NCBI GenBank assembly: GCA_021776335.1
Contig: JAJFGB010000007.1
Location: 372,001-436,000 of the forward strand
DNA: 64,000 nt
Direction: 5' to 3'
Source of the DNA: Hyphococcus sp.
Lineage (GTDB): Bacteria > Pseudomonadota > Alphaproteobacteria > Caulobacterales > Parvularculaceae
The translations under genes and the position numbers were made by a program. Each line of letters starts with the position of its first letter. Positions within the stretch are counted from its first letter, which is position 1. Under the pieces are notes generated by a model, which saw only the letters and a list, made by a program, of their open reading frames with translations, made no database searches and was not told the origin of the DNA. Of this stretch, positions 1-64,000 are shown one piece after another.

Positions 1-417
1 TTTACGGATGATCCGTTTGAGGCGCTGTCGCGCCAGGATATTCTGCAAACAAAATATACCGGCGGCACGGTGCTGCATCTTTATATGAGTGAAAAACTTT
101 CAAGCGCCGCTGCCTGCCGCGAGCTTGTGCGGCGTTCTCTCAGCCGTCACCGTCTGCCGTATATTACGGTGACGCCAACCTTCTCGATTTGCCCACAGCA
201 TGGCTATCTTGCGGGTGAACATGCATTTTGCCCGAAATGCGATGCCGAGGCGCAAGCAGAGGGACGAGATGACGGTTTTGAACGACAGGTTTGCGAAGTG
301 TGGACACGGGTGATGGGCTATCACCGTCCAGTGTCTGCCTATAATCCAGGCAAAAAGTCGGAACATGAAGAACGGGCGCATTTCGTGGAAGAGCGCGCTT
401 TTCGGGACGTCGCATGA
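1..417 (+). CDS. nrdD: Anaerobic ribonucleoside-triphosphate reductase, C-terminal part
   Basis: The reading frame is open from base 1, so only the C-terminal 138 residues lie in the window. NrdD is the oxygen-sensitive class III ribonucleotide reductase, which makes dNTPs with a glycyl radical. The fragment has the zinc-site pattern CPxH followed by CPxC (bases about 190-240). Near the C-terminus is the glycyl-radical motif RVMGY, with the radical glycine codon at 316-318. The stop overlaps the nrdG start by 4 bases (ATGA), so the two are translationally coupled. The product is cytoplasmic. The identification rests on the characteristic FSICP, GYLAGEH and RVMGY blocks, and I am confident in it. 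Confidence 0.93.
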   Translation, partial: FTDDPFEALSRQDILQTKYTGGTVLHLYMSEKLSSAAACRELVRRSLSRHRLPYITVTPTFSICPQHGYLAGEHAFCPKCDAEAQAEGRDDGFERQVCEVWTRVMGYHRPVSAYNPGKKSEHEERAHFVEERAFRDVA

Positions 418-1121
418 GTGCTGATTGCGACCCAGCCGGCCTGCGCGTCGGGGGTTTTTTACCATTCACAATGGTCGATTACCCTGATGCGCTCGCCGCC
501 ATTATTTTCTGTCAGGGTTGCCCGCTAAAATGCGTCTATTGCCACAATCCGGACCTGATGCCGGCATGTGGCAGACGCCGGATCGAATGGCGCGACATCC
601 ATAAGCATCTCGTCCGGCGCGCCGGTCTGCTTGACGCCCTTGTTTTTTCCGGCGGTGAGCCGTTGATGCAAAGCGCGCTTCCCGCAGCAATGAGCGCAGC
701 AAAAAAGCTTGGCTACAAAATTGGCCTACACACATCCGGCATTGCGCCGGAACGGCTGCGCGAGGTTTTGCCGCTTCTCGACTGGGTTGGCTTTGATGTG
801 AAAGCGCCATTCGACAGATATGAAACGATCACCGGCGTTGCCGGCTCCGGCGAGAAAGCGCGGCAATCTCTGACGCTGCTCGCGGCGGCCGAAATCCCCA
901 CCGAAGTGCGCACGACGATCTGGCCCGGTCACGTGGATACGAATGAGCTGCGTGAAATCACAAGCGACGTGAAGCAAATGGGCATTCAAAGTTTTGCGGT
1001 GCAAGAAGCGCGCGATCCGTTAACCAGTATACCAAAGGGCGGCGAGATATTTGACGATCCGGTGCTGCTATCTGCGTTCGCTGGCAAATTTGCAGACTTC
1101 ACGCTTCGCCGTGCTGCCTAG
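414..1121 (+). CDS. nrdG: Anaerobic ribonucleotide reductase activating protein (radical SAM)
   Basis: This 235-residue radical SAM enzyme uses S-adenosylmethionine and a [4Fe-4S] cluster to install the glycyl radical in NrdD. The cluster motif CxxxCxxC is visible as CPLKCVYC near residue 40. It is followed by the SAM-binding FSGGEP motif near residue 80. The length fits the longer NrdG form found beside nrdD in many proteobacteria. The start is fixed by the ATGA overlap with nrdD. No further gene follows in the same orientation for more than 1 kb, so nrdD-nrdG is probably the whole operon here. Oxygen-responsive control is expected, but the promoter lies upstream of the window. Confidence 0.93.
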   Translation: MSADCDPAGLRVGGFLPFTMVDYPDALAAIIFCQGCPLKCVYCHNPDLMPACGRRRIEWRDIHKHLVRRAGLLDALVFSGGEPLMQSALPAAMSAAKKLGYKIGLHTSGIAPERLREVLPLLDWVGFDVKAPFDRYETITGVAGSGEKARQSLTLLAAAEIPTEVRTTIWPGHVDTNELREITSDVKQMGIQSFAVQEARDPLTSIPKGGEIFDDPVLLSAFAGKFADFTLRRAA

Positions 1122-1197
1122 TGCGGCGCCATGCGCTTTACCTGCGTGAATCAGAAATCACGGCCTGTGTTTAATGTGATTATTCGCTGGCCGTACC

Positions 1198-1884
1198 TCA
1201 AATACCAATACTGGATTTGGTTCTGCGGCGCGCGGCGCCGAGGCCAGCAAGCCCTACCAAAAACAGCGGCAGCGCAGCGGGGAGCGGGACGTCAGAAACG
1301 CCGCCAAGTTGAGTGATCCTATAATTAGCAGTAGCGACTACAGGAATGTTTATACCGTCGAAAATAAATGTACGTAGACTAATTGTTGCGGCAACAAAAT
1401 CACTTAATTGAAGACCGGCGGGAATAGAGCCATCGGAAAAAGCGGTTCCCGTCGGATCAAAAAAGTCAAATAGGATCGTATTATAAAAACCGGCAGGGTC
1501 AGTGCCGATTTGGGGGCTGCTGTCAGTCGCACCAAATTGATCCGAGCCATTGGCAGCAAGGTCATTGATTACAATCAATTGACTCTGAAAATCGGGATTT
1601 GCGGTCGAAAATTGGTCTAGTAAAATATCAACCCCTCCTGCGGAGTATACAAAAATTCCTCTGGGATCTGAAAAGCTCAGCTGCTGTGACGTGTCATATC
1701 TGATCATTCCCGTAATGGTTTGAATCGGGACAGCTTGATTTACAAAGCTGCCGGCTGGCAGACCAGCCGTGTTCCTTACGGACCGTTGCGTTGCCGTAAA
1801 ATCAATTGTCACAATTGCGGCGCTGCACGCAACTATCGCAATTAAATTGAAAATAAAGCCAAAACAAATCGCTCGAATGCTCAT
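1198..1884 (-). CDS. VPLPA-CTERM sorting-domain protein, function unknown
   Basis: This 228-residue exported protein has an N-terminal hydrophobic signal (residues 3-22) and a Ser/Thr/Asp-rich middle without a domain I recognise. Its C-terminus has the layout of the PEP-CTERM superfamily: VPLPAALPLF, a hydrophobic stretch, GLAGLGAARRR and a few polar residues. VPLPA-type tails are known substrates of a dedicated exosortase (XrtD type), which removes the tail and usually delivers the protein to the envelope or an exopolysaccharide matrix. No exosortase is in this window. The start is an ATG with an AGGGAT ribosome-binding site. Biological function is unknown; the sorting class is well supported. 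Confidence 0.8.
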   Translation of the reverse strand: MSIRAICFGFIFNLIAIVACSAAIVTIDFTATQRSVRNTAGLPAGSFVNQAVPIQTITGMIRYDTSQQLSFSDPRGIFVYSAGGVDILLDQFSTANPDFQSQLIVINDLAANGSDQFGATDSSPQIGTDPAGFYNTILFDFFDPTGTAFSDGSIPAGLQLSDFVAATISLRTFIFDGINIPVVATANYRITQLGGVSDVPLPAALPLFLVGLAGLGAARRRTKSSIGI

Positions 1885-2326
1885 GATAATCCCTATTGAT
1901 TCGATTTTTCGTCTATTGTTCTATCAGATCACCTATTATTTATCCGGTCCACAAGATTCTATAGATGCCTTTGCAACCGTTTGGAGAATTCTAGATTGAT
2001 AGGATCCCAGAGCATGCGAATGACCTGCCGATAAACTCTCCAAGCCGGCGGGTGCGGCGTCAAATAATTATACTTGGCTGATTTGCTTCTTGCAGAGGAT
2101 CTCGCAGGCTCCGCAATCGATGCCAGCGCAAAAAAGGGCAACTTGATTGTGATCGCGGTTTTGGCGCCCTGATTGCGGCTAATACCGAGCCAGTTATTGA
2201 TGCAGGTCAAATGATTGGCCTCGGTCTATTCCAGAATGCGCGTGAATTGAGATGAGACCGTTGAGGCATGCGCCCCGGCGGTCAGTGCCATGCGCGCTTG
2301 TGCGTTGAGTTCAGGGGAGGCGAAAG
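1885..2326. other. 442-base intergenic stretch with no clear gene
   Basis: This lies between the divergently transcribed VPLPA-CTERM gene and the dioxygenase-Rieske gene. It presumably contains both promoters, but I see no convincing -35/-10 pair. A plus-strand frame from about 2145 to 2255 reads like coding sequence (GFGALIAANTEP and on to a TGA) but has no start or known relative. It may be a gene remnant. A minus-strand frame at 1959-2210 is not supported. A strong ribosome-binding site (GGGGAGG) sits at 2314-2320, just before the next gene. Confidence 0.4.
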
Positions 2327-3607
2327 ATGCAGCCAAAATATACCGAGATCGCCAAAGACGAACCCATTCCGATGGGGTTGACGGAGAAAGTCATTGAGGG
2401 CGAGGTGTTCGTCATTCGCGGCTGTCTGCAAAGGCTTGGCGTTTTTGACGAAATCGCGGCGACCAGCATTGCCGGCATTCGCGACGCCGCTGGCGCTGAA
2501 GTCGTTGGAAAAATAAAGCGCGAAGGGTTCGATGCGATCCACCGTTTCGCCAGCCTTGATCAGATCGAAACGGCGACAGACAAAATCTACGAACACGCCT
2601 GCGATAAGGCACCGGACTGGGTTTCGAAAATTGCGCCGGGCCTGCTCGGTATCACAGAGCCCTATTTTTTCGAGCGCGGACCCAATATCCGTTTTCATGT
2701 GCCTTATGACATTATGGCCAGCAACGTGGAGGCGATGGACCGCTTTGCATCGAAGTCAGGCGGCGGTAAGCTGGCGCCGCATCCGAACCATCGCGACAGC
2801 TGGGTCGGCTGTCCGGATAATCTCATTAATATCTGGGCGGCGGTAGGTCCGATCCCCGAGGGCAATGGGCTGACGCTGTTTCCCGACGCTTTCACGCGTG
2901 ATGTTGCGCGCGTCGGCGCATCGATCGCTTTTGATGAAAACCCCGGCGAGCCGCTCAATTTTAATCTCGAGCCGGGCGATACGATCGTGTTTCACGGAGA
3001 GCATGTTCATTCTTCTGTGCTCAACCGCACTGACGGAACCCGGCATGCGGTCAGTTTTCGCATCGTAAAAGAAAAACCACATTTTCCCAACACGCATTAT
3101 CATCGCTATGCGCATTCTTCTCTTGCGGGCGGACCGCTCGACTTTTTTGCTGAGCTGCCGGCAAATTTGGCGTGGAGTTATGTGGAAACGCGCCTTGGCG
3201 GCGCTGCAAAGAAACTCGGCCTCAAAAAAGAGGAACCTCAACGGCAAAACCGCAGCCATGCGAGCCAGGACAAAAAACCCTTGGGCGGCAAGCGCACATT
3301 CAGCCTGTCGTCGCTGCCTGAAAATTCACTACACGCAATCACTGATGAGGTTTGTGTCGCGCGGATCGGTAAAGACAAAATCGCCGCCTTTGACCGTAAA
3401 TGTCCCCATGGCGGCGGCGACCTCGCTTTGGGCGTCATTCTCGATGGGGAAATTACGTGTCCCTGGCACAATCTTCGTTTTGATCCAAAGACTGGCGCCA
3501 GCGCCTGTCAGACCCTGAAAAGGGTGCGTATGTATGACATCAATGTCGAAGGCGATGATGTGACAGTGTCGCTTGATAATCCACACGCGCCGGCGGCGAG
3601 CGGCTAA
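2327..3607 (+). CDS. Fused 2-oxoglutarate/Fe(II) dioxygenase (PhyH-like) and Rieske [2Fe-2S] protein, copy 1
   Basis: This 426-residue protein joins two metal domains. Residues about 20-270 look like a phytanoyl-CoA dioxygenase-type cupin. The HxD iron motif is H155-R-D157, the distal histidine is H228 in the GEHVHSS segment, and R239 or R245 could bind 2-oxoglutarate. After a charged linker (about 295-325), residues 326-415 form a Rieske ferredoxin domain with C359-P-H361 and C378-P-W-H381. The family predicts oxidation of an unknown substrate; the Rieske domain could deliver electrons or hold the iron reduced, which is inference. No signal peptide is seen. Its stop is immediately adjacent to that of the convergent racemase-like gene. 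A paralogue with the same order lies at 58853-60127. Confidence 0.8.
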   Translation: MQPKYTEIAKDEPIPMGLTEKVIEGEVFVIRGCLQRLGVFDEIAATSIAGIRDAAGAEVVGKIKREGFDAIHRFASLDQIETATDKIYEHACDKAPDWVSKIAPGLLGITEPYFFERGPNIRFHVPYDIMASNVEAMDRFASKSGGGKLAPHPNHRDSWVGCPDNLINIWAAVGPIPEGNGLTLFPDAFTRDVARVGASIAFDENPGEPLNFNLEPGDTIVFHGEHVHSSVLNRTDGTRHAVSFRIVKEKPHFPNTHYHRYAHSSLAGGPLDFFAELPANLAWSYVETRLGGAAKKLGLKKEEPQRQNRSHASQDKKPLGGKRTFSLSSLPENSLHAITDEVCVARIGKDKIAAFDRKCPHGGGDLALGVILDGEITCPWHNLRFDPKTGASACQTLKRVRMYDINVEGDDVTVSLDNPHAPAASG

Positions 3608-4834
3608 TCAGGCGCCGATATATTTCGGCAACCGGGCGTTAAGACGGAATTGTTCATAGCGCCCGATGCCGAGCGTATCGGCAAGCTCATAGGGGCGAAC
3701 GCCGCCTTCCGGACCTAACAACGTTGCGACATCGCCAATACTAACCGTTGGCGCTGCGGCGCCAAGATCGACCGTTGTATGGCTGGCGCTCACAAGGCCG
3801 ATCATCGGATAGAGATTTTCGTTGATCAGCACATGCGTGCCGTTCCCGCCCTTGCGATAGACATAGCCGTCGGAGTGACCGCATTTGATCACAGCGACAT
3901 GGGTGGGTTTTTCCGCAATAAAAGGCCGACCATAGCCGACGGCGTCGCCAGCAGGCACCTGCATGACGCGAATGACGCGCGCTTTCAAATGATAGGCAAC
4001 CCGCAGCGGCGCATAATCATAAGGCGTGTCATCGGGGAAGATGCCGTAAAGCATATTGCCGGGACGAACCACATCAAGAGAAGCTTCCGGTAAATGCACA
4101 ATCGCGTTTGACGCTGAAGCGTGCAGATCACCCAACTCCATGCCGCGCGCCTGCGCATGCGTCACAAGCTCATTAAACTTTGCCAGCTGTTCAATATCAT
4201 AGCCTCTGGTTTCCGAAAACTCGGTGAACATACCGGTGATGTCCAGTTCATCGGCGCCGGCCAAATCCTCAAGCCAGGGGAGGGCCTCTTCATGCTTCAT
4301 CCCCAGGCGGTGAAACCCGGTGTCGATATAGGGTTGTATGCGGATCTTCCTGCCGGTTTTTTTTGCGAGCGCCATTAGTCGTTTTTTCGCGTCTTTCGCA
4401 TATACCGAAAAAGTAATATCGCGGCGCGCCAGTTCTTCGCCGGCCCAGTCCACATGCTCATCCATCAAGAGAATTGGTTTCGTAACGCCGGCGTCACGCG
4501 TTTCAATGGCTTCTTCTGCGGTAACGACGGCGATACCCGCAACTTGCGGCAATGAATCGACAAGCGGGCCGACGACCTTGTGATCAAGTCCATAGCCATT
4601 GCACTTCGCCACTGCCCAGATCGGGCGGCCATTGGCTTTTTGCGATATGATCGCCGCATTATGGGCAAAGGCCGACGGGCTCAGCTCCAGCCATGGGTCA
4701 GACCGGGCGCCAACATTGGCGGCATCGCCATGATGCCAGGTTTTTGTGCTTTTCTCGCCTGCGGCCGAACCCATTGTGGGCAAGATGGCGGCAGTCGCCG
4801 CCGTGGCGAGTAAATTCCTGCGTGAAACTGGCAT
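3608..4834 (-). CDS. Exported alanine racemase-like PLP enzyme with altered catalytic motif
   Basis: This 408-residue protein of the alanine racemase fold has a Tat-type signal (SRRNLLA followed by a hydrophobic segment and a small-residue cleavage region near residue 25), so it should act in the periplasm. The PLP lysine is K77 in VAKCNGYG. TGFHRLG and RPGNMLYG match further family blocks. However, the second catalytic residue, the tyrosine of the usual GYxDG motif, is histidine here (GHSDGY, codons near 3872-3889). The usual VSMD segment is VSASH. It could be a broad-specificity amino acid racemase variant or an enzyme with different chemistry. The start is an ATG behind GGGGAGGG. It is convergent with the dioxygenase-Rieske gene with no gap. 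Confidence 0.8.
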   Translation of the reverse strand: MPVSRRNLLATAATAAILPTMGSAAGEKSTKTWHHGDAANVGARSDPWLELSPSAFAHNAAIISQKANGRPIWAVAKCNGYGLDHKVVGPLVDSLPQVAGIAVVTAEEAIETRDAGVTKPILLMDEHVDWAGEELARRDITFSVYAKDAKKRLMALAKKTGRKIRIQPYIDTGFHRLGMKHEEALPWLEDLAGADELDITGMFTEFSETRGYDIEQLAKFNELVTHAQARGMELGDLHASASNAIVHLPEASLDVVRPGNMLYGIFPDDTPYDYAPLRVAYHLKARVIRVMQVPAGDAVGYGRPFIAEKPTHVAVIKCGHSDGYVYRKGGNGTHVLINENLYPMIGLVSASHTTVDLGAAAPTVSIGDVATLLGPEGGVRPYELADTLGIGRYEQFRLNARLPKYIGA

Positions 4835-5221
4835 TTGGTTTCCCTCCCCAGGGACGACATGAGCATCAATATCAGAGCGTATTAGCTGATTGGCTTATAG
4901 GTGAGTCTGTATATCGGTTGCACATAAAATTCAAAAGGAAGTTGGCGGCAGGCGTGATGCAGGTTGATGTTTTAACGTTCGACATATGATCGACAGAGTT
5001 TTTGCTGGCGATAAATATTTCTAAATCGCATTGCTTGTTTTTTCTTATTGCACAACCTCACGGCGTGTTTTTCTCAACGACCAATGCGTTCGTAAATTGA
5101 ATTTACAAAATCGCCGACATCCCGCTAACTGCACGCTCGCATTGCAACAAACCGCGCTGAGTTGTATAAACAAAAATAGTTGCGTTTCATGTTGTGGTAT
5201 TTCTAACTCGGGAGCGCGATA
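4835..5221. other. 387-base intergenic stretch, probable promoter region
   Basis: This lies between the divergent racemase-like gene and the giant nuclease gene and is visibly more A/T-rich than its neighbours. It should contain promoters for both. I see no confident promoter box, operator or structured RNA. A short frame at 5031-5222 has no features of a gene. A GGGAG ribosome-binding site lies at 5210-5214, in front of the nuclease ATG. Confidence 0.4.
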
Positions 5222-8200
5222 ATGGCCATTATTTACAATGAAAATTTTGATTCCTTTTTAGGTTTGGGATTTGCGCCTGCGCCTATAACCGGACAACTTG
5301 ATTCTGATGTTTATAGTATAACAGGATTATCTGACGGCGATTTAGGGTTTGGCGGTACTGCAACGACTGGCGACTTTGCACGTGGTCAGGATGATGATGG
5401 CGGTGTTACAACCGGCGGTATTTACGCCTTTACGGTTGCCGGCAATAATTTTTTCGGCTTCCAGCCAGGCGGCAGCGATCTGACCCCCGGGACGGTCACC
5501 ATCCGTGTTGAAAACACCAGCGGCGCCGCGCAAAATGAATTCACCCTCAACTATGATTTGCTGATCAATAATAACACCGGGCGCGCCAACAGCCTCAATG
5601 TGGCGGTTTCCACAGATGGCCTCATATTCACGCCGATTGCTGCGCTCGACGCGACGTCGGGAGAGGCGGCAGACGCCCTCGGCTTCCAGTCAACATCGCA
5701 GATGGCGACCTTCACCACTGACCTCGTCGGTGATGGCGGGTTTTTGTTCATCCAGTTTATAATGGATGATGTTTCTGGCGGTGGTTCGCGTGATGAATTT
5801 GGGTTGGACAATATTGTCATCGACACCGGCGCAGGCGCGCCGCCCGCATTGGTGATTAATGAAATTCACGCAGATCCGGCGGCGGGCCTTCCCGGTGACG
5901 CTAATGGCGACGGCGTGCGCAACGCAACCGCTGACGAATTTGTCGAAATCGTCAACACCTCGCCATTCGATGTTGATATTTCCGGGTTCACAATCAGTGA
6001 CGCCGTCGGTGTTCGCCACACATTCGCGGCCGGAACAACCCTCGCAACCGGCGCGGCGATTGTTGTCTTTGGCGGCGGCGCGCCAACCGGCGCCTTTGGC
6101 GGGGCGCTTGTGCAAACCGCCACCAGTGGCGCGCTTGGTCTTAATAATGGCGGCGACACGGTAACACTCACGGCGGCAGATGCGACCATCATCGACGAAG
6201 TTACTTATGGCGGCGAAGGCGGCAATAATCAGTCCTTGACCCGTGACCCCGATATCACCGGCGGGTTCGTGCAGCATTCAACGGTCGCAGATGCAGGCGG
6301 CGCGTTGTTCTCGCCGGGCGCTGAAACCGACGGGACATCATTTGTAGGCGGTCCGCCGCCAGGTGGGCCAACGCTGACAATCAACGAGATCGACTCCGAT
6401 ACGCCAGGTTCCGATTCGCTTGAGTTTGTTGAATTATATGATGGCGGCGTCGGCAACACGGCGCTCGATGACTTTGTTGTTGTCTTTTATAACGGCTCGG
6501 ACGATCGGTCTTATCGGGCCTTCGATCTTGACGGGTTTAGCACTGACGCCAACGGCTTTTTTGTCCTTGGTAACGCTGGCGTTGCTAATGTTGATTTGGT
6601 GATGCCGAATGGCTCGCTTCAAAATGGGCCTGACGCGGTCGCCCTGTTTATCGGCGCGGCGATTGATTTTCCCAATGACACGGCCATCACCACAACAGAC
6701 CTGATCGATGTTGTGGTTTATGGAACCGGCGACGCGAACGATCCGGGATTGCTCGGCGGCTTTGGCCAGGCGGTGCAGTTTGATGAAAACGCCAATGGCG
6801 ATGATGATAATGAATCACTTGCCGCCTTTCCCGATGGATCGGGCGCCTTTGTCGCGCAGGCCCCAACGCCAGGCGCCACGAACATCGCGCCCGGCTCATT
6901 TCTGATCAATGAGTTTCGCATCAGCCAGCCCGGCGCTGATGATGACGAATTTATCGAGCTGTTCGGCCCCTCTGCAGCGTCTTTGGACGGATTAACGCTG
7001 CTGGCTGTGTCAGGTGAATTTTCGCCGGGTCAAATTGACTTCGCGTTTGATCTGACCGGCGGCGCAACCGACGCCAATGGGTTGTTTTTCATCGGCAATG
7101 CGGCGCTCGATACCGGGACCTTCGATCCCGGCGACCTGACCCTTTCCGGCAGCCTGTTTGGATCGCCCACAACCTTTCTGCTGGTCAGCGGGTTCAGCGG
7201 CGCCGCTGGTGATGACCTGGATACGAATGATGATGGCGTCTTTGATACAACGCCTTTCAGCGCCATTATCGATTCCGTATCGATTATTGATGGCGACGCG
7301 ACGCCGGACGTTAATTTCAGCTCTGTTGTTATTGGACCGGATGGCGCCTTCACACCGGCGCACGCATTCCGGTCACCTGACGGCGGCGATTTTGCGCTGG
7401 GCCAGTTTGGTGACCTCAGCGTTGACACGCCGGGCGCGTCAAACCCGGTGGGCGCCAACGCCATTGCGGCGGCGATATATGAAATTCAGGGCGCGAGCCA
7501 TTTGTCGCCGCTGGTCGGCGAGCTGATTATCACCACCGGCATTGTCACGGCGCTCGCGGGGAATGGTTTTTATGTTCAGGACGCGACCGGTGACGGCAAT
7601 GACGCAACGTCAGACGGGGTCTTTGTATTCACCGGCGGCGCGCCCGGCGTTTTGGCCGGCGACGAGGTTTCAATCGTTGGCACGGTAACGGAATTTATTC
7701 CGGGCGGGGCCGGCACCGCCAATCTTTCGGTAACGAATATCTCAAATGTTTTGGCCGTTGATGTGCTGTCTTCGGGCAATGCACTGCCCGCGGCGATCGT
7801 GATTGGCGCCGGCGGACGATTGCCGCCGACGGAGTTTGTTGTGAACCCCGCTGAATTACCGGTCAATTTGCGCGATGCGGCAGACCTCGCAACGTACAAT
7901 TTTGATACAAGCGTCAATGGCGCTGACTTTTATGAAAGCCTCGAAGGCCAGCTTGTCACGATCCAGAACGCACAAGCCGTATCGTCAACAAACCGGTTTG
8001 GTGAAATTGTTGTCGTCGCTGATCAGGGTGTTGGCGCAACGGGGCTTAATGCGCGGGGCGGTCTTCAGCTTGGCGAAAATGACGTCAATCCTGAGCGTAT
8101 TCAGATCGACGATAATCTTCTTGGCTTTGGCGCGCTGCCAAATGTGGGCGTTGGTGATTTACTTGGCGATATTACGGGTGTTGTCGATTACAATTTCGGC

Positions 8201-10165
8201 AATTTCGAAGTGCTCGCGACAGCGGCGCCGACCCATACGCCCAGCGCATTTACGCCTGAGGTAACGACGCTCGCAGGCGAGGGCGGGTTTTTGACAATCG
8301 CCAGCTATAACGTCTTGAACCTTGACCCTAATGATGCAGACGGCAGCACCGATATCGCCAATGGCCAGTTTGATGCGATCGCATCACAGATCGTCAATAA
8401 TCTGGCGACGCCTGATATTATCGGCCTGCAGGAAATTCAGGACGGCAATGGATCGGCGACGGGCGAACTCTCCGCTGCAGCAACCTTACAGACATTGATC
8501 GATGCGATTGTCGCGGCGGGCGGTCCACAATATGAATTTTTCGAAGTGGCGCCGGATACAGAGTTTTCAACGGGCGGCCAGCCCGGCGGCAATATCAGGA
8601 ATGCGTATCTTTATGACCCGACCCGTGTCAGCCTTGATGCAACGGAGAGCTTTGCTTTAACCCCGGCTGTATTAACGGCCGCAGGCGCTGATCCTGATAC
8701 GTTTAACGGGACGCGCACGCCTTTGCTGGCGACTTTTAATTTTAACGGTCAGCAAGTTCAGATCATTAACAATCACTTTTCCTCGCGCGGCGGCTCCGGG
8801 CCGATCTTCGGCAATATTCAACCGTTTAATGTGGGCGGCGAAGCAGGGCGTTTGGCGCAGGCGGCAGCGGTCAATGCGGTTGTTGATTCTCTTCGCGTTG
8901 GTGATCCCAATGCCAATATCGTCGTCCTTGGCGATTTCAACGACTTTGAGTTCGGCACAACACAAGCCGTGATCAATGGTTCATCGACCGGTGAGCAGAT
9001 CCTCTTCAATCAGGCTTTTGATATTGATGTGAGCGAAGACCGGTTCAGTTTTGTTTTTGACGGCAATTCGCAATTGCTCGATCAGTTCCTTGTTACCGCC
9101 AATCTTGACGACCGTACCGAGTTTGATGTTCTGCAAACAAATGCTGGCGTTTTAACCGGTGGGGCGAGCGACCATAATCCGCTTCTTGGCCGCATATCTT
9201 TCCTCAAGACGATTTCGGGCAGCCCCGACAATGATCGGATCACCGGCACCGACAATGCGGAAATCATTGAGGGTTTAAACGGCAATGACAGGGTTACAGC
9301 GCTCGGCGGCGACGATTTCATCACCACTGGCGACGGCAATGACCGTGTTGATGGCGGGGCCGGCAACGATCAAATTGACACTGGCGACGGTAATGATCGC
9401 GTCAATGGCGGCGACGGCAATGATATTATCGATGCTGGCAATGGCAATAATCGCGTTGAAGCCGGCGCCGGCAATGATGTCATCAATACTGGCGAAGGTA
9501 ATGACCGTGTCGAGGCTGGCGACGGCGATGATGTTATAAGCACAGGCAAAGGCAATGACCGCGTTGAAGCCGGCAACGGCGACGATGTTATTAGCACCGG
9601 TGAAGGCAATGATCGCATCGATGCCGGGGCGGGCGCAGACATCATCAATGCCGGCGCGGGCGAGGATCGCATTGAGGGCGGCGCCGGTCCCGATATATTC
9701 GTAGCGGATATCGGCTTTGAGAAGGACACAATTGTCGACTTTAACCCGCTGGAAGATGCGCTGGATCTGCGCGCCTTTGGCATTCAATCGCTCGCGGACG
9801 CACTGGCATTCGCAGAAAAAAGCGGCTCTTCAGTAATTTTTGACTTCGATGCGCAAGGCGATCTCCTGACGCTGCGCAAGGTCGATCTTGACGATCTGTC
9901 GGACGCAAATTTTGTCACCGATGCCGGCGCGGCGCTGGCCGCAGCAATTGCGGCGGATAGCTTCAATTTCAATTCCGCCGCAACGCAATTGCCGACGGAG
10001 AGTTTGGCGCCGCCGCTTGAAGTTATCGATGTGGTCATCGCGCACGAGGCTGCGTTGGTCGATGAAGAACCCTTCACGTCTTTTGCGGAAGAGCCGGAGT
10101 TTGAATTCAGCAAGTTTTACTGGTTCAGCGGCAATGAATCCTGGGACGAGCTATCGGTCTATTAG
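5222..10165 (+). CDS. Giant secreted ExeM/NucH-type nuclease with lamin-tail domains and RTX repeats
   Basis: This 1647-residue extracellular protein has at least three lamin-tail-like segments, each opening with an INE motif (near residues 209, 384 and 560). An OB-fold-like segment follows near 765-860 (GFYVQD). An endonuclease/exonuclease/phosphatase domain spans about 1022-1321, with SYNVLNLD, IIGLQEIQD, NNHFSSR, VLGDFNDF and ASDHNP blocks that hold the expected metal and catalytic residues. RTX calcium-binding nonapeptides (GNDxVxxGxGxD type) run from about 1335 to 1493. A C-terminal tail of about 150 residues and the lack of an N-terminal signal peptide fit type I secretion. No ABC/MFP exporter genes are adjacent. 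The likely role is extracellular DNA degradation, for phosphate or carbon or for biofilm turnover. Confidence 0.88.
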   Translation: MAIIYNENFDSFLGLGFAPAPITGQLDSDVYSITGLSDGDLGFGGTATTGDFARGQDDDGGVTTGGIYAFTVAGNNFFGFQPGGSDLTPGTVTIRVENTSGAAQNEFTLNYDLLINNNTGRANSLNVAVSTDGLIFTPIAALDATSGEAADALGFQSTSQMATFTTDLVGDGGFLFIQFIMDDVSGGGSRDEFGLDNIVIDTGAGAPPALVINEIHADPAAGLPGDANGDGVRNATADEFVEIVNTSPFDVDISGFTISDAVGVRHTFAAGTTLATGAAIVVFGGGAPTGAFGGALVQTATSGALGLNNGGDTVTLTAADATIIDEVTYGGEGGNNQSLTRDPDITGGFVQHSTVADAGGALFSPGAETDGTSFVGGPPPGGPTLTINEIDSDTPGSDSLEFVELYDGGVGNTALDDFVVVFYNGSDDRSYRAFDLDGFSTDANGFFVLGNAGVANVDLVMPNGSLQNGPDAVALFIGAAIDFPNDTAITTTDLIDVVVYGTGDANDPGLLGGFGQAVQFDENANGDDDNESLAAFPDGSGAFVAQAPTPGATNIAPGSFLINEFRISQPGADDDEFIELFGPSAASLDGLTLLAVSGEFSPGQIDFAFDLTGGATDANGLFFIGNAALDTGTFDPGDLTLSGSLFGSPTTFLLVSGFSGAAGDDLDTNDDGVFDTTPFSAIIDSVSIIDGDATPDVNFSSVVIGPDGAFTPAHAFRSPDGGDFALGQFGDLSVDTPGASNPVGANAIAAAIYEIQGASHLSPLVGELIITTGIVTALAGNGFYVQDATGDGNDATSDGVFVFTGGAPGVLAGDEVSIVGTVTEFIPGGAGTANLSVTNISNVLAVDVLSSGNALPAAIVIGAGGRLPPTEFVVNPAELPVNLRDAADLATYNFDTSVNGADFYESLEGQLVTIQNAQAVSSTNRFGEIVVVADQGVGATGLNARGGLQLGENDVNPERIQIDDNLLGFGALPNVGVGDLLGDITGVVDYNFGNFEVLATAAPTHTPSAFTPEVTTLAGEGGFLTIASYNVLNLDPNDADGSTDIANGQFDAIASQIVNNLATPDIIGLQEIQDGNGSATGELSAAATLQTLIDAIVAAGGPQYEFFEVAPDTEFSTGGQPGGNIRNAYLYDPTRVSLDATESFALTPAVLTAAGADPDTFNGTRTPLLATFNFNGQQVQIINNHFSSRGGSGPIFGNIQPFNVGGEAGRLAQAAAVNAVVDSLRVGDPNANIVVLGDFNDFEFGTTQAVINGSSTGEQILFNQAFDIDVSEDRFSFVFDGNSQLLDQFLVTANLDDRTEFDVLQTNAGVLTGGASDHNPLLGRISFLKTISGSPDNDRITGTDNAEIIEGLNGNDRVTALGGDDFITTGDGNDRVDGGAGNDQIDTGDGNDRVNGGDGNDIIDAGNGNNRVEAGAGNDVINTGEGNDRVEAGDGDDVISTGKGNDRVEAGNGDDVISTGEGNDRIDAGAGADIINAGAGEDRIEGGAGPDIFVADIGFEKDTIVDFNPLEDALDLRAFGIQSLADALAFAEKSGSSVIFDFDAQGDLLTLRKVDLDDLSDANFVTDAGAALAAAIAADSFNFNSAATQLPTESLAPPLEVIDVVIAHEAALVDEEPFTSFAEEPEFEFSKFYWFSGNESWDELSVY

Positions 10166-10194
10166 GGGTAATGAAGGGCGCCTCTGTCAGGGAC

Positions 10195-10286
10195 TGGCGG
10201 AGAGGATGGGATTCGAACCCACGAAGGGCTTTAACACCCTTACTCCCTTAGCAGGGGAGCGCCTTCAGCCACTCGGCCACCTCTCC
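10195..10286 (-). tRNA. tRNA-Ser (anticodon GCT)
   Basis: Read on the minus strand, this 92-base gene has a perfect 7-bp acceptor stem (GGAGAGG with CCTCTCC), a discriminator G and an encoded CCA end at 10195-10197. The anticodon loop is CTGCTAA, giving anticodon GCT, which reads AGC/AGT serine codons. The TTCGAAT T-loop is present. A long variable arm (AAGGGTGTTAAAGCCCTT region) is typical of class II serine tRNAs. It lies between the nuclease gene and the lytic transglycosylase gene. Confidence 0.95.
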
Positions 10287-10364
10287 ACCGCCGGTAATGC
10301 CCGGAAATAAAAGCCTTTGCAAGACGGCTGGCGATGGCGCGGGGATAACGCCACGCGCAGCCGA

Positions 10365-13358
10365 TCAGCTGCAGCCCTTGCCCTGGAGGTCGGCCAGCAT
10401 GACGGCATTAAGGTCAGCGGCGTTGGCCTGGCCCTCTGCGTTTCGCAACAGGAATTCACGATAGGCGCTGCACCACTCGGCTGAGCCGGGCTCAACCGTC
10501 ACAACGGGATCGCTTATTACTGTTTCTTCCGCTTCGTCTGTCGGGTCGGCGAGTGCGCTGGCGAGGATCGCCAGCATGCCATCGCCCGGCGCCTGCACAT
10601 AATTGGGCGGCGCGGTGTTGATTTCCTGCACGGCGCTGGCGGCAGCTTCGGCAATGTCAGTTTCACCGACAACATCATTGGCGGCGGTGCGCATGGCGAC
10701 GTCAGTCTGAATTGACGTGATCACCGGCGGAAAAAGAGGCTGTGCATCAGCGGGAGCGGTTTCAGCGGCGACCACAGGTGCAGCCGCAACAGGCGTCACA
10801 ACAGGATCGGGTAATGATTTTGTGATGACCGGCGGCGCGGCTGCGACGGGACCGGGCGATGTTTTTGCGGTCGTCGCTGACGCTGTTGCAACGGGCGCTG
10901 GCAATTGTTGTTCGGGTTTTACCGTCGGCATTGCGGGTGCAGTTTCGGTGACGGCGACCACACCGGCATTTGACGTGACGACTGTGTTGCCCGCCGCCAA
11001 TATTATTGCCGCAATCGAGTCGGGTTGGGCGCGGGTCGTCGTCGCTTCCTCTGCCGGCGCTTGCGGTTTGGCGTCAGCAATCACTGTCGCCCGGCGCGCG
11101 CGCCGTGATCGACGGTTCCGGCGGGTTGTGGTTGGTTTTTCATCAGCGTTGGCGGGCTGAAGTTCCAATGGTTGCGACAGCGGCTGTGGCGATAGTCTCG
11201 CCATGGCGACCAGGGCGAATTCTTCTGCGCGCTTTGCCGTGCGTGCGGGCAGGGGCGCCAGGGGTTTTGAGGCGGCGTTGACCTTGATGATCGCTGGTTT
11301 TGGCGCGGTGGCGGCGCGTTTTTTGGGTCCGCCGCGTTCGAGGTCAGCCGACAGCCGGCCGGGGATCGGCGCATTGTTCAGCCTGCCGCGATAAACTTGC
11401 GTATTTTCCAGAACCCGCTGCACATAATTGCGCGTTTCGGAAAATGGAATGAGCTCGACCCAGTCAACCGGGTCAATCGCGGCGTCGCGCGGATCGCCAT
11501 ATTCCCGCATCCATCGGGTAACGCGGCTTTGCCCCGCATTATAGGAGGCAAAGGTCATGATCAGCGAGCCGTCAAATCGGTTGACCAGATGTGAAAGATG
11601 CGCCGAGCCCAGCGTCATATTATAGACCGGATCGTCAAGCAGCGCCGATCGCGAATATCTTAAGCCTTCCTTGCGCGCGGTCAGCTGCGCGGTCGTCGGG
11701 ATCAGCTGCATCAACCCGCGCGCGCCCGCATGAGAAAAGGCACGGGGATTAAATTCACTTTCCTGACGCGACAGTCCAAGGACAATTTCCGGCGAGATAA
11801 AGCGCGCGGCTTCATCGGGAACGAACACCACGGGATAGGCGACATCGGGCGCAAAGGCATTTTTCTGAATAGCGACTTTGCCCGCCCGCACCGTCAGATG
11901 CGGCGCCCCTTCGCCATTGGTGAGTTTCGCAAGCTCAATAAATTCGCCCGGGCGTGTCAGCTGATCATCCACATGATAGGCAAAAACCATAAACTCATAG
12001 TCGAGATTAAGATCGGACAATTTGCGCAGCGCCGCGACCGTTGGACGCGAGGAAAAGAGCGCGCGGTCTTCGGCGGTGGAGGTTGCGGGCGCTGCAAATT
12101 TTTTGGTCAGCGCGTCGCCGCCCAACTCTTCCGCCGCCAATTGTCCGTAATAAGAATAATAATGCTTTGCCGCCGCGCCGTAATAGATCGTGGCGAGATT
12201 GGCGTCGTTGCGCGCCGCCGCCGACCGGCCGAGCCAGTAATAGGCGCGCGAGTTGGAAATCGGTGTGCCAACAGCAGAAGCAAGCGCCAGAAAATGCGCT
12301 TCCGCGCGCTTTGGCTCATTCATGAAACGCAACGCAATCCAGCCGGCGTTAAACTCGGCTTCCGCATAATCGCCGCCCGGCTCTAATCCGTGATGGGCGG
12401 CGGCGGTATAAGCGTCGCCAAAGCGGCCTTCTCGAAGCGCCCAGCGCATCAAGAGTTGGCGCTCATCCCACCACCGGCCGGAATTGCGCAATGCGCTCGG
12501 GTCTTTTGGCGATGTCGCCGCGAGGGCGATCGCATAGGGTTCATCGCCGGCGCGCCGATAGTGACGCACGGCGGCGTGCAACATGCCGGAATCAAGTTGT
12601 TGGTCTTTGCTGAGCTTTTTATAGAGCCCCGGTCCGCTTGATGCGCCAAGCAACAGGGCGGCGCGGGCTTCGGCTTCGCGGCGCTTGGCGGAAGTCAGGC
12701 GCGAAAAGATCCGCCGCGCATTGGTGATCTGGCGCGCCCATAATAGTCGATCAACGCGTGCGGCGTGATCTTCTTTCGATAACCGTCCGCCATAAGACGA
12801 TAATATTTTTCGCTCCTGGGAAACGCGAAAATTGTGATTGATCCATGCATCGCGGAGATAGCGATCGCCGGCGTCCTTGGCGCCCTTCTCATAATGGGCG
12901 CGCGCCAACTGGATCTTGCCGTCGCCGGTGGCCGGGTCGCGGCTCTGGAACAACGCAAGGACGTCATTCGCCGGGGTGTTATTGCGTATGCGTTTTTCAA
13001 CAAAGGACTGAATGCGCCGGGTCGCCGGCCAGCCGGGATGGGCGTCGAGAAACGCGTCCGCCGCCTTGATATTGACCAGCGGGTCTTCGCCCATGAAATA
13101 CATCCATTCCCCAAGAGATTTGGCGATCGGATCGGCGACACGCGCGGCTTTTGCACGGGCGGCCGGGAATTGCTTTTTCTTGACGGCGGCGTGGATCGCC
13201 AGCAGTTGGTCATGATCGGCCTGGGATAAATAGGTTGGGCCCGGGGCCGGGGGCTTGATCCGCGGGGTCACGAACGCAAAGGCGCTGGTCAGGACGCCAA
13301 GCGTCGCCAGACCCGCAAAAAACACCACCGTCAGACGCCAGGGCGCTGAACGCATCAT
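10365..13358 (-). CDS. Soluble lytic murein transglycosylase with long low-complexity tail
   Basis: This periplasmic enzyme cleaves peptidoglycan to 1,6-anhydromuramyl products. I chose the ATG at 13358, which has GGAG seven bases upstream and leads into a good signal segment (LTVVFFAGLATLG). The frame stays open to 13472, but that extension lacks signal character. From this start the protein has 997 residues: an N-terminal helical-repeat region like Slt70, then an SLT catalytic domain near 520-660 with the catalytic glutamate near E533 (SRQESEF), GLMQL, and FASYNAG. About 300 Ala/Pro/Val-rich residues follow, which Slt70 does not have. The gene is divergent from dapA. Confidence 0.9.
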   Translation of the reverse strand: MMRSAPWRLTVVFFAGLATLGVLTSAFAFVTPRIKPPAPGPTYLSQADHDQLLAIHAAVKKKQFPAARAKAARVADPIAKSLGEWMYFMGEDPLVNIKAADAFLDAHPGWPATRRIQSFVEKRIRNNTPANDVLALFQSRDPATGDGKIQLARAHYEKGAKDAGDRYLRDAWINHNFRVSQERKILSSYGGRLSKEDHAARVDRLLWARQITNARRIFSRLTSAKRREAEARAALLLGASSGPGLYKKLSKDQQLDSGMLHAAVRHYRRAGDEPYAIALAATSPKDPSALRNSGRWWDERQLLMRWALREGRFGDAYTAAAHHGLEPGGDYAEAEFNAGWIALRFMNEPKRAEAHFLALASAVGTPISNSRAYYWLGRSAAARNDANLATIYYGAAAKHYYSYYGQLAAEELGGDALTKKFAAPATSTAEDRALFSSRPTVAALRKLSDLNLDYEFMVFAYHVDDQLTRPGEFIELAKLTNGEGAPHLTVRAGKVAIQKNAFAPDVAYPVVFVPDEAARFISPEIVLGLSRQESEFNPRAFSHAGARGLMQLIPTTAQLTARKEGLRYSRSALLDDPVYNMTLGSAHLSHLVNRFDGSLIMTFASYNAGQSRVTRWMREYGDPRDAAIDPVDWVELIPFSETRNYVQRVLENTQVYRGRLNNAPIPGRLSADLERGGPKKRAATAPKPAIIKVNAASKPLAPLPARTAKRAEEFALVAMARLSPQPLSQPLELQPANADEKPTTTRRNRRSRRARRATVIADAKPQAPAEEATTTRAQPDSIAAIILAAGNTVVTSNAGVVAVTETAPAMPTVKPEQQLPAPVATASATTAKTSPGPVAAAPPVITKSLPDPVVTPVAAAPVVAAETAPADAQPLFPPVITSIQTDVAMRTAANDVVGETDIAEAAASAVQEINTAPPNYVQAPGDGMLAILASALADPTDEAEETVISDPVVTVEPGSAEWCSAYREFLLRNAEGQANAADLNAVMLADLQGKGCS

Positions 13359-13489
13359 CTTGTTACTCCGCGCAACCGTCACAGCTCGGCCCCAGAATAG
13401 CCTAAACTTCATCACATCAAAACAGGTGTTGTCTTGCTGATTTATCCCGACAGGGGTATCGATCCGTAACATTTCAGAAAAACGAGACC

Positions 13490-14371
13490 ATGAAACAACT
13501 TAACGGGTCCATAACGGCCCTCATCACGCCCTTCCGGGACGGCTCGGTGGACGAGCAGGCCTTCCGGGATCTGGTCGAATGGCAGATCGAATCAGGCACG
13601 CATGGCCTGGTGCCGGTCGGGACGACCGGCGAATCGGCGACGCTTTCCGACGAAGAACATGAGCGCGTCATCGCGCTTTGCGTTGAGATCGCCAGGGGCC
13701 GGGTTCCGGTGATCGGCGGGGCCGGGTCAAATGAGACAACCTACGCGATTTCCATGGCGCAAAGGCTGGAGGCGCTTGGGGTCGATGGGGTTTTGGCGGT
13801 CACGGGCTATTATAACCGACCGAGCCAGGCAGGGATCATCGCCCATTACACGGCGCTCCATAACGCCACGGCCAAACCAATTGTGATTTACAACATTCCG
13901 GCGCGCACCGCGGTCGATATCAGCATCGAAACCCTGGCAACGCTCGCGGCGCTGCCGCGCATTGTCGGGCTTAAAGACGCCACCGGCGATCTCGGTCGCG
14001 TGCCGCTGCAAACCAGGCAATGCGGCGGAGATTTTATTCAGCTTTCCGGCGAAGACATGACGGCGGTCGGGTTCAACGCCATGGGCGGCCTTGGTTGTAT
14101 CTCGGTGGCGTCCAATGTTGCGCCGGCATTGTGCGCGCAAATGCAAAATGCGTCACTCGCGGGAGATTACGCCGAAGCGCGGCGCCTGCAGGACCGGCTC
14201 GCGCCGCTCCATGAAGCGCTTTTTTCTGACGCCAGTCCCGGGCCGACAAAATACGCACTGTCACTCATGGGAAAATGCGTTGACGATGTGCGCTTGCCCA
14301 TGGTCGGACCGAGCGATGCGTCGAAAGCAAAAGTGCGCGCAGCGCTTGAGGAACTGGACCTTCTCGGCTGA
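13490..14371 (+). CDS. dapA: 4-hydroxy-tetrahydrodipicolinate synthase
   Basis: DapA condenses pyruvate with aspartate semialdehyde at the first committed step of lysine and diaminopimelate synthesis. The 293 residues match the family length. The Schiff-base lysine is K162 in [10 protein letters not shown]134 is in IYNIPART, and T45/T46 are in [16 protein letters not shown] near residue 107 supplies the other active-site tyrosine. The ATG follows the divergent transglycosylase promoter region. It overlaps smpB by one base (TGATG), so the two are coupled. The pairing dapA-smpB is common in alphaproteobacteria. Confidence 0.96.
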
Positions 14372-14841
14372 TGCCCGAAACAAAAGATGGCATAAAAGTC
14401 GTCGCGGAAAACCGCCGTGCGCGCCACGAATATTTCATCAATGATGTGGTGGAAGCCGGCATCATGTTGACCGGCACTGAGGTAAAAGCGCTGCGCGAAG
14501 GCAAAGCCAATATCGCCGAAAGCTATGCCTCGCCGGAAAAGGGCGCGATCTGGCTGATTAACGCGAACATCCCGGAATATTCCGCCGGCAACCGGCAAAA
14601 TCATGCACCCAAGCGCCCGCGCAAATTGCTGTTGCATAAATCTGAAATCATGCGGCTGTCGCAGGCGGTGGAGCGCAAAGGGTATACGCTGACGCCGCTA
14701 AAGCTCTATTTCAATGCGCGGGGTATTGCGAAAATCGAGCTGGGCATTGGCCAGGGCAAGAAGCTCCATGACAAACGCACCACGTCAAAAGACCGTGACT
14801 GGTCGCGGCAGAAACAAAGACTGCTGCGGGACCGGGGCTAG
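14371..14841 (+). CDS. smpB: SsrA-binding protein SmpB
   Basis: SmpB binds tmRNA and brings it to stalled ribosomes for trans-translation. The 156 residues fit the family. Typical blocks are NRRARHEYF near the N-terminus, [13 protein letters not shown] (residues 30-42), the KLLLHK segment, and the basic C-terminal tail rich in K, R, W and D that contacts the decoding centre. It is the second gene of a dapA-smpB operon. The tmRNA gene itself is not in this window. Confidence 0.96.
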
Positions 14842-14895
14842 ATCTTAGGCATCGCTCTCCGATCAGCCCGGCGAAAGCTGTGATGGGAATATGAA

Positions 14896-15003
14896 CCATC
14901 CTTCGAGGCTCACGGCATACGCCGTTCGCACCTCAGGATGAGGGGATTTACAATAAAACAATCCTCATCCTGAGGTGTGAGCGGAGCGAACCTCGAAGGA
15001 TGG
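14896..15003. repeat. Long imperfect inverted repeat (CCATCCTTCGAGG family)
   Basis: Two arms, 14896-14944 and 14963-15003, are complementary at both ends: CCATCCTTCGAGG pairs with CCTCGAAGGATGG, and CACCTCAGGATGAGG pairs with CCTCATCCTGAGGTG. The middle of each arm has diverged. The element lies between smpB and a convergent membrane-protein gene, where it could also act as a transcript-end hairpin. I recognise this sequence as a dispersed intergenic repeat of many alphaproteobacterial genomes. Mobility and copy number here are not visible from one window. Confidence 0.8.
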
Positions 15004-15016
15004 AAACAATCACGTG

Positions 15017-15517
15017 TTAAAGATCGCTGGCGCCGTTTGTGTTGGGGTCTTCGTAATAGGGAACGAAAGCGAGCACGGTTTGAAAAGCTGCTGCCGCGCC
15101 GGCGCCGCCGGATATGCATAACAGCAGGACGCTGACGAGATTAGTTGGCAGCATTCCCGCCGCTTGACCGGCAATCAACAGAACAAAAAGCCCGATCGCT
15201 GCGCGCACATAAAAACGTACAAGGCTGGAAAACGGATCGCCCTTCGGGCTGAGGAGCGCGGCAAAGCGCGGGCGGGCGAGCCAGATATAACCCCAGCACC
15301 CAAAACCCGCCGCGAGGATAGCGGCAACAAGACTGCCGCCATGGAAGAGGTTTGTGAGCACATGACGCGCTTCAGCAAAGCTGATCACCGCAATGGCCGC
15401 GCCGATAGATCCGTAAACAGCAGAGACGACAAGTGTCAGGATTGGTTTGGCGGTTTTCGCATCTCGAAATCCGATCCCGCCGCCTTTGGTCGGTATGCCC
15501 CAGTGTCGCGCCATCAT
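15017..15517 (-). CDS. Small polytopic membrane protein, function unknown
   Basis: The product has 166 residues with about four predicted membrane segments: near 28-48 (LTLVVSAVYGSIGAAIAV), 60-80, 105-125 and 128-148. It ends in a short polar tail. I do not recognise the family. The start could be either of two adjacent codons at the N-terminus. It is convergent with smpB across the inverted repeat and lies 59 bases downstream of the uracil-DNA glycosylase gene on the same strand, so the two may share a transcript. Confidence 0.6.
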   Translation of the reverse strand: MMARHWGIPTKGGGIGFRDAKTAKPILTLVVSAVYGSIGAAIAVISFAEARHVLTNLFHGGSLVAAILAAGFGCWGYIWLARPRFAALLSPKGDPFSSLVRFYVRAAIGLFVLLIAGQAAGMLPTNLVSVLLLCISGGAGAAAAFQTVLAFVPYYEDPNTNGASDL

Positions 15518-15575
15518 TTATTCTCCGGGTTCACATTCCTGAAATCTGTCGGCCCCCCGGTCGCCGATTGCAGAA

Positions 15576-16229
15576 TCAATCACCGTCAATATAGCGCCGA
15601 ATGTCCGTGAAAACATCTTCAAACATGGCCGTTGTCAGCCGGCGCGTGTTCGTATTGTAGCGTGAGCAATGATAGCTGTCGAACAGACAGAACGGCGCAT
15701 CAGCGATTTCGTGCCGCGCCTGGTGGACAAAAGGCGCATCTTTCTGCCGGATACCGAGGGTTGCCAGGGTTGATTCGTGGGCGATTCGGCCAAGGCATAA
15801 AATCGCGCGCAAATCGGAGAAGGCATCGAGCTGGCGGATCAGAAATTTGCGGCAGGTGCGAATTTCAGCGCCGATGGGTTTGTTCTGCGGCGGCAGGCAG
15901 CGCACCGCATTGGTGATCATCGTTTCTTTCAGCGTCACCCCGTCCTCGGGATCGGCTTTATAATCGCCCTCGGAAAAACCGAATTTGGCGAGCGTTGCGT
16001 ATAGCAGATCGCCGGCATAATCGCCGGTAAAGGGCCGTCCTGTTCTGTTGGCGCCGCGAAGCCCGGGCGCCAGGCCGACAATCAGAAGCTTTGCATTTGA
16101 ATCGCCGAATGACGGCACCGGTCCGTTAAAGAAATCCGGAAAGGCTTTTTTATTTTCATTACGAAAATCGACCAATCTCGGGCAAAGGCGGCAGTTAACG
16201 GGAGGATTGATTGCGTTCGTGCGCGCCAT
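15576..16229 (-). CDS. Family 5 uracil-DNA glycosylase (UDGb type)
   Basis: This DNA-repair enzyme removes uracil and probably other deaminated bases from DNA. From the chosen ATG at 16229 the protein has 217 residues; an in-frame ATG at 16265 would add 12. Four cysteines, C13, C16, C111 and C126, are placed to bind a [4Fe-4S] cluster. Motif 1 is GLAPGLRGANRTGRPFTGD (residues 52-70), which is typical of family 5 and lacks the catalytic Asp of family 1. The C-terminal motif is YHCSRYNTNT, where most family 5 members have a His-Pro-Ser segment. Confidence 0.9.
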   Translation of the reverse strand: MARTNAINPPVNCRLCPRLVDFRNENKKAFPDFFNGPVPSFGDSNAKLLIVGLAPGLRGANRTGRPFTGDYAGDLLYATLAKFGFSEGDYKADPEDGVTLKETMITNAVRCLPPQNKPIGAEIRTCRKFLIRQLDAFSDLRAILCLGRIAHESTLATLGIRQKDAPFVHQARHEIADAPFCLFDSYHCSRYNTNTRRLTTAMFEDVFTDIRRYIDGD

Positions 16230-16287
16230 CACTTGGCGCCTGTCGCAAATCGCCTGAATTGGCATTTTGCTGCATGGCTTTGTTTTC

Positions 16288-16332
16288 GCATGATGTTTCC
16301 GAAAGACCGGTTTCTACTTTTTCGCATCATGC
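16288..16332. repeat. Small palindromic intergenic repeat (GCATGATG family)
   Basis: A 45-base element is bounded by GCATGATG at 16288 and GCATCATGC at 16324-16332, with TTTCCGAAAGACCGGTTTC in between. The ends pair, so the transcript can form a stem. I recognise the pattern (GCATGATG, TTTCCG, ACCGGTTTC, GCATCATGC) as a very common dispersed repeat of Rhizobiales and related genomes. It sits between the stop of the NYN-domain gene and the start of the uracil-DNA glycosylase gene, both on the minus strand. Confidence 0.75.
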
Positions 16333-16333
16333 T

Positions 16334-16969
16334 TCAGTCTTCATCATCGACATCATCATAATCGTCCTCGAAATCGTCCTCATAATCATCATCGTTGTTG
16401 TTGCGGGCTTTTCGCGCCGGGGCGCTGGTGCGCCCGATAATCTTTTCGAGATCAGCCAGATCGATAAAGCTGTCGGCCTGTCGCCGAAGTTCATCGGACG
16501 CCATCGGGGGCGCGGATTTGACGGTCGAGACAACGGAGACGCGCACGCCCTTGGCCTGGATCGCTTCAATGACTCGCCGGAAATCACCATTGCCGGAAAA
16601 GATGATAATGTGGTCCAGCCGGTCGGCCAGCTGCATCATATCGACCACAAGCTCTATGTCGGTCGAGCCCTTGTAGCGCTTGCGTCCCTGCTGGTCGGTA
16701 AATTCACGGGTGATCTTGGTGACCATCGTGTAGCCATTATAATCGAGCCAATCGACCAGCGGCCGCAGAGGTGAGTAGTCTTGATCGCGGTCTTCCTGGA
16801 TTGCGGTATAATACGACGCTCTCACGAGCTGGCATCCGGCTTGCGCTTTCGCTAGTAAATTCTTGTAATCAATATCAAATCCAAGATTTCGAGCGGCTTT
16901 ATAAAGATTGGCGCCGTCAATAAAAAAGGCAGTTTTTTCCTGCTCGCGCAGTCCAAGAAAAGTGGTCAT
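16334..16969 (-). CDS. NYN-domain (LabA/DUF88-type) putative ribonuclease with acidic tail
   Basis: This 211-residue protein has a PIN-like NYN fold. Acidic residues expected to bind a metal occur in FFIDGANLYKA (near residue 18), STDIELVVDMM (near 100) and FSGNGDFRRVI (near 125). Family members are thought to be RNA-cutting nucleases. The last 25 residues or so are almost entirely Asp, Glu, Asn and Tyr, an acidic tail that may bind a basic partner or mimic nucleic acid. The ATG has an AGAGG ribosome-binding site. The exact substrate is unknown. Confidence 0.85.
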   Translation of the reverse strand: MTTFLGLREQEKTAFFIDGANLYKAARNLGFDIDYKNLLAKAQAGCQLVRASYYTAIQEDRDQDYSPLRPLVDWLDYNGYTMVTKITREFTDQQGRKRYKGSTDIELVVDMMQLADRLDHIIIFSGNGDFRRVIEAIQAKGVRVSVVSTVKSAPPMASDELRRQADSFIDLADLEKIIGRTSAPARKARNNNDDDYEDDFEDDYDDVDDED

Positions 16970-17036
16970 TATAGCCTCTGTTCAATTTAGCTTGGGATCA
17001 ATTTGGTCGCTGCGTGATTATCCGGTTGAGAAATAA

Positions 17037-17525
17037 ATGATTTTGATCGCGGCCGGTTCGAGTTTGCCTTTTTGCGGTGTTGATTCGCAACAGATTGTTT
17101 TGCGTGCATTTTCGGCGTTGGGACGACTGACAACCTTAAGAAAAATATCCGCGCTCTATGAAACGCCCGCATGGCCGGATCCTAATGATCCGCCCTTCAT
17201 CAATGCGGTCGCCGAGATCGATACCGGGCTTTCGCCCGAGGCGCTGCTCGAAACGCTGCATGGAATCGAGGCGGGTTTTGGCCGCCGCCGCCGACAGATG
17301 AACGCGCCGCGCACGCTGGATCTTGATCTCCTGGCCTATCACGGAGAGCGCCGCCCGGACGCGGTTGCCGGGCCGGTTTTGCCTCATCCGCGGCTTGCCG
17401 CTCGTGAATTTGTCCTTGCGCCCCTGGTGGAGATCGCGCCGGATTGGCGCCATCCTGATACAGGGGTGACCGCGCACGCCATGCTGGAAGCGCTTCCTAC
17501 CCGTCAGGCCCGCCGGATTTCCTGA
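17037..17525 (+). CDS. folK: 2-amino-4-hydroxy-6-hydroxymethyldihydropteridine pyrophosphokinase
   Basis: FolK transfers pyrophosphate from ATP to 6-hydroxymethyl-dihydropterin in folate synthesis. The 162 residues match the family. The signature blocks are GSSLP at the N-terminus, LYETPAW (near residue 40), [20 protein letters not shown] with its metal-binding aspartates (near 92-101), and [14 protein letters not shown] (near 118-132). It is divergent from the NYN gene and lies 90 bases before rpoZ in the same orientation. Confidence 0.95.
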
Positions 17526-17572
17526 AAAAAGGGCCAATTTTTTGCGGTGCAGCGCTTGTATCTGCCTGTCAG

Positions 17573-17593
17573 GAGCGATATCTCAGCTCGCTC
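17573..17593 (+). other. Short hairpin upstream of rpoZ
   Basis: GAGCGA (17573-17578) and TCGCTC (17588-17593) can form a 6-bp stem with a 9-base loop between folK and rpoZ. The following bases are only weakly T-rich. It could be a weak terminator for folK or part of the rpoZ leader. I cannot tell which. Confidence 0.25.
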
Positions 17594-17614
17594 GCTTTGG
17601 ATCAGGAGAATTTG

Positions 17615-17980
17615 ATGGCCCGCGTCACCGTTGAAGATTGCGTAGATAAAGTATCGAACCGCTTTGATTTGGTGCTTTTGGCGGCGCACCGCGCCCGCGT
17701 GCTGTCTTCCGGCGCCCCGCTTTTGATTGAGCGTGACAAGGACAAGAACCCCGTCGTTGCACTGCGTGAAATCGGCGATGGCATGCTGGTTCCCGACGAA
17801 ATTGAGGAAGATCTCGTTCAATCCCTGCAAAAGCAGGTTGAAGTGGATGAGGCCGAAGAGGGCGAAGCTGCTGCTGAGAAGTCCGATGCGCCCGAATTCG
17901 ATACGATGAACGAAGATGACTACCTGAAAGCAATCCAGGCGGCGGGCATGACCACGCCGCAGACATTGCCCAAAGGCTAG
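17615..17980 (+). CDS. rpoZ: RNA polymerase omega subunit
   Basis: The omega subunit chaperones beta-prime into RNA polymerase and forms part of a ppGpp site in proteobacteria. The start is the ATG at 17615, six bases after AGGAG; an upstream TTG at 17597 only adds residues read from the ribosome-binding site. The protein has 121 residues. The conserved N-terminal core begins [10 protein letters not shown] and contains [14 protein letters not shown]. An acidic, variable C-terminus follows, as in other alphaproteobacteria. It precedes the ppGpp synthetase/hydrolase gene, a conserved pairing. Confidence 0.95.
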
Positions 17981-18060
17981 AGCATTTCCGAGCGAAGCGG
18001 GAACCGGTTCGCGTCAAGGAAATGCGACCAAATAATAATATAGAACCGTTTCGTAATTCC
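17981..18060. repeat. Palindromic intergenic repeat between rpoZ and rsh
   Basis: GCATTTCC (17982-17989) pairs with GGAAATGC (18018-18025) around an inner AGCGGGAACCGGTTCGCGT segment. The element continues with GACCAAATAATAATATAGAACCG. I recognise this order (GCATTTCC, ACCGGTTCGCGTCAA, AAATGCGACCAAA) as a dispersed alphaproteobacterial repeat. It contains an ATG at 18022 that opens an apparent N-terminal extension of the rsh gene, which is therefore probably not the true start. Confidence 0.75.
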
Positions 18061-18159
18061 TTTAAGGTCGGAACGCCCTGGTTGGGCCAAAAGACTAGAG
18101 AGCGCGCGGCGGGCTTGACCGCTGACATCCGAGAATTGCTCCGGCCGCGCGGAAATTTG

Positions 18160-20499
18160 ATGGCCGAGACGGATATGGCTGACAAACTGACGGCCGGCGC
18201 TGCAAGCGATCCTGACAATGCGGAAAAACCGCATCCGGACCAAACGATTCCTCATGCCAAAACACTGGATGGCGATGCAGATGCGCTCGGCGGCGTCCAG
18301 ACGCAGCAACCGGTTGGCTTTATCCGGCAGTTCGAACTCGTCGATCTCGTTAAGGCATATGATCCCGATGCGGATGAGGATTTGCTCAATCGCGCCTATG
18401 TCTATGCGCTGAAGGCTCATGGCGGTCAGACGCGCGCCTCGGGCGATCCTTATTTTTCTCATCCGCTGGCCGTCGCCGCAATATTGACGGAACTCCGCGC
18501 TGACCCCGCGAGTGTTGCGACCGCGCTGTTGCATGATGTCGTTGAGGACACGGATGTCACGATCGACGACATTAGCGAGGCGTTCGGCGCGGAGGTTGCG
18601 CGGCTGGTGGATGGGGTCACCAAGCTGTCGCAAATCGAGCATCGCGATGAAGCCAGCAAGCAGGCGGAAAATTTCCGTAAACTCGTCGTCGCCATGGCCG
18701 ATGATGTTCGCGTTTTGCTGGTCAAACTCGCTGATCGCTTACACAATATGCGGACGCTTAATTTCATATCGAATCCGGAAAAACGCCGCCGCATCGCTCT
18801 GGAGACGATGGAAATATTCGCGCCGCTTGCCGGGCGCATCGGCGTTCAGCGCGTCCGCGAAGAGCTCGAGGATATTTCATTTCGCGAATTAAGTCCTGAA
18901 GCCTATGCGACAATCAGCACGCGCTTGTCGGATCTGCAGCGATATTCTTTAGGCGGCGTTGTCGAGCTTGCAACGGTGCTTCGGCAAAAGCTTGAGGCGC
19001 AGGGCATGCGTGCACAAGTGACGAGCCGTGAAAAGCGCGCTTATTCGATCTGGCGAAAAATGTCGCAGAAAAATATCTCCTTTGATGAGTTGGCGGATAT
19101 TTATGCGTTTCGCGTGCTCGTGGACAATGTTGAAGATTGTTACAAAACGCTTGGGGTTATTCATGCGACCTGGCGCATGATCACGAGCGAATTTGACGAC
19201 TACATATCGGCGCCTAAGCCGAACAATTATCGCTCGATCCATACGGCCGTGATTGGCCCGCCCAGTCAGGATGGACAACGGCAACGCATCGAAATCCAGA
19301 TCCGAACCCATGAGATGCATGATACAGCAGAGCGCGGTGTGGCGGCTCATTGGCAATACAAAGACAGCAGTAATGGCGGCGGTGGTGTCGAGATCGGCGT
19401 ATCAGGGCAGTATGACCCATATGAAACGCCGCGGCGGCTGGTTGAAATGTTTCAGGCCGGCGAGGATCCGGACGAGGCGCTGCGTTACGCCAAGCTTGAG
19501 CTGTTTCAGGATCAGGTTTTTTGCTTCACGCCAAAGAGCCGGGTGATCGCTTTACCAAAGGGAGCGACCTCGCTCGATTTCGCCTATGCCGTTCATACAG
19601 ACGTTGGCGATCAGTGCATCGGCGCAAAAGTAAACCGCGTCCAGCGACCGCTCAGAACGTCGCTCAACACCGGCGATGTTGTCGAAGTGTTGCGCTCGGA
19701 TAATGCACCGGTGCCGGCCGAGTGGGAAAGCATTGCTGTGACTGGCCGCGCGCGCAGTGCTATTCGCCGCCGCATCAAGAAAATGCAAACTGATGAGCAT
19801 GTCGCGCTCGGCCGGTCGATTGCCGAAAGCGTTTTCACCGGCGCCCATCTGCAGTTTTCAATCAAAGGCGTGCGCGCGGGGCTGAAAAAACTAGGCAAGA
19901 AAACAGTGGAAGAGGTATTGGTCAGCATCGGCCGCGGCGACCTGCCGGTGGGCGAGCTTATCGACGCTGTTTATCCCGGCGCCTCTGTTGAAGCCGAGGG
20001 CGAAATTTTGATGGGACGCCTCCGGGATTTTAAGCCACGGGTGGCGATTGACGGTCTGACCCCCGGCGTTTCCGTCACCATTGCACGTTGCTGTACGCCG
20101 CTGCCTGGTGAACGCATTGTTGGCATTCGCGCCGATGATGGCAGTGTGAAAGTCCACACTATTCACTGCGAGACCCTGGCTGAAGAGGACCCGCCACAGC
20201 AACGCTGGCTTGATCTGAAATGGCGCGATGCGGATGAGGAAGAAAGCTCTGGTTTTGCGCGCATTGTTGTGACGGTCCAGAATGGCGTTGGCGTCTTGAG
20301 CGAAGTCGCCGGCGTGATCGCCCGCTATGGCGTTTCGATTGCCAACATTCGGCTCAAGAATCGCTCCAAGGAGTTTGTCGATTTTGTCATGGATGTAGAA
20401 GTGAAAGATGCAAGGCAATTGGCGCAGGCGCTGGGCGGCGTTCGCGCATCGTCGAGCGTAATCACTGCTGAACGGATTGGGGCTGGAGACAATGAATAG
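18160..20499 (+). CDS. Bifunctional (p)ppGpp synthetase/hydrolase (RSH)
   Basis: This enzyme makes and degrades the stringent-response alarmone. I place the start at the ATG at 18160 (779 residues) because the earlier ATG at 18022 lies in a repeat. Domains in order are HD hydrolase (FSHPLAVAAIL, ALLHDVVEDT, LADRLHNMRT, so the hydrolase site is intact), nucleotidyltransferase (YSIWRKMSQKN, AFRVLVD, NNYRSIHTAV), TGS (near PKGATSLDFAYAVH), a zinc-finger-like CC segment (IARCCTPLPG), and a C-terminal ACT domain. Alphaproteobacteria usually carry one such Rel/SpoT-type enzyme. The gene overlaps the pyrE start by 8 bases. Confidence 0.95.
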   Translation: MAETDMADKLTAGAASDPDNAEKPHPDQTIPHAKTLDGDADALGGVQTQQPVGFIRQFELVDLVKAYDPDADEDLLNRAYVYALKAHGGQTRASGDPYFSHPLAVAAILTELRADPASVATALLHDVVEDTDVTIDDISEAFGAEVARLVDGVTKLSQIEHRDEASKQAENFRKLVVAMADDVRVLLVKLADRLHNMRTLNFISNPEKRRRIALETMEIFAPLAGRIGVQRVREELEDISFRELSPEAYATISTRLSDLQRYSLGGVVELATVLRQKLEAQGMRAQVTSREKRAYSIWRKMSQKNISFDELADIYAFRVLVDNVEDCYKTLGVIHATWRMITSEFDDYISAPKPNNYRSIHTAVIGPPSQDGQRQRIEIQIRTHEMHDTAERGVAAHWQYKDSSNGGGGVEIGVSGQYDPYETPRRLVEMFQAGEDPDEALRYAKLELFQDQVFCFTPKSRVIALPKGATSLDFAYAVHTDVGDQCIGAKVNRVQRPLRTSLNTGDVVEVLRSDNAPVPAEWESIAVTGRARSAIRRRIKKMQTDEHVALGRSIAESVFTGAHLQFSIKGVRAGLKKLGKKTVEEVLVSIGRGDLPVGELIDAVYPGASVEAEGEILMGRLRDFKPRVAIDGLTPGVSVTIARCCTPLPGERIVGIRADDGSVKVHTIHCETLAEEDPPQQRWLDLKWRDADEEESSGFARIVVTVQNGVGVLSEVAGVIARYGVSIANIRLKNRSKEFVDFVMDVEVKDARQLAQALGGVRASSSVITAERIGAGDNE

Positions 20500-21079
20500 C
20501 GCTGACGCATTAAAAGAGTTCGAAGAGGCTGGCGCCTTGCAAAAAGGGCACTTTATATTGTCATCCGGTTTGCACAGCGACACTTATTTAAACAAGTCAA
20601 TTGTGTCGAAATACCCTGATCGCACTGAACGTTTGTGTCGGGCGCTCGCTAAAAAGGCGGCCGCTGAGATTGACGGCGATATTGACTATGTCATTTCACC
20701 GGCGATGGGCGCGATCATTTACGGTTATGAAACCGCGCGCCACATAGGTGCGCCATTTATGTTTCTGGAACGCGTAGATGGCGTGTTCCATTTGCGCCGC
20801 GGGTTTTCTGTTGAGCCTGATGCGCGGGTGCTTGTGGTCGAAGATATCGTATCAACGGGCCTTTCTGCGCGTGAAGCCATTGCCGCGGTCAAAAAGGCTG
20901 GCGGCGTAGTGCTGGCGCTTGCCTGTCTTGTCGATCGTTCAGCGGGCAAAGTTGACGTCGGGGCGCCGATCATTCCTCTGGCGGAACTTGATGTCGCCGC
21001 GTGGCCGCCGGACGCGTTGCCGGCGCATTTGCAAGGAACGCCGGCGGTCAAACCCGGCAGTCGCGGTGTCAGCCAGTGA
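20492..21079 (+). CDS. pyrE: Orotate phosphoribosyltransferase
   Basis: PyrE joins orotate and PRPP to give orotidine monophosphate in pyrimidine synthesis. The start is the ATG at 20492 with GGAG upstream (195 residues); a TTG at 20477 would add five residues. Substrate blocks are FILSSGLHSDTYLNK near residue 22 and the PRPP-binding loop VLVVEDIVSTGLSA near 110-123. It overlaps the end of rsh by 8 bases and shares a GTGA overlap with pdxJ, so the three are probably co-translated. Confidence 0.95.
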   Translation: MNSADALKEFEEAGALQKGHFILSSGLHSDTYLNKSIVSKYPDRTERLCRALAKKAAAEIDGDIDYVISPAMGAIIYGYETARHIGAPFMFLERVDGVFHLRRGFSVEPDARVLVVEDIVSTGLSAREAIAAVKKAGGVVLALACLVDRSAGKVDVGAPIIPLAELDVAAWPPDALPAHLQGTPAVKPGSRGVSQ

Positions 21080-21834
21080 CAGTAAAGCCCCTGCGCCTTG
21101 GTGTGAATATTGATCACGTCGCAACAATCCGGAATGCGCGCGGCGGCGCTCATCCCGATCCGCTGCGCGCGGCGGAGCTGGCAGCGTCAGCTGGCGCCGA
21201 CGGGATCACGGCGCATTTGCGCGAGGATCGACGCCATATCCGCGATGAGGATATAAAGCGCCTCAAGGCAGAACTTGATCTGCCACTCAATTTCGAAATG
21301 GCGTCTACGGCGGAAATGCTGCAGCTTTGCATCGCGACGGCGCCCCATGGTTGTTGCATCGTGCCGGAAAATCGCAATGAGCGCACAACCGAGGGTGGGC
21401 TCGACGTTGCGGGACAGCATAATTTCATTGCGCCATTTGTTCGCGAACTCATGGATGCCGGCATTCGGGTATCGCTTTTTGTGGACCCTGAAAATGAACA
21501 GATCGAAGCGGCGAAGTCGACCGGCGCGCCCGTCATTGAGATCCACACTGGCGCTTATTACGAAGCGACGATCGCCACGGAACCTGCGCGCATCTCCGCA
21601 GAATTGGAAAAGATCAGAAAGTCAGCGGAGATCGGTGACAAGCTTGGGCTTGAGATTCATGCAGGCCATGGCCTGACTTTTATGAATGTGCAGCCGATTG
21701 CTGCGATCCCTCAGATTGTCGAACTCAATATTGGCCACTTCCTCATCGGCGAGGCCGTTTTTATGGGGCTCGGTGAAGCGATAAAGGAAATGAAAAAGCT
21801 GATGCAGGATGCGCGCACCGGCGGGATGTACTGA
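21076..21834 (+). CDS. pdxJ: Pyridoxine 5'-phosphate synthase
   Basis: PdxJ closes the pyridine ring of vitamin B6 from 1-deoxyxylulose 5-phosphate and aminoacetone phosphate. I chose the GTG at 21076, overlapping the pyrE stop (GTGA); the frame is open to 21001 but the upstream part is pyrE read out of frame. The 252 residues carry [17 protein letters not shown] near the N-terminus, the HLREDRRHI loop, and EIHAGHGL with its catalytic histidine region. It lies in the alphaproteobacterial pyrE-pdxJ-acpS-lepB-rnc order. Confidence 0.95.
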
Positions 21835-21839
21835 TTGCT

Positions 21840-22238
21840 ATGATTATCGGGCTCGGCAATGATCTTATTGATATCAGGCGTGTGGAAAAAACGCTTGAGC
21901 GCCACGCTGAACGGTTCACCGCCCGTATTTTTACCGAAATAGAACAGGCGAAATCTGACAGGCGCCTCAACCGCGCCGCGTCCTATGCCAAGCGATTTGC
22001 GGCGAAAGAAGCTTGCGCCAAGGCCCTGGGGACCGGGATCGCGCAGGGCGTTTTTTGGCGGGATATGGGGGTTGTAAACCTGCCTGGAGGCAAGCCGACC
22101 ATGAAATTGACCGGCGGCGCCGCCAAAAAGCTTGCTGAATTATTACCGGAAAATCACGAAGCCGACATCCATCTCACCATTACCGACGATTTCCCGTTGG
22201 CCCAGGCCATTGTCATTATCTATGCGCGGGCTAAATAG
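21840..22238 (+). CDS. acpS: Holo-[acyl-carrier-protein] synthase
   Basis: AcpS transfers 4'-phosphopantetheine from CoA to acyl carrier protein. The 132 residues begin [12 protein letters not shown], with the magnesium-binding aspartate, and have the second conserved block [14 protein letters not shown] near residue 50. The start is an ATG six bases after the pdxJ stop. It is part of the pyrE-to-era gene run. Confidence 0.95.
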
Positions 22239-22298
22239 AGTGATCAAAGCACGCGCTGAAGCGCCGTGCGGGCGGGGCAGCAAAAAGGGTCTATCAGT

Positions 22299-23114
22299 AT
22301 GGCGTTTTCCCTGAAAAATCTGGGTGGCAAAAAGGGCGTTGAAGGTGAGGCTTTGCCTGACGATTATAAAATGACCCCCGCCGAAGAAGCATGGGATCTT
22401 GCCAAGACCATCCTCATTGCTGTGGCGATCGCGCTGGTCTTGCGGATTATTATTTTTCAGCCCTTCAATATTCCTTCGGGATCGATGAAACCGACTTTGC
22501 TGGTTGGCGATTTTCTCGTGGTGTCAAAGCCCACCTATGGCTATTCCCGCGCGTCGCTGGTTTACCCAATGACGCGGTTGCCGATTGAGGGCCGAATATT
22601 TTCCGGCGAGCCAAAACGCGGTGAAGTCCTGGTGTTCAAAAACCGCAAACACGGCAACAGGGATTACATCAAGCGCGTTATCGGTTTGCCGGGTGACGAG
22701 GTTCAGATGATTGGCGGGCGGCTTCACATTAATGGCGAGGCTGTGAAAAAAGAATTCGTCAAAATGGTGGATGTCGTATGCGACGGCTATCCCACTCAGG
22801 CTGGGTCTTATCGTGAGACACTTGATAATGGTGTCTCCTACATCGTTCATGAATGCGACGGCGACAATGGCCGGCTTGACAATAAAGGTCCTTATCAGGT
22901 CCCGACGGGCCATTATTTTATGATGGGCGATAATCGTGACCAGAGTCAGGACAGCCGCGTCACGTCTCAGGTCGGCTATGTGCCGATTGACGACATTGTT
23001 GGTCGCGCCGAACGCCTGTTTTTCTCTGTTGACGGAGAAAAAACCAAACTCTGGGAAGTCTGGAAATGGCCTTTCGCGATTCGATATGGCCGCATATTTG
23101 ATCCGGTTGAATGA
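22299..23114 (+). CDS. lepB: Signal peptidase I
   Basis: LepB cleaves signal peptides from exported preproteins at the outer face of the inner membrane. From the ATG at 22299 it has 271 residues; a start at 22266 would add 11 unremarkable ones. A transmembrane segment spans about residues 35-53. The catalytic serine is S62 in IPSGSMKP, and the general-base lysine is K125 in RDYIKRVIG. The MGDNRDQSQDSR block near the C-terminus is also present. It overlaps rnc by 4 bases (ATGA), a pairing seen in many proteobacteria. Confidence 0.95.
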   Translation: MAFSLKNLGGKKGVEGEALPDDYKMTPAEEAWDLAKTILIAVAIALVLRIIIFQPFNIPSGSMKPTLLVGDFLVVSKPTYGYSRASLVYPMTRLPIEGRIFSGEPKRGEVLVFKNRKHGNRDYIKRVIGLPGDEVQMIGGRLHINGEAVKKEFVKMVDVVCDGYPTQAGSYRETLDNGVSYIVHECDGDNGRLDNKGPYQVPTGHYFMMGDNRDQSQDSRVTSQVGYVPIDDIVGRAERLFFSVDGEKTKLWEVWKWPFAIRYGRIFDPVE

Positions 23115-23809
23115 CCAGCCAGGATTTTTCCACGCTCGAAGATCGTCTCGGACACCATTTTGACGATCAATCACTGTTGACCCGCGCCTTGACCCATTCA
23201 AGCCTGTCCGGCGGCAACAATGCTGTGCGTGATCTTGAGCGTCTCGAGTTTCTGGGCGACCGTGTGCTCGGCCTCTTAACTGCTGAAGAGCTGTGGCGGC
23301 GATTTCCGAGTTTTGAAGAGGGCGCGATGGCGCCGCGCTTAAACGCATTGGTGCGCAAAGAGACCTGCGCCAAAGCGGCGCTGCATTTTGGGATCGATGC
23401 GTTTATCCTGATGTCGGAATGGGAAGACGAATCCGGCGGTCGCAAGAAAAAAGCGATCCTCGGGGACGTGATGGAAGCGCTTCTGGGCGCGCTTTATATT
23501 GATGGCGGGCTTGATGCCGCGCGCCGCGTTTATGATCAGTATTGGACGCCAAACCTCGAGGATTTGTCAAAGGCCCATCGTGACGCCAAAACCGCCTTGC
23601 AGGAATGGTCGCAGCAGAAAAAACTTGGTACGCCCGATTATATAGTACGTGATGCAGATGGCCCTGCGCACGCGCCGGCATTCGATATCGAGGTGCAGGT
23701 GCGCGGCATGAAACCCGCGAGTGGCAAAGGGCGATCAAAACGCGCCGCGCAAATGGACGCAGCAAGGGCATTTTTAATTCGTGAAGGCGTATGGAGCGAT
23801 GATGAGTGA
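23111..23809 (+). CDS. rnc: Ribonuclease III
   Basis: RNase III cuts double-stranded RNA, including rRNA precursors. The 232 residues contain the catalytic signature LERLEFLGDRVLGL (near residues 38-51), the second metal-binding segment ILGDVMEALLGA (near 117-128), and a C-terminal double-stranded-RNA-binding domain (TALQEWSQQK onward). Its start overlaps lepB. Its end overlaps the start of a short remnant of era (23802). Confidence 0.95.
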   Translation: MTSQDFSTLEDRLGHHFDDQSLLTRALTHSSLSGGNNAVRDLERLEFLGDRVLGLLTAEELWRRFPSFEEGAMAPRLNALVRKETCAKAALHFGIDAFILMSEWEDESGGRKKKAILGDVMEALLGALYIDGGLDAARRVYDQYWTPNLEDLSKAHRDAKTALQEWSQQKKLGTPDYIVRDADGPAHAPAFDIEVQVRGMKPASGKGRSKRAAQMDAARAFLIREGVWSDDE

Positions 23810-23927
23810 GGCTGAACAACGCTGCGCGATGATCGTCGTGATTGGCGCGCCCTCTCGGCCGCGAAGGCGGTCAATTAAATCCCGACCGCGAAGGCGGTCA
23901 AACCAAATTGCGTTGGGTCTGATATGA
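23802..23927 (+). pseudogene. Truncated duplicate of the era 5' end carrying a tandem hairpin repeat
   Basis: A 41-codon frame begins at 23802 inside the end of rnc and stops at 23927, overlapping the real era start (ATGA). Its first 17 residues, MSEAEQRCAMIVVIGAP, align with the era start MTEVETKCAMIAVIGAP, with many synonymous differences at DNA level. After residue 17 it leaves era and reads two in-frame 27-base units (23853-23879 and 23880-23906), each encoding SRPRRRS plus two residues. The units contain CCGC-GAAG-GCGG stems, the second extending to GACCGC/GCGGTC. It looks like a partial duplication or an old gene-replacement scar. A short expressed Arg-rich peptide cannot be excluded. 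Confidence 0.65.
23853..23906. repeat. Two tandem 27-base units, each with a hairpin
   Basis: The units share the 16-base core CCGCGAAGGCGGTCAA, at 23859-23874 and again at 23886-23901. Each core is self-complementary around a GAAG loop, and the second stem is 6 bp. They sit exactly between the era-like fragment and the true era start, so they may be a palindromic repeat element inserted there. Confidence 0.75.
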
Positions 23928-24859
23928 CCGAAGTCGAAACCAAATGCGCCATGATTGCCGTCATCGGCGCCCCCAACGCAGGTAAATCGACGCTTGTTAA
24001 TGCCCTCGTCGGCGCGAAAGTCTCGATCGTTACGCAAAAAGTGCAGACGACGCGCGCGCGTGTGCGCGGCATCGCTATGGCTGATGATGCGCAGCTGGTG
24101 TTTATTGACACGCCGGGGATTTTCACGCCGAAGCGGCGTCTTGATCGCGCGATGGTGGCTGCTGCCTGGGGCGGGATCGAGGGCGCTGATCAAACGTTGC
24201 TGGTGGTTGATGCGCCGTCTTATGTCGCGGGAGAGACGACAGGCGGGCAGGCGGGTAAATCGCGCGGCGACACAGACCGGATTATCGAGGGGCTGCAAAA
24301 AGCGAACAGCAAGGCAGTGCTGGCGCTCAACAAGATTGACGATATCGCACGGCCAAAATTACTGGCGATGGCGCAGGCGTTGAATGAGGCGGGCGTTTTT
24401 TCTGACGTTTTCATGATCTCGGCCAAAAATGGCGACGGGTTGCGCGACCTGAAAGCTTTTCTTGTTGAAAAGGCGCCGCAAGGCCCGTGGCTTTATCCGG
24501 AAGATCAGCTCTCGGATATATCCGACCGTTTGATGGCGGCGGAAGTGACACGGGAAAAACTCTTTCTGCGCCTGCATCAGGAGTTGCCTTATGATTCAAC
24601 GGTTGAAACCGAAGATTGGAAACAAACGAAAAAAGGCATTCGCGTCGAACAGACGATCTATGTGGCCCGCGACGGCCAGAAGGGGATCGTTCTCGGCAAA
24701 GGCGGCGAGACTTTAAAAATTATTGGCAAAGCCGCGCGCGAAGAACTCACCGAACAGCTGGGTCAGCCGGTGCATTTGTTTTTACATGTGAAAGTGCGCA
24801 AGGGCTGGGATGATGAAGCCGCAAGGCTCAGAAATATCGGGCTTGATGTCGTGGAGTGA
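23924..24859 (+). CDS. era: GTPase Era
   Basis: Era is an essential GTPase that helps assemble the 30S ribosomal subunit and binds 16S rRNA. The 311 residues have G1 GAPNAGKST (residues 15-23), the DTPG G3 motif, NKID (G4) near residue 130, and a C-terminal KH domain with VLGKGGETLKIIGK near residue 260. The start ATG overlaps the stop of the preceding era-like remnant (ATGA). The rnc-era linkage is conserved. Here, unusually, about 115 bases separate them. Confidence 0.95.
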   Translation: MTEVETKCAMIAVIGAPNAGKSTLVNALVGAKVSIVTQKVQTTRARVRGIAMADDAQLVFIDTPGIFTPKRRLDRAMVAAAWGGIEGADQTLLVVDAPSYVAGETTGGQAGKSRGDTDRIIEGLQKANSKAVLALNKIDDIARPKLLAMAQALNEAGVFSDVFMISAKNGDGLRDLKAFLVEKAPQGPWLYPEDQLSDISDRLMAAEVTREKLFLRLHQELPYDSTVETEDWKQTKKGIRVEQTIYVARDGQKGIVLGKGGETLKIIGKAAREELTEQLGQPVHLFLHVKVRKGWDDEAARLRNIGLDVVE

Positions 24860-24887
24860 GGGGCGGCAGTTGGCCCGCTGTTGGTCT

Positions 24888-25376
24888 TCAGTATTTGGGT
24901 TGGGGCTGACTAAATTGCGGCAAATTCAGAGGGATCATTGAGTAGACACAGATTGAGGATCCCGCCCCAACGAAAGCGTATGCCGGGTCCAGAGCTTCTG
25001 GAACTACATCCCCAAGCGCCAGCATAAATGCGTCGTCATACCCTCTATAGTTTTTCGCGGTCCAAGCCCAACCAAGTGTGCGCCCTACGAGATTTAGACG
25101 GTCATCGATGTTCGAGAGCGCGTCCGCCGTATTTTTGCGGGGTTCGTGAAGTTCGATGATTAGTTCGTCAGTATCGATGTTTACAGATATCTCAAGCGCA
25201 GCCGCCGCAACATCTATAACAATGCGATCGCAATCAAATCTTCCATCGTTCATAACGCGGGCATTCTCGCCATGAACTGCGGTGATCGTCTTTCCATGGA
25301 TCTTTTCATAGTCAAATTTAAGCATTTCGCACCATGAATCCAAAAAATTGGCGAGTTTGCTTAATAAACTAATCAA
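24888..25376 (-). CDS. Hypothetical protein between era and recO
   Basis: A 162-residue frame on the strand opposite to its neighbours. It has no signal peptide or membrane segment. The sequence looks like a small soluble alpha/beta protein, with an acidic middle (NIDTDELIIELHEPRKN). I do not recognise the family. The start used is a TTG at 25376; an ATG at 25325 (MLKFDYEK) is also possible. It interrupts the era-recO neighbourhood that is common in proteobacteria, and its A/T content appears higher than that of the flanking genes, which would fit a later insertion. Confidence 0.6.
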   Translation of the reverse strand: MISLLSKLANFLDSWCEMLKFDYEKIHGKTITAVHGENARVMNDGRFDCDRIVIDVAAAALEISVNIDTDELIIELHEPRKNTADALSNIDDRLNLVGRTLGWAWTAKNYRGYDDAFMLALGDVVPEALDPAYAFVGAGSSICVYSMIPLNLPQFSQPQPKY

Positions 25377-25468
25377 CAGAATCCACCACCTAAATCTGAG
25401 TTATCGATTGACTAAGTTTGTCGAACTCCAGTCGTTGACTCGCACAAGAACGTAGTCACAGTTCGCTG

Positions 25469-26197
25469 ATGAACTTCATCGACAACGGCATCATTCTAGA
25501 CGCGCGGGCCCATGGGGAAACCCACGCGATAGTCGATATCTTCACCAGTGAAAACGGTCGATGGGCCGGACTTGTCTATGGCGGGCAGGGGCGGCGCATG
25601 GGCGCGCTGTTGCAGCCCGGCAATGAGGTGAAAGTAGACTGGAAAGGCCGCGGCGAAGACAGCCTGGGGCATTTTTCGCTGGAGATGGCGCATGCGCGCG
25701 CCGGAGAGATGATGAATGACCGGCTGTCTCTTGCCGGCTTATCGGCGGCCTGCGCGCTCGCGCTTGCCTGTCTGCCGGAACGGGAAGCGCATAAGCCATC
25801 CTATGACGCGATGGCTGTGTTGTTTGATAATCTTGACCACCTTGAGGTTTGGCCGGCGCTGATGGCGCGGTGGGAGTTAGGGCTTCTGGCCGAGCTTGGC
25901 TTTGGCCTGACGCTTGACCGTTGCGCCGCGACAGGTGTGCGTGACAATCTTGTTTATGTTTCACCGCGTTCCGCCTGTGCAGTCTCGGCGGAAGCGGGCG
26001 AACCTTACAAGGATAAATTGTTACCGTTGCCAGCGTTTCTGCGTGACGGCGCCAGCAAGACGTCGCTCAGCGACGCACTTGATGGGCTGGATACAACCGG
26101 TCATTTTATTGAAACCCGGATTTTACACCTTGCGGATAAGCAATTGCCGGAAGCGCGGCTGCGGGTTGTTGAGCTTTTGAAGGCGACCCTGGATTGA
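25469..26197 (+). CDS. recO: DNA repair protein RecO
   Basis: RecO works with RecF and RecR to load RecA on gapped single-stranded DNA. The 242 residues show the N-terminal OB-fold pattern (GIILDARAHGETHAIVDIFT), the central helical region, a C-terminal part with LGFGLTLDRCAATG near residue 145, and the late GHFIETRIL block. Some family members have a four-cysteine zinc site; only C151 and perhaps C170 are seen here, so the site is reduced. It follows era, separated by an opposing hypothetical gene. Confidence 0.92.
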   Translation: MNFIDNGIILDARAHGETHAIVDIFTSENGRWAGLVYGGQGRRMGALLQPGNEVKVDWKGRGEDSLGHFSLEMAHARAGEMMNDRLSLAGLSAACALALACLPEREAHKPSYDAMAVLFDNLDHLEVWPALMARWELGLLAELGFGLTLDRCAATGVRDNLVYVSPRSACAVSAEAGEPYKDKLLPLPAFLRDGASKTSLSDALDGLDTTGHFIETRILHLADKQLPEARLRVVELLKATLD

Positions 26198-26200
26198 CGA

Positions 26201-27148
26201 TCAGTTGTTTCGTTGCCCTTCCAATATCCCGACAATTTTTTCCAACAGGCGTTCGTTGTTCGACACGCCGTTCTTTTTCGGTAGTCCAAAATACCCGCGA
26301 GGGCCTGCGTGAATCATTTCGGTCATTTTGTGGAATATAATCCGGCCTTCACGTTTGGCGGTGTTCCATTCTGAATTCGCCATGAGGCCCCAGCGTTCAG
26401 GGAACACGACAGCCCCAAATCTTCTGACATTATCGCCGTCACTGAAAACATAGTGCAGTCGGCGCAGGGCGTGAAATCCAGGATCGGAGGCAATAACGCC
26501 GCCGATGGAAATCACATCGATGGGCGCTGATAGTCGCACCTTTAAAAATGTTGCGGCGCCAACTGCGATTTGACCGCCGCCGCTATAGCCGATGATGATG
26601 ATTGGCGCGCCGCCATTCGGCTTATAGCCAGCACGCAGCAGCGCGGCTTCGATGGCTTGCGCAGCGCCTTGATTGTAAATCGGCCCATAGCGATGATCGG
26701 CCGAGATCATCACCTGATAGATATTGCGTATCTTGATGAGTACGGAAAGCACGGAGCGGCGCCCCTGGAGTTTTATTTCCTGAAGCCAGCGCCACAACTT
26801 CTCAAGCCTGCGCGGCGAGGCGATGAGATGAACGCCCGACGCTGCATATGGAAAAACATCGGCGATAACAGTCGCATCGGGCAATCGGGTTTTAAGACCC
26901 TTAATGAACGTCTTTTCGCGCGGTATTAAATGGTCGCCGGAAATCGACGAGACGCCGGAAAGGTATACAATATAGGGCCCGCGTTGAGCGGTTTGTGGTG
27001 ATGTGGTGCGCGCGGGGCTGGCGTCGTCAAGTTCCTCTTCTGTCCAACCCGCCCACCAGCTCAAGGTTTCGATCGGAGAGAACGCTGCTGTGACAAGCAA
27101 TGCTGCTGCGGCAAGGATGATCAACGTAAATAGCACAGACGAGATCAA
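26201..27148 (-). CDS. Membrane-anchored alpha/beta-hydrolase-like protein
   Basis: A 315-residue protein with one N-terminal membrane anchor (residues 4-24). A central GYSGGG motif near residue 195 resembles the nucleophile elbow of lipases and esterases. It is preceded by a strand IIII and followed by a helix, as in that fold. The acid and histidine of a triad are not obvious. The start is a TTG with GAGG upstream, overlapping the stop of the preceding membrane-protein gene (TTGA), so the two form an operon. It ends only 3 bases beyond the convergent recO stop. Substrate unknown. Confidence 0.65.
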   Translation of the reverse strand: MISSVLFTLIILAAAALLVTAAFSPIETLSWWAGWTEEELDDASPARTTSPQTAQRGPYIVYLSGVSSISGDHLIPREKTFIKGLKTRLPDATVIADVFPYAASGVHLIASPRRLEKLWRWLQEIKLQGRRSVLSVLIKIRNIYQVMISADHRYGPIYNQGAAQAIEAALLRAGYKPNGGAPIIIIGYSGGGQIAVGAATFLKVRLSAPIDVISIGGVIASDPGFHALRRLHYVFSDGDNVRRFGAVVFPERWGLMANSEWNTAKREGRIIFHKMTEMIHAGPRGYFGLPKKNGVSNNERLLEKIVGILEGQRNN

Positions 27149-27825
27149 CGCTTTGCCTCATGGGTAATTGAGTGAATGAGGTCGTCGATAATTTGTTGCG
27201 GTGTCTTATCCAGCGGCGAGCCGCTGACCATGATCCGAAGTTTGCCGAGGGGCTTGGCGAGCGCATGGCCAAGAAAGCTGCGAAGATAATAACCGACAAG
27301 CCACCCGGCGCCGCCGCAAAACACAGCTGCGCCCAGGGGCAAGTCCAGCGCAACGCGCAGCCCAAAGATCACCAGGACCATCGCCCAGGCTTCGAGCGCA
27401 TTGCCAAACGCGATGCCAAAATAAGGTGCGATGGAGAAAACGCCGAGGAGGCGCGGCGCGAAGGCGAGCGAGACAATCGCGAGCACGCCGGGGGTATCGC
27501 TGAGGTCGATTGTGCCTACCCGCGTTAATGGCGCCACGGCGATGGCGCTGAAGGTCCAGATCAGCGCCGTCCCCAGATAGGTGATCCCTGTGAACACGAG
27601 GCTTGCGAGAAATCGGTAAAGCGCTACGCGGTTGACAACCAGAATGACGCTTTGGCCCAGCATCTCCGAAATTCCAGCGAGGAAGGCGATGGTCAGCGCG
27701 GCGGTCTGCGCCTCGGCGCTGCTTGCGGCGCGCACAAATGCATCTGTGGAAAACCTCATGGCCGCGAAGGCCAGTTCGGCGACCAACAGGGGAAACGTCA
27801 GAATATCGCCGAGAATCGCCAGCAT
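27145..27825 (-). CDS. Polytopic membrane protein, function unknown
   Basis: The 226 residues contain about five membrane segments: near 8-22, 45-65, 72-100, 118-140 and 150-185. A cytoplasmic-looking C-terminal tail follows with DKTPQQIIDDLIHSITHEAK. No catalytic motif is visible. The architecture faintly resembles YIP1-type membrane proteins, but I am not certain. It overlaps the hydrolase-like gene by 4 bases, which suggests the two work together in the envelope. It is divergent from parC across 67 bases. Confidence 0.6.
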   Translation of the reverse strand: MLAILGDILTFPLLVAELAFAAMRFSTDAFVRAASSAEAQTAALTIAFLAGISEMLGQSVILVVNRVALYRFLASLVFTGITYLGTALIWTFSAIAVAPLTRVGTIDLSDTPGVLAIVSLAFAPRLLGVFSIAPYFGIAFGNALEAWAMVLVIFGLRVALDLPLGAAVFCGGAGWLVGYYLRSFLGHALAKPLGKLRIMVSGSPLDKTPQQIIDDLIHSITHEAKR

Positions 27826-27892
27826 AGAGATGGAGATAGCCGATTGTCAGCTTGGGGCAAAGTGACGGCTGGCGGGCGCGCAAGACTCTGCT

Positions 27893-30169
27893 ATGCCGTT
27901 CTCCATGGTCCGTTCGAAATCCAAAAAACCCGCAAAGCCCTCCAGACCGGAAAAACCCGAAGAGATTTTTCTGGAGCCCTTTGATGAGGCGCTGTCTCAG
28001 CGCTATCTCGCTTATGCCCTGTCGACGATTACGTCGCGCGCGCTCCCGGATGTGCGTGATGGGCTAAAACCGGTCCATCGGCGCATTCTCTATGCAATGC
28101 GCCAGATGAAATTGAATCCCAATGGCGGCTTTAAAAAATCGGCGAAAGTTGTCGGCGAGGTGATGGGTAATTTTCACCCGCATGGCGACCAGGCGATCTA
28201 TGACGCCATGGTGCGGCTCGTGCAGGATTTTTCAGTGCGTGTGCCGCTGGTCGACGGCCAGGGAAATTTCGGCAATATCGATGGCGATAACGCAGCGGCG
28301 ATGCGCTATACCGAAAGCCGGTTGACGGATGCGGCGCAGCTTCTTCTTGATGGCATCGACGAGGATACCGTCGACTTTCGCGAGACTTATGATGGCGATG
28401 GCAAAGAGCCTGTTGTTCTACCGGCGGCATTTCCCAATCTTCTTGCCAATGGCGCCAACGGTATTGCGGTCGGCATGGCGACGTCGATCCCGCCCCACAA
28501 TGTCGCCGAACTGATTGACGCCTCGCTGCATCTTATCAAAACGCCGAAAGCGCGCACAGAAACGCTCCTGAACTATGTGAAAGGTCCGGATTTTCCCACG
28601 GGCGGTGTATGTGTCGAAGACGCGGCGTCTATGGAAGAAGCCTATACAACCGGCCGTGGCGGGTTTCGCACCCGGGCGCGATGGGAAAGCGAAGATCTTG
28701 GGCGCGGCCGATACCAGATTATCGTCACGGAAATTCCCTATCAGGTTCAAAAGTCCAAGCTGATCGAGAAGATCGCCGAATTGATTCAGGCGAAAAAATT
28801 ACCCGCTATCGCTGATGTGCGCGATGAAAGCGCAGAAGACGTCCGCCTTGTTCTGGAGCCGCGGTCAGGCACGATCGATGCGGCGGCATTAATGGAAAAC
28901 GTCTATAAACTGACGGATCTCGAAACGCGTTTTTCGCTGAACATGAATGTCTTGGGCGCTGATGGCGCACCGCGGGTCATGGGGTTGCGGGAAGTTCTGC
29001 AGGCTTATCTCGATCATCGCAAAGAAGTATTGGTCCGCGGCGCCAATTTTCGGCTCGAGAAAATTGCGCGACGCCTGGAAATTCTCGATGGCTTCCTGAT
29101 CGCCTATCTCAATCTTGATGAGGTGATCCGTATCATCCGCTTTGAAGACGAGCCTAAAACTGAGCTGATGAAAACGTTCAAGCTGACGGACGTTCAGACC
29201 GAGGCGATCCTTAATATGCGTCTGCGTTCTTTGCGCAAGCTTGAGGAAATGGAGATTAAGACTGAACACAAAGAGCTGAAAGCCGAACAAAAAGCACTGC
29301 GCGCGCTTGTTAAGTCTGATGATGCGCAATGGAAGAAAATAACGGAGCAATTACGCGACGTTCGCAAGATATTTGATCCGAAATCCGACCTTGGTCGCCG
29401 CCGCACGGAAATCGCTGATGCGCCTGATATCGACGATCTCGATCTTGAAATTCTAATCGAAAAGGAACCAGTAACGGTTGTACTCTCCGAAAAAGGCTGG
29501 GTGCGAACCATGAAGGGTCATGTTGAGGACTGGAAATCGATTAAATATAAGGATGGCGATCAAGAACGGTTCGTTATTCCGGTGCAAACCACGGATAAAT
29601 TGATGCTGTTCGCAACAAATGGAAAAATTTACACGCTGGACGTCGGCGCGCTGCCCGGCGGGCGTGGTCATGGTGAGCCAATCCGGCTGATGGTCGACAT
29701 GGGTAATGATGTCGATGCTGTCGCGGCGTTCGTTTATGAGGGCGAAAGAAAATTTCTGGTGGCTTCGTCTTCCGGCCATGGATTCATTGCGGCAGAAGAG
29801 GATTGTCTTTCCAACACGCGCAAAGGCAAGCAAATATTGAATGTGCCGACGGGCGCGGAAGCAATCGTATGCCGGCCCGCGCAGGGCGACATGATCGCAT
29901 CCGTTGGCGACAACAAGAAATTTCTTGTATTCCCCGCAGCCGATCTGCCGGAAATGACACGGGGTAAAGGCGTCGTGATGCAAAAATTCCAAAATGGCGG
30001 GCTCTCGGATGCGAAAGTGTTCACCAAAAAAGAGGGCCTGACGTGGACAGACCGGTCCGGCCGCACGCAAACGGTCGAGGACTGGAAGCCCTATTTGGGA
30101 AAACGTGCGCAATCCGGACGCATCGCGCCGAAAGGCTTTCCCACATCGAAGAAGTTTGGCGCCGACTAG
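27893..30169 (+). CDS. parC: DNA topoisomerase IV subunit A
   Basis: ParC is the DNA-cutting subunit of topoisomerase IV, which decatenates daughter chromosomes. The 758 residues include the breakage-reunion domain with catalytic tyrosine Y139 (AAMRYTESR). The quinolone-resistance region [10 protein letters not shown] has Q100 and D104 at the positions of E. coli Ser80 and Glu84. The [17 protein letters not shown] block is also seen. The C-terminal beta-pinwheel follows from about residue 500. The ATG at 27905 is an alternative start. parE is not adjacent. Confidence 0.95.
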
Positions 30170-30316
30170 ACGCACAAAGCTGTTCTAAGGCCCAATATTC
30201 AGATTGATTAACCAAGCTGCCGCGCGTTCCGTGGCGCGCATATTGCTGTGTAGTGCTGATGATTAACGATCAACGGCGCTGACGCTTATGGCGCGGGATT
30301 AATTGGGGCTTCTTGA

Positions 30317-32659
30317 ATGATCGGTTCTGCGAGCAGTAAGCTGGCGATTGTGGCTATGGCGGCCTTGTGTAGCGCGGCTTGCAGCAGTGCCGGGGGAAAT
30401 GCCCCTTCTGGCGGGATCACGCAAACGGCCGCCGCGCCACCGCCTCCTCCTTCGCCTCCGCCGGCGCCGGTTTCATTTGATACAAATGAATATCGCAGCC
30501 AATCGGCGCTCGCGCAAATCAATGCGTTGCCTGCTTATGACACTGGAGGTTCGGGCGCCGGTGTTATTGTCGGGATCATCGATACGGGCATTGACGTCAA
30601 TAATCCTGAATTTCAGGGCCGGATTCATCCGCAAAGCGCTGACCTTGTCATCGCAGGTATTGTTGCGAATTCAGAGCTGCGCGCTGGCGGCCCAACGCTG
30701 CAGGATAGTGATGCGCATGGCACGCAGGTGGCGAGTATTTTAGGTGCGGCGCGCGATGACATCGGCGTTCACGGGGTCGCGCCTGAGACGCAGCTATTGA
30801 TTTTTCGAACTGACGATGAATCCAGCACTGAAACACTGCTTGGTGATGCGATTGCAGAGGGCGTAGCACGCTCTGCGAATATTGGCGCTGGCGTTCTTAA
30901 TTTTTCTTTTGGTTCCGATGGTCCGACTGCCCGCGCAGAATATGCAGATATTTTCGACTTCACCAAAAAGAACGACATCGTTGTTGTTGCCTCAGCGGGC
31001 AATGACGGTGCAGCTGACCCCGATGGCACAGCGCTCGGCGCCCTCGATGTGCCTGGAAAGTCTGCAACGATTATTGCAGGTTCCGTAAATGCCAGCGGTG
31101 ACATATCGGGTTTTTCCAATCGGGCAGGGGCTGCCGCTGATATATATCTTTTGGCGCCGGGCGAATTCATTTCAACGACTTTTGTCGGCGCCCAATCGGG
31201 CGACAGGACGCGCTTTTCCGGCGCCAGCGCCGCGACGCCGCATATTGCGGGCGCCGCAGCGATCATTCGTCAATTGTGGCCGCAACTGAGCGCGACAGAA
31301 GTCGTCGACATCCTTCTTACCAGCGCGACCGATCTCGGCGCTGCGGGTGCAGATCCTATCTATGGGCGCGGGCTTTTAAATCTTGGCGCCGCCACTGCGC
31401 CATTGGGGACAGTCACAACAAAAAGCGCCAGCGGTACTGTTTCCGATGTGACGACGCTTGGCGCGCAATTATCGCCTGCTTTTGGCTCAGGTCTGTCAGA
31501 ACTGACGCCGATTGTTGTTTTTGATGGGTTTAACCGAGATTTTCGAACCGACATCAACGCTGTTGTTCACGCCGCCGCGCCGGATCAATTTGAGATTGAA
31601 ACTGCTCTAAGCCCTTTTACCGATTATACCTATGCGCGGCAGCGCATCTCTGAACGAATGACTGCGGACATTCAGCTGACATCACGCGACCGCTCGCTCA
31701 CTGATTTTTCAAGTCGTAATCAGGCCGGTTTTTCGGATGGCGCCAAGCGGGGCGATTTTACTGAAGACAAACTAGCGGTTGCGCTAACGAGTGAAATTGG
31801 CGCCGGAAGGTCCATAACGATCGCACAAGGATATACGGCGATGGCGGTTGACCGCATCGGTCTGGAGACCCGGCGGACCCCGTTTGCTTCGCAGAGTCTT
31901 TTTAACGATGCCTATCTTCCGGAGGTAAAAGGCGAGATCACTGCGGTGATGCGCTCGGCGTTATCTTCACGCATAACAGTCGACTTCCTTGCTACGCACG
32001 CCGATGATTTCTATTCGGCAACTGTGCTCTCGCCGGCCGATGAAAAATTGCGCGGCGACCAGCGTGTTTCGGCATTTCGTGCGGGCGTCAATATTGATTT
32101 GCCGCGCCTGCATCTTCGCGTGGAACAGGGATTTCGGCGGGAAGTTGGCGCCATATTTAATGCAAGTTTTGGCGATCATAGCGGCGCCTCGACATTTTAT
32201 GGCGCGCTTGACGCGGACTGGACGCTTTCGCGGCATTGGCGCATTAAAACACGTTATGCAGCGGGCTATAGTTTCGCTGACACAGCTGGATTTGGCGATC
32301 TGATTGATGGATTTTCCGGGCTGACGACGTCGCAATTTTCCCTGGCGCTGGTGCGTCATGGCCTTATCAGCGAGGCTGACAGCTTGTGGCTCGGCGCCAG
32401 CCAGCCCTTGCAGATTCAATCGGGCGCGGTGCGTATGACCCTGCCGACCGGGTATAATCAGTTTACAGAGACCTTGTCCTTTTCGACCATCGTCGCGCCG
32501 CTTGCGGCGCCGCAGGGCAGGTATGATTTTGAAGCGGGTTACCGTCTTCATGTGGGGCAGCTTGGGTCTGTTGATCTGAATTTGATTCATCAAACTTTTG
32601 CCCAGCCGGAAATCAAAGGATCAACCACGCTGATCATGCGCAGCGGCTTCAAATTTTAA
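30317..32659 (+). CDS. Subtilisin-family protease with probable C-terminal outer-membrane barrel
   Basis: This 780-residue exported protease has an N-terminal signal (residues 5-22, possible lipobox around C22) and a Pro-rich linker (residues 40-51). A peptidase S8 domain spans about 75-350 with catalytic D89 (IIDTGID), H134 (DAHGT) and S304 (FSGASAATPH). From about residue 400 to the end the sequence alternates polar and hydrophobic residues, as in beta strands, and closes with a terminal phenylalanine. This is typical of an autotransporter or other outer-membrane barrel, so the protease is probably displayed at the cell surface. Its target is unknown. It follows parC but is not clearly co-transcribed with it. 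Confidence 0.82.
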   Translation: MIGSASSKLAIVAMAALCSAACSSAGGNAPSGGITQTAAAPPPPPSPPPAPVSFDTNEYRSQSALAQINALPAYDTGGSGAGVIVGIIDTGIDVNNPEFQGRIHPQSADLVIAGIVANSELRAGGPTLQDSDAHGTQVASILGAARDDIGVHGVAPETQLLIFRTDDESSTETLLGDAIAEGVARSANIGAGVLNFSFGSDGPTARAEYADIFDFTKKNDIVVVASAGNDGAADPDGTALGALDVPGKSATIIAGSVNASGDISGFSNRAGAAADIYLLAPGEFISTTFVGAQSGDRTRFSGASAATPHIAGAAAIIRQLWPQLSATEVVDILLTSATDLGAAGADPIYGRGLLNLGAATAPLGTVTTKSASGTVSDVTTLGAQLSPAFGSGLSELTPIVVFDGFNRDFRTDINAVVHAAAPDQFEIETALSPFTDYTYARQRISERMTADIQLTSRDRSLTDFSSRNQAGFSDGAKRGDFTEDKLAVALTSEIGAGRSITIAQGYTAMAVDRIGLETRRTPFASQSLFNDAYLPEVKGEITAVMRSALSSRITVDFLATHADDFYSATVLSPADEKLRGDQRVSAFRAGVNIDLPRLHLRVEQGFRREVGAIFNASFGDHSGASTFYGALDADWTLSRHWRIKTRYAAGYSFADTAGFGDLIDGFSGLTTSQFSLALVRHGLISEADSLWLGASQPLQIQSGAVRMTLPTGYNQFTETLSFSTIVAPLAAPQGRYDFEAGYRLHVGQLGSVDLNLIHQTFAQPEIKGSTTLIMRSGFKF

Positions 32660-32756
32660 CGCTGCAACGATTGTACGATTCATGTCATAAGGTCAGGCCG
32701 ACCCGTTTGCGAAATAGTGGCAGCCCAATGACGGGCTTTCCGGAGAAAGAACCGCC

Positions 32757-34688
32757 ATGGATGTCCGCCGCTCCTTGATTGCTGCAGTAATTGTCCTTGC
32801 CGGATATGTTTTCTTGCTTGCGGTATTTCCCTATTGGGTTCCCCCGGATCCGACCCTGCCCAATGTTGCCGCGCAGTCCGGGTATAATATTGGCGTCGCA
32901 TATAATGCAGCGTTCATCTGGACGGTTATTTCGTTTTTTGCGGTGGTTTTTATCGCTCGCGATCAAAGCGTAGTCGCGGGCGCTTCCGTTGCATCCGGTG
33001 TCAAGCCCGGTTCGGACGGTCAGTTCACGCCGAATATGCGACGGCTTGAGATTCTCGCGGTGTTTGGAGTTTTCTCTCTGGCGTATTTTCCGCTTTTCCT
33101 GGCGCGTTACGGTGATTTTATTGAAGACAAGTACTTTCTGTCGACGCTTGCGCGGATGGTGTGCGGCGATGAACCTTATGGAGACTTTGAGTTTTTATAC
33201 GGCCCACTGATGATTTACCCGGCGCATTACTGGGTCTCATTATTTGGATTTTCATTCGCCAGCTATTACGCATTTCTCGCTCTTTTGCAGGGATCGTTAT
33301 TCGCTGCAGTAATAGCGACGCTGCAACGGTATTTGCCTGGCTGGAAAATGCGCTATCTGGTTTTTCTGTTGCTGATACCGCCGCTTTTCGACGTGATCCT
33401 TGGGCTAAATTATATTGGATGGCGGCGAATGTTGCCGGTATTTGCCATCATGATGGTGGCGGCGCGGCCATTGGATTTACGCGCAATAGGCGCTGCGGCT
33501 GTAATACTCGGCATGGAGATCGCTTATTCTCTTGAATACGGTCTTGCTGGCCTCGCTGCCTGTGGCGCGATCTACGCAATTATGTTGCTGCCATCGGGGG
33601 AACGGATGGACGTTGTGCGTAAGGGCGTAGGGCTCGCGGCGCTGTCTGTGGTGACGGGCATTGTTTTTATTGCGTTGACCACCGGTTCCGGATTTTCGGA
33701 CTATATCCTGGCGACGCGTCATATCCTTGCGGAAGCGAGCAGCAAAGGGCTCGGCGCATTTCGCTTTTATTGGACTGTGCATTCTCTTTCGCTATTTGCT
33801 TTGTTGGCGCTGACCATCGTGATCATCGCGCCGCATGCCCGCGCATTGTTGAAGGGCAAAGCAGACGAGGGCGACAGGCTGCTTATCGGTGGGCTAATAT
33901 TTGCGCTCCTTGGCCTGAAAATCGGCTTTCAACGCGCCGATATATGGCATATGGCGACGCCATTTTTAGCGTTGTCTGTGGCATTTCTTGTGATGCCGTC
34001 ATCGCGCATATTTATTATCCCGCCAGCGCTGCGCCGGATCGCCATTGGCCTGATCGCGGTCGCGTCGATATCAACTGCCGTGGGTTATTTGCCGATGGGG
34101 ATGTATTATGGCGGCGGCTTGCTCTCTGGCGCCGCCGATGTGTTGACGGGAAAAGCAACCGGTGAGCCGGTGCAATCCCGGCGCGGCAGCGTCCAAAGTG
34201 AACGCACGGTTCCAAACGGTGATTTTGTCAGACTGGCGGCATATCTTGCGGCGCCAGAACGTTATGAACGCCCCGTTATGTTCTACAAGGACCGCGGGAT
34301 GCTGAGCCACCATCTGGGTGTTTGCCCCATTGGCTACTCATTTTACGACCTTATGTACTCGGACAAGCGTAAGCCGCTCAGGAAAACCCTGGCGGCAAAT
34401 CAGGATGCGCTTGTGATCATGCCAAATTCGACATATCGGCGGCTCTTTGGTGTTGAGGCGTTCGTGCCGCAGAAGCGCAAATTACGACTACGGGAAAAGC
34501 TTGGTGTTTATATTGCGACCGTGCATTATTTTCAGTCGCCGATGGAAAACGAGATTGAGTATCAGATGTGGAAAGACAATCTTGGTGATGATTTGGTTAG
34601 GGACTATGAGTTAGACGCCCAGTTTGGTTCGACAATTGTGCTGTCGCGCCGCGAATACGACACGACAATAAAAAACGGAACAGACTGA
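32757..34688 (+). CDS. GT-C-like polytopic membrane protein of the glycan locus
   Basis: A 643-residue protein with about 11-12 membrane segments between residues 5 and 460, followed by a soluble C-terminal domain of about 180 residues. An acidic loop after the third membrane segment (GDFIEDKYFL, CGDEPYGDFEF) is placed like the catalytic loop of GT-C glycosyltransferases that use lipid-linked sugars. I cannot name the family more exactly. The start ATG has GGAG upstream. Its stop overlaps the next gene by one base (TGATG), so it is coupled to the epimerase-like gene. Confidence 0.65.
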   Translation: MDVRRSLIAAVIVLAGYVFLLAVFPYWVPPDPTLPNVAAQSGYNIGVAYNAAFIWTVISFFAVVFIARDQSVVAGASVASGVKPGSDGQFTPNMRRLEILAVFGVFSLAYFPLFLARYGDFIEDKYFLSTLARMVCGDEPYGDFEFLYGPLMIYPAHYWVSLFGFSFASYYAFLALLQGSLFAAVIATLQRYLPGWKMRYLVFLLLIPPLFDVILGLNYIGWRRMLPVFAIMMVAARPLDLRAIGAAAVILGMEIAYSLEYGLAGLAACGAIYAIMLLPSGERMDVVRKGVGLAALSVVTGIVFIALTTGSGFSDYILATRHILAEASSKGLGAFRFYWTVHSLSLFALLALTIVIIAPHARALLKGKADEGDRLLIGGLIFALLGLKIGFQRADIWHMATPFLALSVAFLVMPSSRIFIIPPALRRIAIGLIAVASISTAVGYLPMGMYYGGGLLSGAADVLTGKATGEPVQSRRGSVQSERTVPNGDFVRLAAYLAAPERYERPVMFYKDRGMLSHHLGVCPIGYSFYDLMYSDKRKPLRKTLAANQDALVIMPNSTYRRLFGVEAFVPQKRKLRLREKLGVYIATVHYFQSPMENEIEYQMWKDNLGDDLVRDYELDAQFGSTIVLSRREYDTTIKNGTD

Positions 34689-35452
34689 TGACAGATGCTT
34701 TAGTTGGATTTACCGGCTTTGTCGGTAGCAATTTGCGAATGCAGCATCAATTTGATGCGCAGTATAATTCCCGGAATATTCAAGATATTGCCGGCGAGCA
34801 TTTTGAAACACTGGTGTTCGCAGGCGCACGCGCCGAGAAATGGAAGGCCAACGCCGATCCCGACGCGGATCGCGTCGGGATTGAAAAAGCAATTGATTGC
34901 GTGAAGCGAACAACAATCAATCGCCTTGTGCTCATTTCCACAATCGACGTATTGCCGCCAACTTCGGGCTTGGACGAAGATTTTGATTGCTCGACAGCTA
35001 GTACTCACGCCTATGGCGCAAACAGGTTTCATCTGGAGCAGGCGCTGTCCGACGCTTTTGAAAACATTCACATTGTCAGGCTGCCGGGACTTTTTGGGCC
35101 GGGACTGAAGAAGAATATCATTTTTGATTTTCTCAACAATAATATGCTGGAGAAAATCAATCCGGCGAGCGCCTATCAGTTTTATGATTTGACGCGGCTA
35201 TGGAGTGATATAGAGCGCATCATCAAACTCGATATTCCGCTGATTCATCTGTTTCCGGAGCCGATCCAGACGCAAGAGATCATTGATGGGCTGTTTCCGA
35301 ACGCCGTGGCCGGTGCAGACCCGGCGCCGGAAGCAAGATATGATTACAAGACGAAATATGATGATCTCTTTGGCGGCGCGCGCGGATATCTCTATGACGC
35401 CGTCGAAGTTCTTGACCGGCTCAGATCCTTTGTCGAAACTCAACGGAGTTGA
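34688..35452 (+). CDS. NAD-dependent epimerase/dehydratase-like protein
   Basis: A 254-residue extended short-chain dehydrogenase-like protein. The nucleotide-binding glycine motif is degenerate but visible as GFTGFVGSNL at residues 7-16. The strand LVLISTIDVLPP holds the usual Ser/Thr position, and the YGANRFHLEQ segment replaces the YxxxK motif (Y-G-A-N-R), so the catalytic lysine is missing. It may be a non-catalytic or altered member. It is translationally coupled to the upstream GT-C-like gene. Confidence 0.7.
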   Translation: MTDALVGFTGFVGSNLRMQHQFDAQYNSRNIQDIAGEHFETLVFAGARAEKWKANADPDADRVGIEKAIDCVKRTTINRLVLISTIDVLPPTSGLDEDFDCSTASTHAYGANRFHLEQALSDAFENIHIVRLPGLFGPGLKKNIIFDFLNNNMLEKINPASAYQFYDLTRLWSDIERIIKLDIPLIHLFPEPIQTQEIIDGLFPNAVAGADPAPEARYDYKTKYDDLFGGARGYLYDAVEVLDRLRSFVETQRS

Positions 35453-35545
35453 ATCAGCAATACAACGCCCGCGGGGAAGCAATATCACAATGACGCGTGC
35501 TCGCTGGCAAATATTGAGTACGCAATTTAGGGCCCATCAATCCAT

Positions 35546-36358
35546 ATGAAACTGTCTGTATCAAATATTGCCTGGAATGAAGAAGAGTCGGACGCCGTTT
35601 TCGATTTGCTCGCGCGGCTTGGCGTAGGTGGAATTGAAATCGCACCGACGAAAATATGGCCTGATTGGGCGGATGCGAGCCCTGAAGCGGCAAAGAGGGT
35701 TCGGGCTGATCTGGACAAGCGCGGCTTTGCTGTTCCGGCCTTGCAGGCAATATTGTTTGGGCGCCCCGAATTGAAAGTTTTCGGATCCGAGGCGTCGCAG
35801 GCTGCTTTACTCGACCATTTGGAACGGGTTGCCGCAATCGCTGATGCGTTCGGTGCAAAAGTGCTGGTTTTTGGGTCGCCAAAAAATCGCGATCATGGTT
35901 CTCTTGACGAAGAAGAGGCGTTTGAAAAAGGTGCGGCCTTTTTTCGGCGCGCTGGAGAACGTTGTGTGGCGTTTGACGTTTGCCTTTGTCTGGAACCAAA
36001 CCCAAAGAAATATGACTGTCGTTTCATGACAAACTGGCGTGATATTGCGCGTATGGTTGACCTTGTTGATCATTCGAATGTCGGTATTCACCTTGATGCT
36101 GCCTGTATCGCGCTTGAGGGAGATGATCCTGTCGCTGCCGTTAGGCAATGCGCCGGTGCGATTCGTCATTATCACGCAACCGAGCCTGATCTTGGCGGGT
36201 TTTCAAATCCGCAAATGCCTCATGGTTTATTAGGCGCTGCCTTGCGCGAGACGAACTATCAAAACTGGATTTCCATAGAAATGCGCCGCTCCGAAACGCC
36301 GCTTCAGCGTATTGAAACGGCTGTGCAGCATGTAAAGAGAACCTATGGCGGAGTTTGA
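35546..36358 (+). CDS. Sugar phosphate isomerase/epimerase-like TIM-barrel protein
   Basis: A 270-residue protein of the xylose-isomerase-like (AP endonuclease 2) TIM-barrel superfamily. Candidate metal ligands are the glutamates and histidines in GGIEIAP (near residue 31), LCLEPNPK (near 151), GIHLDAACI (near 180), HYHATEPD (near 211) and ISIEMRR (near 247). Its substrate is probably a sugar or sugar precursor of the locus. Its end overlaps the start of the next glycosyltransferase by 14 bases. Confidence 0.8.
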   Translation: MKLSVSNIAWNEEESDAVFDLLARLGVGGIEIAPTKIWPDWADASPEAAKRVRADLDKRGFAVPALQAILFGRPELKVFGSEASQAALLDHLERVAAIADAFGAKVLVFGSPKNRDHGSLDEEEAFEKGAAFFRRAGERCVAFDVCLCLEPNPKKYDCRFMTNWRDIARMVDLVDHSNVGIHLDAACIALEGDDPVAAVRQCAGAIRHYHATEPDLGGFSNPQMPHGLLGAALRETNYQNWISIEMRRSETPLQRIETAVQHVKRTYGGV

Positions 36359-37109
36359 AAAAACAGCGGCGGCGCCCGATAAGGCGCTTTTGTTTTCGAT
36401 CATCATGCCGGCCTATAACGAAGAAGGTGTTGTTGATGCAACACTTCAGGGGTTGGGCGATCATCTTGATGCCGAAGGGTTTGCTTACGAGATTATTGTC
36501 GTGAACGACAACAGTACTGACGGCACAGCTGCGGTGATAGATGCGGCTGCGGGGCGCAACGCCAACATCCGACGCTGCGATAATGATGGTCCGGGTGGTT
36601 ATGGAAACGCCATTCGATGCGGTCTGACGCAGTATCAGGGTGATGCAATGGTGATTGTCACAGCCGATGGGTCAGACGCGCCGAAGGATGTCGCAGCATA
36701 TTTCCACAAGATCGAGGAGGGGTATGATTGCGCCTTTGGATCGCGGTTCATCAAAGGCGCTGTGATTACGGATTATCCGCCGTTCAAATTCTTTATGAAC
36801 AGGGTCGCAAACAGATTGATCGGGATTTTTCTTGGATCCAAATATAACGATTTCACGAATGGATTTAAGTGTTATCGCCGTTGCGTCGTTGACGACATGC
36901 AGCCTCTATTGTCAGGGCAATTCAATATTACGATTGAGCTCGTCGTGAAGGCGGTGCTTGGCGGATGGCGATATGGGGTCGTTCCAACTGACTGGACGCA
37001 GCGTGACGCTGGCGAATCCAGTTTTAAGATATTCAAGCTTGTTAAACCCTATGCCGCAACATTTATATATTGCCTTACGGCTCATTACATCAGGAGCGTG
37101 AAGCGCTAA
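36345..37109 (+). CDS. GT2 family glycosyltransferase (dolichol-phosphate mannose synthase-like)
   Basis: A 254-residue soluble GT-A glycosyltransferase. SIIMPAYNEE and IIVVNDNSTDGT mark the nucleotide-sugar-binding half. TADGSDAP replaces the DxD metal motif, and GSRFIKG follows. A C-terminal hydrophobic stretch of about 15 residues could touch the membrane. The nearest well-known relatives charge polyprenyl phosphate with a sugar, which would feed the GT-C-like enzymes here. It is the last gene of the 32757-37109 plus-strand run. Confidence 0.85.
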   Translation: MAEFEKTAAAPDKALLFSIIMPAYNEEGVVDATLQGLGDHLDAEGFAYEIIVVNDNSTDGTAAVIDAAAGRNANIRRCDNDGPGGYGNAIRCGLTQYQGDAMVIVTADGSDAPKDVAAYFHKIEEGYDCAFGSRFIKGAVITDYPPFKFFMNRVANRLIGIFLGSKYNDFTNGFKCYRRCVVDDMQPLLSGQFNITIELVVKAVLGGWRYGVVPTDWTQRDAGESSFKIFKLVKPYAATFIYCLTAHYIRSVKR

Positions 37110-37170
37110 AGCGTTTTGCGATAAAAAAAATTAACTAGAGCCGTTCAGCGATTTAAGTTGAATGTGAATG
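37108..37170. repeat. Probable degenerate AGAGC-GTTCAGCG intergenic repeat
   Basis: In the 71-base gap between two convergent glycosyltransferase genes lies TAAAGCGTTTTGCGATAAAAA, followed by CTAGAGCCGTTCAGCGATTTA and AGTTGAATGTGAATGGCGC. Both halves resemble the AGAGCGTTTTGCG / GTTCAGCGATTCAAGTTGAAT dispersed repeats common in alphaproteobacteria. The short CGCT-AA-AGCG stem plus T-run could also end transcription of the upstream gene. Confidence 0.4.
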
Positions 37171-37180
37171 GCGCCAGAGA

Positions 37181-38224
37181 TTAGCTGCGCGTTACATCCT
37201 GGGCTGGCTCATTGAGGCTGCGTGTATCGCGCACATTGAGCTCGCGCTCATAATCCATTGTTGAGCTGTAACGTTCCCGCGCAATGTGGAAAACAGGCCG
37301 ACGATTTGTCGTTTCCAATATCTGCAGGAGATATTCACACATGACCGCCAATACGAGGCTGATGAAAAAGAAAAGTACTGACACCTGAAGAGATAACGTG
37401 GCCCAACCTGGCGCGACATTATCGGCCAAAATCCGCGTCAACACGATATAGATCGCATACACAATTGATGCGATGCTCATACCTACAGACAACAAGGAGA
37501 TCAGGCGAAGCGGACGCACTGACGTGGAAAATACAAGGTCAAGCGCCTTGATCAACGCCTGCAATCCAACTCGCCGATTCTTGGCGTCAGGTCGTTCTAG
37601 TCGTTGGTAATTTACTGAAGCGTAGCTATAGCCGGATAGGGCTGGCGCCAGCGCAAGCGTGCGGTGGAAGTCTCGCGATTCCAGCATGTAATTTAATACG
37701 CTTCGACTGAATACGCGGAATGTCGACATGGTTTCAGGCACATTGACATTGTTAAATCGCGCAACGGACCGAAGAAACAAGCGCGCCATGTGGTCGTAAA
37801 AACGCGTGCCCTCCACCCGATCATCCGACAGTCCATAGACGATTTCAGTTCCGGCAACTGCCTTGGCGACCAATTCCGGAATTATCGCAGGTGGGTCGAG
37901 TTTCAGATCCATCGTCACGATGAAATCGCCAATGGTTCGTTCTACGCCTGCGGCAAAAGCGGTGCTTTCATTTACACGTACGGAAAGTGCGCAATATTGA
38001 ATATTCTTGTGCGTCTCCAGCAAGGACGGGGCGAGCGCCGCCGTTTCGTCGGTGGAGGCGTTATCGATCAGAATGATTTCATAGTACTGAAAATGCTCTC
38101 TCAATACATTGGATAAAGCGTCCAATTTTTCCGGAAGCGTCTCTTCCGTATTTCGGAGCATACATACAACCGACACAAACACGTCCCGGCGCGACAGCGT
38201 TGAAATTGAAGACTTGTCACTCAT
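37181..38224 (-). CDS. GT2 family glycosyltransferase with C-terminal membrane segments
   Basis: A 347-residue protein with an N-terminal GT-A domain (VSVVCMLRN, IILIDNASTDET near residue 51, MDLKLDPP in place of DxD). Two membrane helices follow near residues 245-265 and 285-310, the layout of GtrB/ArnC-type polyprenyl-phosphate glycosyltransferases. It overlaps the upstream FAD-oxidoreductase gene by 8 bases, so the two are coupled. Probable role: transfer of a sugar to a lipid carrier on the cytoplasmic face. Confidence 0.82.
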   Translation of the reverse strand: MSDKSSISTLSRRDVFVSVVCMLRNTEETLPEKLDALSNVLREHFQYYEIILIDNASTDETAALAPSLLETHKNIQYCALSVRVNESTAFAAGVERTIGDFIVTMDLKLDPPAIIPELVAKAVAGTEIVYGLSDDRVEGTRFYDHMARLFLRSVARFNNVNVPETMSTFRVFSRSVLNYMLESRDFHRTLALAPALSGYSYASVNYQRLERPDAKNRRVGLQALIKALDLVFSTSVRPLRLISLLSVGMSIASIVYAIYIVLTRILADNVAPGWATLSLQVSVLFFFISLVLAVMCEYLLQILETTNRRPVFHIARERYSSTMDYERELNVRDTRSLNEPAQDVTRS

Positions 38225-39350
38225 CTAGGTCTAGCGTCCCTGATATCACGCGGAGAACATCAAATATGTTATCAATTTTTCCGCCGAGGATCGATATAAA
38301 CCTTTCCATAGCCGGGTCACGGTGGAATGCAATGGGGCGTGCATCGTCAATCTGCGTGTCTTCCAAGGTCGTTTTGATTTCGAACAGACTGTCTTCGTAC
38401 TCAGCATTTTCCAGGACCGGCAAATAACGTGCGGAATCGCGCAACATCCATTCATATCGTGGTGATTTTGCGTGCTCAGTCAGTACTTTGTCAGGGTCCA
38501 TGTCTGGCGCATCTTGTTCGTGCCATGTGAAATGGGGCGTGTATCGCACATGCGACAAGGAATGCGTGTTTCGAGCGGGAAATGGCATGGTTGAAAAGAA
38601 GGGACCGTCCATGACGGTAACACCGACATTTTCAAGTATTTCGGGAACACGGAGCAGGCAAATCTCCGTCACTTGATGTCGTAGACTAACGGGGCGGGTG
38701 CTTTTCTTGTCTGTGAATTGGTTCAAATTCGCATAGGTGGTGTTGAAAACCCAAGGCGCTGAGAGCGTTTCAGTGTTTTGGGCGGCGTCATCACCAACAG
38801 AAATGCGCGCTGTGATTTCATGCGCGCTGGCTTTTTCAACGTCGTCGACTTTTGTGTTGAGCCGAATATCGACACCGGCGGCGTTCAACTTACGTAAGAG
38901 AACGTCTCGAAGGGCTTTGGCGTCAAACGCGAATTCTTCACACTCATAAACCGCGCTAATCGTGCGTGATGAAAACAGCTTTTTCAGTTGTTTTTCAGGC
39001 GCACGCAGCGGCAGGTTAATCTGTCGGCAAAATCGTTCGAAATAGCTGCTGGTGACTTTGGATCCGTTTGCGGCGATTGCATAAAGGCAGGTAAAGCTGG
39101 AATCGATGCAGTCATCGTAAAACTCTCGAAACTCGATGAGGTTTTGAGCGCTGCTGGCGGCGGTCTGGAGACTCCGCGGATAGTGATATCCTGTATGCAC
39201 GCGCGCCTGATTGACATAGGACGCTCGTTGCAAAAGGTCGCTTTTTTGCTCGACCAGCGTCACCTTGTAATTATGCTGGGTGAGAAATAGCGCAATGACG
39301 CAGCCGTAAAAGCCGCCGCCAATGACAAGAGCGTCCACTTTATCTGTCAT
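38217..39350 (-). CDS. FAD-dependent oxidoreductase (DAO-like) of the glycan locus
   Basis: A 377-residue protein with an N-terminal FAD-binding Rossmann motif (VIGGGFYGC, residues 9-17, with the acidic end in VTLVEQK). It also has the RVHTGYHYPR segment near residue 50, seen in amino-acid-oxidase-like proteins of polysaccharide clusters. A mixed alpha/beta substrate domain follows. The substrate is unknown; oxidation of a sugar or amino sugar is an inference from context. It is coupled to the GT2 gene downstream through an 8-base overlap. Confidence 0.8.
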   Translation of the reverse strand: MTDKVDALVIGGGFYGCVIALFLTQHNYKVTLVEQKSDLLQRASYVNQARVHTGYHYPRSLQTAASSAQNLIEFREFYDDCIDSSFTCLYAIAANGSKVTSSYFERFCRQINLPLRAPEKQLKKLFSSRTISAVYECEEFAFDAKALRDVLLRKLNAAGVDIRLNTKVDDVEKASAHEITARISVGDDAAQNTETLSAPWVFNTTYANLNQFTDKKSTRPVSLRHQVTEICLLRVPEILENVGVTVMDGPFFSTMPFPARNTHSLSHVRYTPHFTWHEQDAPDMDPDKVLTEHAKSPRYEWMLRDSARYLPVLENAEYEDSLFEIKTTLEDTQIDDARPIAFHRDPAMERFISILGGKIDNIFDVLRVISGTLDLDE

Positions 39351-39410
39351 GGGGGTTCACGACGATGGCCTGGACCGATCTCCGGCGCTCAGTTATTTCC
39401 AGCGGGAGTC

Positions 39411-40760
39411 TCATGCCTGTTCCTGAGGGCCCCCAAGCCATTTCGGCAGAAGTAAGCTTGGGAGGCGAATGACCAAAACAGATGACAAAACCATCATCAA
39501 AGCGGTTTTGCCAGCGATGTTAACGACACCGCCGATCGTGCCGAGCACGCCAACAAGAAGAAACTGATTCAGTGCCATTAAAATGATCGCCATATAAATC
39601 AATCGAAATCGAGCATTGCCGATAGAAAGTGCGTAAGGAACCGTCAAAATGCAATATACCATTCGATAATCCCAACTACTGCCGGCAAAAAAAGTTATTA
39701 CATAGATCAATGCGCCGACCAGAAACATGCTTTCGCGCAAAGTATCCGTTGAAATGCCCCGGTCGGTGATGCCAATCATAGTTGCAATACGTTCCCGGAA
39801 CATAAACATCAGCGCGATACTGGCAGCAAGTGCGCTGTTGATCATCGCAAGGCTCATTGGCAATGAGGGCAGGCGTTCATTGGACAAAAAAGCCAGCACC
39901 CCAGACCCATATGACATTGCGCCCGCAGTGTGCGTATTCCCGACGCCCAATATTAGTTCGTTGAAAAAAATTACAAAATAAAAGAGAAACGAGACTGACG
40001 CGATTAATGCGTAGCGAACCCGCCACAATAGCGCTTTCGAATTTTCGAACCGGCTGAACAAAGCAACCCCTGCCGCAATCGGATAGAGCTTCAATATGCT
40101 TGCGCATATAATAAGGCCCACGCGCATGCCCCTGTTCGACGTTACCAGGGCCGTTAAAACTATTGAGAATATCAACAGATCATTATTGCCGCGTTCTATA
40201 CCCATCAATACGGCGCCGGATATAGCGACAAGAGCCAACCCCCATGATGGAAAGCGATATAGGAGATAGGCGACGCCGCCCAAAAAGATTGCGATGTAAG
40301 TTGAGACAAACGCAATAAAATTCGCCTCAACGTCAAGAGCAAAAATTTTCGCAATGAACAACCAAATAGCGGGGTAGTTAACAGTTCGCCCCCAGGGGTC
40401 ACCCGGATTTTCGAGATAGGGATCAACACCACTCTCAAGCGAAATCAGTGCGCCCTGCACCGTACGCAAATCCGCCAATGGCGGGGTCATAGTGTCAACG
40501 TAAATCAATGACCAGCCGTCGACCCAACCCAATGACGAAACAGCGACCGCGATAAAAACATAGAATGCGACGACGAACAGGAGTGACCATTTATCCCTGG
40601 CGGATAAGACTGAAAGCGCATTTGAGGCTGTTTGAAGCTTGATCATATAAGAAAAAGATCGCACCAGACGCCAGGCAATTCGGCTATGTATATTTAGTTT
40701 CGAATCCGGTGGCCTTCCCAAATGAAAATATGCGTCCAGTAGTCTGGCGTCATTATACAT
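39411..40760 (-). CDS. GT87-like (DUF2029-type) polyprenol-phosphate-dependent membrane glycosyltransferase
   Basis: A polytopic protein with about ten membrane segments. The frame extends to a GTG at 40844, but I prefer the ATG at 40760 (449 residues), because the extra 28 residues contain nothing conserved. Family-like blocks are NYPAIW, the IERGNNDLLIF loop and ILKLYPIAAGV, which resemble GT87 mannosyltransferases that take sugars from a lipid-phosphate donor. It lies in the minus-strand run that also carries the flippase. Donor and acceptor are unknown. Confidence 0.75.
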   Translation of the reverse strand: MYNDARLLDAYFHLGRPPDSKLNIHSRIAWRLVRSFSYMIKLQTASNALSVLSARDKWSLLFVVAFYVFIAVAVSSLGWVDGWSLIYVDTMTPPLADLRTVQGALISLESGVDPYLENPGDPWGRTVNYPAIWLFIAKIFALDVEANFIAFVSTYIAIFLGGVAYLLYRFPSWGLALVAISGAVLMGIERGNNDLLIFSIVLTALVTSNRGMRVGLIICASILKLYPIAAGVALFSRFENSKALLWRVRYALIASVSFLFYFVIFFNELILGVGNTHTAGAMSYGSGVLAFLSNERLPSLPMSLAMINSALAASIALMFMFRERIATMIGITDRGISTDTLRESMFLVGALIYVITFFAGSSWDYRMVYCILTVPYALSIGNARFRLIYMAIILMALNQFLLVGVLGTIGGVVNIAGKTALMMVLSSVLVIRLPSLLLPKWLGGPQEQA

Positions 40761-40895
40761 CTTTTTCTGGTGTTTTGGGCATTTAATACCCGATCCCCAA
40801 AATGCAATTGTGCCGGTTATTTGTGGCGCAGCGGGCGTTTGCACGCGGCAGTGGAATTGAATGGTTGCTTTTCTCGTTGAACAGACGATCGTATT

Positions 40896-42344
40896 TTAGT
40901 TAATCGATGCGTTCTTGGCGTTAGAGAGAGACTTGATCGCGGGAATGAATTTTCCGTCAAAAGCCGCGCTCGCAAGCATGATCAGTCCACAGAACGCTGC
41001 TGCGATAATTGGCGGCGGGCTGGCGGCAAGGATAATAATAACAGCGAGGGCCCCGGCAAGAAGGTGGCGAATGATGGGCGCCAGCGGCGGGCGCACCGCA
41101 AGGCCTTGCGTCCGCAGCCAGGCGAAAACCCAGATCGCGCCATTTGCGATGACCACGGCAATTGCAGCTCCATAGGCGCCCATGCTGGGCGCCAGCGTGA
41201 ATGTTAAAAGGATCGCGGTGACGGCGCCGATAATCTGTGACGCCAATACGGAGGTCTGGCGATGGGCGGCGACCAGAAGCCATCGTGCATTGCCCGATAT
41301 GACCTCAAATACGGTCATCCAGACCAATATTTTGAACGCAGGGCCTGCGCCCGCAAAATTCTCACCGAAGACGATTGTCATGAGCGGATCGCCAAGCGCC
41401 CAAAGCCCGAGGCTTACAGTTATGCCCGCCCAGGCCGTCACCCGCATCGACGCGTTCATCAAGCGTTGCAATGCTTCCGGATTTTTGTGCAACAATCTTG
41501 AAAACAAGGGCAGCAGATTAAAATAGTAGACATAGCTGAACGTAATAACTGACGCGACGACGCGGTGGGCGGCGCCGAAAAAGCCGGCAGCTTCGGCGCC
41601 GGCCGCGATAGCGACAAAAAGAACGGGGCCATAAAAACCGACCGAATTGACAAAAGAAGAAGCACCCAGAGGGGCGCTGTCCTTTAGCAGTCCAATTGCG
41701 GGCTTGAACCCGTATGCCGGGCTTTCCGCATGGAGGTTCACTCTCGCGGATATGGAAAAAAACAAAGCGAGGGCAGCCATAGCTGCAATTTCGGCCAGGC
41801 CAATCATCGCAACGCCATTGCTGGCCGGCGCCAAAAGAAAAATCGCGCCAAGAAATACGATCATCTTCAAGAATGGCGCAAATGCGGCGTACCCCATTTT
41901 CTCGTGCGCCTGAAACAACCATTCATGGGCGAATGGCGCGGCAAACAGGCTGAGCGCAAAAAACCAGATCAGGCGCGGCGGCAACTCATCACTGGTGAAA
42001 CTTGAATAGGTCACGGCGAGCAGCGGGACGATCACAATGGCAATCAGCATGCGCGCGGATATCACGGCGCCAATGATGGATTTGAGGTTTTCCGTCCCTT
42101 GCGCAATCCGGCGCACCGCAATCGAACCCGTGCCAAGTTCGATAACCTTGTATCCAATGGCAGCCATGCCGACGACGGTTTCAACGGCGCCAAACTCTGC
42201 GACCGTTAGTATTCTTGCGAGATAGGCGAATGCGACAAAGCCCAGTACTTTTGACAACATCTGGCCGCCGGACAGCACGATATAGTCGCGAAACATGCGT
42301 CCAATCTGGAGATTCGCCAGGCGAGAGGAAATTGAAACACTCAC
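40896..42344 (-). CDS. Wzx-type oligosaccharide flippase
   Basis: A 482-residue MOP-superfamily membrane protein with about 12-14 hydrophobic segments. The N-terminus IVLSGGQMLSKVLGFVAFAYLARI is typical of polysaccharide flippases that move lipid-linked repeat units to the periplasmic face. Its GTG start overlaps the stop of the GT39-like gene (GTGA), so the two are co-translated. I see no clear Wzy polymerase next to it; one of the polytopic proteins nearby could take that role. Confidence 0.88.
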   Translation of the reverse strand: MSVSISSRLANLQIGRMFRDYIVLSGGQMLSKVLGFVAFAYLARILTVAEFGAVETVVGMAAIGYKVIELGTGSIAVRRIAQGTENLKSIIGAVISARMLIAIVIVPLLAVTYSSFTSDELPPRLIWFFALSLFAAPFAHEWLFQAHEKMGYAAFAPFLKMIVFLGAIFLLAPASNGVAMIGLAEIAAMAALALFFSISARVNLHAESPAYGFKPAIGLLKDSAPLGASSFVNSVGFYGPVLFVAIAAGAEAAGFFGAAHRVVASVITFSYVYYFNLLPLFSRLLHKNPEALQRLMNASMRVTAWAGITVSLGLWALGDPLMTIVFGENFAGAGPAFKILVWMTVFEVISGNARWLLVAAHRQTSVLASQIIGAVTAILLTFTLAPSMGAYGAAIAVVIANGAIWVFAWLRTQGLAVRPPLAPIIRHLLAGALAVIIILAASPPPIIAAAFCGLIMLASAAFDGKFIPAIKSLSNAKNASIN

Positions 42345-43813
42345 GGCGCCCGCCGATGATAGATGAATACTTCGCCGCCAGAGAGCGTGCCTGAAAAACG
42401 CGATGCAAGATCAAAATCTGCCTCAAGGCGATCGGCGATTTCGGGATATGTCGCAACCAAATGTGTTGGAAAGGCAACGACAATCCAAATGTCGTTATTG
42501 GCGTCAGTCGCTGCTTTAAATTCACCATAGGAAGAAATATGCGGCCATTCCGGGGCTAGATATCCGCCAAAGGGCAATTCTGCGAGCCCGACGGTCATGA
42601 CTGTTTCGCCGGGCTGTTGCATTCGCGCTATGTATGCTGCTGCGCCTTCAAATTCCTGTTTTGGCGCACCGTAGTTTTTGACGAGCAACGGCAGAGAGGC
42701 GAAGACCATCATGATCGAGCCAATAATTTTCAGTTTGGGCCCGTCCAGGGAGAGCCGTTTTAGCGCAGGGGCATATCTCGCTGTTGCATCAGCGACCCAA
42801 AAAGCCCCGTAAACAACACAGGCGACAAGAAACCCGATATCGATGAAGAAATAGCGTGGCCAAATGCGAAATGACGCAGCGGTTAAGATGATTACCGTCA
42901 TTGGTATATGAATTAAAAAGGGTATCGCGATCACAGGTGCATTGCGCGCCAGGCGCACGGCGCCGATTGCGGCGAAGGCCAAAGCGAATGGTACAGCTGC
43001 GCCAATAGCGCCGAAGCTGCGCAGTGTTTCAATAATCGTCCAAAGCGGATTTTGCCATTCTTCAACGCCGGGCCCGGTTTTGTTTTCCGACGGCGTGTCG
43101 TAAGCGCTGAATGTTTCGATCATATCCGGCGCCATTGGCGCATAAATGAGCAATGTAATGAAAACGGCGCCGCCAAACCCGATCAATGGTCCTTTTAACC
43201 AGGGCCAAATAGATATGTTTTTTTGTACGAAGACTTCACGATACCCAACCGCAAGTGCAGTGAGGCCTTGTGCGGTTAATAAAAAAGCGGCGGTTAGATG
43301 TATCATGAGCGCAGCTGCGGCAAAGACGGCGTAAAGCGCCCAGTCTGAAATGCGCTGTCGCTTCAGTGCGTAGCCCATGGACAGTGCAGATAGCGATGTA
43401 AATAGCAATAAGCCGGTATAGCCGCGGGCATTCTGGCTGAACCAGACGTGATGATATGAGACCGCGAGCAGCGCGGCTGACACGAGTGCGACCCATTTAA
43501 GGTTTGTAAAACGAATGAGACGCCAGACCGCCCAGATCGACAACACCCCCAAAATTGCAGCAGGCAGCCTGAGCGACCAGGGCGCCTCCCCAAGTAATCC
43601 CGTCGACGCTTTCGCCAGCCACGTATAAGCGAGGTGATTATTCATCGATCCAAAGGTGACAAGCAGGTCTGATACTGGTCTTCGAACAAATTCCGTCAGT
43701 GTGACGATCTCATCATACCAAAGCTCCTGATTGAGACCCCAGATACGCAACACGATCGCTGTCACAATGACTGCGACAAAGAGTATGGTTTCTTTGGTGA
43801 TTGATTCTTTCAT
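42341..43813 (-). CDS. GT39/ArnT-like membrane glycosyltransferase
   Basis: A 490-residue GT-C enzyme. The first periplasmic loop has LWYDEIVTL (residues 31-39), with the Asp-Glu pair expected to be catalytic, and NNHLAYTWLAKA. APWSLRLPAAILGVLSIW is characteristic of the PMT/ArnT superfamily, which uses polyprenyl-phosphate sugars. About ten membrane segments follow, with a C-terminal soluble part of about 90 residues. It is coupled to the flippase gene by a 4-base overlap. Confidence 0.85.
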   Translation of the reverse strand: MKESITKETILFVAVIVTAIVLRIWGLNQELWYDEIVTLTEFVRRPVSDLLVTFGSMNNHLAYTWLAKASTGLLGEAPWSLRLPAAILGVLSIWAVWRLIRFTNLKWVALVSAALLAVSYHHVWFSQNARGYTGLLLFTSLSALSMGYALKRQRISDWALYAVFAAAALMIHLTAAFLLTAQGLTALAVGYREVFVQKNISIWPWLKGPLIGFGGAVFITLLIYAPMAPDMIETFSAYDTPSENKTGPGVEEWQNPLWTIIETLRSFGAIGAAVPFALAFAAIGAVRLARNAPVIAIPFLIHIPMTVIILTAASFRIWPRYFFIDIGFLVACVVYGAFWVADATARYAPALKRLSLDGPKLKIIGSIMMVFASLPLLVKNYGAPKQEFEGAAAYIARMQQPGETVMTVGLAELPFGGYLAPEWPHISSYGEFKAATDANNDIWIVVAFPTHLVATYPEIADRLEADFDLASRFSGTLSGGEVFIYHRRAP

Positions 43814-43888
43814 CAGGTCCGGATCGTTTTACATTTATTGCGCGTATTCGCGAGTGCAGGAAAGGCGTCTTTCCCCTCAATTGCGGCG

Positions 43889-45073
43889 CTATCTATCGGC
43901 ACATTTTCGAAAAGATTGCTCGGCCAGGGCAGCTGCATTGTCCCAGGTGAATTCAAGCGCCCGCGCAATGGAAGCCTCACGCAGGCGGTTGCGCAATGCT
44001 GGATCGCCAAAGAACTTTATGACGCAAGCCGTGATCTCTTCGATATTTTCGGGATCGTAATAAAGCCCGGCATCGCCAACGACCTCCGGCAGGCTGCCAC
44101 GATCGCTTGCGAGCACGGGCGCCCCGCATGACATCGCTTCGACGGCAGGAAGACCAAAGCCCTCCCACAGCGACGGGAATGCAAGCGCTGCAGCATCGTT
44201 CAGCAGTAATGCAGCGTCTTCATCATCGGCATAACCCGTAAAATGCACACGCGACTGGAGCGCCGGGTTGTCAGCGACAAACTTTTGAAGTTCGGGCACA
44301 TTATCCCAAAAACCCTTGCCTGATATATCGCCAACAATGACGAGATGAGCTTGCGGGTGTTCTTCAATGACCCGGGGCATCGCTTTGAGCAAACTTAGAA
44401 TATTTTTGTGCGCATTCATGCCGCCAAGGGTCATCAGGTAATCGGCATCAAGCGGAATGTTATATTTTGATTTTGCCGCATCAATTTCTTGTTTGTTTTC
44501 AATAAGCCGAAAAACCGGATCCGCCGCTTCACTGACAAGATCGATTTTGCGTTTTGGGATATGCAGGATGTGTTCAAGGTCACGCGCCGATGATTGCGAC
44601 ACCGTCATGGCGCGCGCAGTCTGCAGTTTTGCAAGGGCGGTTTTCAATTGCCACAGCCGACGGTTCATTTGGGTTGGAAATAGCAAATGAGGAATGCGCT
44701 CTGCCGTCGTATCGTGATAACAAACAATGCACGGCACGCGGGCGAGTAGTGGAAAGTAGGAATAAACCGCTGGAAAGAAAAAGATGTCAAACTTTGCCTT
44801 CCGAACGACCTGTCCCAGTTTCATCAGATAGCTAATCGATCTCGATTTGTCGCCGACTGCGGCGTCATTCAGGGTGTTGTGCGTATCAGCGATGATGACA
44901 TCGACATTTTCCGGCAGCGCGAATGCGGGCGGTCTGTCGAACACCAGCGTATAGTGAAATCCCTCATTACGCTTCGCCAGCGCGGTCATTAATTCTCGGG
45001 TGAAGCGGCCAAAGCCGCGATCATTGATCCAGCTTGTGGCGTCGACCCCCACATGGATTTTTTTGTTAATCAT
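43889..45073 (-). CDS. GT4 family glycosyltransferase
   Basis: A GT-B fold retaining glycosyltransferase of 394 residues from the ATG at 45073; the frame reaches a GTG at 45154, but the extra residues lack conservation. The N-terminal domain begins IHVGVDATSW and INDRGFGRFTREL. The C-terminal nucleotide-sugar domain has GGMNAHKN, the PSLWEGFGLPAVEAMSCGAPVL segment with the family's EGFGLPxxE motif, and LPEVVGDAGLYYDP. It is probably cytosolic, adding a sugar to the lipid-linked repeat unit. It is divergent from the GT2 gene at 45189. Confidence 0.88.
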   Translation of the reverse strand: MINKKIHVGVDATSWINDRGFGRFTRELMTALAKRNEGFHYTLVFDRPPAFALPENVDVIIADTHNTLNDAAVGDKSRSISYLMKLGQVVRKAKFDIFFFPAVYSYFPLLARVPCIVCYHDTTAERIPHLLFPTQMNRRLWQLKTALAKLQTARAMTVSQSSARDLEHILHIPKRKIDLVSEAADPVFRLIENKQEIDAAKSKYNIPLDADYLMTLGGMNAHKNILSLLKAMPRVIEEHPQAHLVIVGDISGKGFWDNVPELQKFVADNPALQSRVHFTGYADDEDAALLLNDAAALAFPSLWEGFGLPAVEAMSCGAPVLASDRGSLPEVVGDAGLYYDPENIEEITACVIKFFGDPALRNRLREASIARALEFTWDNAAALAEQSFRKCADR

Positions 45074-45188
45074 AGCCAGTCGGTTGTCCAAATTTGCTTC
45101 TTGGCGTTGTGGAACATTTATTGCTCGCAAAACGCAGCGCAGAAGGTTAATCACGCGCCGATACCATGCAAATCAATGGCCAGACAAT

Positions 45189-46127
45189 ATGACAGATAAC
45201 AACCAGATTCCCGACCTTTCGGTCATTGTAACGGTGGTCGATGGCGGTGAGACACTGTCGCGATGCCTTGATGCACTCACTGTCCAGGAGGATGCGCCGC
45301 TTCTGGAGGTGATTATTCCCTTTGACAGCACCATAAGGGAAGTTGGGGCGCTGGCGGACAAATATCCCGATTATAACTTCCTTGACCTTGGAACCCTCGC
45401 TGAGCGGCAGCCGGATAACGCCTATGAGGAGCATGAGCTGTTTGACCGGCGTCGTGCGGGCGGGCTCCGTGCGGCGAGGGCGAACCTTCTTGCGATGATA
45501 GAGGACCGGGGGTGGCCGCGCCCGAATTGGTCCAGCGAGATGATGGCCGCGCATGTTAAATATGATGATGGGGTGATCGGGGGCGGCGTTGACAGCGCCG
45601 CACAGGGCATCGTGCGCTGGGCGATATTCTTTCTCGATTTTGGTCGCTATCAAACCCCTTTTGAGACAGATAATCCAGAATATGTGAGCGATACGAATAT
45701 TTGCTATAAGCGCGCCGCTATTGACGGGGTCGAACCCCTATGGCGTTTCAAATATCAGGAGTCTGTCGTCAATTGGGCCTTGCGCGATAAAAAGGCCGGA
45801 CTGCGTCTGGAGGCCGGGCCAAAAACTGTGCAACAGCGATTAGGTATAGGGTTTATCGAGATGGCGATGGAGCGCATTCACTGGGGCCGTACATTCGGCC
45901 AGGTGCGTGCGCGAGATGCATCATTGCCGGCGCGTTTGAAATGGATTGCTATTACGCCGCTGCTGCCGGCCGTGCTCTATGTCAGAAACCTGCGCCGTCA
46001 AATGCGCCTTGGTCGCCATATGCGAGAATTCGTCACCGCGACGCCGGTCATGCTTTATTTGCTGATGTTCTGGTCGATCGGCGAGTTCATTGGATATCTT
46101 GAGGCAAAGAGTAGCGATGCGCCTTAA
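45189..46127 (+). CDS. GT2 family glycosyltransferase with C-terminal hydrophobic region
   Basis: I place the start at the ATG at 45189 (312 residues), where the GT-A fold begins (IPDLSVIVTVVDGG). The frame is open to 45000, but that part lies over the divergent GT4 gene. Later features are a Trp-rich acceptor region, DTNICYKR near residue 170, and a hydrophobic C-terminus ending in SIGEFIGYLEA. The same overall plan and a similar end (GAGEVRGYWF) occur in the GT2 protein at 46939-47832, so they are probably paralogues. Its stop overlaps that of the convergent methyltransferase gene by 4 bases. Confidence 0.8.
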   Translation: MTDNNQIPDLSVIVTVVDGGETLSRCLDALTVQEDAPLLEVIIPFDSTIREVGALADKYPDYNFLDLGTLAERQPDNAYEEHELFDRRRAGGLRAARANLLAMIEDRGWPRPNWSSEMMAAHVKYDDGVIGGGVDSAAQGIVRWAIFFLDFGRYQTPFETDNPEYVSDTNICYKRAAIDGVEPLWRFKYQESVVNWALRDKKAGLRLEAGPKTVQQRLGIGFIEMAMERIHWGRTFGQVRARDASLPARLKWIAITPLLPAVLYVRNLRRQMRLGRHMREFVTATPVMLYLLMFWSIGEFIGYLEAKSSDAP

Positions 46128-46939
46128 CTGATGCGTGACGCCTCGAAGCCGTGCACTTGTTGTTCGCGGCTTTCCTGAAAGAAACGCTTCCAGAGAACTC
46201 GAAACCCGTGTTGTTCAAGGAAATCGTAAAATTCGCGCTCGTCTACGATTGCCTCATGCACTTCGCCGATGATGACATCAACATCGCGAACTCTCACGCC
46301 CAATCCCTTAAGCGCGTCAAGTTCACTGCCTTCGATATCGAGTTTTAATAAATCGACCCGTTCAATATCTTTTTGATCCATATAATCGGCCAGTGAATAT
46401 AGCGGCACCTTTTCGCCGTCTCCGTCAATCAACAGAGAATGCATGCCGCCAAACTCACCATGGTGGAGTATCGCATCGCCGCTCACATCGCCAACGGCGG
46501 CGCGCTCCAGGATCACATTGTCAAGGCCTTCGATATTGGCTTCGAGAAATCGAAGATTGTCCCGCGCAGGCTCGAATGTGTGAATGACAGCGTTCGGATA
46601 GAGGCTCAAAAACCATATGACCGAGGCGCCGATATTGGCGCCTAAATCAATGATCGTCGGCTGAGCGGGCAAACGCGACGCCAATTTATATTGCTGCTCG
46701 TGAAGCATCTCGCCGAGAATGAAAATATCGCTTATCCGCATTCGAAACGGGAAGATCTCTCCATTGATGCGCAAACGAAGCACGACCACGTCATCGTAAC
46801 GCGTGCGGTCGGACAGGCTGGCATAGATGTGAATGAGCGACCGGCGGGTTTGCGCGTCGGCGGCAAATCGCAAGACGAGATTAAGCGCTTCGCCTGCGCG
46901 ATACGCCTTGCCATTTATCCATGAGGCCAGCGAAGCCAT
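46124..46939 (-). CDS. FkbM-family methyltransferase
   Basis: A 271-residue SAM-dependent methyltransferase. The SAM motif is TIIDLGANIGAS near residue 92, followed by IHTFEPARDNL, the D in AAVGDVSGDA, and the FkbM-typical LLKLDIEGSELDAL near residue 190. Such enzymes O-methylate sugars in polysaccharide and antibiotic clusters. The ATG at 46939 overlaps the upstream GT2 stop (TGATG), so the two are coupled. Its stop overlaps that of the convergent GT2 gene. Confidence 0.88.
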   Translation of the reverse strand: MASLASWINGKAYRAGEALNLVLRFAADAQTRRSLIHIYASLSDRTRYDDVVVLRLRINGEIFPFRMRISDIFILGEMLHEQQYKLASRLPAQPTIIDLGANIGASVIWFLSLYPNAVIHTFEPARDNLRFLEANIEGLDNVILERAAVGDVSGDAILHHGEFGGMHSLLIDGDGEKVPLYSLADYMDQKDIERVDLLKLDIEGSELDALKGLGVRVRDVDVIIGEVHEAIVDEREFYDFLEQHGFRVLWKRFFQESREQQVHGFEASRIS

Positions 46940-47832
46940 CACCGCACCTTACTTAACGAATTGCCGGCGCCAAACCAATATCCGCGTACTTCGCCTGCTC
47001 CCCAGGATAGGACAAAAGCCACCAGCATTGGAATCGACGGCCAAAGGCGGTCCAAATGCTGCCCTTTCGAAATGATCGTCCGAAGGGTTCGAACGAATAG
47101 CAGCGGTGGTAGGGCAAAGGCGGCCAGCCCATAGGCAAGGCGGATATGCGTGGGTTTGTCGGCGACGCGGGCGCCAGCATAGGATCGCGCATATAGATAA
47201 CGCTGCGACATATAAAGGTTAAACGTATAGTGCATTTTGTGCCCAACGATCAGGTCAGGAAGCAAGAGAAGTTTAATGCCGTCGGCGCGCATTGCATCAT
47301 GCAGGTGATTTTCCCACTTGCCCTGATCGATTACTGATTTGTAGCGATCCAAAACCGACCGGCGATAGACAATATTGTTGCCCGGCAACCAGGTAGACTC
47401 GCCGCCTTGAAGTGGTGGTAAACAGGCGCTGTATTCACACAGGAATGCAGCCCAGTCGATCTGGGTTTCGGTTGCGGCATTCTCGATCGGTCCACCGGCC
47501 ACATCGGCTCCGGTTTCCAGCGCATTCAACAGTTTGCGCGCCCAGTCGTCTGGCACGATGACATGATCTTCAATAACGCCGATCGCGTCAGCCGAGGCGG
47601 CTTCAAAGCCGCGCGCGCGCATCATCGGAATTGTTGCATCATGGGCCATCCCGACCACGATCACTTCCGGGTATTCAGCCGCCAGAGCAGTGCGAACCGG
47701 TTCACCCAGCCGATCCACGACAATAATTTCGAGACTGGCGTTTTTCTGACTCCGGAGAGCGTTGAGACACCCCCGGAGGTCTTCGATGCTGTTTACAGAG
47801 GGAATAACGACCGAAAGATTCGCCAATGCCAT
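46939..47832 (-). CDS. GT2 family glycosyltransferase with C-terminal membrane segment
   Basis: A 297-residue protein with the GT-A start LSVVIPSVNSIEDL, the strand IIVVDRLG, the VIEDHVIVP metal-binding block (near residue 90) and the acceptor-domain segment WLPGNNIVYRR near 168. Hydrophobic C-terminal segments lie around residues 230-250 and 265-285. It resembles the GT2 protein at 45189-46127, including the ending. It has an AAGGG ribosome-binding site and is coupled to the FkbM gene. Confidence 0.83.
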   Translation of the reverse strand: MALANLSVVIPSVNSIEDLRGCLNALRSQKNASLEIIVVDRLGEPVRTALAAEYPEVIVVGMAHDATIPMMRARGFEAASADAIGVIEDHVIVPDDWARKLLNALETGADVAGGPIENAATETQIDWAAFLCEYSACLPPLQGGESTWLPGNNIVYRRSVLDRYKSVIDQGKWENHLHDAMRADGIKLLLLPDLIVGHKMHYTFNLYMSQRYLYARSYAGARVADKPTHIRLAYGLAAFALPPLLFVRTLRTIISKGQHLDRLWPSIPMLVAFVLSWGAGEVRGYWFGAGNSLSKVR

Positions 47833-48134
47833 TTTTAAAGCCCTTATATTTTTCTTGCAAAGGTTAACGCGCGCCGCGCGTCCTTACGCTTTGGATTGTT
47901 GTGAAAACACAGTTGAATTCGTCACGCAATTAAATTCGCGCCTTGGCGAGTAGCAAGAAGTGTTCCGGCGGGAAAGAAAAACGCACATGGCGGCGGCTGA
48001 TTGCTATCGATTTCCGACGCCTGTAGAAGCCGGTCAATGGCGCGTCATTTGCAGTCATGGGTTGTAAAATCATGGAACCGCGCGCTTTTTGGGACGCGCG
48101 GTGTTTCGTTTGGGATCGGTTAAGGAGTTAAGAA
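47833..48134. other. 302-base intergenic stretch, divergent promoter region
   Basis: This separates the divergent GT2 and Gfo/Idh/MocA genes and probably contains both promoters. I see no clear promoter boxes. The only structure is the GC-rich hairpin at 48078-48101. A strong AAGGAG ribosome-binding site lies at 48122-48127. Confidence 0.4.
48078..48101 (+). promoter_or_regulatory. GC-rich hairpin in the leader of the Gfo/Idh/MocA gene
   Basis: CCGCGCG (48078-48084) pairs perfectly with CGCGCGG (48095-48101) around a 10-base loop, followed by TGTTTCGTTT. It ends 33 bases before the start codon at 48135. It could be a weak terminator or attenuator, or simply a leader structure. Function is inferred only from its position. 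Confidence 0.35.
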
Positions 48135-49193
48135 ATGCGGATTGGTGTAGTTGGAGCCGGCAAGGTCGGCGCATTGCGGATTCAAACGGTGAAGGATAAT
48201 CCTGATACCGAATTGGCCACGATATTCGATGTTTCCGCTGAGCCTGCTCAAGCTGCAGCTGCCGGGACCGACGCCAAGGTTGTCTCAAGCATGGAAGCGT
48301 TTCTTGATACACCCATGGATGCCGTCATCGTTTCGACGCCGCCGCATCTTCATGAGGAGGCGGCTGTCGGCGCATTGCGCCGTGGGCTTCATGTATTATG
48401 TGAAAAGCCATTATCGAACACAGTCGAAGGCGGCCGCCGCATTGTTGACGCCGCTCTTGCGGAAAAGCGCGCTCTCGCGGTGGGCTTTAACCTGCGATAT
48501 TACCCATTCGTCAAATTCGCCCGCGAGGCGGTCGATAGTGGCCAGATTGGCAAAGTCGACCATGTACGCGTTTTCGGCGGTCATAATGGGCTGCATAATT
48601 TCAGCGGTGACTGGCAGTATAAGATGCCAGAATCGGGCGGCGGCGCGATGATGGATATCGGCATCCACATGTCCGATTTGGCCCGTTATTTTCTCGGTGA
48701 AGTGACCCAGGTAAGCGGCGTCATGTCAGAGAAGGTCTATGGCCTTCCCGGGTCAGAAGATAATGCCGTCGCTATATTTACAAGTCCCGAAGGGGTCCCG
48801 GCGACCTATCATACGACCTGGAATGAATGGAAAGGGTATAAATCCTTCGTCGAAATATATGGCGACAAGGGCATGGTGCGCGGATCATATGCGCCGATGC
48901 AAAACCTTCTATTGGTTAGCAACGGGCCAAACGGGTCGGTAAGCAAGACCCGCCGGTTTTATCCCGAGATCATGGTTCGTGAAAAACTAAAGAGCTGGAT
49001 CAGCACCGCGCTTATCTCATTTCAAGAAGAACTGGATGATTTTCTGAAAATGACAAACGGCGATATGAATACGCCACTGGCAGACGGATATGCAGGATTG
49101 CGTTCGCTGGAAGTGGCGCATGCGGTACGTGAAAGCACAAATGCCGCACAGCTCATTAAGCTACCTGCGCTTGGCCGAATGGCTTCAGTCTAG
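48135..49193 (+). CDS. Gfo/Idh/MocA family NAD(P)-dependent oxidoreductase
   Basis: A 352-residue sugar dehydrogenase-like protein. The Rossmann motif GVVGAGKVGALR is at residues 4-15, followed by the VSTPPHLHEE segment and the EKP motif (LCEKPLSNT, near residue 92) that carries the catalytic lysine of this family. A C-terminal alpha/beta dimerisation domain follows. Members oxidise or reduce cyclitols and nucleotide sugars in polysaccharide pathways. It starts the plus-strand run 48135-51657. Confidence 0.88.
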   Translation: MRIGVVGAGKVGALRIQTVKDNPDTELATIFDVSAEPAQAAAAGTDAKVVSSMEAFLDTPMDAVIVSTPPHLHEEAAVGALRRGLHVLCEKPLSNTVEGGRRIVDAALAEKRALAVGFNLRYYPFVKFAREAVDSGQIGKVDHVRVFGGHNGLHNFSGDWQYKMPESGGGAMMDIGIHMSDLARYFLGEVTQVSGVMSEKVYGLPGSEDNAVAIFTSPEGVPATYHTTWNEWKGYKSFVEIYGDKGMVRGSYAPMQNLLLVSNGPNGSVSKTRRFYPEIMVREKLKSWISTALISFQEELDDFLKMTNGDMNTPLADGYAGLRSLEVAHAVRESTNAAQLIKLPALGRMASV

Positions 49194-49256
49194 AGGCGTT
49201 GTCGGCGCAAATAGGGCATGGAGCCCGTTAATGGGCATATTGGAGACCAAAATTTC

Positions 49257-51248
49257 ATGCCAACCGCGCCGATCACAAACCCATCAGACGATGCGAAGCC
49301 GACAGCTTCGCCATGCGTTGTTTTGCAAGTGGGCGAACATTCCGCCTGGCCCACAGTCCGTGAGGCCGGCGTTGTGCGGCTTACCGGTGCGCCGCACATC
49401 TGGGCGTCGGTTGATCCTGATGATTTGGCCCGCGCCGTCGGTAATCTCCCTAAAGAGGCGACAATTTGCCTTGAAGTGGAAGCCATGTCGTGGGCTGAAA
49501 GTCAGGCTGCATTCGAGCGTATCGGTGGGATTTACAAGAACTATTCAGATCGCGCTTATGTTGCATTTGAAATTGCATCGGATGAAACGCTTTATGGTTT
49601 TGAAGCAAAACAAAATGGACGCGCTGAATTTCTAGCGGCCGCTGCTTCTTATTTTCGTGATTGCGGGGCGTTGGTTCGGTGGTTCGTTCCGCTCACTCAG
49701 GAATTTGTGCACAAGCTCGAAGCATTTTATTCGCTGGCGCAGGAACTGGAAGTTGAGGCGGTGATCGCGCGTGCAGAAGCGCACGGTCTCAATGCGAATG
49801 ACCGCTTATTCGCGGACGACTTTATTCGCCACAATATTCTTGAGGAAAAGAGCGGCCCGCTTGGCGCTGAACAGCGACAAGCTTATGGCGTGATCTTGGC
49901 CGCTCTTGAGAGCGATGATGTGGATGCAATTAATGGCGCCTGTTCATCTCTTTTGTGTTTCAGACAGCAAACGCCGTACCGCCGCCCACAGAGCCCGGGC
50001 GCCAGCTTTTTGCTGGAAGCTGCCGGCGTTTTGATTGATGGCGCTCGCGCGCATATCAGCCGCACGTTTCTATCCGGCAAGCAGCGTGATGCCGCCGCAA
50101 TTTCGACCCGTTTTGAAAAAGTGCTGCTGATCGGCGCATATGGAGGGGAGCACATTGGCGACGCTGCAATTCTCGGAGGCGTCGCGTTTCGGCTGAATGC
50201 ACGCCATGGCGTCAAAAAAGCCATTTTGATGAGCCAGCGACCTGCCCATACCAAGCATCTAATGCCAATGATTGAAACGCCTGTTACGATCGATGTGCGT
50301 GAATATCGCCATGACGAAATTGACGCCTGCATCGATGAAGTGGACGCCGTTGTTTTTGCGGGCGGGCCAATCATTGACCTACCCAAACAACTCGTTCGTC
50401 ATCTTTATGCTGTTGCAAAAGCGAAAGCGCGCGGTAAGCCATTTTTAATGGAGGGTGTAGGTCCGGGTCCGTTTCAACGCCTCCCATCAAAGCTGACGGC
50501 GCGACAATTTATTAATCTTGCCGATTATATTTCGCTACGCACACAGGACAATGCGAAAGAGGCCATTATTAAAGGCATTGATGTCGAGATTGGTCGCGAT
50601 CCCGCGTTCGATTATCTCGATACGCGGCAAGGCGAATTGTCGAGAATGGCGCCGAATGAAGTTACCGAGATCGAACGCCTTCTTGACGGTGCAGGCGATC
50701 GCCCTGTTATTGGCGTCAACATCAGGCCTATCTATCATCATTATACGGCCGGGGTGAAAGCTGAGGACAAGGCTTCCTATACGGAAATGGTTGAAGATCG
50801 CTTTGAGCGCAGGCTGGCGGAAGCGCTTACGCAATTCAGCGCAAATAGTTCAAAAAAGCCGATCATCGTATTTTTTCCGATGAACGCTGTGCAATTTGGT
50901 CTATCAGATCTCAAAAGCGCTTATCGTATCAGCCGGCATTTGGGCGCCGATATCGATTTTCGCGTTTGGGAGGCTGATGCCACGCTCGATGGCGTATTGG
51001 CGCTAATTCGTCGTCTTGATGTTGCCGTAACAATGCGCTTTCACGCGACTATCTTCGCGTTAAGTCAGGGAATAGAAGCAATTGGGGTGGATTATCGCAT
51101 CGGCGAGCGCGACAAGGTTGCAGCCGTTCTTAGCGATGTCGGCAAAGGCGATCAGTGCGCGCGTATCGATGAGATGACCGCGGAATGGATGACTGGTCAG
51201 TTTAAGCGTTTCGTGGGGCGTTCAACTGATGAACTGAAAACAGGCTGA
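49257..51248 (+). CDS. Polysaccharide pyruvyltransferase-family protein with extra N-terminal domain
   Basis: From the ATG at 49257, which has GGAG upstream, the protein has 663 residues; an ATG at 49218 would add 13. The C-terminal 370 or so residues form a polysaccharide pyruvyl transferase domain: LLIGAYGGEHIGDAAIL (near residue 284), VVFAGGPIID, GVGPGP, the GVNIRP block, and VTMRFHATIFALSQGI near the end. These enzymes add pyruvate ketals to sugars. The first 280 residues are not part of the known domain. They look like an alpha/beta barrel half (CLEVEAMSW, VEAVIARAEAHG) and could be a radical-SAM-like fold that has lost its cluster cysteines, which is speculative. Confidence 0.8.
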   Translation: MPTAPITNPSDDAKPTASPCVVLQVGEHSAWPTVREAGVVRLTGAPHIWASVDPDDLARAVGNLPKEATICLEVEAMSWAESQAAFERIGGIYKNYSDRAYVAFEIASDETLYGFEAKQNGRAEFLAAAASYFRDCGALVRWFVPLTQEFVHKLEAFYSLAQELEVEAVIARAEAHGLNANDRLFADDFIRHNILEEKSGPLGAEQRQAYGVILAALESDDVDAINGACSSLLCFRQQTPYRRPQSPGASFLLEAAGVLIDGARAHISRTFLSGKQRDAAAISTRFEKVLLIGAYGGEHIGDAAILGGVAFRLNARHGVKKAILMSQRPAHTKHLMPMIETPVTIDVREYRHDEIDACIDEVDAVVFAGGPIIDLPKQLVRHLYAVAKAKARGKPFLMEGVGPGPFQRLPSKLTARQFINLADYISLRTQDNAKEAIIKGIDVEIGRDPAFDYLDTRQGELSRMAPNEVTEIERLLDGAGDRPVIGVNIRPIYHHYTAGVKAEDKASYTEMVEDRFERRLAEALTQFSANSSKKPIIVFFPMNAVQFGLSDLKSAYRISRHLGADIDFRVWEADATLDGVLALIRRLDVAVTMRFHATIFALSQGIEAIGVDYRIGERDKVAAVLSDVGKGDQCARIDEMTAEWMTGQFKRFVGRSTDELKTG

Positions 51249-51258
51249 TTGATTGAAA

Positions 51259-51657
51259 ATGCTTAGAGATGTTCACCTGATCGAGGCGACCAAAAACCTG
51301 ATCCGCCAGTTTATGAAGTTCGGCGCCATCGGTGTACTGAACACGGCGTTGTACTATACGCTGTACCTAGTTTTATTGAATGTGCTTAACCCCACAACAA
51401 GCTACTATCTCGCTTATGTGCTGAGCATGATATTTGCCATTTTGATGAATTTGAAATTCACATTCGCCGAGAAGGCGACGGCGCGAAAGTTAATTTCGTT
51501 TGCTTGTGTCTATCTTCTTTCGATGTATATCGGCGGGCTTGTGCTTGCTGTCTTGATTGGATTTTCAATTAGCGCAGCACTCGCAGGGTTCCTGACCATC
51601 GGCGTAACGGTGATCACGAATTTCCTGGGCTTAAAAGCAGCGGCAAAATGGGCCTGA
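51259..51657 (+). CDS. GtrA-family membrane protein
   Basis: A small protein of 132 residues from the ATG at 51259 (a TTG at 51253 is also possible). It has four membrane helices and the typical GtrA opening FMKFGAIGVLNTALYYTLY, then the basic loop after helix 2 (NLKFTFAEKA). GtrA proteins are thought to flip polyprenyl-phosphate-linked sugars across the inner membrane, working with a GtrB-type GT2 enzyme. Several such GT2 proteins are encoded nearby (37181, 57894). Confidence 0.85.
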   Translation: MLRDVHLIEATKNLIRQFMKFGAIGVLNTALYYTLYLVLLNVLNPTTSYYLAYVLSMIFAILMNLKFTFAEKATARKLISFACVYLLSMYIGGLVLAVLIGFSISAALAGFLTIGVTVITNFLGLKAAAKWA

Positions 51658-51696
51658 CTATTTGAGGCGGCGGTCTTCAGCCTGCATTTTTTGACT

Positions 51697-52482
51697 TCAG
51701 GACCATAATTTCCATGGCGGCGCGCCGCTTTCCCACAAGGATTGGAGTTCGGCGAGGTCTCGCACCGTATCCATTGGTTGCCAGAACCCTTTATGGCGGA
51801 AGGCCACCAGCTCGCCTGCGGTTGCAAGATTTTGAAGTGGTTCTCGTTCCCAGATAAGATCGTCTTCTTTTGTCAGAAATTTGGAAACGTCGGGTTTGAG
51901 CACAAAAAACCCGCCATTGATCAAGCCGCCGTCACCTGCCGGTTTTTCCACAAACTGACGCACAAGTTGCGGATCGTCGGCGTGAAAATCGAGCGCGCCA
52001 AATCTTCCCGGTGGTACAACGGCCGTCAGCGTTGCAGTTTTCTTGTGAGATTTGTGAAATTTGAGCAAAGCGCCAATGTCGACATTTGCGATGCCGTCGC
52101 CATAGGTCAGGCAGAAACATTCATCATCCTGCACATAGGGCAGGATCTTGCGGATCCGGGCGCCGGTCATCGCTTTTTCGCCGGTTTCGACGAGTGTGAC
52201 ACGCCAGTCTTCTGTTTTTGTGCGGTGAATTTCTGTCGTCCCTGCGCGCATATCAAATGTCACGTCAGATTGGTGCATCATGTAATTCTGGAAATATTCT
52301 TTGATTATGTAGCCCTTATATCCAAGGCAGATCACGAACTCATTGACGCCAAAATGGCTGTAAAGTTTCATGATGTGCCACAGGATCGGCCAGCCGCCGA
52401 CTTCGACCATCGGTTTTGGCTTTACGCGCGTCTCTTCGGAAAGCCTCGTGCCGAGCCCGCCGGCCAGAATTACAGCCTTCAT
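51697..52482 (-). CDS. rfbF: Glucose-1-phosphate cytidylyltransferase
   Basis: RfbF makes CDP-glucose from CTP and glucose 1-phosphate. I use the ATG at 52482 (261 residues), which has GGGGAG upstream and begins MKAVILAGGLGTRLSEET, the nucleotidyltransferase motif. The frame is open to 52587 but the extension overlaps rfbG. Other family blocks are KPKPMVEVGGWPILWHIM, TYGDGIANVDI with its metal-binding Asp, and GFWQPMDT near the C-terminus. It follows rfbG on the same strand. Confidence 0.95.
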   Translation of the reverse strand: MKAVILAGGLGTRLSEETRVKPKPMVEVGGWPILWHIMKLYSHFGVNEFVICLGYKGYIIKEYFQNYMMHQSDVTFDMRAGTTEIHRTKTEDWRVTLVETGEKAMTGARIRKILPYVQDDECFCLTYGDGIANVDIGALLKFHKSHKKTATLTAVVPPGRFGALDFHADDPQLVRQFVEKPAGDGGLINGGFFVLKPDVSKFLTKEDDLIWEREPLQNLATAGELVAFRHKGFWQPMDTVRDLAELQSLWESGAPPWKLWS

Positions 52483-52519
52483 TTTATTTGTCTCCCCGAC
52501 ATTTTTGATGATTGGTTTT

Positions 52520-53587
52520 TCATAGCGCGTTTCGATAGTCCTCAAGCTGATTTGAAAGCATTGCGGCAGCTTCCAGCGGCTGCTCATAATAGGCTGCGTA
52601 CCATTCAGCGGTGCGCCGCACCGTCTCTTCGGTGGTCCAGGGCGAACGGACGCCGAGGCGGGTCGCCGCCTTGTTGGTGTCGAGTTTCAAGATGTTTGCC
52701 TCAGTAAGATGTGACGGCTCGACGACAACTTCCGGGCGCGCGGAATGTTGTCCCAACAGTTCGATGATCTCGCCGACACTGACGGGGGTAGGATCGGTGG
52801 GGCCGATGTTCCAGCTGGTGGATATGTCGGCGCTCTTCTGGTTGAGGAGATCAGCCGCAATCGCGAGATAGCCATGGCAGGCGGAGAGCACATGCTGCCA
52901 CGGCCTTATTGCGCCGGGATTTCTAATTTTCAGTGCGTGGCCGCTGGTGAGCGCACGATAATAATCAGGCACAATTCTATCTTCAGACCAATCACCGCCG
53001 CCAATAATGTTGCCGCCGCGCGCTGTCGCAATCCGTGCGCCATTGCCAAGTCCTGTCATCGTTTGTTGATAGCAACTGGCCACAAGCTCTGCGCAGGCTT
53101 TGGATGCGCTATAGGGATCCTTGCCGCCCAAACGATCATCTTCATTGTAAGGGTCGGGTGACTCACGGTTCTCATAGACTTTATCTGTTGTTATGCAGAC
53201 GACGGCTTTGACGCTTGCAACAGATCGCGCTGCTTCGAGGACACTTGCTGTGCCCAACACATTTGAAGCGAAAGTTTCCAGTGGATCGCGAAAAGACCGC
53301 CGGACAAGCGGCTGAGCAGCGAGGTGAAAAACGACGGAGGGTTGTGCAGCCTCCATCGCTTTTTTCAAGCGCGTATGATCGGTGATGTTCGCAATATCAT
53401 GTTGCGCATATCGATTGGCGCCTTCAAGAATCGAGAAAAGATTCGGTGTTGTTTCCGGGGCGAGGCTGTAACCCGCGACCGAGCAGTTCAGCGCGTTAAG
53501 CCATTCAGCGAGCCAGCCCCCTGTAAAGCCGGTATGACCTGTCAGGAATACAGGTTGATTTCTTAGCGACTGCTCAAATTCCGCCAT
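52520..53587 (-). CDS. rfbG: CDP-glucose 4,6-dehydratase
   Basis: RfbG turns CDP-glucose into CDP-4-keto-6-deoxyglucose. The 355 residues start with the NAD-binding TGHTGFTGGWLAEWL, which is characteristic of this dehydratase. The catalytic triad region is CITTDKVYE with Y-S-A-S-K (near 160-164), and RGGNIIGGGDWSEDR is also typical. It lies 37 bases upstream of rfbF on the same strand. rfbH (ddhC), the next enzyme in 3,6-dideoxyhexose routes, is not in the window. Confidence 0.95.
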   Translation of the reverse strand: MAEFEQSLRNQPVFLTGHTGFTGGWLAEWLNALNCSVAGYSLAPETTPNLFSILEGANRYAQHDIANITDHTRLKKAMEAAQPSVVFHLAAQPLVRRSFRDPLETFASNVLGTASVLEAARSVASVKAVVCITTDKVYENRESPDPYNEDDRLGGKDPYSASKACAELVASCYQQTMTGLGNGARIATARGGNIIGGGDWSEDRIVPDYYRALTSGHALKIRNPGAIRPWQHVLSACHGYLAIAADLLNQKSADISTSWNIGPTDPTPVSVGEIIELLGQHSARPEVVVEPSHLTEANILKLDTNKAATRLGVRSPWTTEETVRRTAEWYAAYYEQPLEAAAMLSNQLEDYRNAL

Positions 53588-53784
53588 TTGCCATTCTTCC
53601 TGATTACGGGCCGGAAAACTCGGTTAATCCCGCCCGTAGGCGCACCGCATCGCGACGCGCTGTGAAGTTCTTTGTCCACATCAGCGAATTTCTTGCCATG
53701 GAAGGTGTAAAAAAGCCATGCGCCGCTTTGTTTTGCCAATGTATGGGATAAACCATCGCTGGGCCTTCGACACAGGCCCAATGA
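53588..53784. other. 197-base gap without a recognised gene
   Basis: This lies between rfbG and the preceding minus-strand membrane-protein gene. A minus-strand frame spans 53563-53781 but overlaps rfbG and shows no conserved motif, so I do not call it. The gap may carry the rfbG promoter. No terminator or structured RNA is evident. Confidence 0.3.
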
Positions 53785-55641
53785 CTATCGCTGTACCGCT
53801 TTATAAGTCTCATTTTGATACAATATGACACCGTCCCAGGGGGTGGCGTTGTAAAGGACGGCGTAGTCGGCGCCATATTTGACCATGACGCCACGCAAGT
53901 GCTCAGTGTTTGCGCCCGCATAATTTGTTTGCATATTTCTGAGTGCGGGAAATCCGGCCCCTTCCAGAGGCCCATAGGCCGTCGCCATACGGTTCTTCCA
54001 CGACCGAAGTGCAAGGTCGCCAAACGGAATGCTGGTATAGTCAACGACAATGCCGCGCTGTGCGACCATGCGGAAGGATTCAAAATTGGGCGGCGTTAAC
54101 CATATAGCGCTTTCAGGCGTATTGGCGCGAACCCAACGAGCAATGTCGATATCTTCGCTGGATAGATCAGACCACACAAATTCCGGCGTCAACGCGTCTT
54201 TGTCGATCCAGTGTTCTGTTCTGTTGGCAAAAACAAACAGGAACAAAAAGGCCGTCATCACGACAGCCATCGCCATGGCGAATTTTTCTTTCATTGGGAA
54301 TTTATATATCAGGAAATAGACGCCCACAGCCGCAATCGCGCGCATCGCTTCCGTGCCGGCGCCATATTTTTTGTGAAAATAAAGTGTTGCGGCGAAGGCA
54401 ACCACCGCAAGCCCCCATTTCAATATTGGTTTTTGCGTAAATATTTTAGTTGTTGATATCCAGCTCAAGGGCAAAATGAACGCAAGCGTGCGAGCTTGCG
54501 CTTCGCCGGTGCTGACCACAAGGAGCGCGCCAAAGACGAGACCAATGATGCCATGATCGGTGGCCCATCGTGTTACGACCCAGCCAATAAAAAGAAACCC
54601 GATCCATTTAACGAGGAAAAGCAATCGGAATATTTGCGCTGTCGCATAAATCCGCGATTCCAGTAGATCGACAAAAACAACGCTCGCTGCACAAAGGGCA
54701 AGCACGGCTGTGGCTGCAATGATCAGGCTTTGGTTGGCGCGATTCAGGCTGTTCGCGCGCGCATAGTGAACAATCAATGCGCCCATGCCTAACAAAAATA
54801 GAGCGAACGAAACATAATGAGTGCGGGGAAAGCCGAGCGCGAGATAATGATGTGGCGCGCGAAAGGCGATCAGAGTGTCGAAAAATTCCTTATCGGAAAT
54901 TTTTTCCGCCGCACCCAACAAGGAGGGAACGCCCCAGGCTAAAAAAACAAGCGCGATAAAAACACTGCCGGCGAATGCTTGGCGGCCTAGTTCGCGGAGA
55001 TGGTCTTTGCTCATACCGCCGCGAGCAGCAGTTGCGAGGAAAACGGCGCCAAAGCCGATCAGCCCGGTTTCTACGCCAATCAGGGGATGAAATAAACTCG
55101 CTAAGGCAAAAACCGGGGCGGCGATAAATGCGCGACCAGAAAATGCGAAATACAACCCTGTAAGGCTGACTGGGATGGCGATGCTGGCAGGTTGGAAGCT
55201 GTCAAATCGAATGTAACCGGCAAGGCCGAGTGCAAACCCGGCATTGGTGACTGCAAGAGTTGCAGCGACAGCGCCTGCAAGCGCACTGGCGCTTAGGAGG
55301 CGGCGCGCCGATAGAAATGTCACAACGCCTGTCGCGAGATTGCAGATCAGTGACAAGGCAATGATTGCGAACGGAAAGGACGTGGCGCCGACAATGACCG
55401 CCATGAATTTTGAGTAGTAAAATCGCGGACCGAAGCCAACGGCATTATCGATGTAAAAGTCGCCGGATGCGAATTCCGGGTCGATCATGCGGGCAATGAT
55501 CGCAAACTGCTCGAGCTGACTGCCGGATCCAAACTGAAAACCCAACAAAGGAAAGGCCGCCAGCAAGAACAGGTAAAGGAGCGCTTTCGCGTCTCGCAAA
55601 TACTCTATAGGAAGCCAGTCTATGGTCGTCGTTGATTTCAA
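53785..55641 (-). CDS. Large polytopic membrane protein of the glycan locus
   Basis: A 618-residue protein with about 12-13 membrane segments up to residue 470 and a soluble C-terminal domain of about 150 residues (WVRANTPESAIWLTPPNFESFRM and onward). Such a soluble end is common in GT-C glycosyltransferase-like proteins. The early acidic loop DPEFASGDFYIDNAVG (residues 53-68) is in the position of a catalytic loop. FHPLIGVETG near 185 is another conserved-looking block. I cannot assign substrates. It is divergent from the reductase gene at 55721. Confidence 0.65.
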   Translation of the reverse strand: MKSTTTIDWLPIEYLRDAKALLYLFLLAAFPLLGFQFGSGSQLEQFAIIARMIDPEFASGDFYIDNAVGFGPRFYYSKFMAVIVGATSFPFAIIALSLICNLATGVVTFLSARRLLSASALAGAVAATLAVTNAGFALGLAGYIRFDSFQPASIAIPVSLTGLYFAFSGRAFIAAPVFALASLFHPLIGVETGLIGFGAVFLATAARGGMSKDHLRELGRQAFAGSVFIALVFLAWGVPSLLGAAEKISDKEFFDTLIAFRAPHHYLALGFPRTHYVSFALFLLGMGALIVHYARANSLNRANQSLIIAATAVLALCAASVVFVDLLESRIYATAQIFRLLFLVKWIGFLFIGWVVTRWATDHGIIGLVFGALLVVSTGEAQARTLAFILPLSWISTTKIFTQKPILKWGLAVVAFAATLYFHKKYGAGTEAMRAIAAVGVYFLIYKFPMKEKFAMAMAVVMTAFLFLFVFANRTEHWIDKDALTPEFVWSDLSSEDIDIARWVRANTPESAIWLTPPNFESFRMVAQRGIVVDYTSIPFGDLALRSWKNRMATAYGPLEGAGFPALRNMQTNYAGANTEHLRGVMVKYGADYAVLYNATPWDGVILYQNETYKAVQR

Positions 55642-55720
55642 TTTGGAGCCCTGCCTTCCACGCGCCGATCAATAATTGTACCATGAGACTTCACTTGATT
55701 GGGGACGGCAAGAATTAACC

Positions 55721-56578
55721 GTGAAGAAAATTGTCCTGTTAACCGGTTCGGGCGGGTTCGTTGGCAAAGCTGTCTTGCGTTGCGCTGGCGCATTCGACGA
55801 CCTGGCGGCAACGCTGCTTCAGCGCGGCGAGGCGGCGCCTCAAATCCGTGCTGCCCGTCAAGAAAACCCTGACGCACAAATCTCATTGTTGAACCTCGCC
55901 TGGCCGTCTCTGCAGCAATATTCAGCGTCGCTGGGAAAGCAAAGCGAAAGCGGTGAGGAGTGGCCATCCTACAAGGCCTGGCTGTCATCCTTGATCGACG
56001 TCGCATCGACAGAAAATATCCGGTTTTTCCAGATCGGCAGCGGCATTGAGCCCTATGCGCTAGGCGGTGAAGCGACCGTCGGTGAACCCTATCTTGGCTA
56101 TGCGCGCCGGAAGGATGAAATTTGGCGTCAGGTAAACGAGGCGCTGCCAGATGCATCATGGCGCTTGCGGCTGCATTTTCTGTTCGGTCCCGGCGAAGCG
56201 GCCCATCGTTTTATTCCGGCTGCAATCCGCGCGTTTCGGACGAGTACGGCATTAACCATAGGCGCGCCCGAGAGGCGGCGATGTTGGCTTCATGTCGATG
56301 ATGCCGCGCGCGGGCTGTTGAGCGCAGTGTCATCGGATAGCCCCGAAAGCTGGGACATCTGCGGGGACAAGCCGATTTCATTTGCCGAGATGTTGGCGCT
56401 GATTGGCGAAGCGACTGGCGGTAATGCAAAAATTGAAGAGCCCGAGCAGGCCATCGCGGATGCCGCTTGTCTCGTTGTGGCGCCGACGACAGTGGCGCCG
56501 TTCATGCCTCGTGGCGTTGGAGCGCTGGATAATTTAAGAGAGCGGCTGAAGGAATATGCGCTGGCATTAGCTGGCTGA
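55721..56578 (+). CDS. NAD(P)-dependent epimerase/reductase-like protein
   Basis: An extended short-chain dehydrogenase of 285 residues from the GTG at 55721; a TTG at 55676 would add 15. The nucleotide-binding motif is LLTGSGGFVGKAVL near the N-terminus. GSGIEPYA and the YARRKDE segment carry the Ser-Tyr-Lys positions (Y-A-R-R-K). The C-terminal half has the WLHVDDAARGLL block. In the setting of rfbF/rfbG and a C-methyltransferase-like gene, a 4-ketoreductase role for a CDP-sugar is plausible, but that is inference. Confidence 0.78.
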   Translation: MKKIVLLTGSGGFVGKAVLRCAGAFDDLAATLLQRGEAAPQIRAARQENPDAQISLLNLAWPSLQQYSASLGKQSESGEEWPSYKAWLSSLIDVASTENIRFFQIGSGIEPYALGGEATVGEPYLGYARRKDEIWRQVNEALPDASWRLRLHFLFGPGEAAHRFIPAAIRAFRTSTALTIGAPERRRCWLHVDDAARGLLSAVSSDSPESWDICGDKPISFAEMLALIGEATGGNAKIEEPEQAIADAACLVVAPTTVAPFMPRGVGALDNLRERLKEYALALAG

Positions 56579-56631
56579 ACATCGCGATTTGGCGAAGAAG
56601 AAGCCGCCGATCCATGAAGAATGCGAGATAA

Positions 56632-57897
56632 GTGATTTCGGTAGAGAAACAAACAGCCCAGAGCATTGACAGCTGCCGCCTATGCGGCGGCGCGCTTGGG
56701 CCTGTCGCACTTTCGCTTGGTGATCAACCAATCTCCAATCGATTGCCGCGCGAGGCGGAAGCGGCCCCGCGATATCCGTTGGAAGTGGCGTTGTGCCAAT
56801 CATGCGGCCTTGTTCAACTCGCGCATCATATCGATGCGGATGAGCATTTTCATGATGACTACACATATCTTTCCGGCGCCTCGAAGACATGGGTCGCGCA
56901 TTGTGCGGATTATGCTGATGATGTTTCAGCAAAATACGGTGTTGAACCGGGCGACCTCATCGTCGAAATTGGATCTAATGACGGCACGCTGTTAGCGGCG
57001 TTACAAAAGAAAGATCACCGGGTTCTTGGTGTCGAGCCATCCCGAAATGTGGCGGACATTGCAAACAGTAATGGCGCGCCCACGATATCAGCATTTTTCA
57101 ATCATGAAACGGCGACGCGCATCAAAACCGAACATGGCGCCGCGAAGCTTGTCATCGGCAATAATGTATTGGCGCATGTGCCGGATACAAATGGATTTCT
57201 GCTTGCTGCCCGGGACCTGATTGGCGAAGACGGTATTCTTTGTTTTGAATTCCCGCATTTCGTAAACATCATCGAGAAGATGTATTTTGATACGATTTAT
57301 CATGAACATTATGCGTATCTCGGCGTTAGTCCGCTTGCTCATTGGGCGCGTCGCAATGGCATGGTGATTGTCGGCATTGACGAGCAATCAACCCATGGCG
57401 GTACGCTGCGCGTCTTGATGAAACGCGGTGATGATACAGTTGCGTCAGGCGCTGTCGCTGCCATGATCGAACGCGAAGCGGCTTATCAAAATGACGAAGC
57501 CTGGCGCGACCTTGGTGCGCGGCTGGAGGAATGGCGCGGTCGTTTTCACCAACTCCTCCGGGAGCAGCGGGCTGAGGGGAAACGCATTGCGGGCTATGCC
57601 GCCGCTTCCAAGGCGACGGTTCTTTTAAATTATCTTGGTCTTTCTTCGGACGATATCGAATACTGCTGTGACGCCAGCGCGCTTAAGCAGAACCGCTACA
57701 TACCAGGCGCAAACATTCCCATTGTCGCGCCGGACAGGCTGAAAGTTGACTGCCCGGACGCCATTGTGGTGTTTGCCTGGAATATTTTTGATGAGCTTCG
57801 AGAAATTGTCAGTTCTTACATCACCAAACCGGTGGAAATGATCAATCCATTTCCTGATATAAAAATGCTTACGGTCTCGCCGGAAAGCGAATCATGA
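56632..57897 (+). CDS. Zinc-containing SAM-dependent methyltransferase (sugar C-methyltransferase type)
   Basis: A 421-residue protein with the three-part plan of NDP-sugar C-methyltransferases. The N-terminal zinc-binding segment has CRLCG (near residue 16) and CQSCGL (near 57). The SAM-binding domain has VEIGSNDGTLL (near 110). The C-terminal Rossmann-like domain has IAGYAAASKATVLLNYL (near 320) and an end with NPFPDIK. These enzymes methylate 4-keto-6-deoxy sugars at carbon, so it probably acts on the RfbG product. The start is a GTG. It overlaps the next GT2 gene by 4 bases. Confidence 0.88.
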   Translation: MISVEKQTAQSIDSCRLCGGALGPVALSLGDQPISNRLPREAEAAPRYPLEVALCQSCGLVQLAHHIDADEHFHDDYTYLSGASKTWVAHCADYADDVSAKYGVEPGDLIVEIGSNDGTLLAALQKKDHRVLGVEPSRNVADIANSNGAPTISAFFNHETATRIKTEHGAAKLVIGNNVLAHVPDTNGFLLAARDLIGEDGILCFEFPHFVNIIEKMYFDTIYHEHYAYLGVSPLAHWARRNGMVIVGIDEQSTHGGTLRVLMKRGDDTVASGAVAAMIEREAAYQNDEAWRDLGARLEEWRGRFHQLLREQRAEGKRIAGYAAASKATVLLNYLGLSSDDIEYCCDASALKQNRYIPGANIPIVAPDRLKVDCPDAIVVFAWNIFDELREIVSSYITKPVEMINPFPDIKMLTVSPESES

Positions 57898-58856
57898 AGA
57901 AAAAACTGTCCATCATTTCGCCGGTATATAATGAAAGCGCTGGTCTTGAGATTTATTTTGCTGAAGTCAGCAAACTGATCGAGACTGAAGAATTCAAGCC
58001 CTATGACATTGAAATTATTTTGGTCGATAATGCGTCAACTGATGATTCAGCGAGTTATCTGGAGACGATCGCAAAAAAAGACTCTCGGTTCAAAGTCATT
58101 TTTAATGCGCGCAATGTCGGCGTCTTTCTTTCATCGTTTAATGCTCTTTCCTTTGCCAAAGGCGATGCGGTCTTCCTGATGGTGCCGTCGGATTTACAGG
58201 ATCCGATAGAGATAATGGGAGATATGATCAGGAAATGGGAGGAGGGCTATCTTGTTGTTGCCGGGCGCCGCGCCCAGCGCCAGGAGGGCGCAATGATAAG
58301 ATTTCTGCGCGCGCAGTTTTACAATTTGATGGCGAAAGTCGCTGAGCAGCCGATGGAACCTGGCGTGGGCGAATTTCAACTGGCGGACCGTCGCGTCGTT
58401 GATGAGCTTTTGAGCATACCTGATGCGGCGCCGTATATTCGTGGTTTGCTCGCCGAGCTTGGGTACCGCCCCTTCATTATCGACTATGAATGGAAAGCGC
58501 GCGATTGGGGCAAGTCAAGTTTCAGTTTGGGCAAACTCTTCCGCACCGCCTATGACATGATCTTTTCGTTTTCTCGATTGCCCCTGCGGTTGATTATGAT
58601 CCTGGGATTTATCATCGCCGGGATCAGCGTTTTATTCGGCCTCTTTCAAATTGCGCTGGTCCTCATTCAGGGGACTGTGGCCGGTCGGGGTATCACGACA
58701 GTGATCACGGCGTTGTTTTTCTTCTCGGGTATCAATGCAGTGTTCATGGGTATCATCGGGGAATATGTCGGCCGGATGTATCAACAGATGCGTTATGGTC
58801 GGCGCGTTGCGGTTCATCGCCTTCTTAACTTTGATGGCGAGAACAGCGACGGCTAG
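57894..58856 (+). CDS. GtrB/ArnC-like GT2 glycosyltransferase
   Basis: A 320-residue protein with an N-terminal GT-A domain (LSIISPVYNES, IILVDNASTDDS near residue 44, MVPSDLQDP with its Asp pair near 100). A basic amphipathic region and two membrane helices follow near residues 233-255 and 270-292, as in enzymes that load polyprenyl phosphate with a sugar. Such proteins pair with GtrA-type flippases. It is translationally coupled to the C-methyltransferase-like gene. Its stop shares the sequence CTAG with the stop of the convergent dioxygenase-Rieske gene. Confidence 0.87.
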   Translation: MKKKLSIISPVYNESAGLEIYFAEVSKLIETEEFKPYDIEIILVDNASTDDSASYLETIAKKDSRFKVIFNARNVGVFLSSFNALSFAKGDAVFLMVPSDLQDPIEIMGDMIRKWEEGYLVVAGRRAQRQEGAMIRFLRAQFYNLMAKVAEQPMEPGVGEFQLADRRVVDELLSIPDAAPYIRGLLAELGYRPFIIDYEWKARDWGKSSFSLGKLFRTAYDMIFSFSRLPLRLIMILGFIIAGISVLFGLFQIALVLIQGTVAGRGITTVITALFFFSGINAVFMGIIGEYVGRMYQQMRYGRRVAVHRLLNFDGENSDG

Positions 58857-60127
58857 CTGGTCTGTGAAGCGACTTCTATCGCTGTGGGATCAATAACGAT
58901 CTCGTCGCCAATGATTTCACATTTTACCCGGCGGATTTGCGCCAGCGTTTTGCAAGGTGAGCGACCGGTTTCCGCATCAAACGGCAAATTATGCCAGGGG
59001 CACGTGATGGCGCCTTTATGAACCCAGCCATTGGCGAAATCGCCGCCGCTATGGGGGCATCGGCGCGTCACTGCGATCGCTTCATTGTCCGAAAGTCGCG
59101 CAACGCAAAGAGCGGGATTGACGCCGCGTATGGCGCCCACAGGCGCCGCCTTTATGGGAACATATAATTTGCCGTCTCGCTCCACGCCTATTTCTTCCGG
59201 CGGTGCTGCAATTACTTCCTTTTTAGGGCTGGGCGACAGCCTCTCGCGAAGGCGCCAGGGCAGGGTTCGTACAAAGCTCGGCTGCATCATCGCGGGCAGG
59301 CGCGCTAGAAATTCAAGTGGCGTTTCCATCATGTCAGCGTTGACATATTTGTGAAAATGGCGGTTTGGAAAAACCGGTTTTCCAAATGACATCCGAAATG
59401 AGATGACGAACCGTGTTTCGTTGATGCGGTTAAGCTCGGAGCCGTGAACCTGGTCGGTGTGAAACATCACGCAGTCGCCTGGCGCCAGATCAAAGGTCAT
59501 GGGCCGCTGGAGTTTTTCCCCTTCAGCAATGTCGCCGCTTTCCTTGTAAACAAAATCGCCGTTGTAATCGCTTTGATAGACGGTGAGGCCATTGCCTTTA
59601 CGAACGGGCCCGACAGCAAACCATAAATTGACGCCATTTGAGGGGCAGTCGAGCCAGGAATCGCGATGCGGACCGTGGGCAGTGATTTTGCCTTCGCCAT
59701 AATTTTTTGAAAATGACTTGAAGGAATCTTTCTGGGCGCGCGCCAGGTCGTAAGGGATATGGAACCGGACATTTGGCGTTTCTTCGTAATAGAGCGTTTC
59801 CGCGGTAGGAAACGCCTCCTTTACAAACTGCTTCAAAAATGCCGGGGCTAAGGGTTTGATGGCTTCATATACAGCGTCGGTCAGGGCAGGAATATCGGCT
59901 GGCGCAACCCAATCATGAATATGCTGGAAGCCTTCAGTCTCGGCGCGGCGCGCTACCTCGTCGCCCGCACCCTTTCGGATGCCATCGACGCTGGTTGAAA
60001 TCAGCGTGTCAAACAACTTGAAGCGATCATGAGCGCCACGGATGACAAAAACCTCGCCATTGAGTGCGCGTTCAACAAGGTTGTTATTTGCCTGTGTGTC
60101 GTCACCAAATTGAATTTCTGTGGCCAT
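58853..60127 (-). CDS. Fused 2-oxoglutarate/Fe(II) dioxygenase (PhyH-like) and Rieske [2Fe-2S] protein, copy 2
   Basis: I use the ATG at 60127 (424 residues), which has AAGGAA upstream; the frame is open to 60178. The plan is the same as in the protein at 2327-3607. In the cupin domain the iron ligands are H154-R-D156 and H228 (TDQVHGSEL). A linker follows around residues 295-325. The Rieske domain has C357-P-H359 and C376-P-W-H379. Long blocks match between the copies (GEVFVIRG, HRDSW, CPHxGGDFANG, TCPWHNL). This copy ends tail to tail with the glycan GT2 gene, so sugar or lipid modification is a possible role. The substrate is unknown. Confidence 0.8.
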   Translation of the reverse strand: MATEIQFGDDTQANNNLVERALNGEVFVIRGAHDRFKLFDTLISTSVDGIRKGAGDEVARRAETEGFQHIHDWVAPADIPALTDAVYEAIKPLAPAFLKQFVKEAFPTAETLYYEETPNVRFHIPYDLARAQKDSFKSFSKNYGEGKITAHGPHRDSWLDCPSNGVNLWFAVGPVRKGNGLTVYQSDYNGDFVYKESGDIAEGEKLQRPMTFDLAPGDCVMFHTDQVHGSELNRINETRFVISFRMSFGKPVFPNRHFHKYVNADMMETPLEFLARLPAMMQPSFVRTLPWRLRERLSPSPKKEVIAAPPEEIGVERDGKLYVPIKAAPVGAIRGVNPALCVARLSDNEAIAVTRRCPHSGGDFANGWVHKGAITCPWHNLPFDAETGRSPCKTLAQIRRVKCEIIGDEIVIDPTAIEVASQTS

Positions 60128-60285
60128 GGCCGTTTCCTTGGAGTTAATCATACCGCCCCGACACTCACGCGCTTGCACACTGAAGAAGTCACAAAGATGA
60201 ATCCGTACCCAGCATGCAACATAGTTGCCGACACCGGAATCAAAAAGTTTGCGTGATCGGCCGGTTTGTCGGCAATTTACTGGTT

Positions 60286-60693
60286 TTAGCAGCGAAGCGG
60301 CCTGTTCCGACGGTTAGTGGGCGCCTGTAACCGCAACCGATGGTGTTGCGCCGTCAAGTGAAACGGTGGCGCTGACGTCGAATACATCGCGCATCCTGGC
60401 GCTGGTGAGTGTCGAAGGGACACTTGTGCAGCATAAGCGCGCCAGCTCCCCCTAGATAATGTGTCGGTTCGCGGCTCAACTCTGCGGAGTTCAATATCTT
60501 CCGCTGTAATAATAGAGACGCGGGATCCGGTTTCTGTTGCCGGCGTTGCAAGGCGTAAACCCTCAACATTGATCTCGTCGCGGTCACTTGTGGTTGCACC
60601 GGTCACCGCCGATTGCGCATTGGCGCCGTTGGTTAATGATAGCGCTAAAACAAATGCGCCGCTGGATAATAGAGTTGTGAAATTTCTTTTCAT
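60286..60693 (-). pseudogene. Truncated TonB-dependent receptor gene (btuB-like)
   Basis: The frame opens at an ATG at 60693 with a GGAG site. It encodes a good signal peptide (about 26 residues, ending NGANAQ), then the start of a TonB-dependent receptor: DEINVEGLR as TonB box region, and SRVSIITAEDIELRR as the opening of the plug. After about residue 75 the receptor sequence stops and the frame continues as unrelated, Arg/Pro-rich residues to its end. A real BtuB is about 600 residues, so the gene is broken by a large deletion. Upstream at 60840-60995 lies a cobalamin riboswitch on the same strand, which strongly suggests that the lost receptor imported vitamin B12. Confidence 0.7.
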
Positions 60694-60839
60694 CAATTGG
60701 TTCTCCAATGCCGGGTCCGCAAACCGGCTTAAAAGCTGACCAACCTGCAGCGCTGACGCGCGGCGAAACGAAAATTTGTCGCTTCTACGGAGAGAAGATC
60801 CTGCCCATTCAGCTATCCCGGTTTGGGGGCGAGCGCCGC

Positions 60840-60995
60840 GATGGCAAGTCTTCTGGCTTGCGGATCAAGACTGCTGACCTCCTTCCCAGAGCACTCGTTC
60901 CAGTGGGTATTAGTAAGTTACTAACTACTTATAGTTGTGGGAACAGCAACGGATTTCCACAGGCTTCCCTATTAGGCCCTGTTAAGGGCGTCACT
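60840..60995 (-). ncRNA. Cobalamin (AdoCbl) riboswitch
   Basis: Read on the minus strand, the order of conserved elements fits the B12 riboswitch: AGGGAAGCCTGTGGAAATCC, then GCTGTTCCC-CAAC, then CCCACTGGAA, then GGGAAGGAGGTCAGCAGTCTTGA. The B12 box AGCCAGAAGACTTGCC (consensus AGCCAGGAGACCTGCC) is at 60843-60858. It lies about 150 bases upstream of the btuB-like fragment, in the right orientation to repress it when adenosylcobalamin is abundant. The aptamer looks complete although the gene it controls is truncated. Confidence 0.88.
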
Positions 60996-61406
60996 TCAGG
61001 CGACTTTGTGCTGTTAATTTTTGCGTTTTCAACACCAATGGCGAGAACTTGAAACAGGCAGGGAAGCCTTATGATGCACCATTTTTGCTCAATTTCTCCG
61101 ATATTGTACCGTGTGGGAACCGGTTGAATTCGCGTGTGGCGTGCGGACGCGCTGCACTGCGGTAATTAATTATTGGCAATTAAGGTTATCAACAGGTAAG
61201 AATGCCGTTCGGTACTGGGTGACAGTGGAAGGTCAGCAGCAATTGGGGGCGTTTCAAACAGTATATCTGTGACGGTTAACGACGGCGTTTTGGTCAAACT
61301 CATTTGCGTCGTCAGGTTGATGTCGATTTTTGAAACACATCCTGCAGGTGTGCTCTGGCGTTGAAGTTGCAAAGCAGGTCGAAAATCGTCGCATAGGGGG
61401 ATTAAG
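60996..61406. other. 411-base intergenic stretch, nothing recognised
   Basis: Between the riboswitch and the UXS fusion gene. It should hold the promoters of both divergent units. Two overlapping minus-strand frames (61166-61558 and 61254-61592) run into the UXS coding region and show no protein features. A/T-rich tracts around 61160-61195 (TAATTAATTATTGGCAATTAAGG) may be promoter sequence. An AGGGGG ribosome-binding site lies at 61395-61400. Confidence 0.35.
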
Positions 61407-63911
61407 TTGAAGAGTTCTAAGCGAATTTTGGTTACCGGCGGAGCTGGTTTTATAGGATCGCATCTGTGCGACCGGCTTTTGCATGAAGGCCATACTGTAG
61501 TTTGTCTGGACAATTTTGTGACGGGCCGCAGGGTCAATATCGCTGATGCGCTCATCAATCCGCGATTTACCCTCGTGGAACAGAATGTCCAAGAGCCCTT
61601 GCCGGAAGGCGGGTTTGACCAGATTTACAATCTGGCTTGTCCTGCTTCACCGCCGCAATATCAGCGCGATGCCGTTGAAACCATGCGCACCTGCGTTATC
61701 GGCGCTCTTAATGTTCTGGAATATGGACGGCAGCACAGCGCCAGGGTGCTTCAGGCATCGACCAGCGAAGTCTATGGCGATCCGGATAAGCATCCACAAT
61801 GCGAAGAATATGTCGGGGCTGTAAACTGCACCGGCCTGCGCGCTTGCTACGATGAAGGTAAACGCGCTTCTGAAGCGTTGTTTTTTGACTACCATCGTCA
61901 ATACAAAACAGAAATTCGCGTTGCGCGTATTTTCAATACTTATGGTTCACGGATGAGTCCGGAAGACGGCCGGGTCGTGCCGAATTTTCTCGCTCAGTCG
62001 CTGAGCGGCGCCGCGATTACAGTTTATGGCGATGGCAGCCAGACCAGATCATTTTGTTACGTCGACGATATGATTGAGGGCCTGGTTCGCTTGATGAACG
62101 TTCCGGGTGGGCGTCACGGCCCTGTCAATCTCGGCAACCCCTCCGAATTCACGGTCAGTGAACTGGCCGAGTTAATGATCGAAAAAACGGGCTCCACATC
62201 CGAGCTCAGATTTGTGGATTTGCCTGAGGATGACCCGAAAATCAGGCAGCCCGATATCGATAAAGCAATACGCGTCCTGGAATGGGCGCCATCAGTTGAG
62301 TTGTCAGAAGGTTTGGATCGAATGATAAAGTGGTACCGTTCAGATGCCGAGGGCGAGGCGACAAACGTCGCGTTCATGGCAGATCATGTCAAAGAAGTTT
62401 CACCTGCGCCTGTTTCCACGGATATCGGGGAACATGACGCCAAGCCCATCCGTTTGAACCAGCGACCCGGTTCGAAAACGGTGGCGATTATTGGCGGCGG
62501 GCCGGCTGGCCTTACTGCAGCGTATGAGCTGCAAAAGCACAGCACCGAACATGTGCCGGTCGTCCTGGAAGGCGGCGATCTGGTAGGCGGGATTGCGCGA
62601 ACAGAAAGCTATAAAGGCTTTCGATTTGACATTGGCGGGCACCGGTTCTTCACCAAAGTGACGGAAGTCGAGAGCCTGTGGCGTGAAGTTCTTGGTGATG
62701 ATTTCATCCGCAGACCACGCAAGAGTCGGATTTATTATCAGGGCCGGTATTACGATTACCCGCTCAAAATCTTTAATGCATTGGGCAATATGGGTCCCTT
62801 TGAAGCGGTTCGTATTGGCCTCAGCTATCTCAAATGGCAAATCTTCCCGGGCAAGGTTGAGGACAATCTTGAACAATGGGTGACGAACCGTTTTGGCGGC
62901 CGTTTGTTCCTTCATTTCTTCAAGACCTATACGGAAAAAGTATGGGGCTTGCCTTGCACGGAAATTCGGGCCGATTGGGCAGCACAACGCATCAAGAACC
63001 TGTCGCTGACCAAGGCTGTTTGGCACGCGCTTACCGGCGCCAATGATACGACGAGCCTGATTGAGGAATTTGAGTATCCAAGGCTTGGTCCTGGCATGAT
63101 GTGGGAAAAATTCCGTGAGGCCATCCGGTCAAATGGCGGCACCGTAAGAATGCGGAGCATGGTTCAGCGGGTTTTCCGAGAAGGTAATAGAATTACCGAA
63201 ATTGAGGTGCGTCAGTCGCTGAATGATCAGGATGATACTTATCGCCTGAAAGCGGATGATTTCATCTCGACAATGCCGATCAATGAATTGGTTGCCTGTA
63301 TGGAACCCGCGCCGCCGGCCGAAGTGGTCGAAGCTGCGAAAAAACTGAAATATCGTGACTTCCTGATCGTGACGCTCATCCTCGATCACGCCGATCCATT
63401 TGACGATAACTGGATTTATATCCACAGCCCGGACGTTCAGGTTGGACGGATTCAAAACTTCCGCGCCTGGTCCCCGGAGATGGTGCCGGCGCCTGACAAA
63501 GCCAGCATCGGCATGGAATATTTTTGCCATGAGGGCGATGGCCTTTGGGAGAGCAACGACGACGATCTGATCAAGCAAGCCGCTGCGGAACTTGAAAAGC
63601 TGGGTCTTGCCGATGCTGCGACTGTCATCGACGGCGCCGTTATCCGCCAGCGCAAAGCCTATCCTGTCTATGATGGCGAATATCAAGCAGCGCTCGACGT
63701 GATCAAGGAATGGGTCCTTAGTCTTGAAAATTTCCAGACCGTCGGACGCAATGGCATGCATCGTTACAATAATCAGGATCATTCGATGCTGACGGCGATG
63801 CTGGCAACGCGCAATATTCTCGGCGAAGATCACGACATCTGGAATGTCAATGTTGAGCGGTCGTATCACGAAGAATTCACGACTGAAAAGAAAACAATCG
63901 AAGCCGCCTAG
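61407..63911 (+). CDS. UDP-glucuronate decarboxylase fused to a UGM/protoporphyrinogen-oxidase-like flavoprotein
   Basis: An 834-residue, two-enzyme protein starting at a TTG with AGGGGG upstream. Residues 1-312 are a UXS-type decarboxylase that should convert UDP-glucuronate to UDP-xylose: TGGAGFIGSHL, YNLACPASP, and catalytic Y148 and K152 in CYDEGKR with the UXS-typical FDYHRQY. After a linker of about 45 residues, a second NAD/FAD fold starts at IIGGGPAGLTAAYEL (glycines near residues 363-368). The flavin domain resembles UDP-galactopyranose mutase and protoporphyrinogen oxidase relatives (RFDIGGHRFFTK, GLPCTEI, RYNNQDHSM). A joint role in making an unusual sugar is inferred. No stop or frameshift separates the parts. 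Confidence 0.85.
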   Translation: MKSSKRILVTGGAGFIGSHLCDRLLHEGHTVVCLDNFVTGRRVNIADALINPRFTLVEQNVQEPLPEGGFDQIYNLACPASPPQYQRDAVETMRTCVIGALNVLEYGRQHSARVLQASTSEVYGDPDKHPQCEEYVGAVNCTGLRACYDEGKRASEALFFDYHRQYKTEIRVARIFNTYGSRMSPEDGRVVPNFLAQSLSGAAITVYGDGSQTRSFCYVDDMIEGLVRLMNVPGGRHGPVNLGNPSEFTVSELAELMIEKTGSTSELRFVDLPEDDPKIRQPDIDKAIRVLEWAPSVELSEGLDRMIKWYRSDAEGEATNVAFMADHVKEVSPAPVSTDIGEHDAKPIRLNQRPGSKTVAIIGGGPAGLTAAYELQKHSTEHVPVVLEGGDLVGGIARTESYKGFRFDIGGHRFFTKVTEVESLWREVLGDDFIRRPRKSRIYYQGRYYDYPLKIFNALGNMGPFEAVRIGLSYLKWQIFPGKVEDNLEQWVTNRFGGRLFLHFFKTYTEKVWGLPCTEIRADWAAQRIKNLSLTKAVWHALTGANDTTSLIEEFEYPRLGPGMMWEKFREAIRSNGGTVRMRSMVQRVFREGNRITEIEVRQSLNDQDDTYRLKADDFISTMPINELVACMEPAPPAEVVEAAKKLKYRDFLIVTLILDHADPFDDNWIYIHSPDVQVGRIQNFRAWSPEMVPAPDKASIGMEYFCHEGDGLWESNDDDLIKQAAAELEKLGLADAATVIDGAVIRQRKAYPVYDGEYQAALDVIKEWVLSLENFQTVGRNGMHRYNNQDHSMLTAMLATRNILGEDHDIWNVNVERSYHEEFTTEKKTIEAA

Positions 63912-63933
63912 GCGCGGCGCGGACGCTCAAAGC

Positions 63934-64000
63934 ATGAACAGTCAACAAAGACTCGCCGTCGTCATACCGGCATATAATGCCGGGACGACGCTCGAAGATT
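63934..64000 (+). CDS. GT2 family glycosyltransferase, N-terminal fragment
   Basis: A frame starts with ATG at 63934, 22 bases after the UXS-fusion stop, and runs off the window. Its 22 visible residues begin MNSQQRLAVVIPAYNAG, the classic first strand and nucleotide-binding loop of GT2 glycosyltransferases. It is probably in the same operon as the fusion gene. Confidence 0.75.
   Translation, partial: MNSQQRLAVVIPAYNAGTTLED

What the first reader, a model, noticed from the sequence alone, without database searches (positions are those of the whole stretch)
2327..3607. Dioxygenase and Rieske domains fused in one protein
Seen: complete ligand sets for two different iron centres in one chain, HxD...H of a 2-oxoglutarate cupin (H155, D157, H228) and CxH...CxxH of a Rieske cluster (C359, H361, C378, H381). 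Known: Rieske oxygenases normally pair the Rieske domain with a helix-grip mononuclear-iron domain, not with a PhyH-like cupin, and 2OG enzymes normally need no electron-transfer partner. Inference: the Rieske part may supply electrons to rescue the ferrous centre or to run an uncoupled or different oxidation. This is my best candidate for an undescribed enzyme type.
Basis: partly seen in the sequence, partly recalled or inferred. Interest (0 to 1): 0.78.

Follow-up and report, generated by a model that had tools for sequence, protein, structure and literature searches.

The report
Iron oxygenase with built-in electron feeder
One bacterial protein joins an oxygen-using iron enzyme to a small iron-sulfur electron carrier; the same pairing recurs in distant bacteria and, as two separate genes, in large phages, so the carrier probably feeds electrons to the enzyme, though what it acts on is unknown.

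Summary
Window 2327-3607 (+) encodes 426 residues: a PhyH-type Fe(II)/2-oxoglutarate (2OG) domain (H155, D157, H228, and the 2OG arginine R239) followed by a Rieske ferredoxin domain (C359, H361, C378, H381). It is not a one-off: a 37% paralog lies in the same window (58853-60178, -), and I found 20 fusions in five clades, rare and scattered. All these residues are invariant in the 20 fusions and in two large virus contigs, where the same two domains are separate genes of one gene run. In 5 of 7 loci of one clade a cytochrome b561 gene follows directly. 16 of 20 fusions and both viral pairs lie among surface-polysaccharide genes; P0001's own clade (3 loci) does not. Best reading: a 2OG oxygenase whose iron is re-reduced by its own Rieske module. 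Bolder: the reaction is redox-neutral for the substrate (for example sugar epimerisation), needing two outside electrons per turnover. One bacterial relative lacks the Rieske part. No enzyme of this architecture turned up in my searches of open-access papers. Electron transfer, 2OG dependence and substrate are inferred, not shown.

The parts
2327..3607 (+). PhyH-Rieske fusion gene (P0001), 426 aa
   Evidence: ORF; Pfam PhyH and Rieske both above cut-off; purifying selection
2327..3106 (+). N-terminal helices plus PhyH-type Fe(II)/2OG domain, about residues 1-260; H155 (2789-2791), D157 (2795-2797), H228 (3008-3010), R239 (3041-3043)
   Evidence: (H228 and R239 align with a His and an Arg of human PAHX 2a1x)
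3107..3286 (+). linker, about residues 261-320; predicted with low confidence (269-319 pLDDT under 50)
   Evidence: 119 residues lie between R239 and C359, 115-120 in 16 of 16 members of clades A-D and 87 in 4 of 4 of clade E
3287..3589 (+). Rieske ferredoxin domain, about residues 321-421; C359 (3401-3403), H361 (3407-3409), C378 (3458-3460), H381 (3467-3469), invariant non-ligand C394 (3506-3508)
58853..60178 (-). paralogous PhyH-Rieske fusion (P0002), 37% identity; start more likely at the ATG at 60127 than the GTG at 60178
57894..58856 (+). family 2 glycosyltransferase beside the paralog; a gene of the same BLAST cluster is adjacent to the fusion in 4 of 5 clade B loci and three genes away in the fifth
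   Evidence: Pfam PF00535; neighbourhoods
56632..57897 (+). sugar C-methyltransferase type protein (Methyltransf_13 + Methyltransf_14), same gene group as the paralog
   Evidence: same BLAST cluster (C8) in 5 of 5 clade B loci
52520..53587 (-). CDP-glucose 4,6-dehydratase, same gene group
   Evidence: NCBIfam TIGR02622, 407.5 bits against cut-off 278.45
49218..51248 (+). protein with polysaccharide pyruvyl transferase domain, same gene group
   Evidence: PF04230
2197..2210 (+). FNR-box-like palindrome (one mismatch) about 117 bases before the P0001 start; suggestive only

Best explanation
P0001 is a single-chain Fe(II)/2-oxoglutarate oxygenase with its own electron donor. The PhyH domain binds Fe(II) through H155, D157 and H228 and 2OG through R239, activates O2 and abstracts a hydrogen from a substrate (inferred from the conserved site). 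The Rieske [2Fe-2S] domain, on a long linker, takes single electrons from an outside donor and passes them to the mononuclear iron, returning Fe(III) to Fe(II) (inferred). In one clade the outside donor is probably the membrane cytochrome b561 encoded next door (inferred from gene order). For most of the family the substrate is probably a sugar or lipid-linked sugar of a surface polysaccharide (inferred from neighbours); for P0001 itself the substrate is open. Shown: the architecture, its conservation, the split form in two virus contigs and the gene neighbourhoods.
For: Complete and invariant ligand sets for both centres in 22 of 22 rows, together with R239; R239 aligns with an arginine of human PAHX, solved with iron and 2OG (its 2OG role is recalled). 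Both domains under purifying selection. In virus contigs L040 and L042 the same PhyH (258 aa) and Rieske (81 aa) proteins are separate genes: in L040 stop and start overlap (ATGA) with GGAGG before the start; in L042 a sulfotransferase gene lies between them (Pfam). The pair therefore stays together when not fused. L042's contig holds a terminase large subunit (E=6.4e-143) and portal gene (E=1.2e-116), so it is a tailed phage; L040's contig rests on its IMG/VR class and its gene likeness to L042. A prokaryotic cytochrome b561 gene follows the fusion directly in 5 of 7 clade D loci and lies 5.1 kb away in 1 of 5 clade B loci. Surface-polysaccharide genes lie near 16 of 20 fusions: 5 of 5 in clade B, 7 of 7 in D and 4 of 4 in E (Pfam on representatives, the rest by BLAST cluster), and near both viral pairs. 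Precedent that a 2OG enzyme with a redox-neutral step depends on an outside reductant: PMC9184523 passages. Precedent for a 2OG enzyme acting on a surface-glycan sugar: KdoO, PMC8533242 passages.
Against: No biochemistry. A PhyH-only relative without any Rieske motif in its 12.7 kb stretch exists (Embleya plasmid, L024:5908-6879), so the PhyH domain may not need the Rieske part. A clade D cytochrome found no homolog in the window genome at E<=0.001 (the tool warns that an empty answer alone proves little); the genome's two PF01292 proteins lie elsewhere, so the donor for P0001 is unknown. Clade A (3 loci, P0001's own) and clade C (1 locus) show no recognisable polysaccharide group, though two of these contigs end close to the gene (L006, L021) and L010's contig is 9.2 kb. 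The models do not fix the domain arrangement. Clade E has a shortened Rieske domain that ends 10-11 residues after the last ligand. 4 of 15 scanned fusions score below Pfam's PhyH cut-off.
Confidence: 0.62

Rival explanations
1. The Rieske domain is needed in every cycle because the reaction is redox-neutral for the substrate (epimerisation or isomerisation). O2 takes four electrons, 2OG gives two, the substrate gives none net, so two must come from outside; the Rieske domain supplies them.
For: Electron bookkeeping from established 2OG chemistry. CarC is described as limited to a single turnover because its Fe(III)-OH is not reduced, and vindolinine synthase needs ascorbate (PMC9184523 passages). 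CarC, SnoN and AndA are isomerising 2OG enzymes (PMC6030086 passage); AndA is among the PDB sequences matched by the family's PhyH profile (E=3.4e-4). Of 21 bacterial members found, 20 carry the donor, and both virus contigs have it as a neighbour gene; the searches used two-domain queries, which favours fused forms. Glycan neighbourhoods, where epimerisation is common (general knowledge).
Against: No direct evidence for an epimerase; hydroxylases of the same fold are matched at least as well (PAHX, MysH). An unfused relative exists.
Confidence: 0.25
2. A convergent Rieske oxygenase: the PhyH-type pocket has given up 2OG and takes both electrons for O2 activation from the Rieske cluster, as ring-hydroxylating oxygenases do.
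For: Same ligand types as a Rieske oxygenase (2-His-1-carboxylate iron plus Rieske cluster) in one chain.
Against: The presumed 2OG-binding arginine R239 is kept in 22 of 22 rows and in the Rieske-free Embleya relative; S or T at H+2 is kept in 22 of 22 rows as well (read off the alignment).
Confidence: 0.1
3. The Rieske cluster is a sensor or structural module (redox or O2 sensing, or docking), not an electron donor to the iron.
For: P0001 and its ortholog L006 lie beside low-oxygen genes (NnrS-like, HemN-like and a Crp/Fnr-type regulator, and in the window also NrdD and NrdG2) with an FNR-box-like site upstream. Clade E has a shortened Rieske domain.
Against: All four ligands are kept in 22 of 22 rows, including the free ferredoxin-like genes of the virus contigs; the b561 neighbours fit electron transfer.
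Confidence: 0.1
4. Ordinary joining of two unrelated proteins with no functional link.
For: Gene fusions do occur at random.
Against: Five clades, near-constant spacing in A-D (115-120 residues), purifying selection on both domains, the same pairing unfused in two virus contigs.
Confidence: 0.03

Closest known systems
PhyH family Fe(II)/2OG oxygenases (PF05721; human PAHX, PtlH, AndA, SptF, MysH)
   Same: HxD...H iron site, arginine 11 residues after the last histidine, predicted barrel-type fold match, Pfam score above cut-off for P0001
   Different: Here a Rieske domain is fused or encoded next door, and an N-terminal helical region of about 110 residues precedes the core. That the named enzymes lack an electron-transfer domain is recalled, apart from their chain lengths of 268-319 residues
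Rieske ferredoxins of oxygenase systems (NdoA, TodB, CarAc, BphA3 types)
   Same: CxH-x16-CxxH in P0001, Pfam PF00355 above cut-off, fold match 3dqy TMt 0.78
   Different: Not a free ferredoxin in the bacteria but the tail of a 2OG-type enzyme; scores far below the NCBIfam cut-offs of the named ferredoxins
Rieske non-heme iron oxygenases
   Same: A Rieske cluster and a 2-His-1-carboxylate iron in one chain
   Different: Catalytic domain is PhyH-type and N-terminal, not helix-grip and C-terminal; no Pfam hit to a helix-grip catalytic domain up to E=10
KdoO, 2OG-dependent Kdo 3-hydroxylase of lipopolysaccharide
   Same: 2OG enzyme acting in surface-glycan assembly (PMC8533242 passages)
   Different: No Rieske domain mentioned in the passages seen; sequence relation not tested
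TIGR04324, sporadic carbohydrate cluster 2OG-Fe(II) oxygenase
   Same: 2OG oxygenase model named for carbohydrate clusters; weak hit E=0.014
   Different: 15 bits against a cut-off of 150: not a member

Membership tests
PhyH (PF05721) Fe(II)/2OG oxygenases | Pfam score above gathering cut-off | tested here: met
   P0001 32.1 bits against 22. Of the 19 other fusions 14 were scanned: 10 above the cut-off, 4 below (L010 18.8, L021 21.7, L023 17.3, L049 20.1); 5 were not scanned
PhyH (PF05721) Fe(II)/2OG oxygenases | HxD...H iron ligands and 2OG-binding arginine | tested here: met
   Invariant in 22 of 22 rows; H228 and R239 aligned with 2a1x
PhyH (PF05721) Fe(II)/2OG oxygenases | Double-stranded beta-helix (cupin) fold | tested here: inconclusive
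   Foldseek finds Fe/2OG dioxygenases, but with poor superposition and low pLDDT around the HxD
PhyH (PF05721) Fe(II)/2OG oxygenases | 2OG-dependent turnover | not testable with these tools
   Needs enzyme assay
Rieske [2Fe-2S] domain (PF00355) | CxH...CxxH ligands and Pfam score above cut-off | tested here: met
   40.9 bits against 20.3; above cut-off in 15 of 15 scanned fusions and in both viral Rieske proteins; ligands in 22 of 22 rows
Rieske [2Fe-2S] domain (PF00355) | Rieske ferredoxin fold | tested here: met
   3dqy TMt 0.78, rmsd 2.3
Rieske [2Fe-2S] domain (PF00355) | A [2Fe-2S] cluster that transfers electrons | not testable with these tools
   Needs spectroscopy
Rieske non-heme iron oxygenase | Helix-grip catalytic domain after an N-terminal Rieske domain | tested here: not met
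   No such Pfam hit up to E=10 and reversed order
TIGR04324 SpoChoClust_2 | Score above curated cut-off 150 | tested here: not met
   15 bits
Named Rieske ferredoxin equivalogs (HcaC, AndAb, NirD, MocE) | Score above curated cut-offs | tested here: not met
   26 to 40 bits against 74.65 to 150

The most novel reading that the evidence does not exclude
A class of oxygenase not yet described: 2OG enzymes with a built-in (or, in phages, neighbour-encoded) Rieske donor, fed in some bacteria by a membrane cytochrome b561, that carry out redox-neutral radical chemistry such as epimerisation on surface-polysaccharide sugars, with two electrons from outside per turnover.
Probability: 0.18. Interest if true: 0.87.

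Novelty: new variant of a known kind. Interest (0 to 1): 0.64.

Why it matters
2OG oxygenases are usually thought to need no dedicated electron-transfer partner; many need ascorbate in the test tube, and what replaces it in bacteria is often unclear (general knowledge). A family with a conserved electron donor built in makes that question testable with one purified protein. If the reaction is redox-neutral it would also give a self-sufficient catalyst for a kind of chemistry that in CarC is described as limited to one turnover (PMC9184523 passages). The phage form gives a two-gene version in which enzyme and donor can be mixed and left out separately.

Tried and rejected
Tried, with little or no yield. 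Plasmid records: 17 matched P0001; 16 only in the Rieske part (9 of these annotated nirD) and 1 only in the PhyH part. Phage records: no match for P0001 or for the L040 PhyH protein. Phylum sample: 14 of 398 genomes had a hit, but 12 matched only the Rieske segment and were dropped from the family (I read ORFs of 5 of these 12 and Rieske stretches of 3 more), leaving the own genome and G573. A viral scan with a clade D protein found nothing. phrog_2 found no terminase in the two virus records; another PHROG did in a fetched stretch of L042's record. PHROGs know neither viral protein: one weak hit, E=6e-4, to a family of unknown function.

Considered and rejected. C394 as a signature of this family alone: it is invariant in 22 of 22 rows, but a cysteine stands at or next to that place in the Rieske domains of two FAD-type proteins (L029, L032) and in two oxygenase ferredoxins (5bok, 2qpz; alignments). 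FNR control of P0001: FNR-like sites at up to two mismatches are no commoner in the window than in shuffles (36 against 35.2); in L067 two exact sites stand against 0.42 expected at up to one mismatch, and 11 of 200 shuffles reach two, so this stays suggestive. Distance between the iron sites: no coordinates were available. The second model, of P0002, was weaker (mean pLDDT 64.7, pTM 0.52). Origin of the fusion: in the Rieske tree the deep branches are weak, clade D falls on the outgroup side at 39/16 support, and clade B holds at only 73/66; in the PhyH tree the Embleya and virus rows fall near clades C and D on long branches. A single origin is neither shown nor excluded.

Full report
What is there. 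Window 2327-3607 (+) is an open frame of 426 residues. Pfam finds Rieske (E=1.9e-10) and PhyH (E=1.7e-7), both above cut-off, and two further Rieske models below their cut-offs. H155, D157, H228 and C359, H361, C378, H381 are in place. A profile of the family's PhyH part aligns H228 and R239 with a histidine and an arginine of human phytanoyl-CoA hydroxylase 2a1x, a structure with iron and 2-oxoglutarate; that these are its third iron ligand and its 2OG-binding arginine is recalled.

It is a family. The window itself holds a second copy at 58853-60178 (-), 37% identical along its length. Genome searches gave matches in 4 of 60 relatives, 7 of 62 in the family, three of them of the distant clade D form, 5 of 385 in the class, 4 of 147 in the family of the distant genome G573, 2 of 5 (family of G285), 1 of 2 (family of G267) and 1 of 295 (family of G646). 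These counts overlap and include the own or centre genome where it carries the gene. In the phylum sample 14 of 398 genomes rang, but 12 only with a Rieske segment, leaving the own genome and G573. One named genome contig, Roseovarius aestuarii, holds a 58% relative. That makes 20 fusions: clade A (P0001, L006, L010), B (P0002, L007, L008, L009, L020), C (L021), D (L015, L016, L017, L022, L023, L047, L049), E (L026, L043, L044, L045). The clade letters are mine. B, D, E, A and the viral pair each form one group in both domain trees; weakest are A in the PhyH tree (49/98) and B in the Rieske tree (73/66).

Conservation. In the alignment of 22 rows (20 fusions, 2 viral pairs) 21 columns are invariant, among them H155, D157, H228, R239, C359, H361, C378, H381 and a further cysteine, C394. 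L043 was read from the first start codon of its frame (261 residues; open frame 395) and so lacks the N-terminal part. Between R239 and C359 lie 115-120 residues in 16 of 16 members of A-D and 87 in 4 of 4 of E. dN/dS between P0001 and L006 is 0.10 overall, 0.12 for the PhyH part and 0.064 for the Rieske part; between P0002 and L009 it is 0.12 overall, 0.092 and 0.148 (dS is near or above 1, so these are rough). Both domains are kept by selection.

The split form in phages. A scan of viral contigs with the family alignment found one contig (L040, 210 kb), and a scan with its PhyH protein a second (L042, 184 kb). In both, the PhyH protein (258 aa) and the Rieske protein (81 aa) are separate genes in one run of genes (Pfam). 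In L040 they overlap by ATGA with GGAGG ahead. In L042 a sulfotransferase gene sits between them, so a simple frameshift or assembly error is an unlikely cause. Stretches of the L042 contig hold a terminase large subunit, a portal protein, a phage-type DNA polymerase and tail-fibre matches; L040's contig was not checked in this way beyond its IMG/VR class and shared genes. Two proteins that are fused in bacteria and near neighbours in phages are likely to work together; I take this as the strongest argument that the Rieske part serves the PhyH part.

Electron source. In clade D a prokaryotic cytochrome b561 gene follows the fusion directly in 5 of 7 loci: L015, L016, L017, L023 by Pfam PF01292 and L047 by BLAST cluster; not in L022 or L049. 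In clade B one of five loci (L008's contig, L053) has such a gene 5.1 kb away. A membrane cytochrome that takes electrons from quinol could feed the Rieske domain (inference; the quinol role is recalled). In the window genome a clade D cytochrome found no match at E<=0.001 (with the tool's warning that an empty answer alone shows little), and the two PF01292 proteins lie far from both copies.

Neighbourhoods. These were compared by BLAST clusters, with Pfam or NCBIfam on representatives. Clade B: glycosyltransferase 2, C-methyltransferase and epimerase-type genes in 5 of 5 loci, and a gene of the broad dehydratase cluster, identified in the window as CDP-glucose 4,6-dehydratase, in 4 of 5 (the fifth contig, L054, ends before that place). 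Clade D, six loci: a glycosyltransferase 4 in 6 of 6, a polysaccharide flippase in 5, a methyltransferase in 5, a pyruvyl transferase in 4 and a polysaccharide deacetylase in 4; the seventh, L022, has NeuB, DegT and GT28-type genes. Clade E: a polysaccharide flippase directly adjacent in 4 of 4 and a sulfotransferase in 3 of 4. Virus contigs: a pyruvyl transferase next to the Rieske gene in both, and a methyltransferase-like gene (by eye) before the PhyH gene in both. That is 16 of 20 fusions and 2 of 2 viral pairs. Clade A, to which P0001 belongs, is different: I recognised no polysaccharide genes beside P0001, L006 or L010, though L006 lies at a contig end. Nor beside clade C's L021, also near a contig end, where an AMP-binding enzyme and a DAO-type flavoprotein were identified. 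P0001 and its ortholog L006 share HemN-like, Crp/Fnr-type and NnrS-like genes, and P0001 follows nrdD and nrdG2. HemN, NnrS and NrdD are names given by eye; NrdG2 and the Crp-type regulator rest on models. An exact FNR-type palindrome lies about 135 bases upstream of L006's start and a one-mismatch site about 117 bases upstream of P0001's.

Fold. The AlphaFold model of P0001 (seven rows; viral PhyH tails were partly misaligned into Rieske columns) has mean pLDDT 71 and pTM 0.62; the N-terminal helical part and most of the Rieske part are confident, the HxD stretch 140-161 and the linker 269-319 are not. Foldseek gives SptF- and PtlH-type Fe/2OG dioxygenases for the N-terminal part and Rieske ferredoxins for the C-terminal part. 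A flexible tether would let the Rieske domain move between donor and active site (inference).

Mechanism. A normal 2OG hydroxylation needs no outside electrons: 2OG gives two, the substrate two (general knowledge). A dedicated donor is useful either to rescue Fe(III) after side reactions or when the substrate gives no net electrons. The second case is known: PMC9184523 (passages) reports that vindolinine synthase needs ascorbate for a redox-neutral reaction and describes CarC as limited to one turnover because its Fe(III)-OH is not reduced; PMC6030086 (one passage) lists CarC, SnoN and AndA as isomerising relatives of its enzyme. I give general re-reduction as the main reading and per-turnover supply for a redox-neutral reaction as the bold one. 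A 2OG-free Rieske-type oxygenase is unlikely because R239 is invariant, also in the Embleya protein that has no Rieske domain. That unfused relative (L024:5908-6879) is the main observation against an absolute need for the Rieske part.

Known or new. Searches of 5.39 million open-access papers for Rieske with phytanoyl-CoA dioxygenase, PhyH, 2OG dioxygenase or ferredoxin terms showed no description of such a protein. I saw listings only, capped at 25 of 41 papers and 10 of 392; passages were read in PMC10598087, PMC3475032 and PMC3704786, where the two families appear apart. Two listed papers that hold both terms, on saxitoxin genes (PMC2684587) and on Pandoraea (PMC5987411), were not opened. 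Subscription papers and architecture databases were not searchable. The parts are known and the combination is not one that I could find characterised; hence 'new variant of a known kind'.

Noticed in passing
window 1-2326 and L072 9514-19121: Low-oxygen gene group upstream of P0001 (HemN-like, Crp/Fnr-type regulator, NnrS-like, NrdD-like, NrdG2); the first three also flank the ortholog in L067. An oxygen-using enzyme among low-oxygen genes, with an FNR-box-like site upstream, is unexplained.
   Followed up: partly
L040 and L042 (IMG/VR contigs, 210 and 184 kb): Large phages with genes for glycan modification (pyruvyl transferase; a sulfotransferase in L042; methyltransferase- and glycosyltransferase-like genes by eye) around the PhyH and Rieske genes.
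   Followed up: partly
L026, L043, L044, L045: Clade E Rieske domains end 10-11 residues after the last ligand yet keep the C394-type cysteine and have another cysteine three residues after the last histidine; whether they hold a stable cluster is open.
   Followed up: no
window 38217-39350, L054 9791-10933, L055 7830-9077: Related DAO-type FAD oxidoreductases (57% and 25% identical to the window's) occur in or beside three fusion loci, directly upstream in L055; possible alternative electron donors.
   Followed up: partly
window 61407-63911: 834-residue fusion of an NAD-dependent sugar epimerase/dehydratase with a flavin amine-oxidase-like domain, 68% identical to a protein in a clade D locus.
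   Followed up: no
L003, L004: Two own-genome proteins carry a Rieske domain behind a multi-helix region that looks like a ferric-reductase-type membrane domain (read by eye).
   Followed up: no
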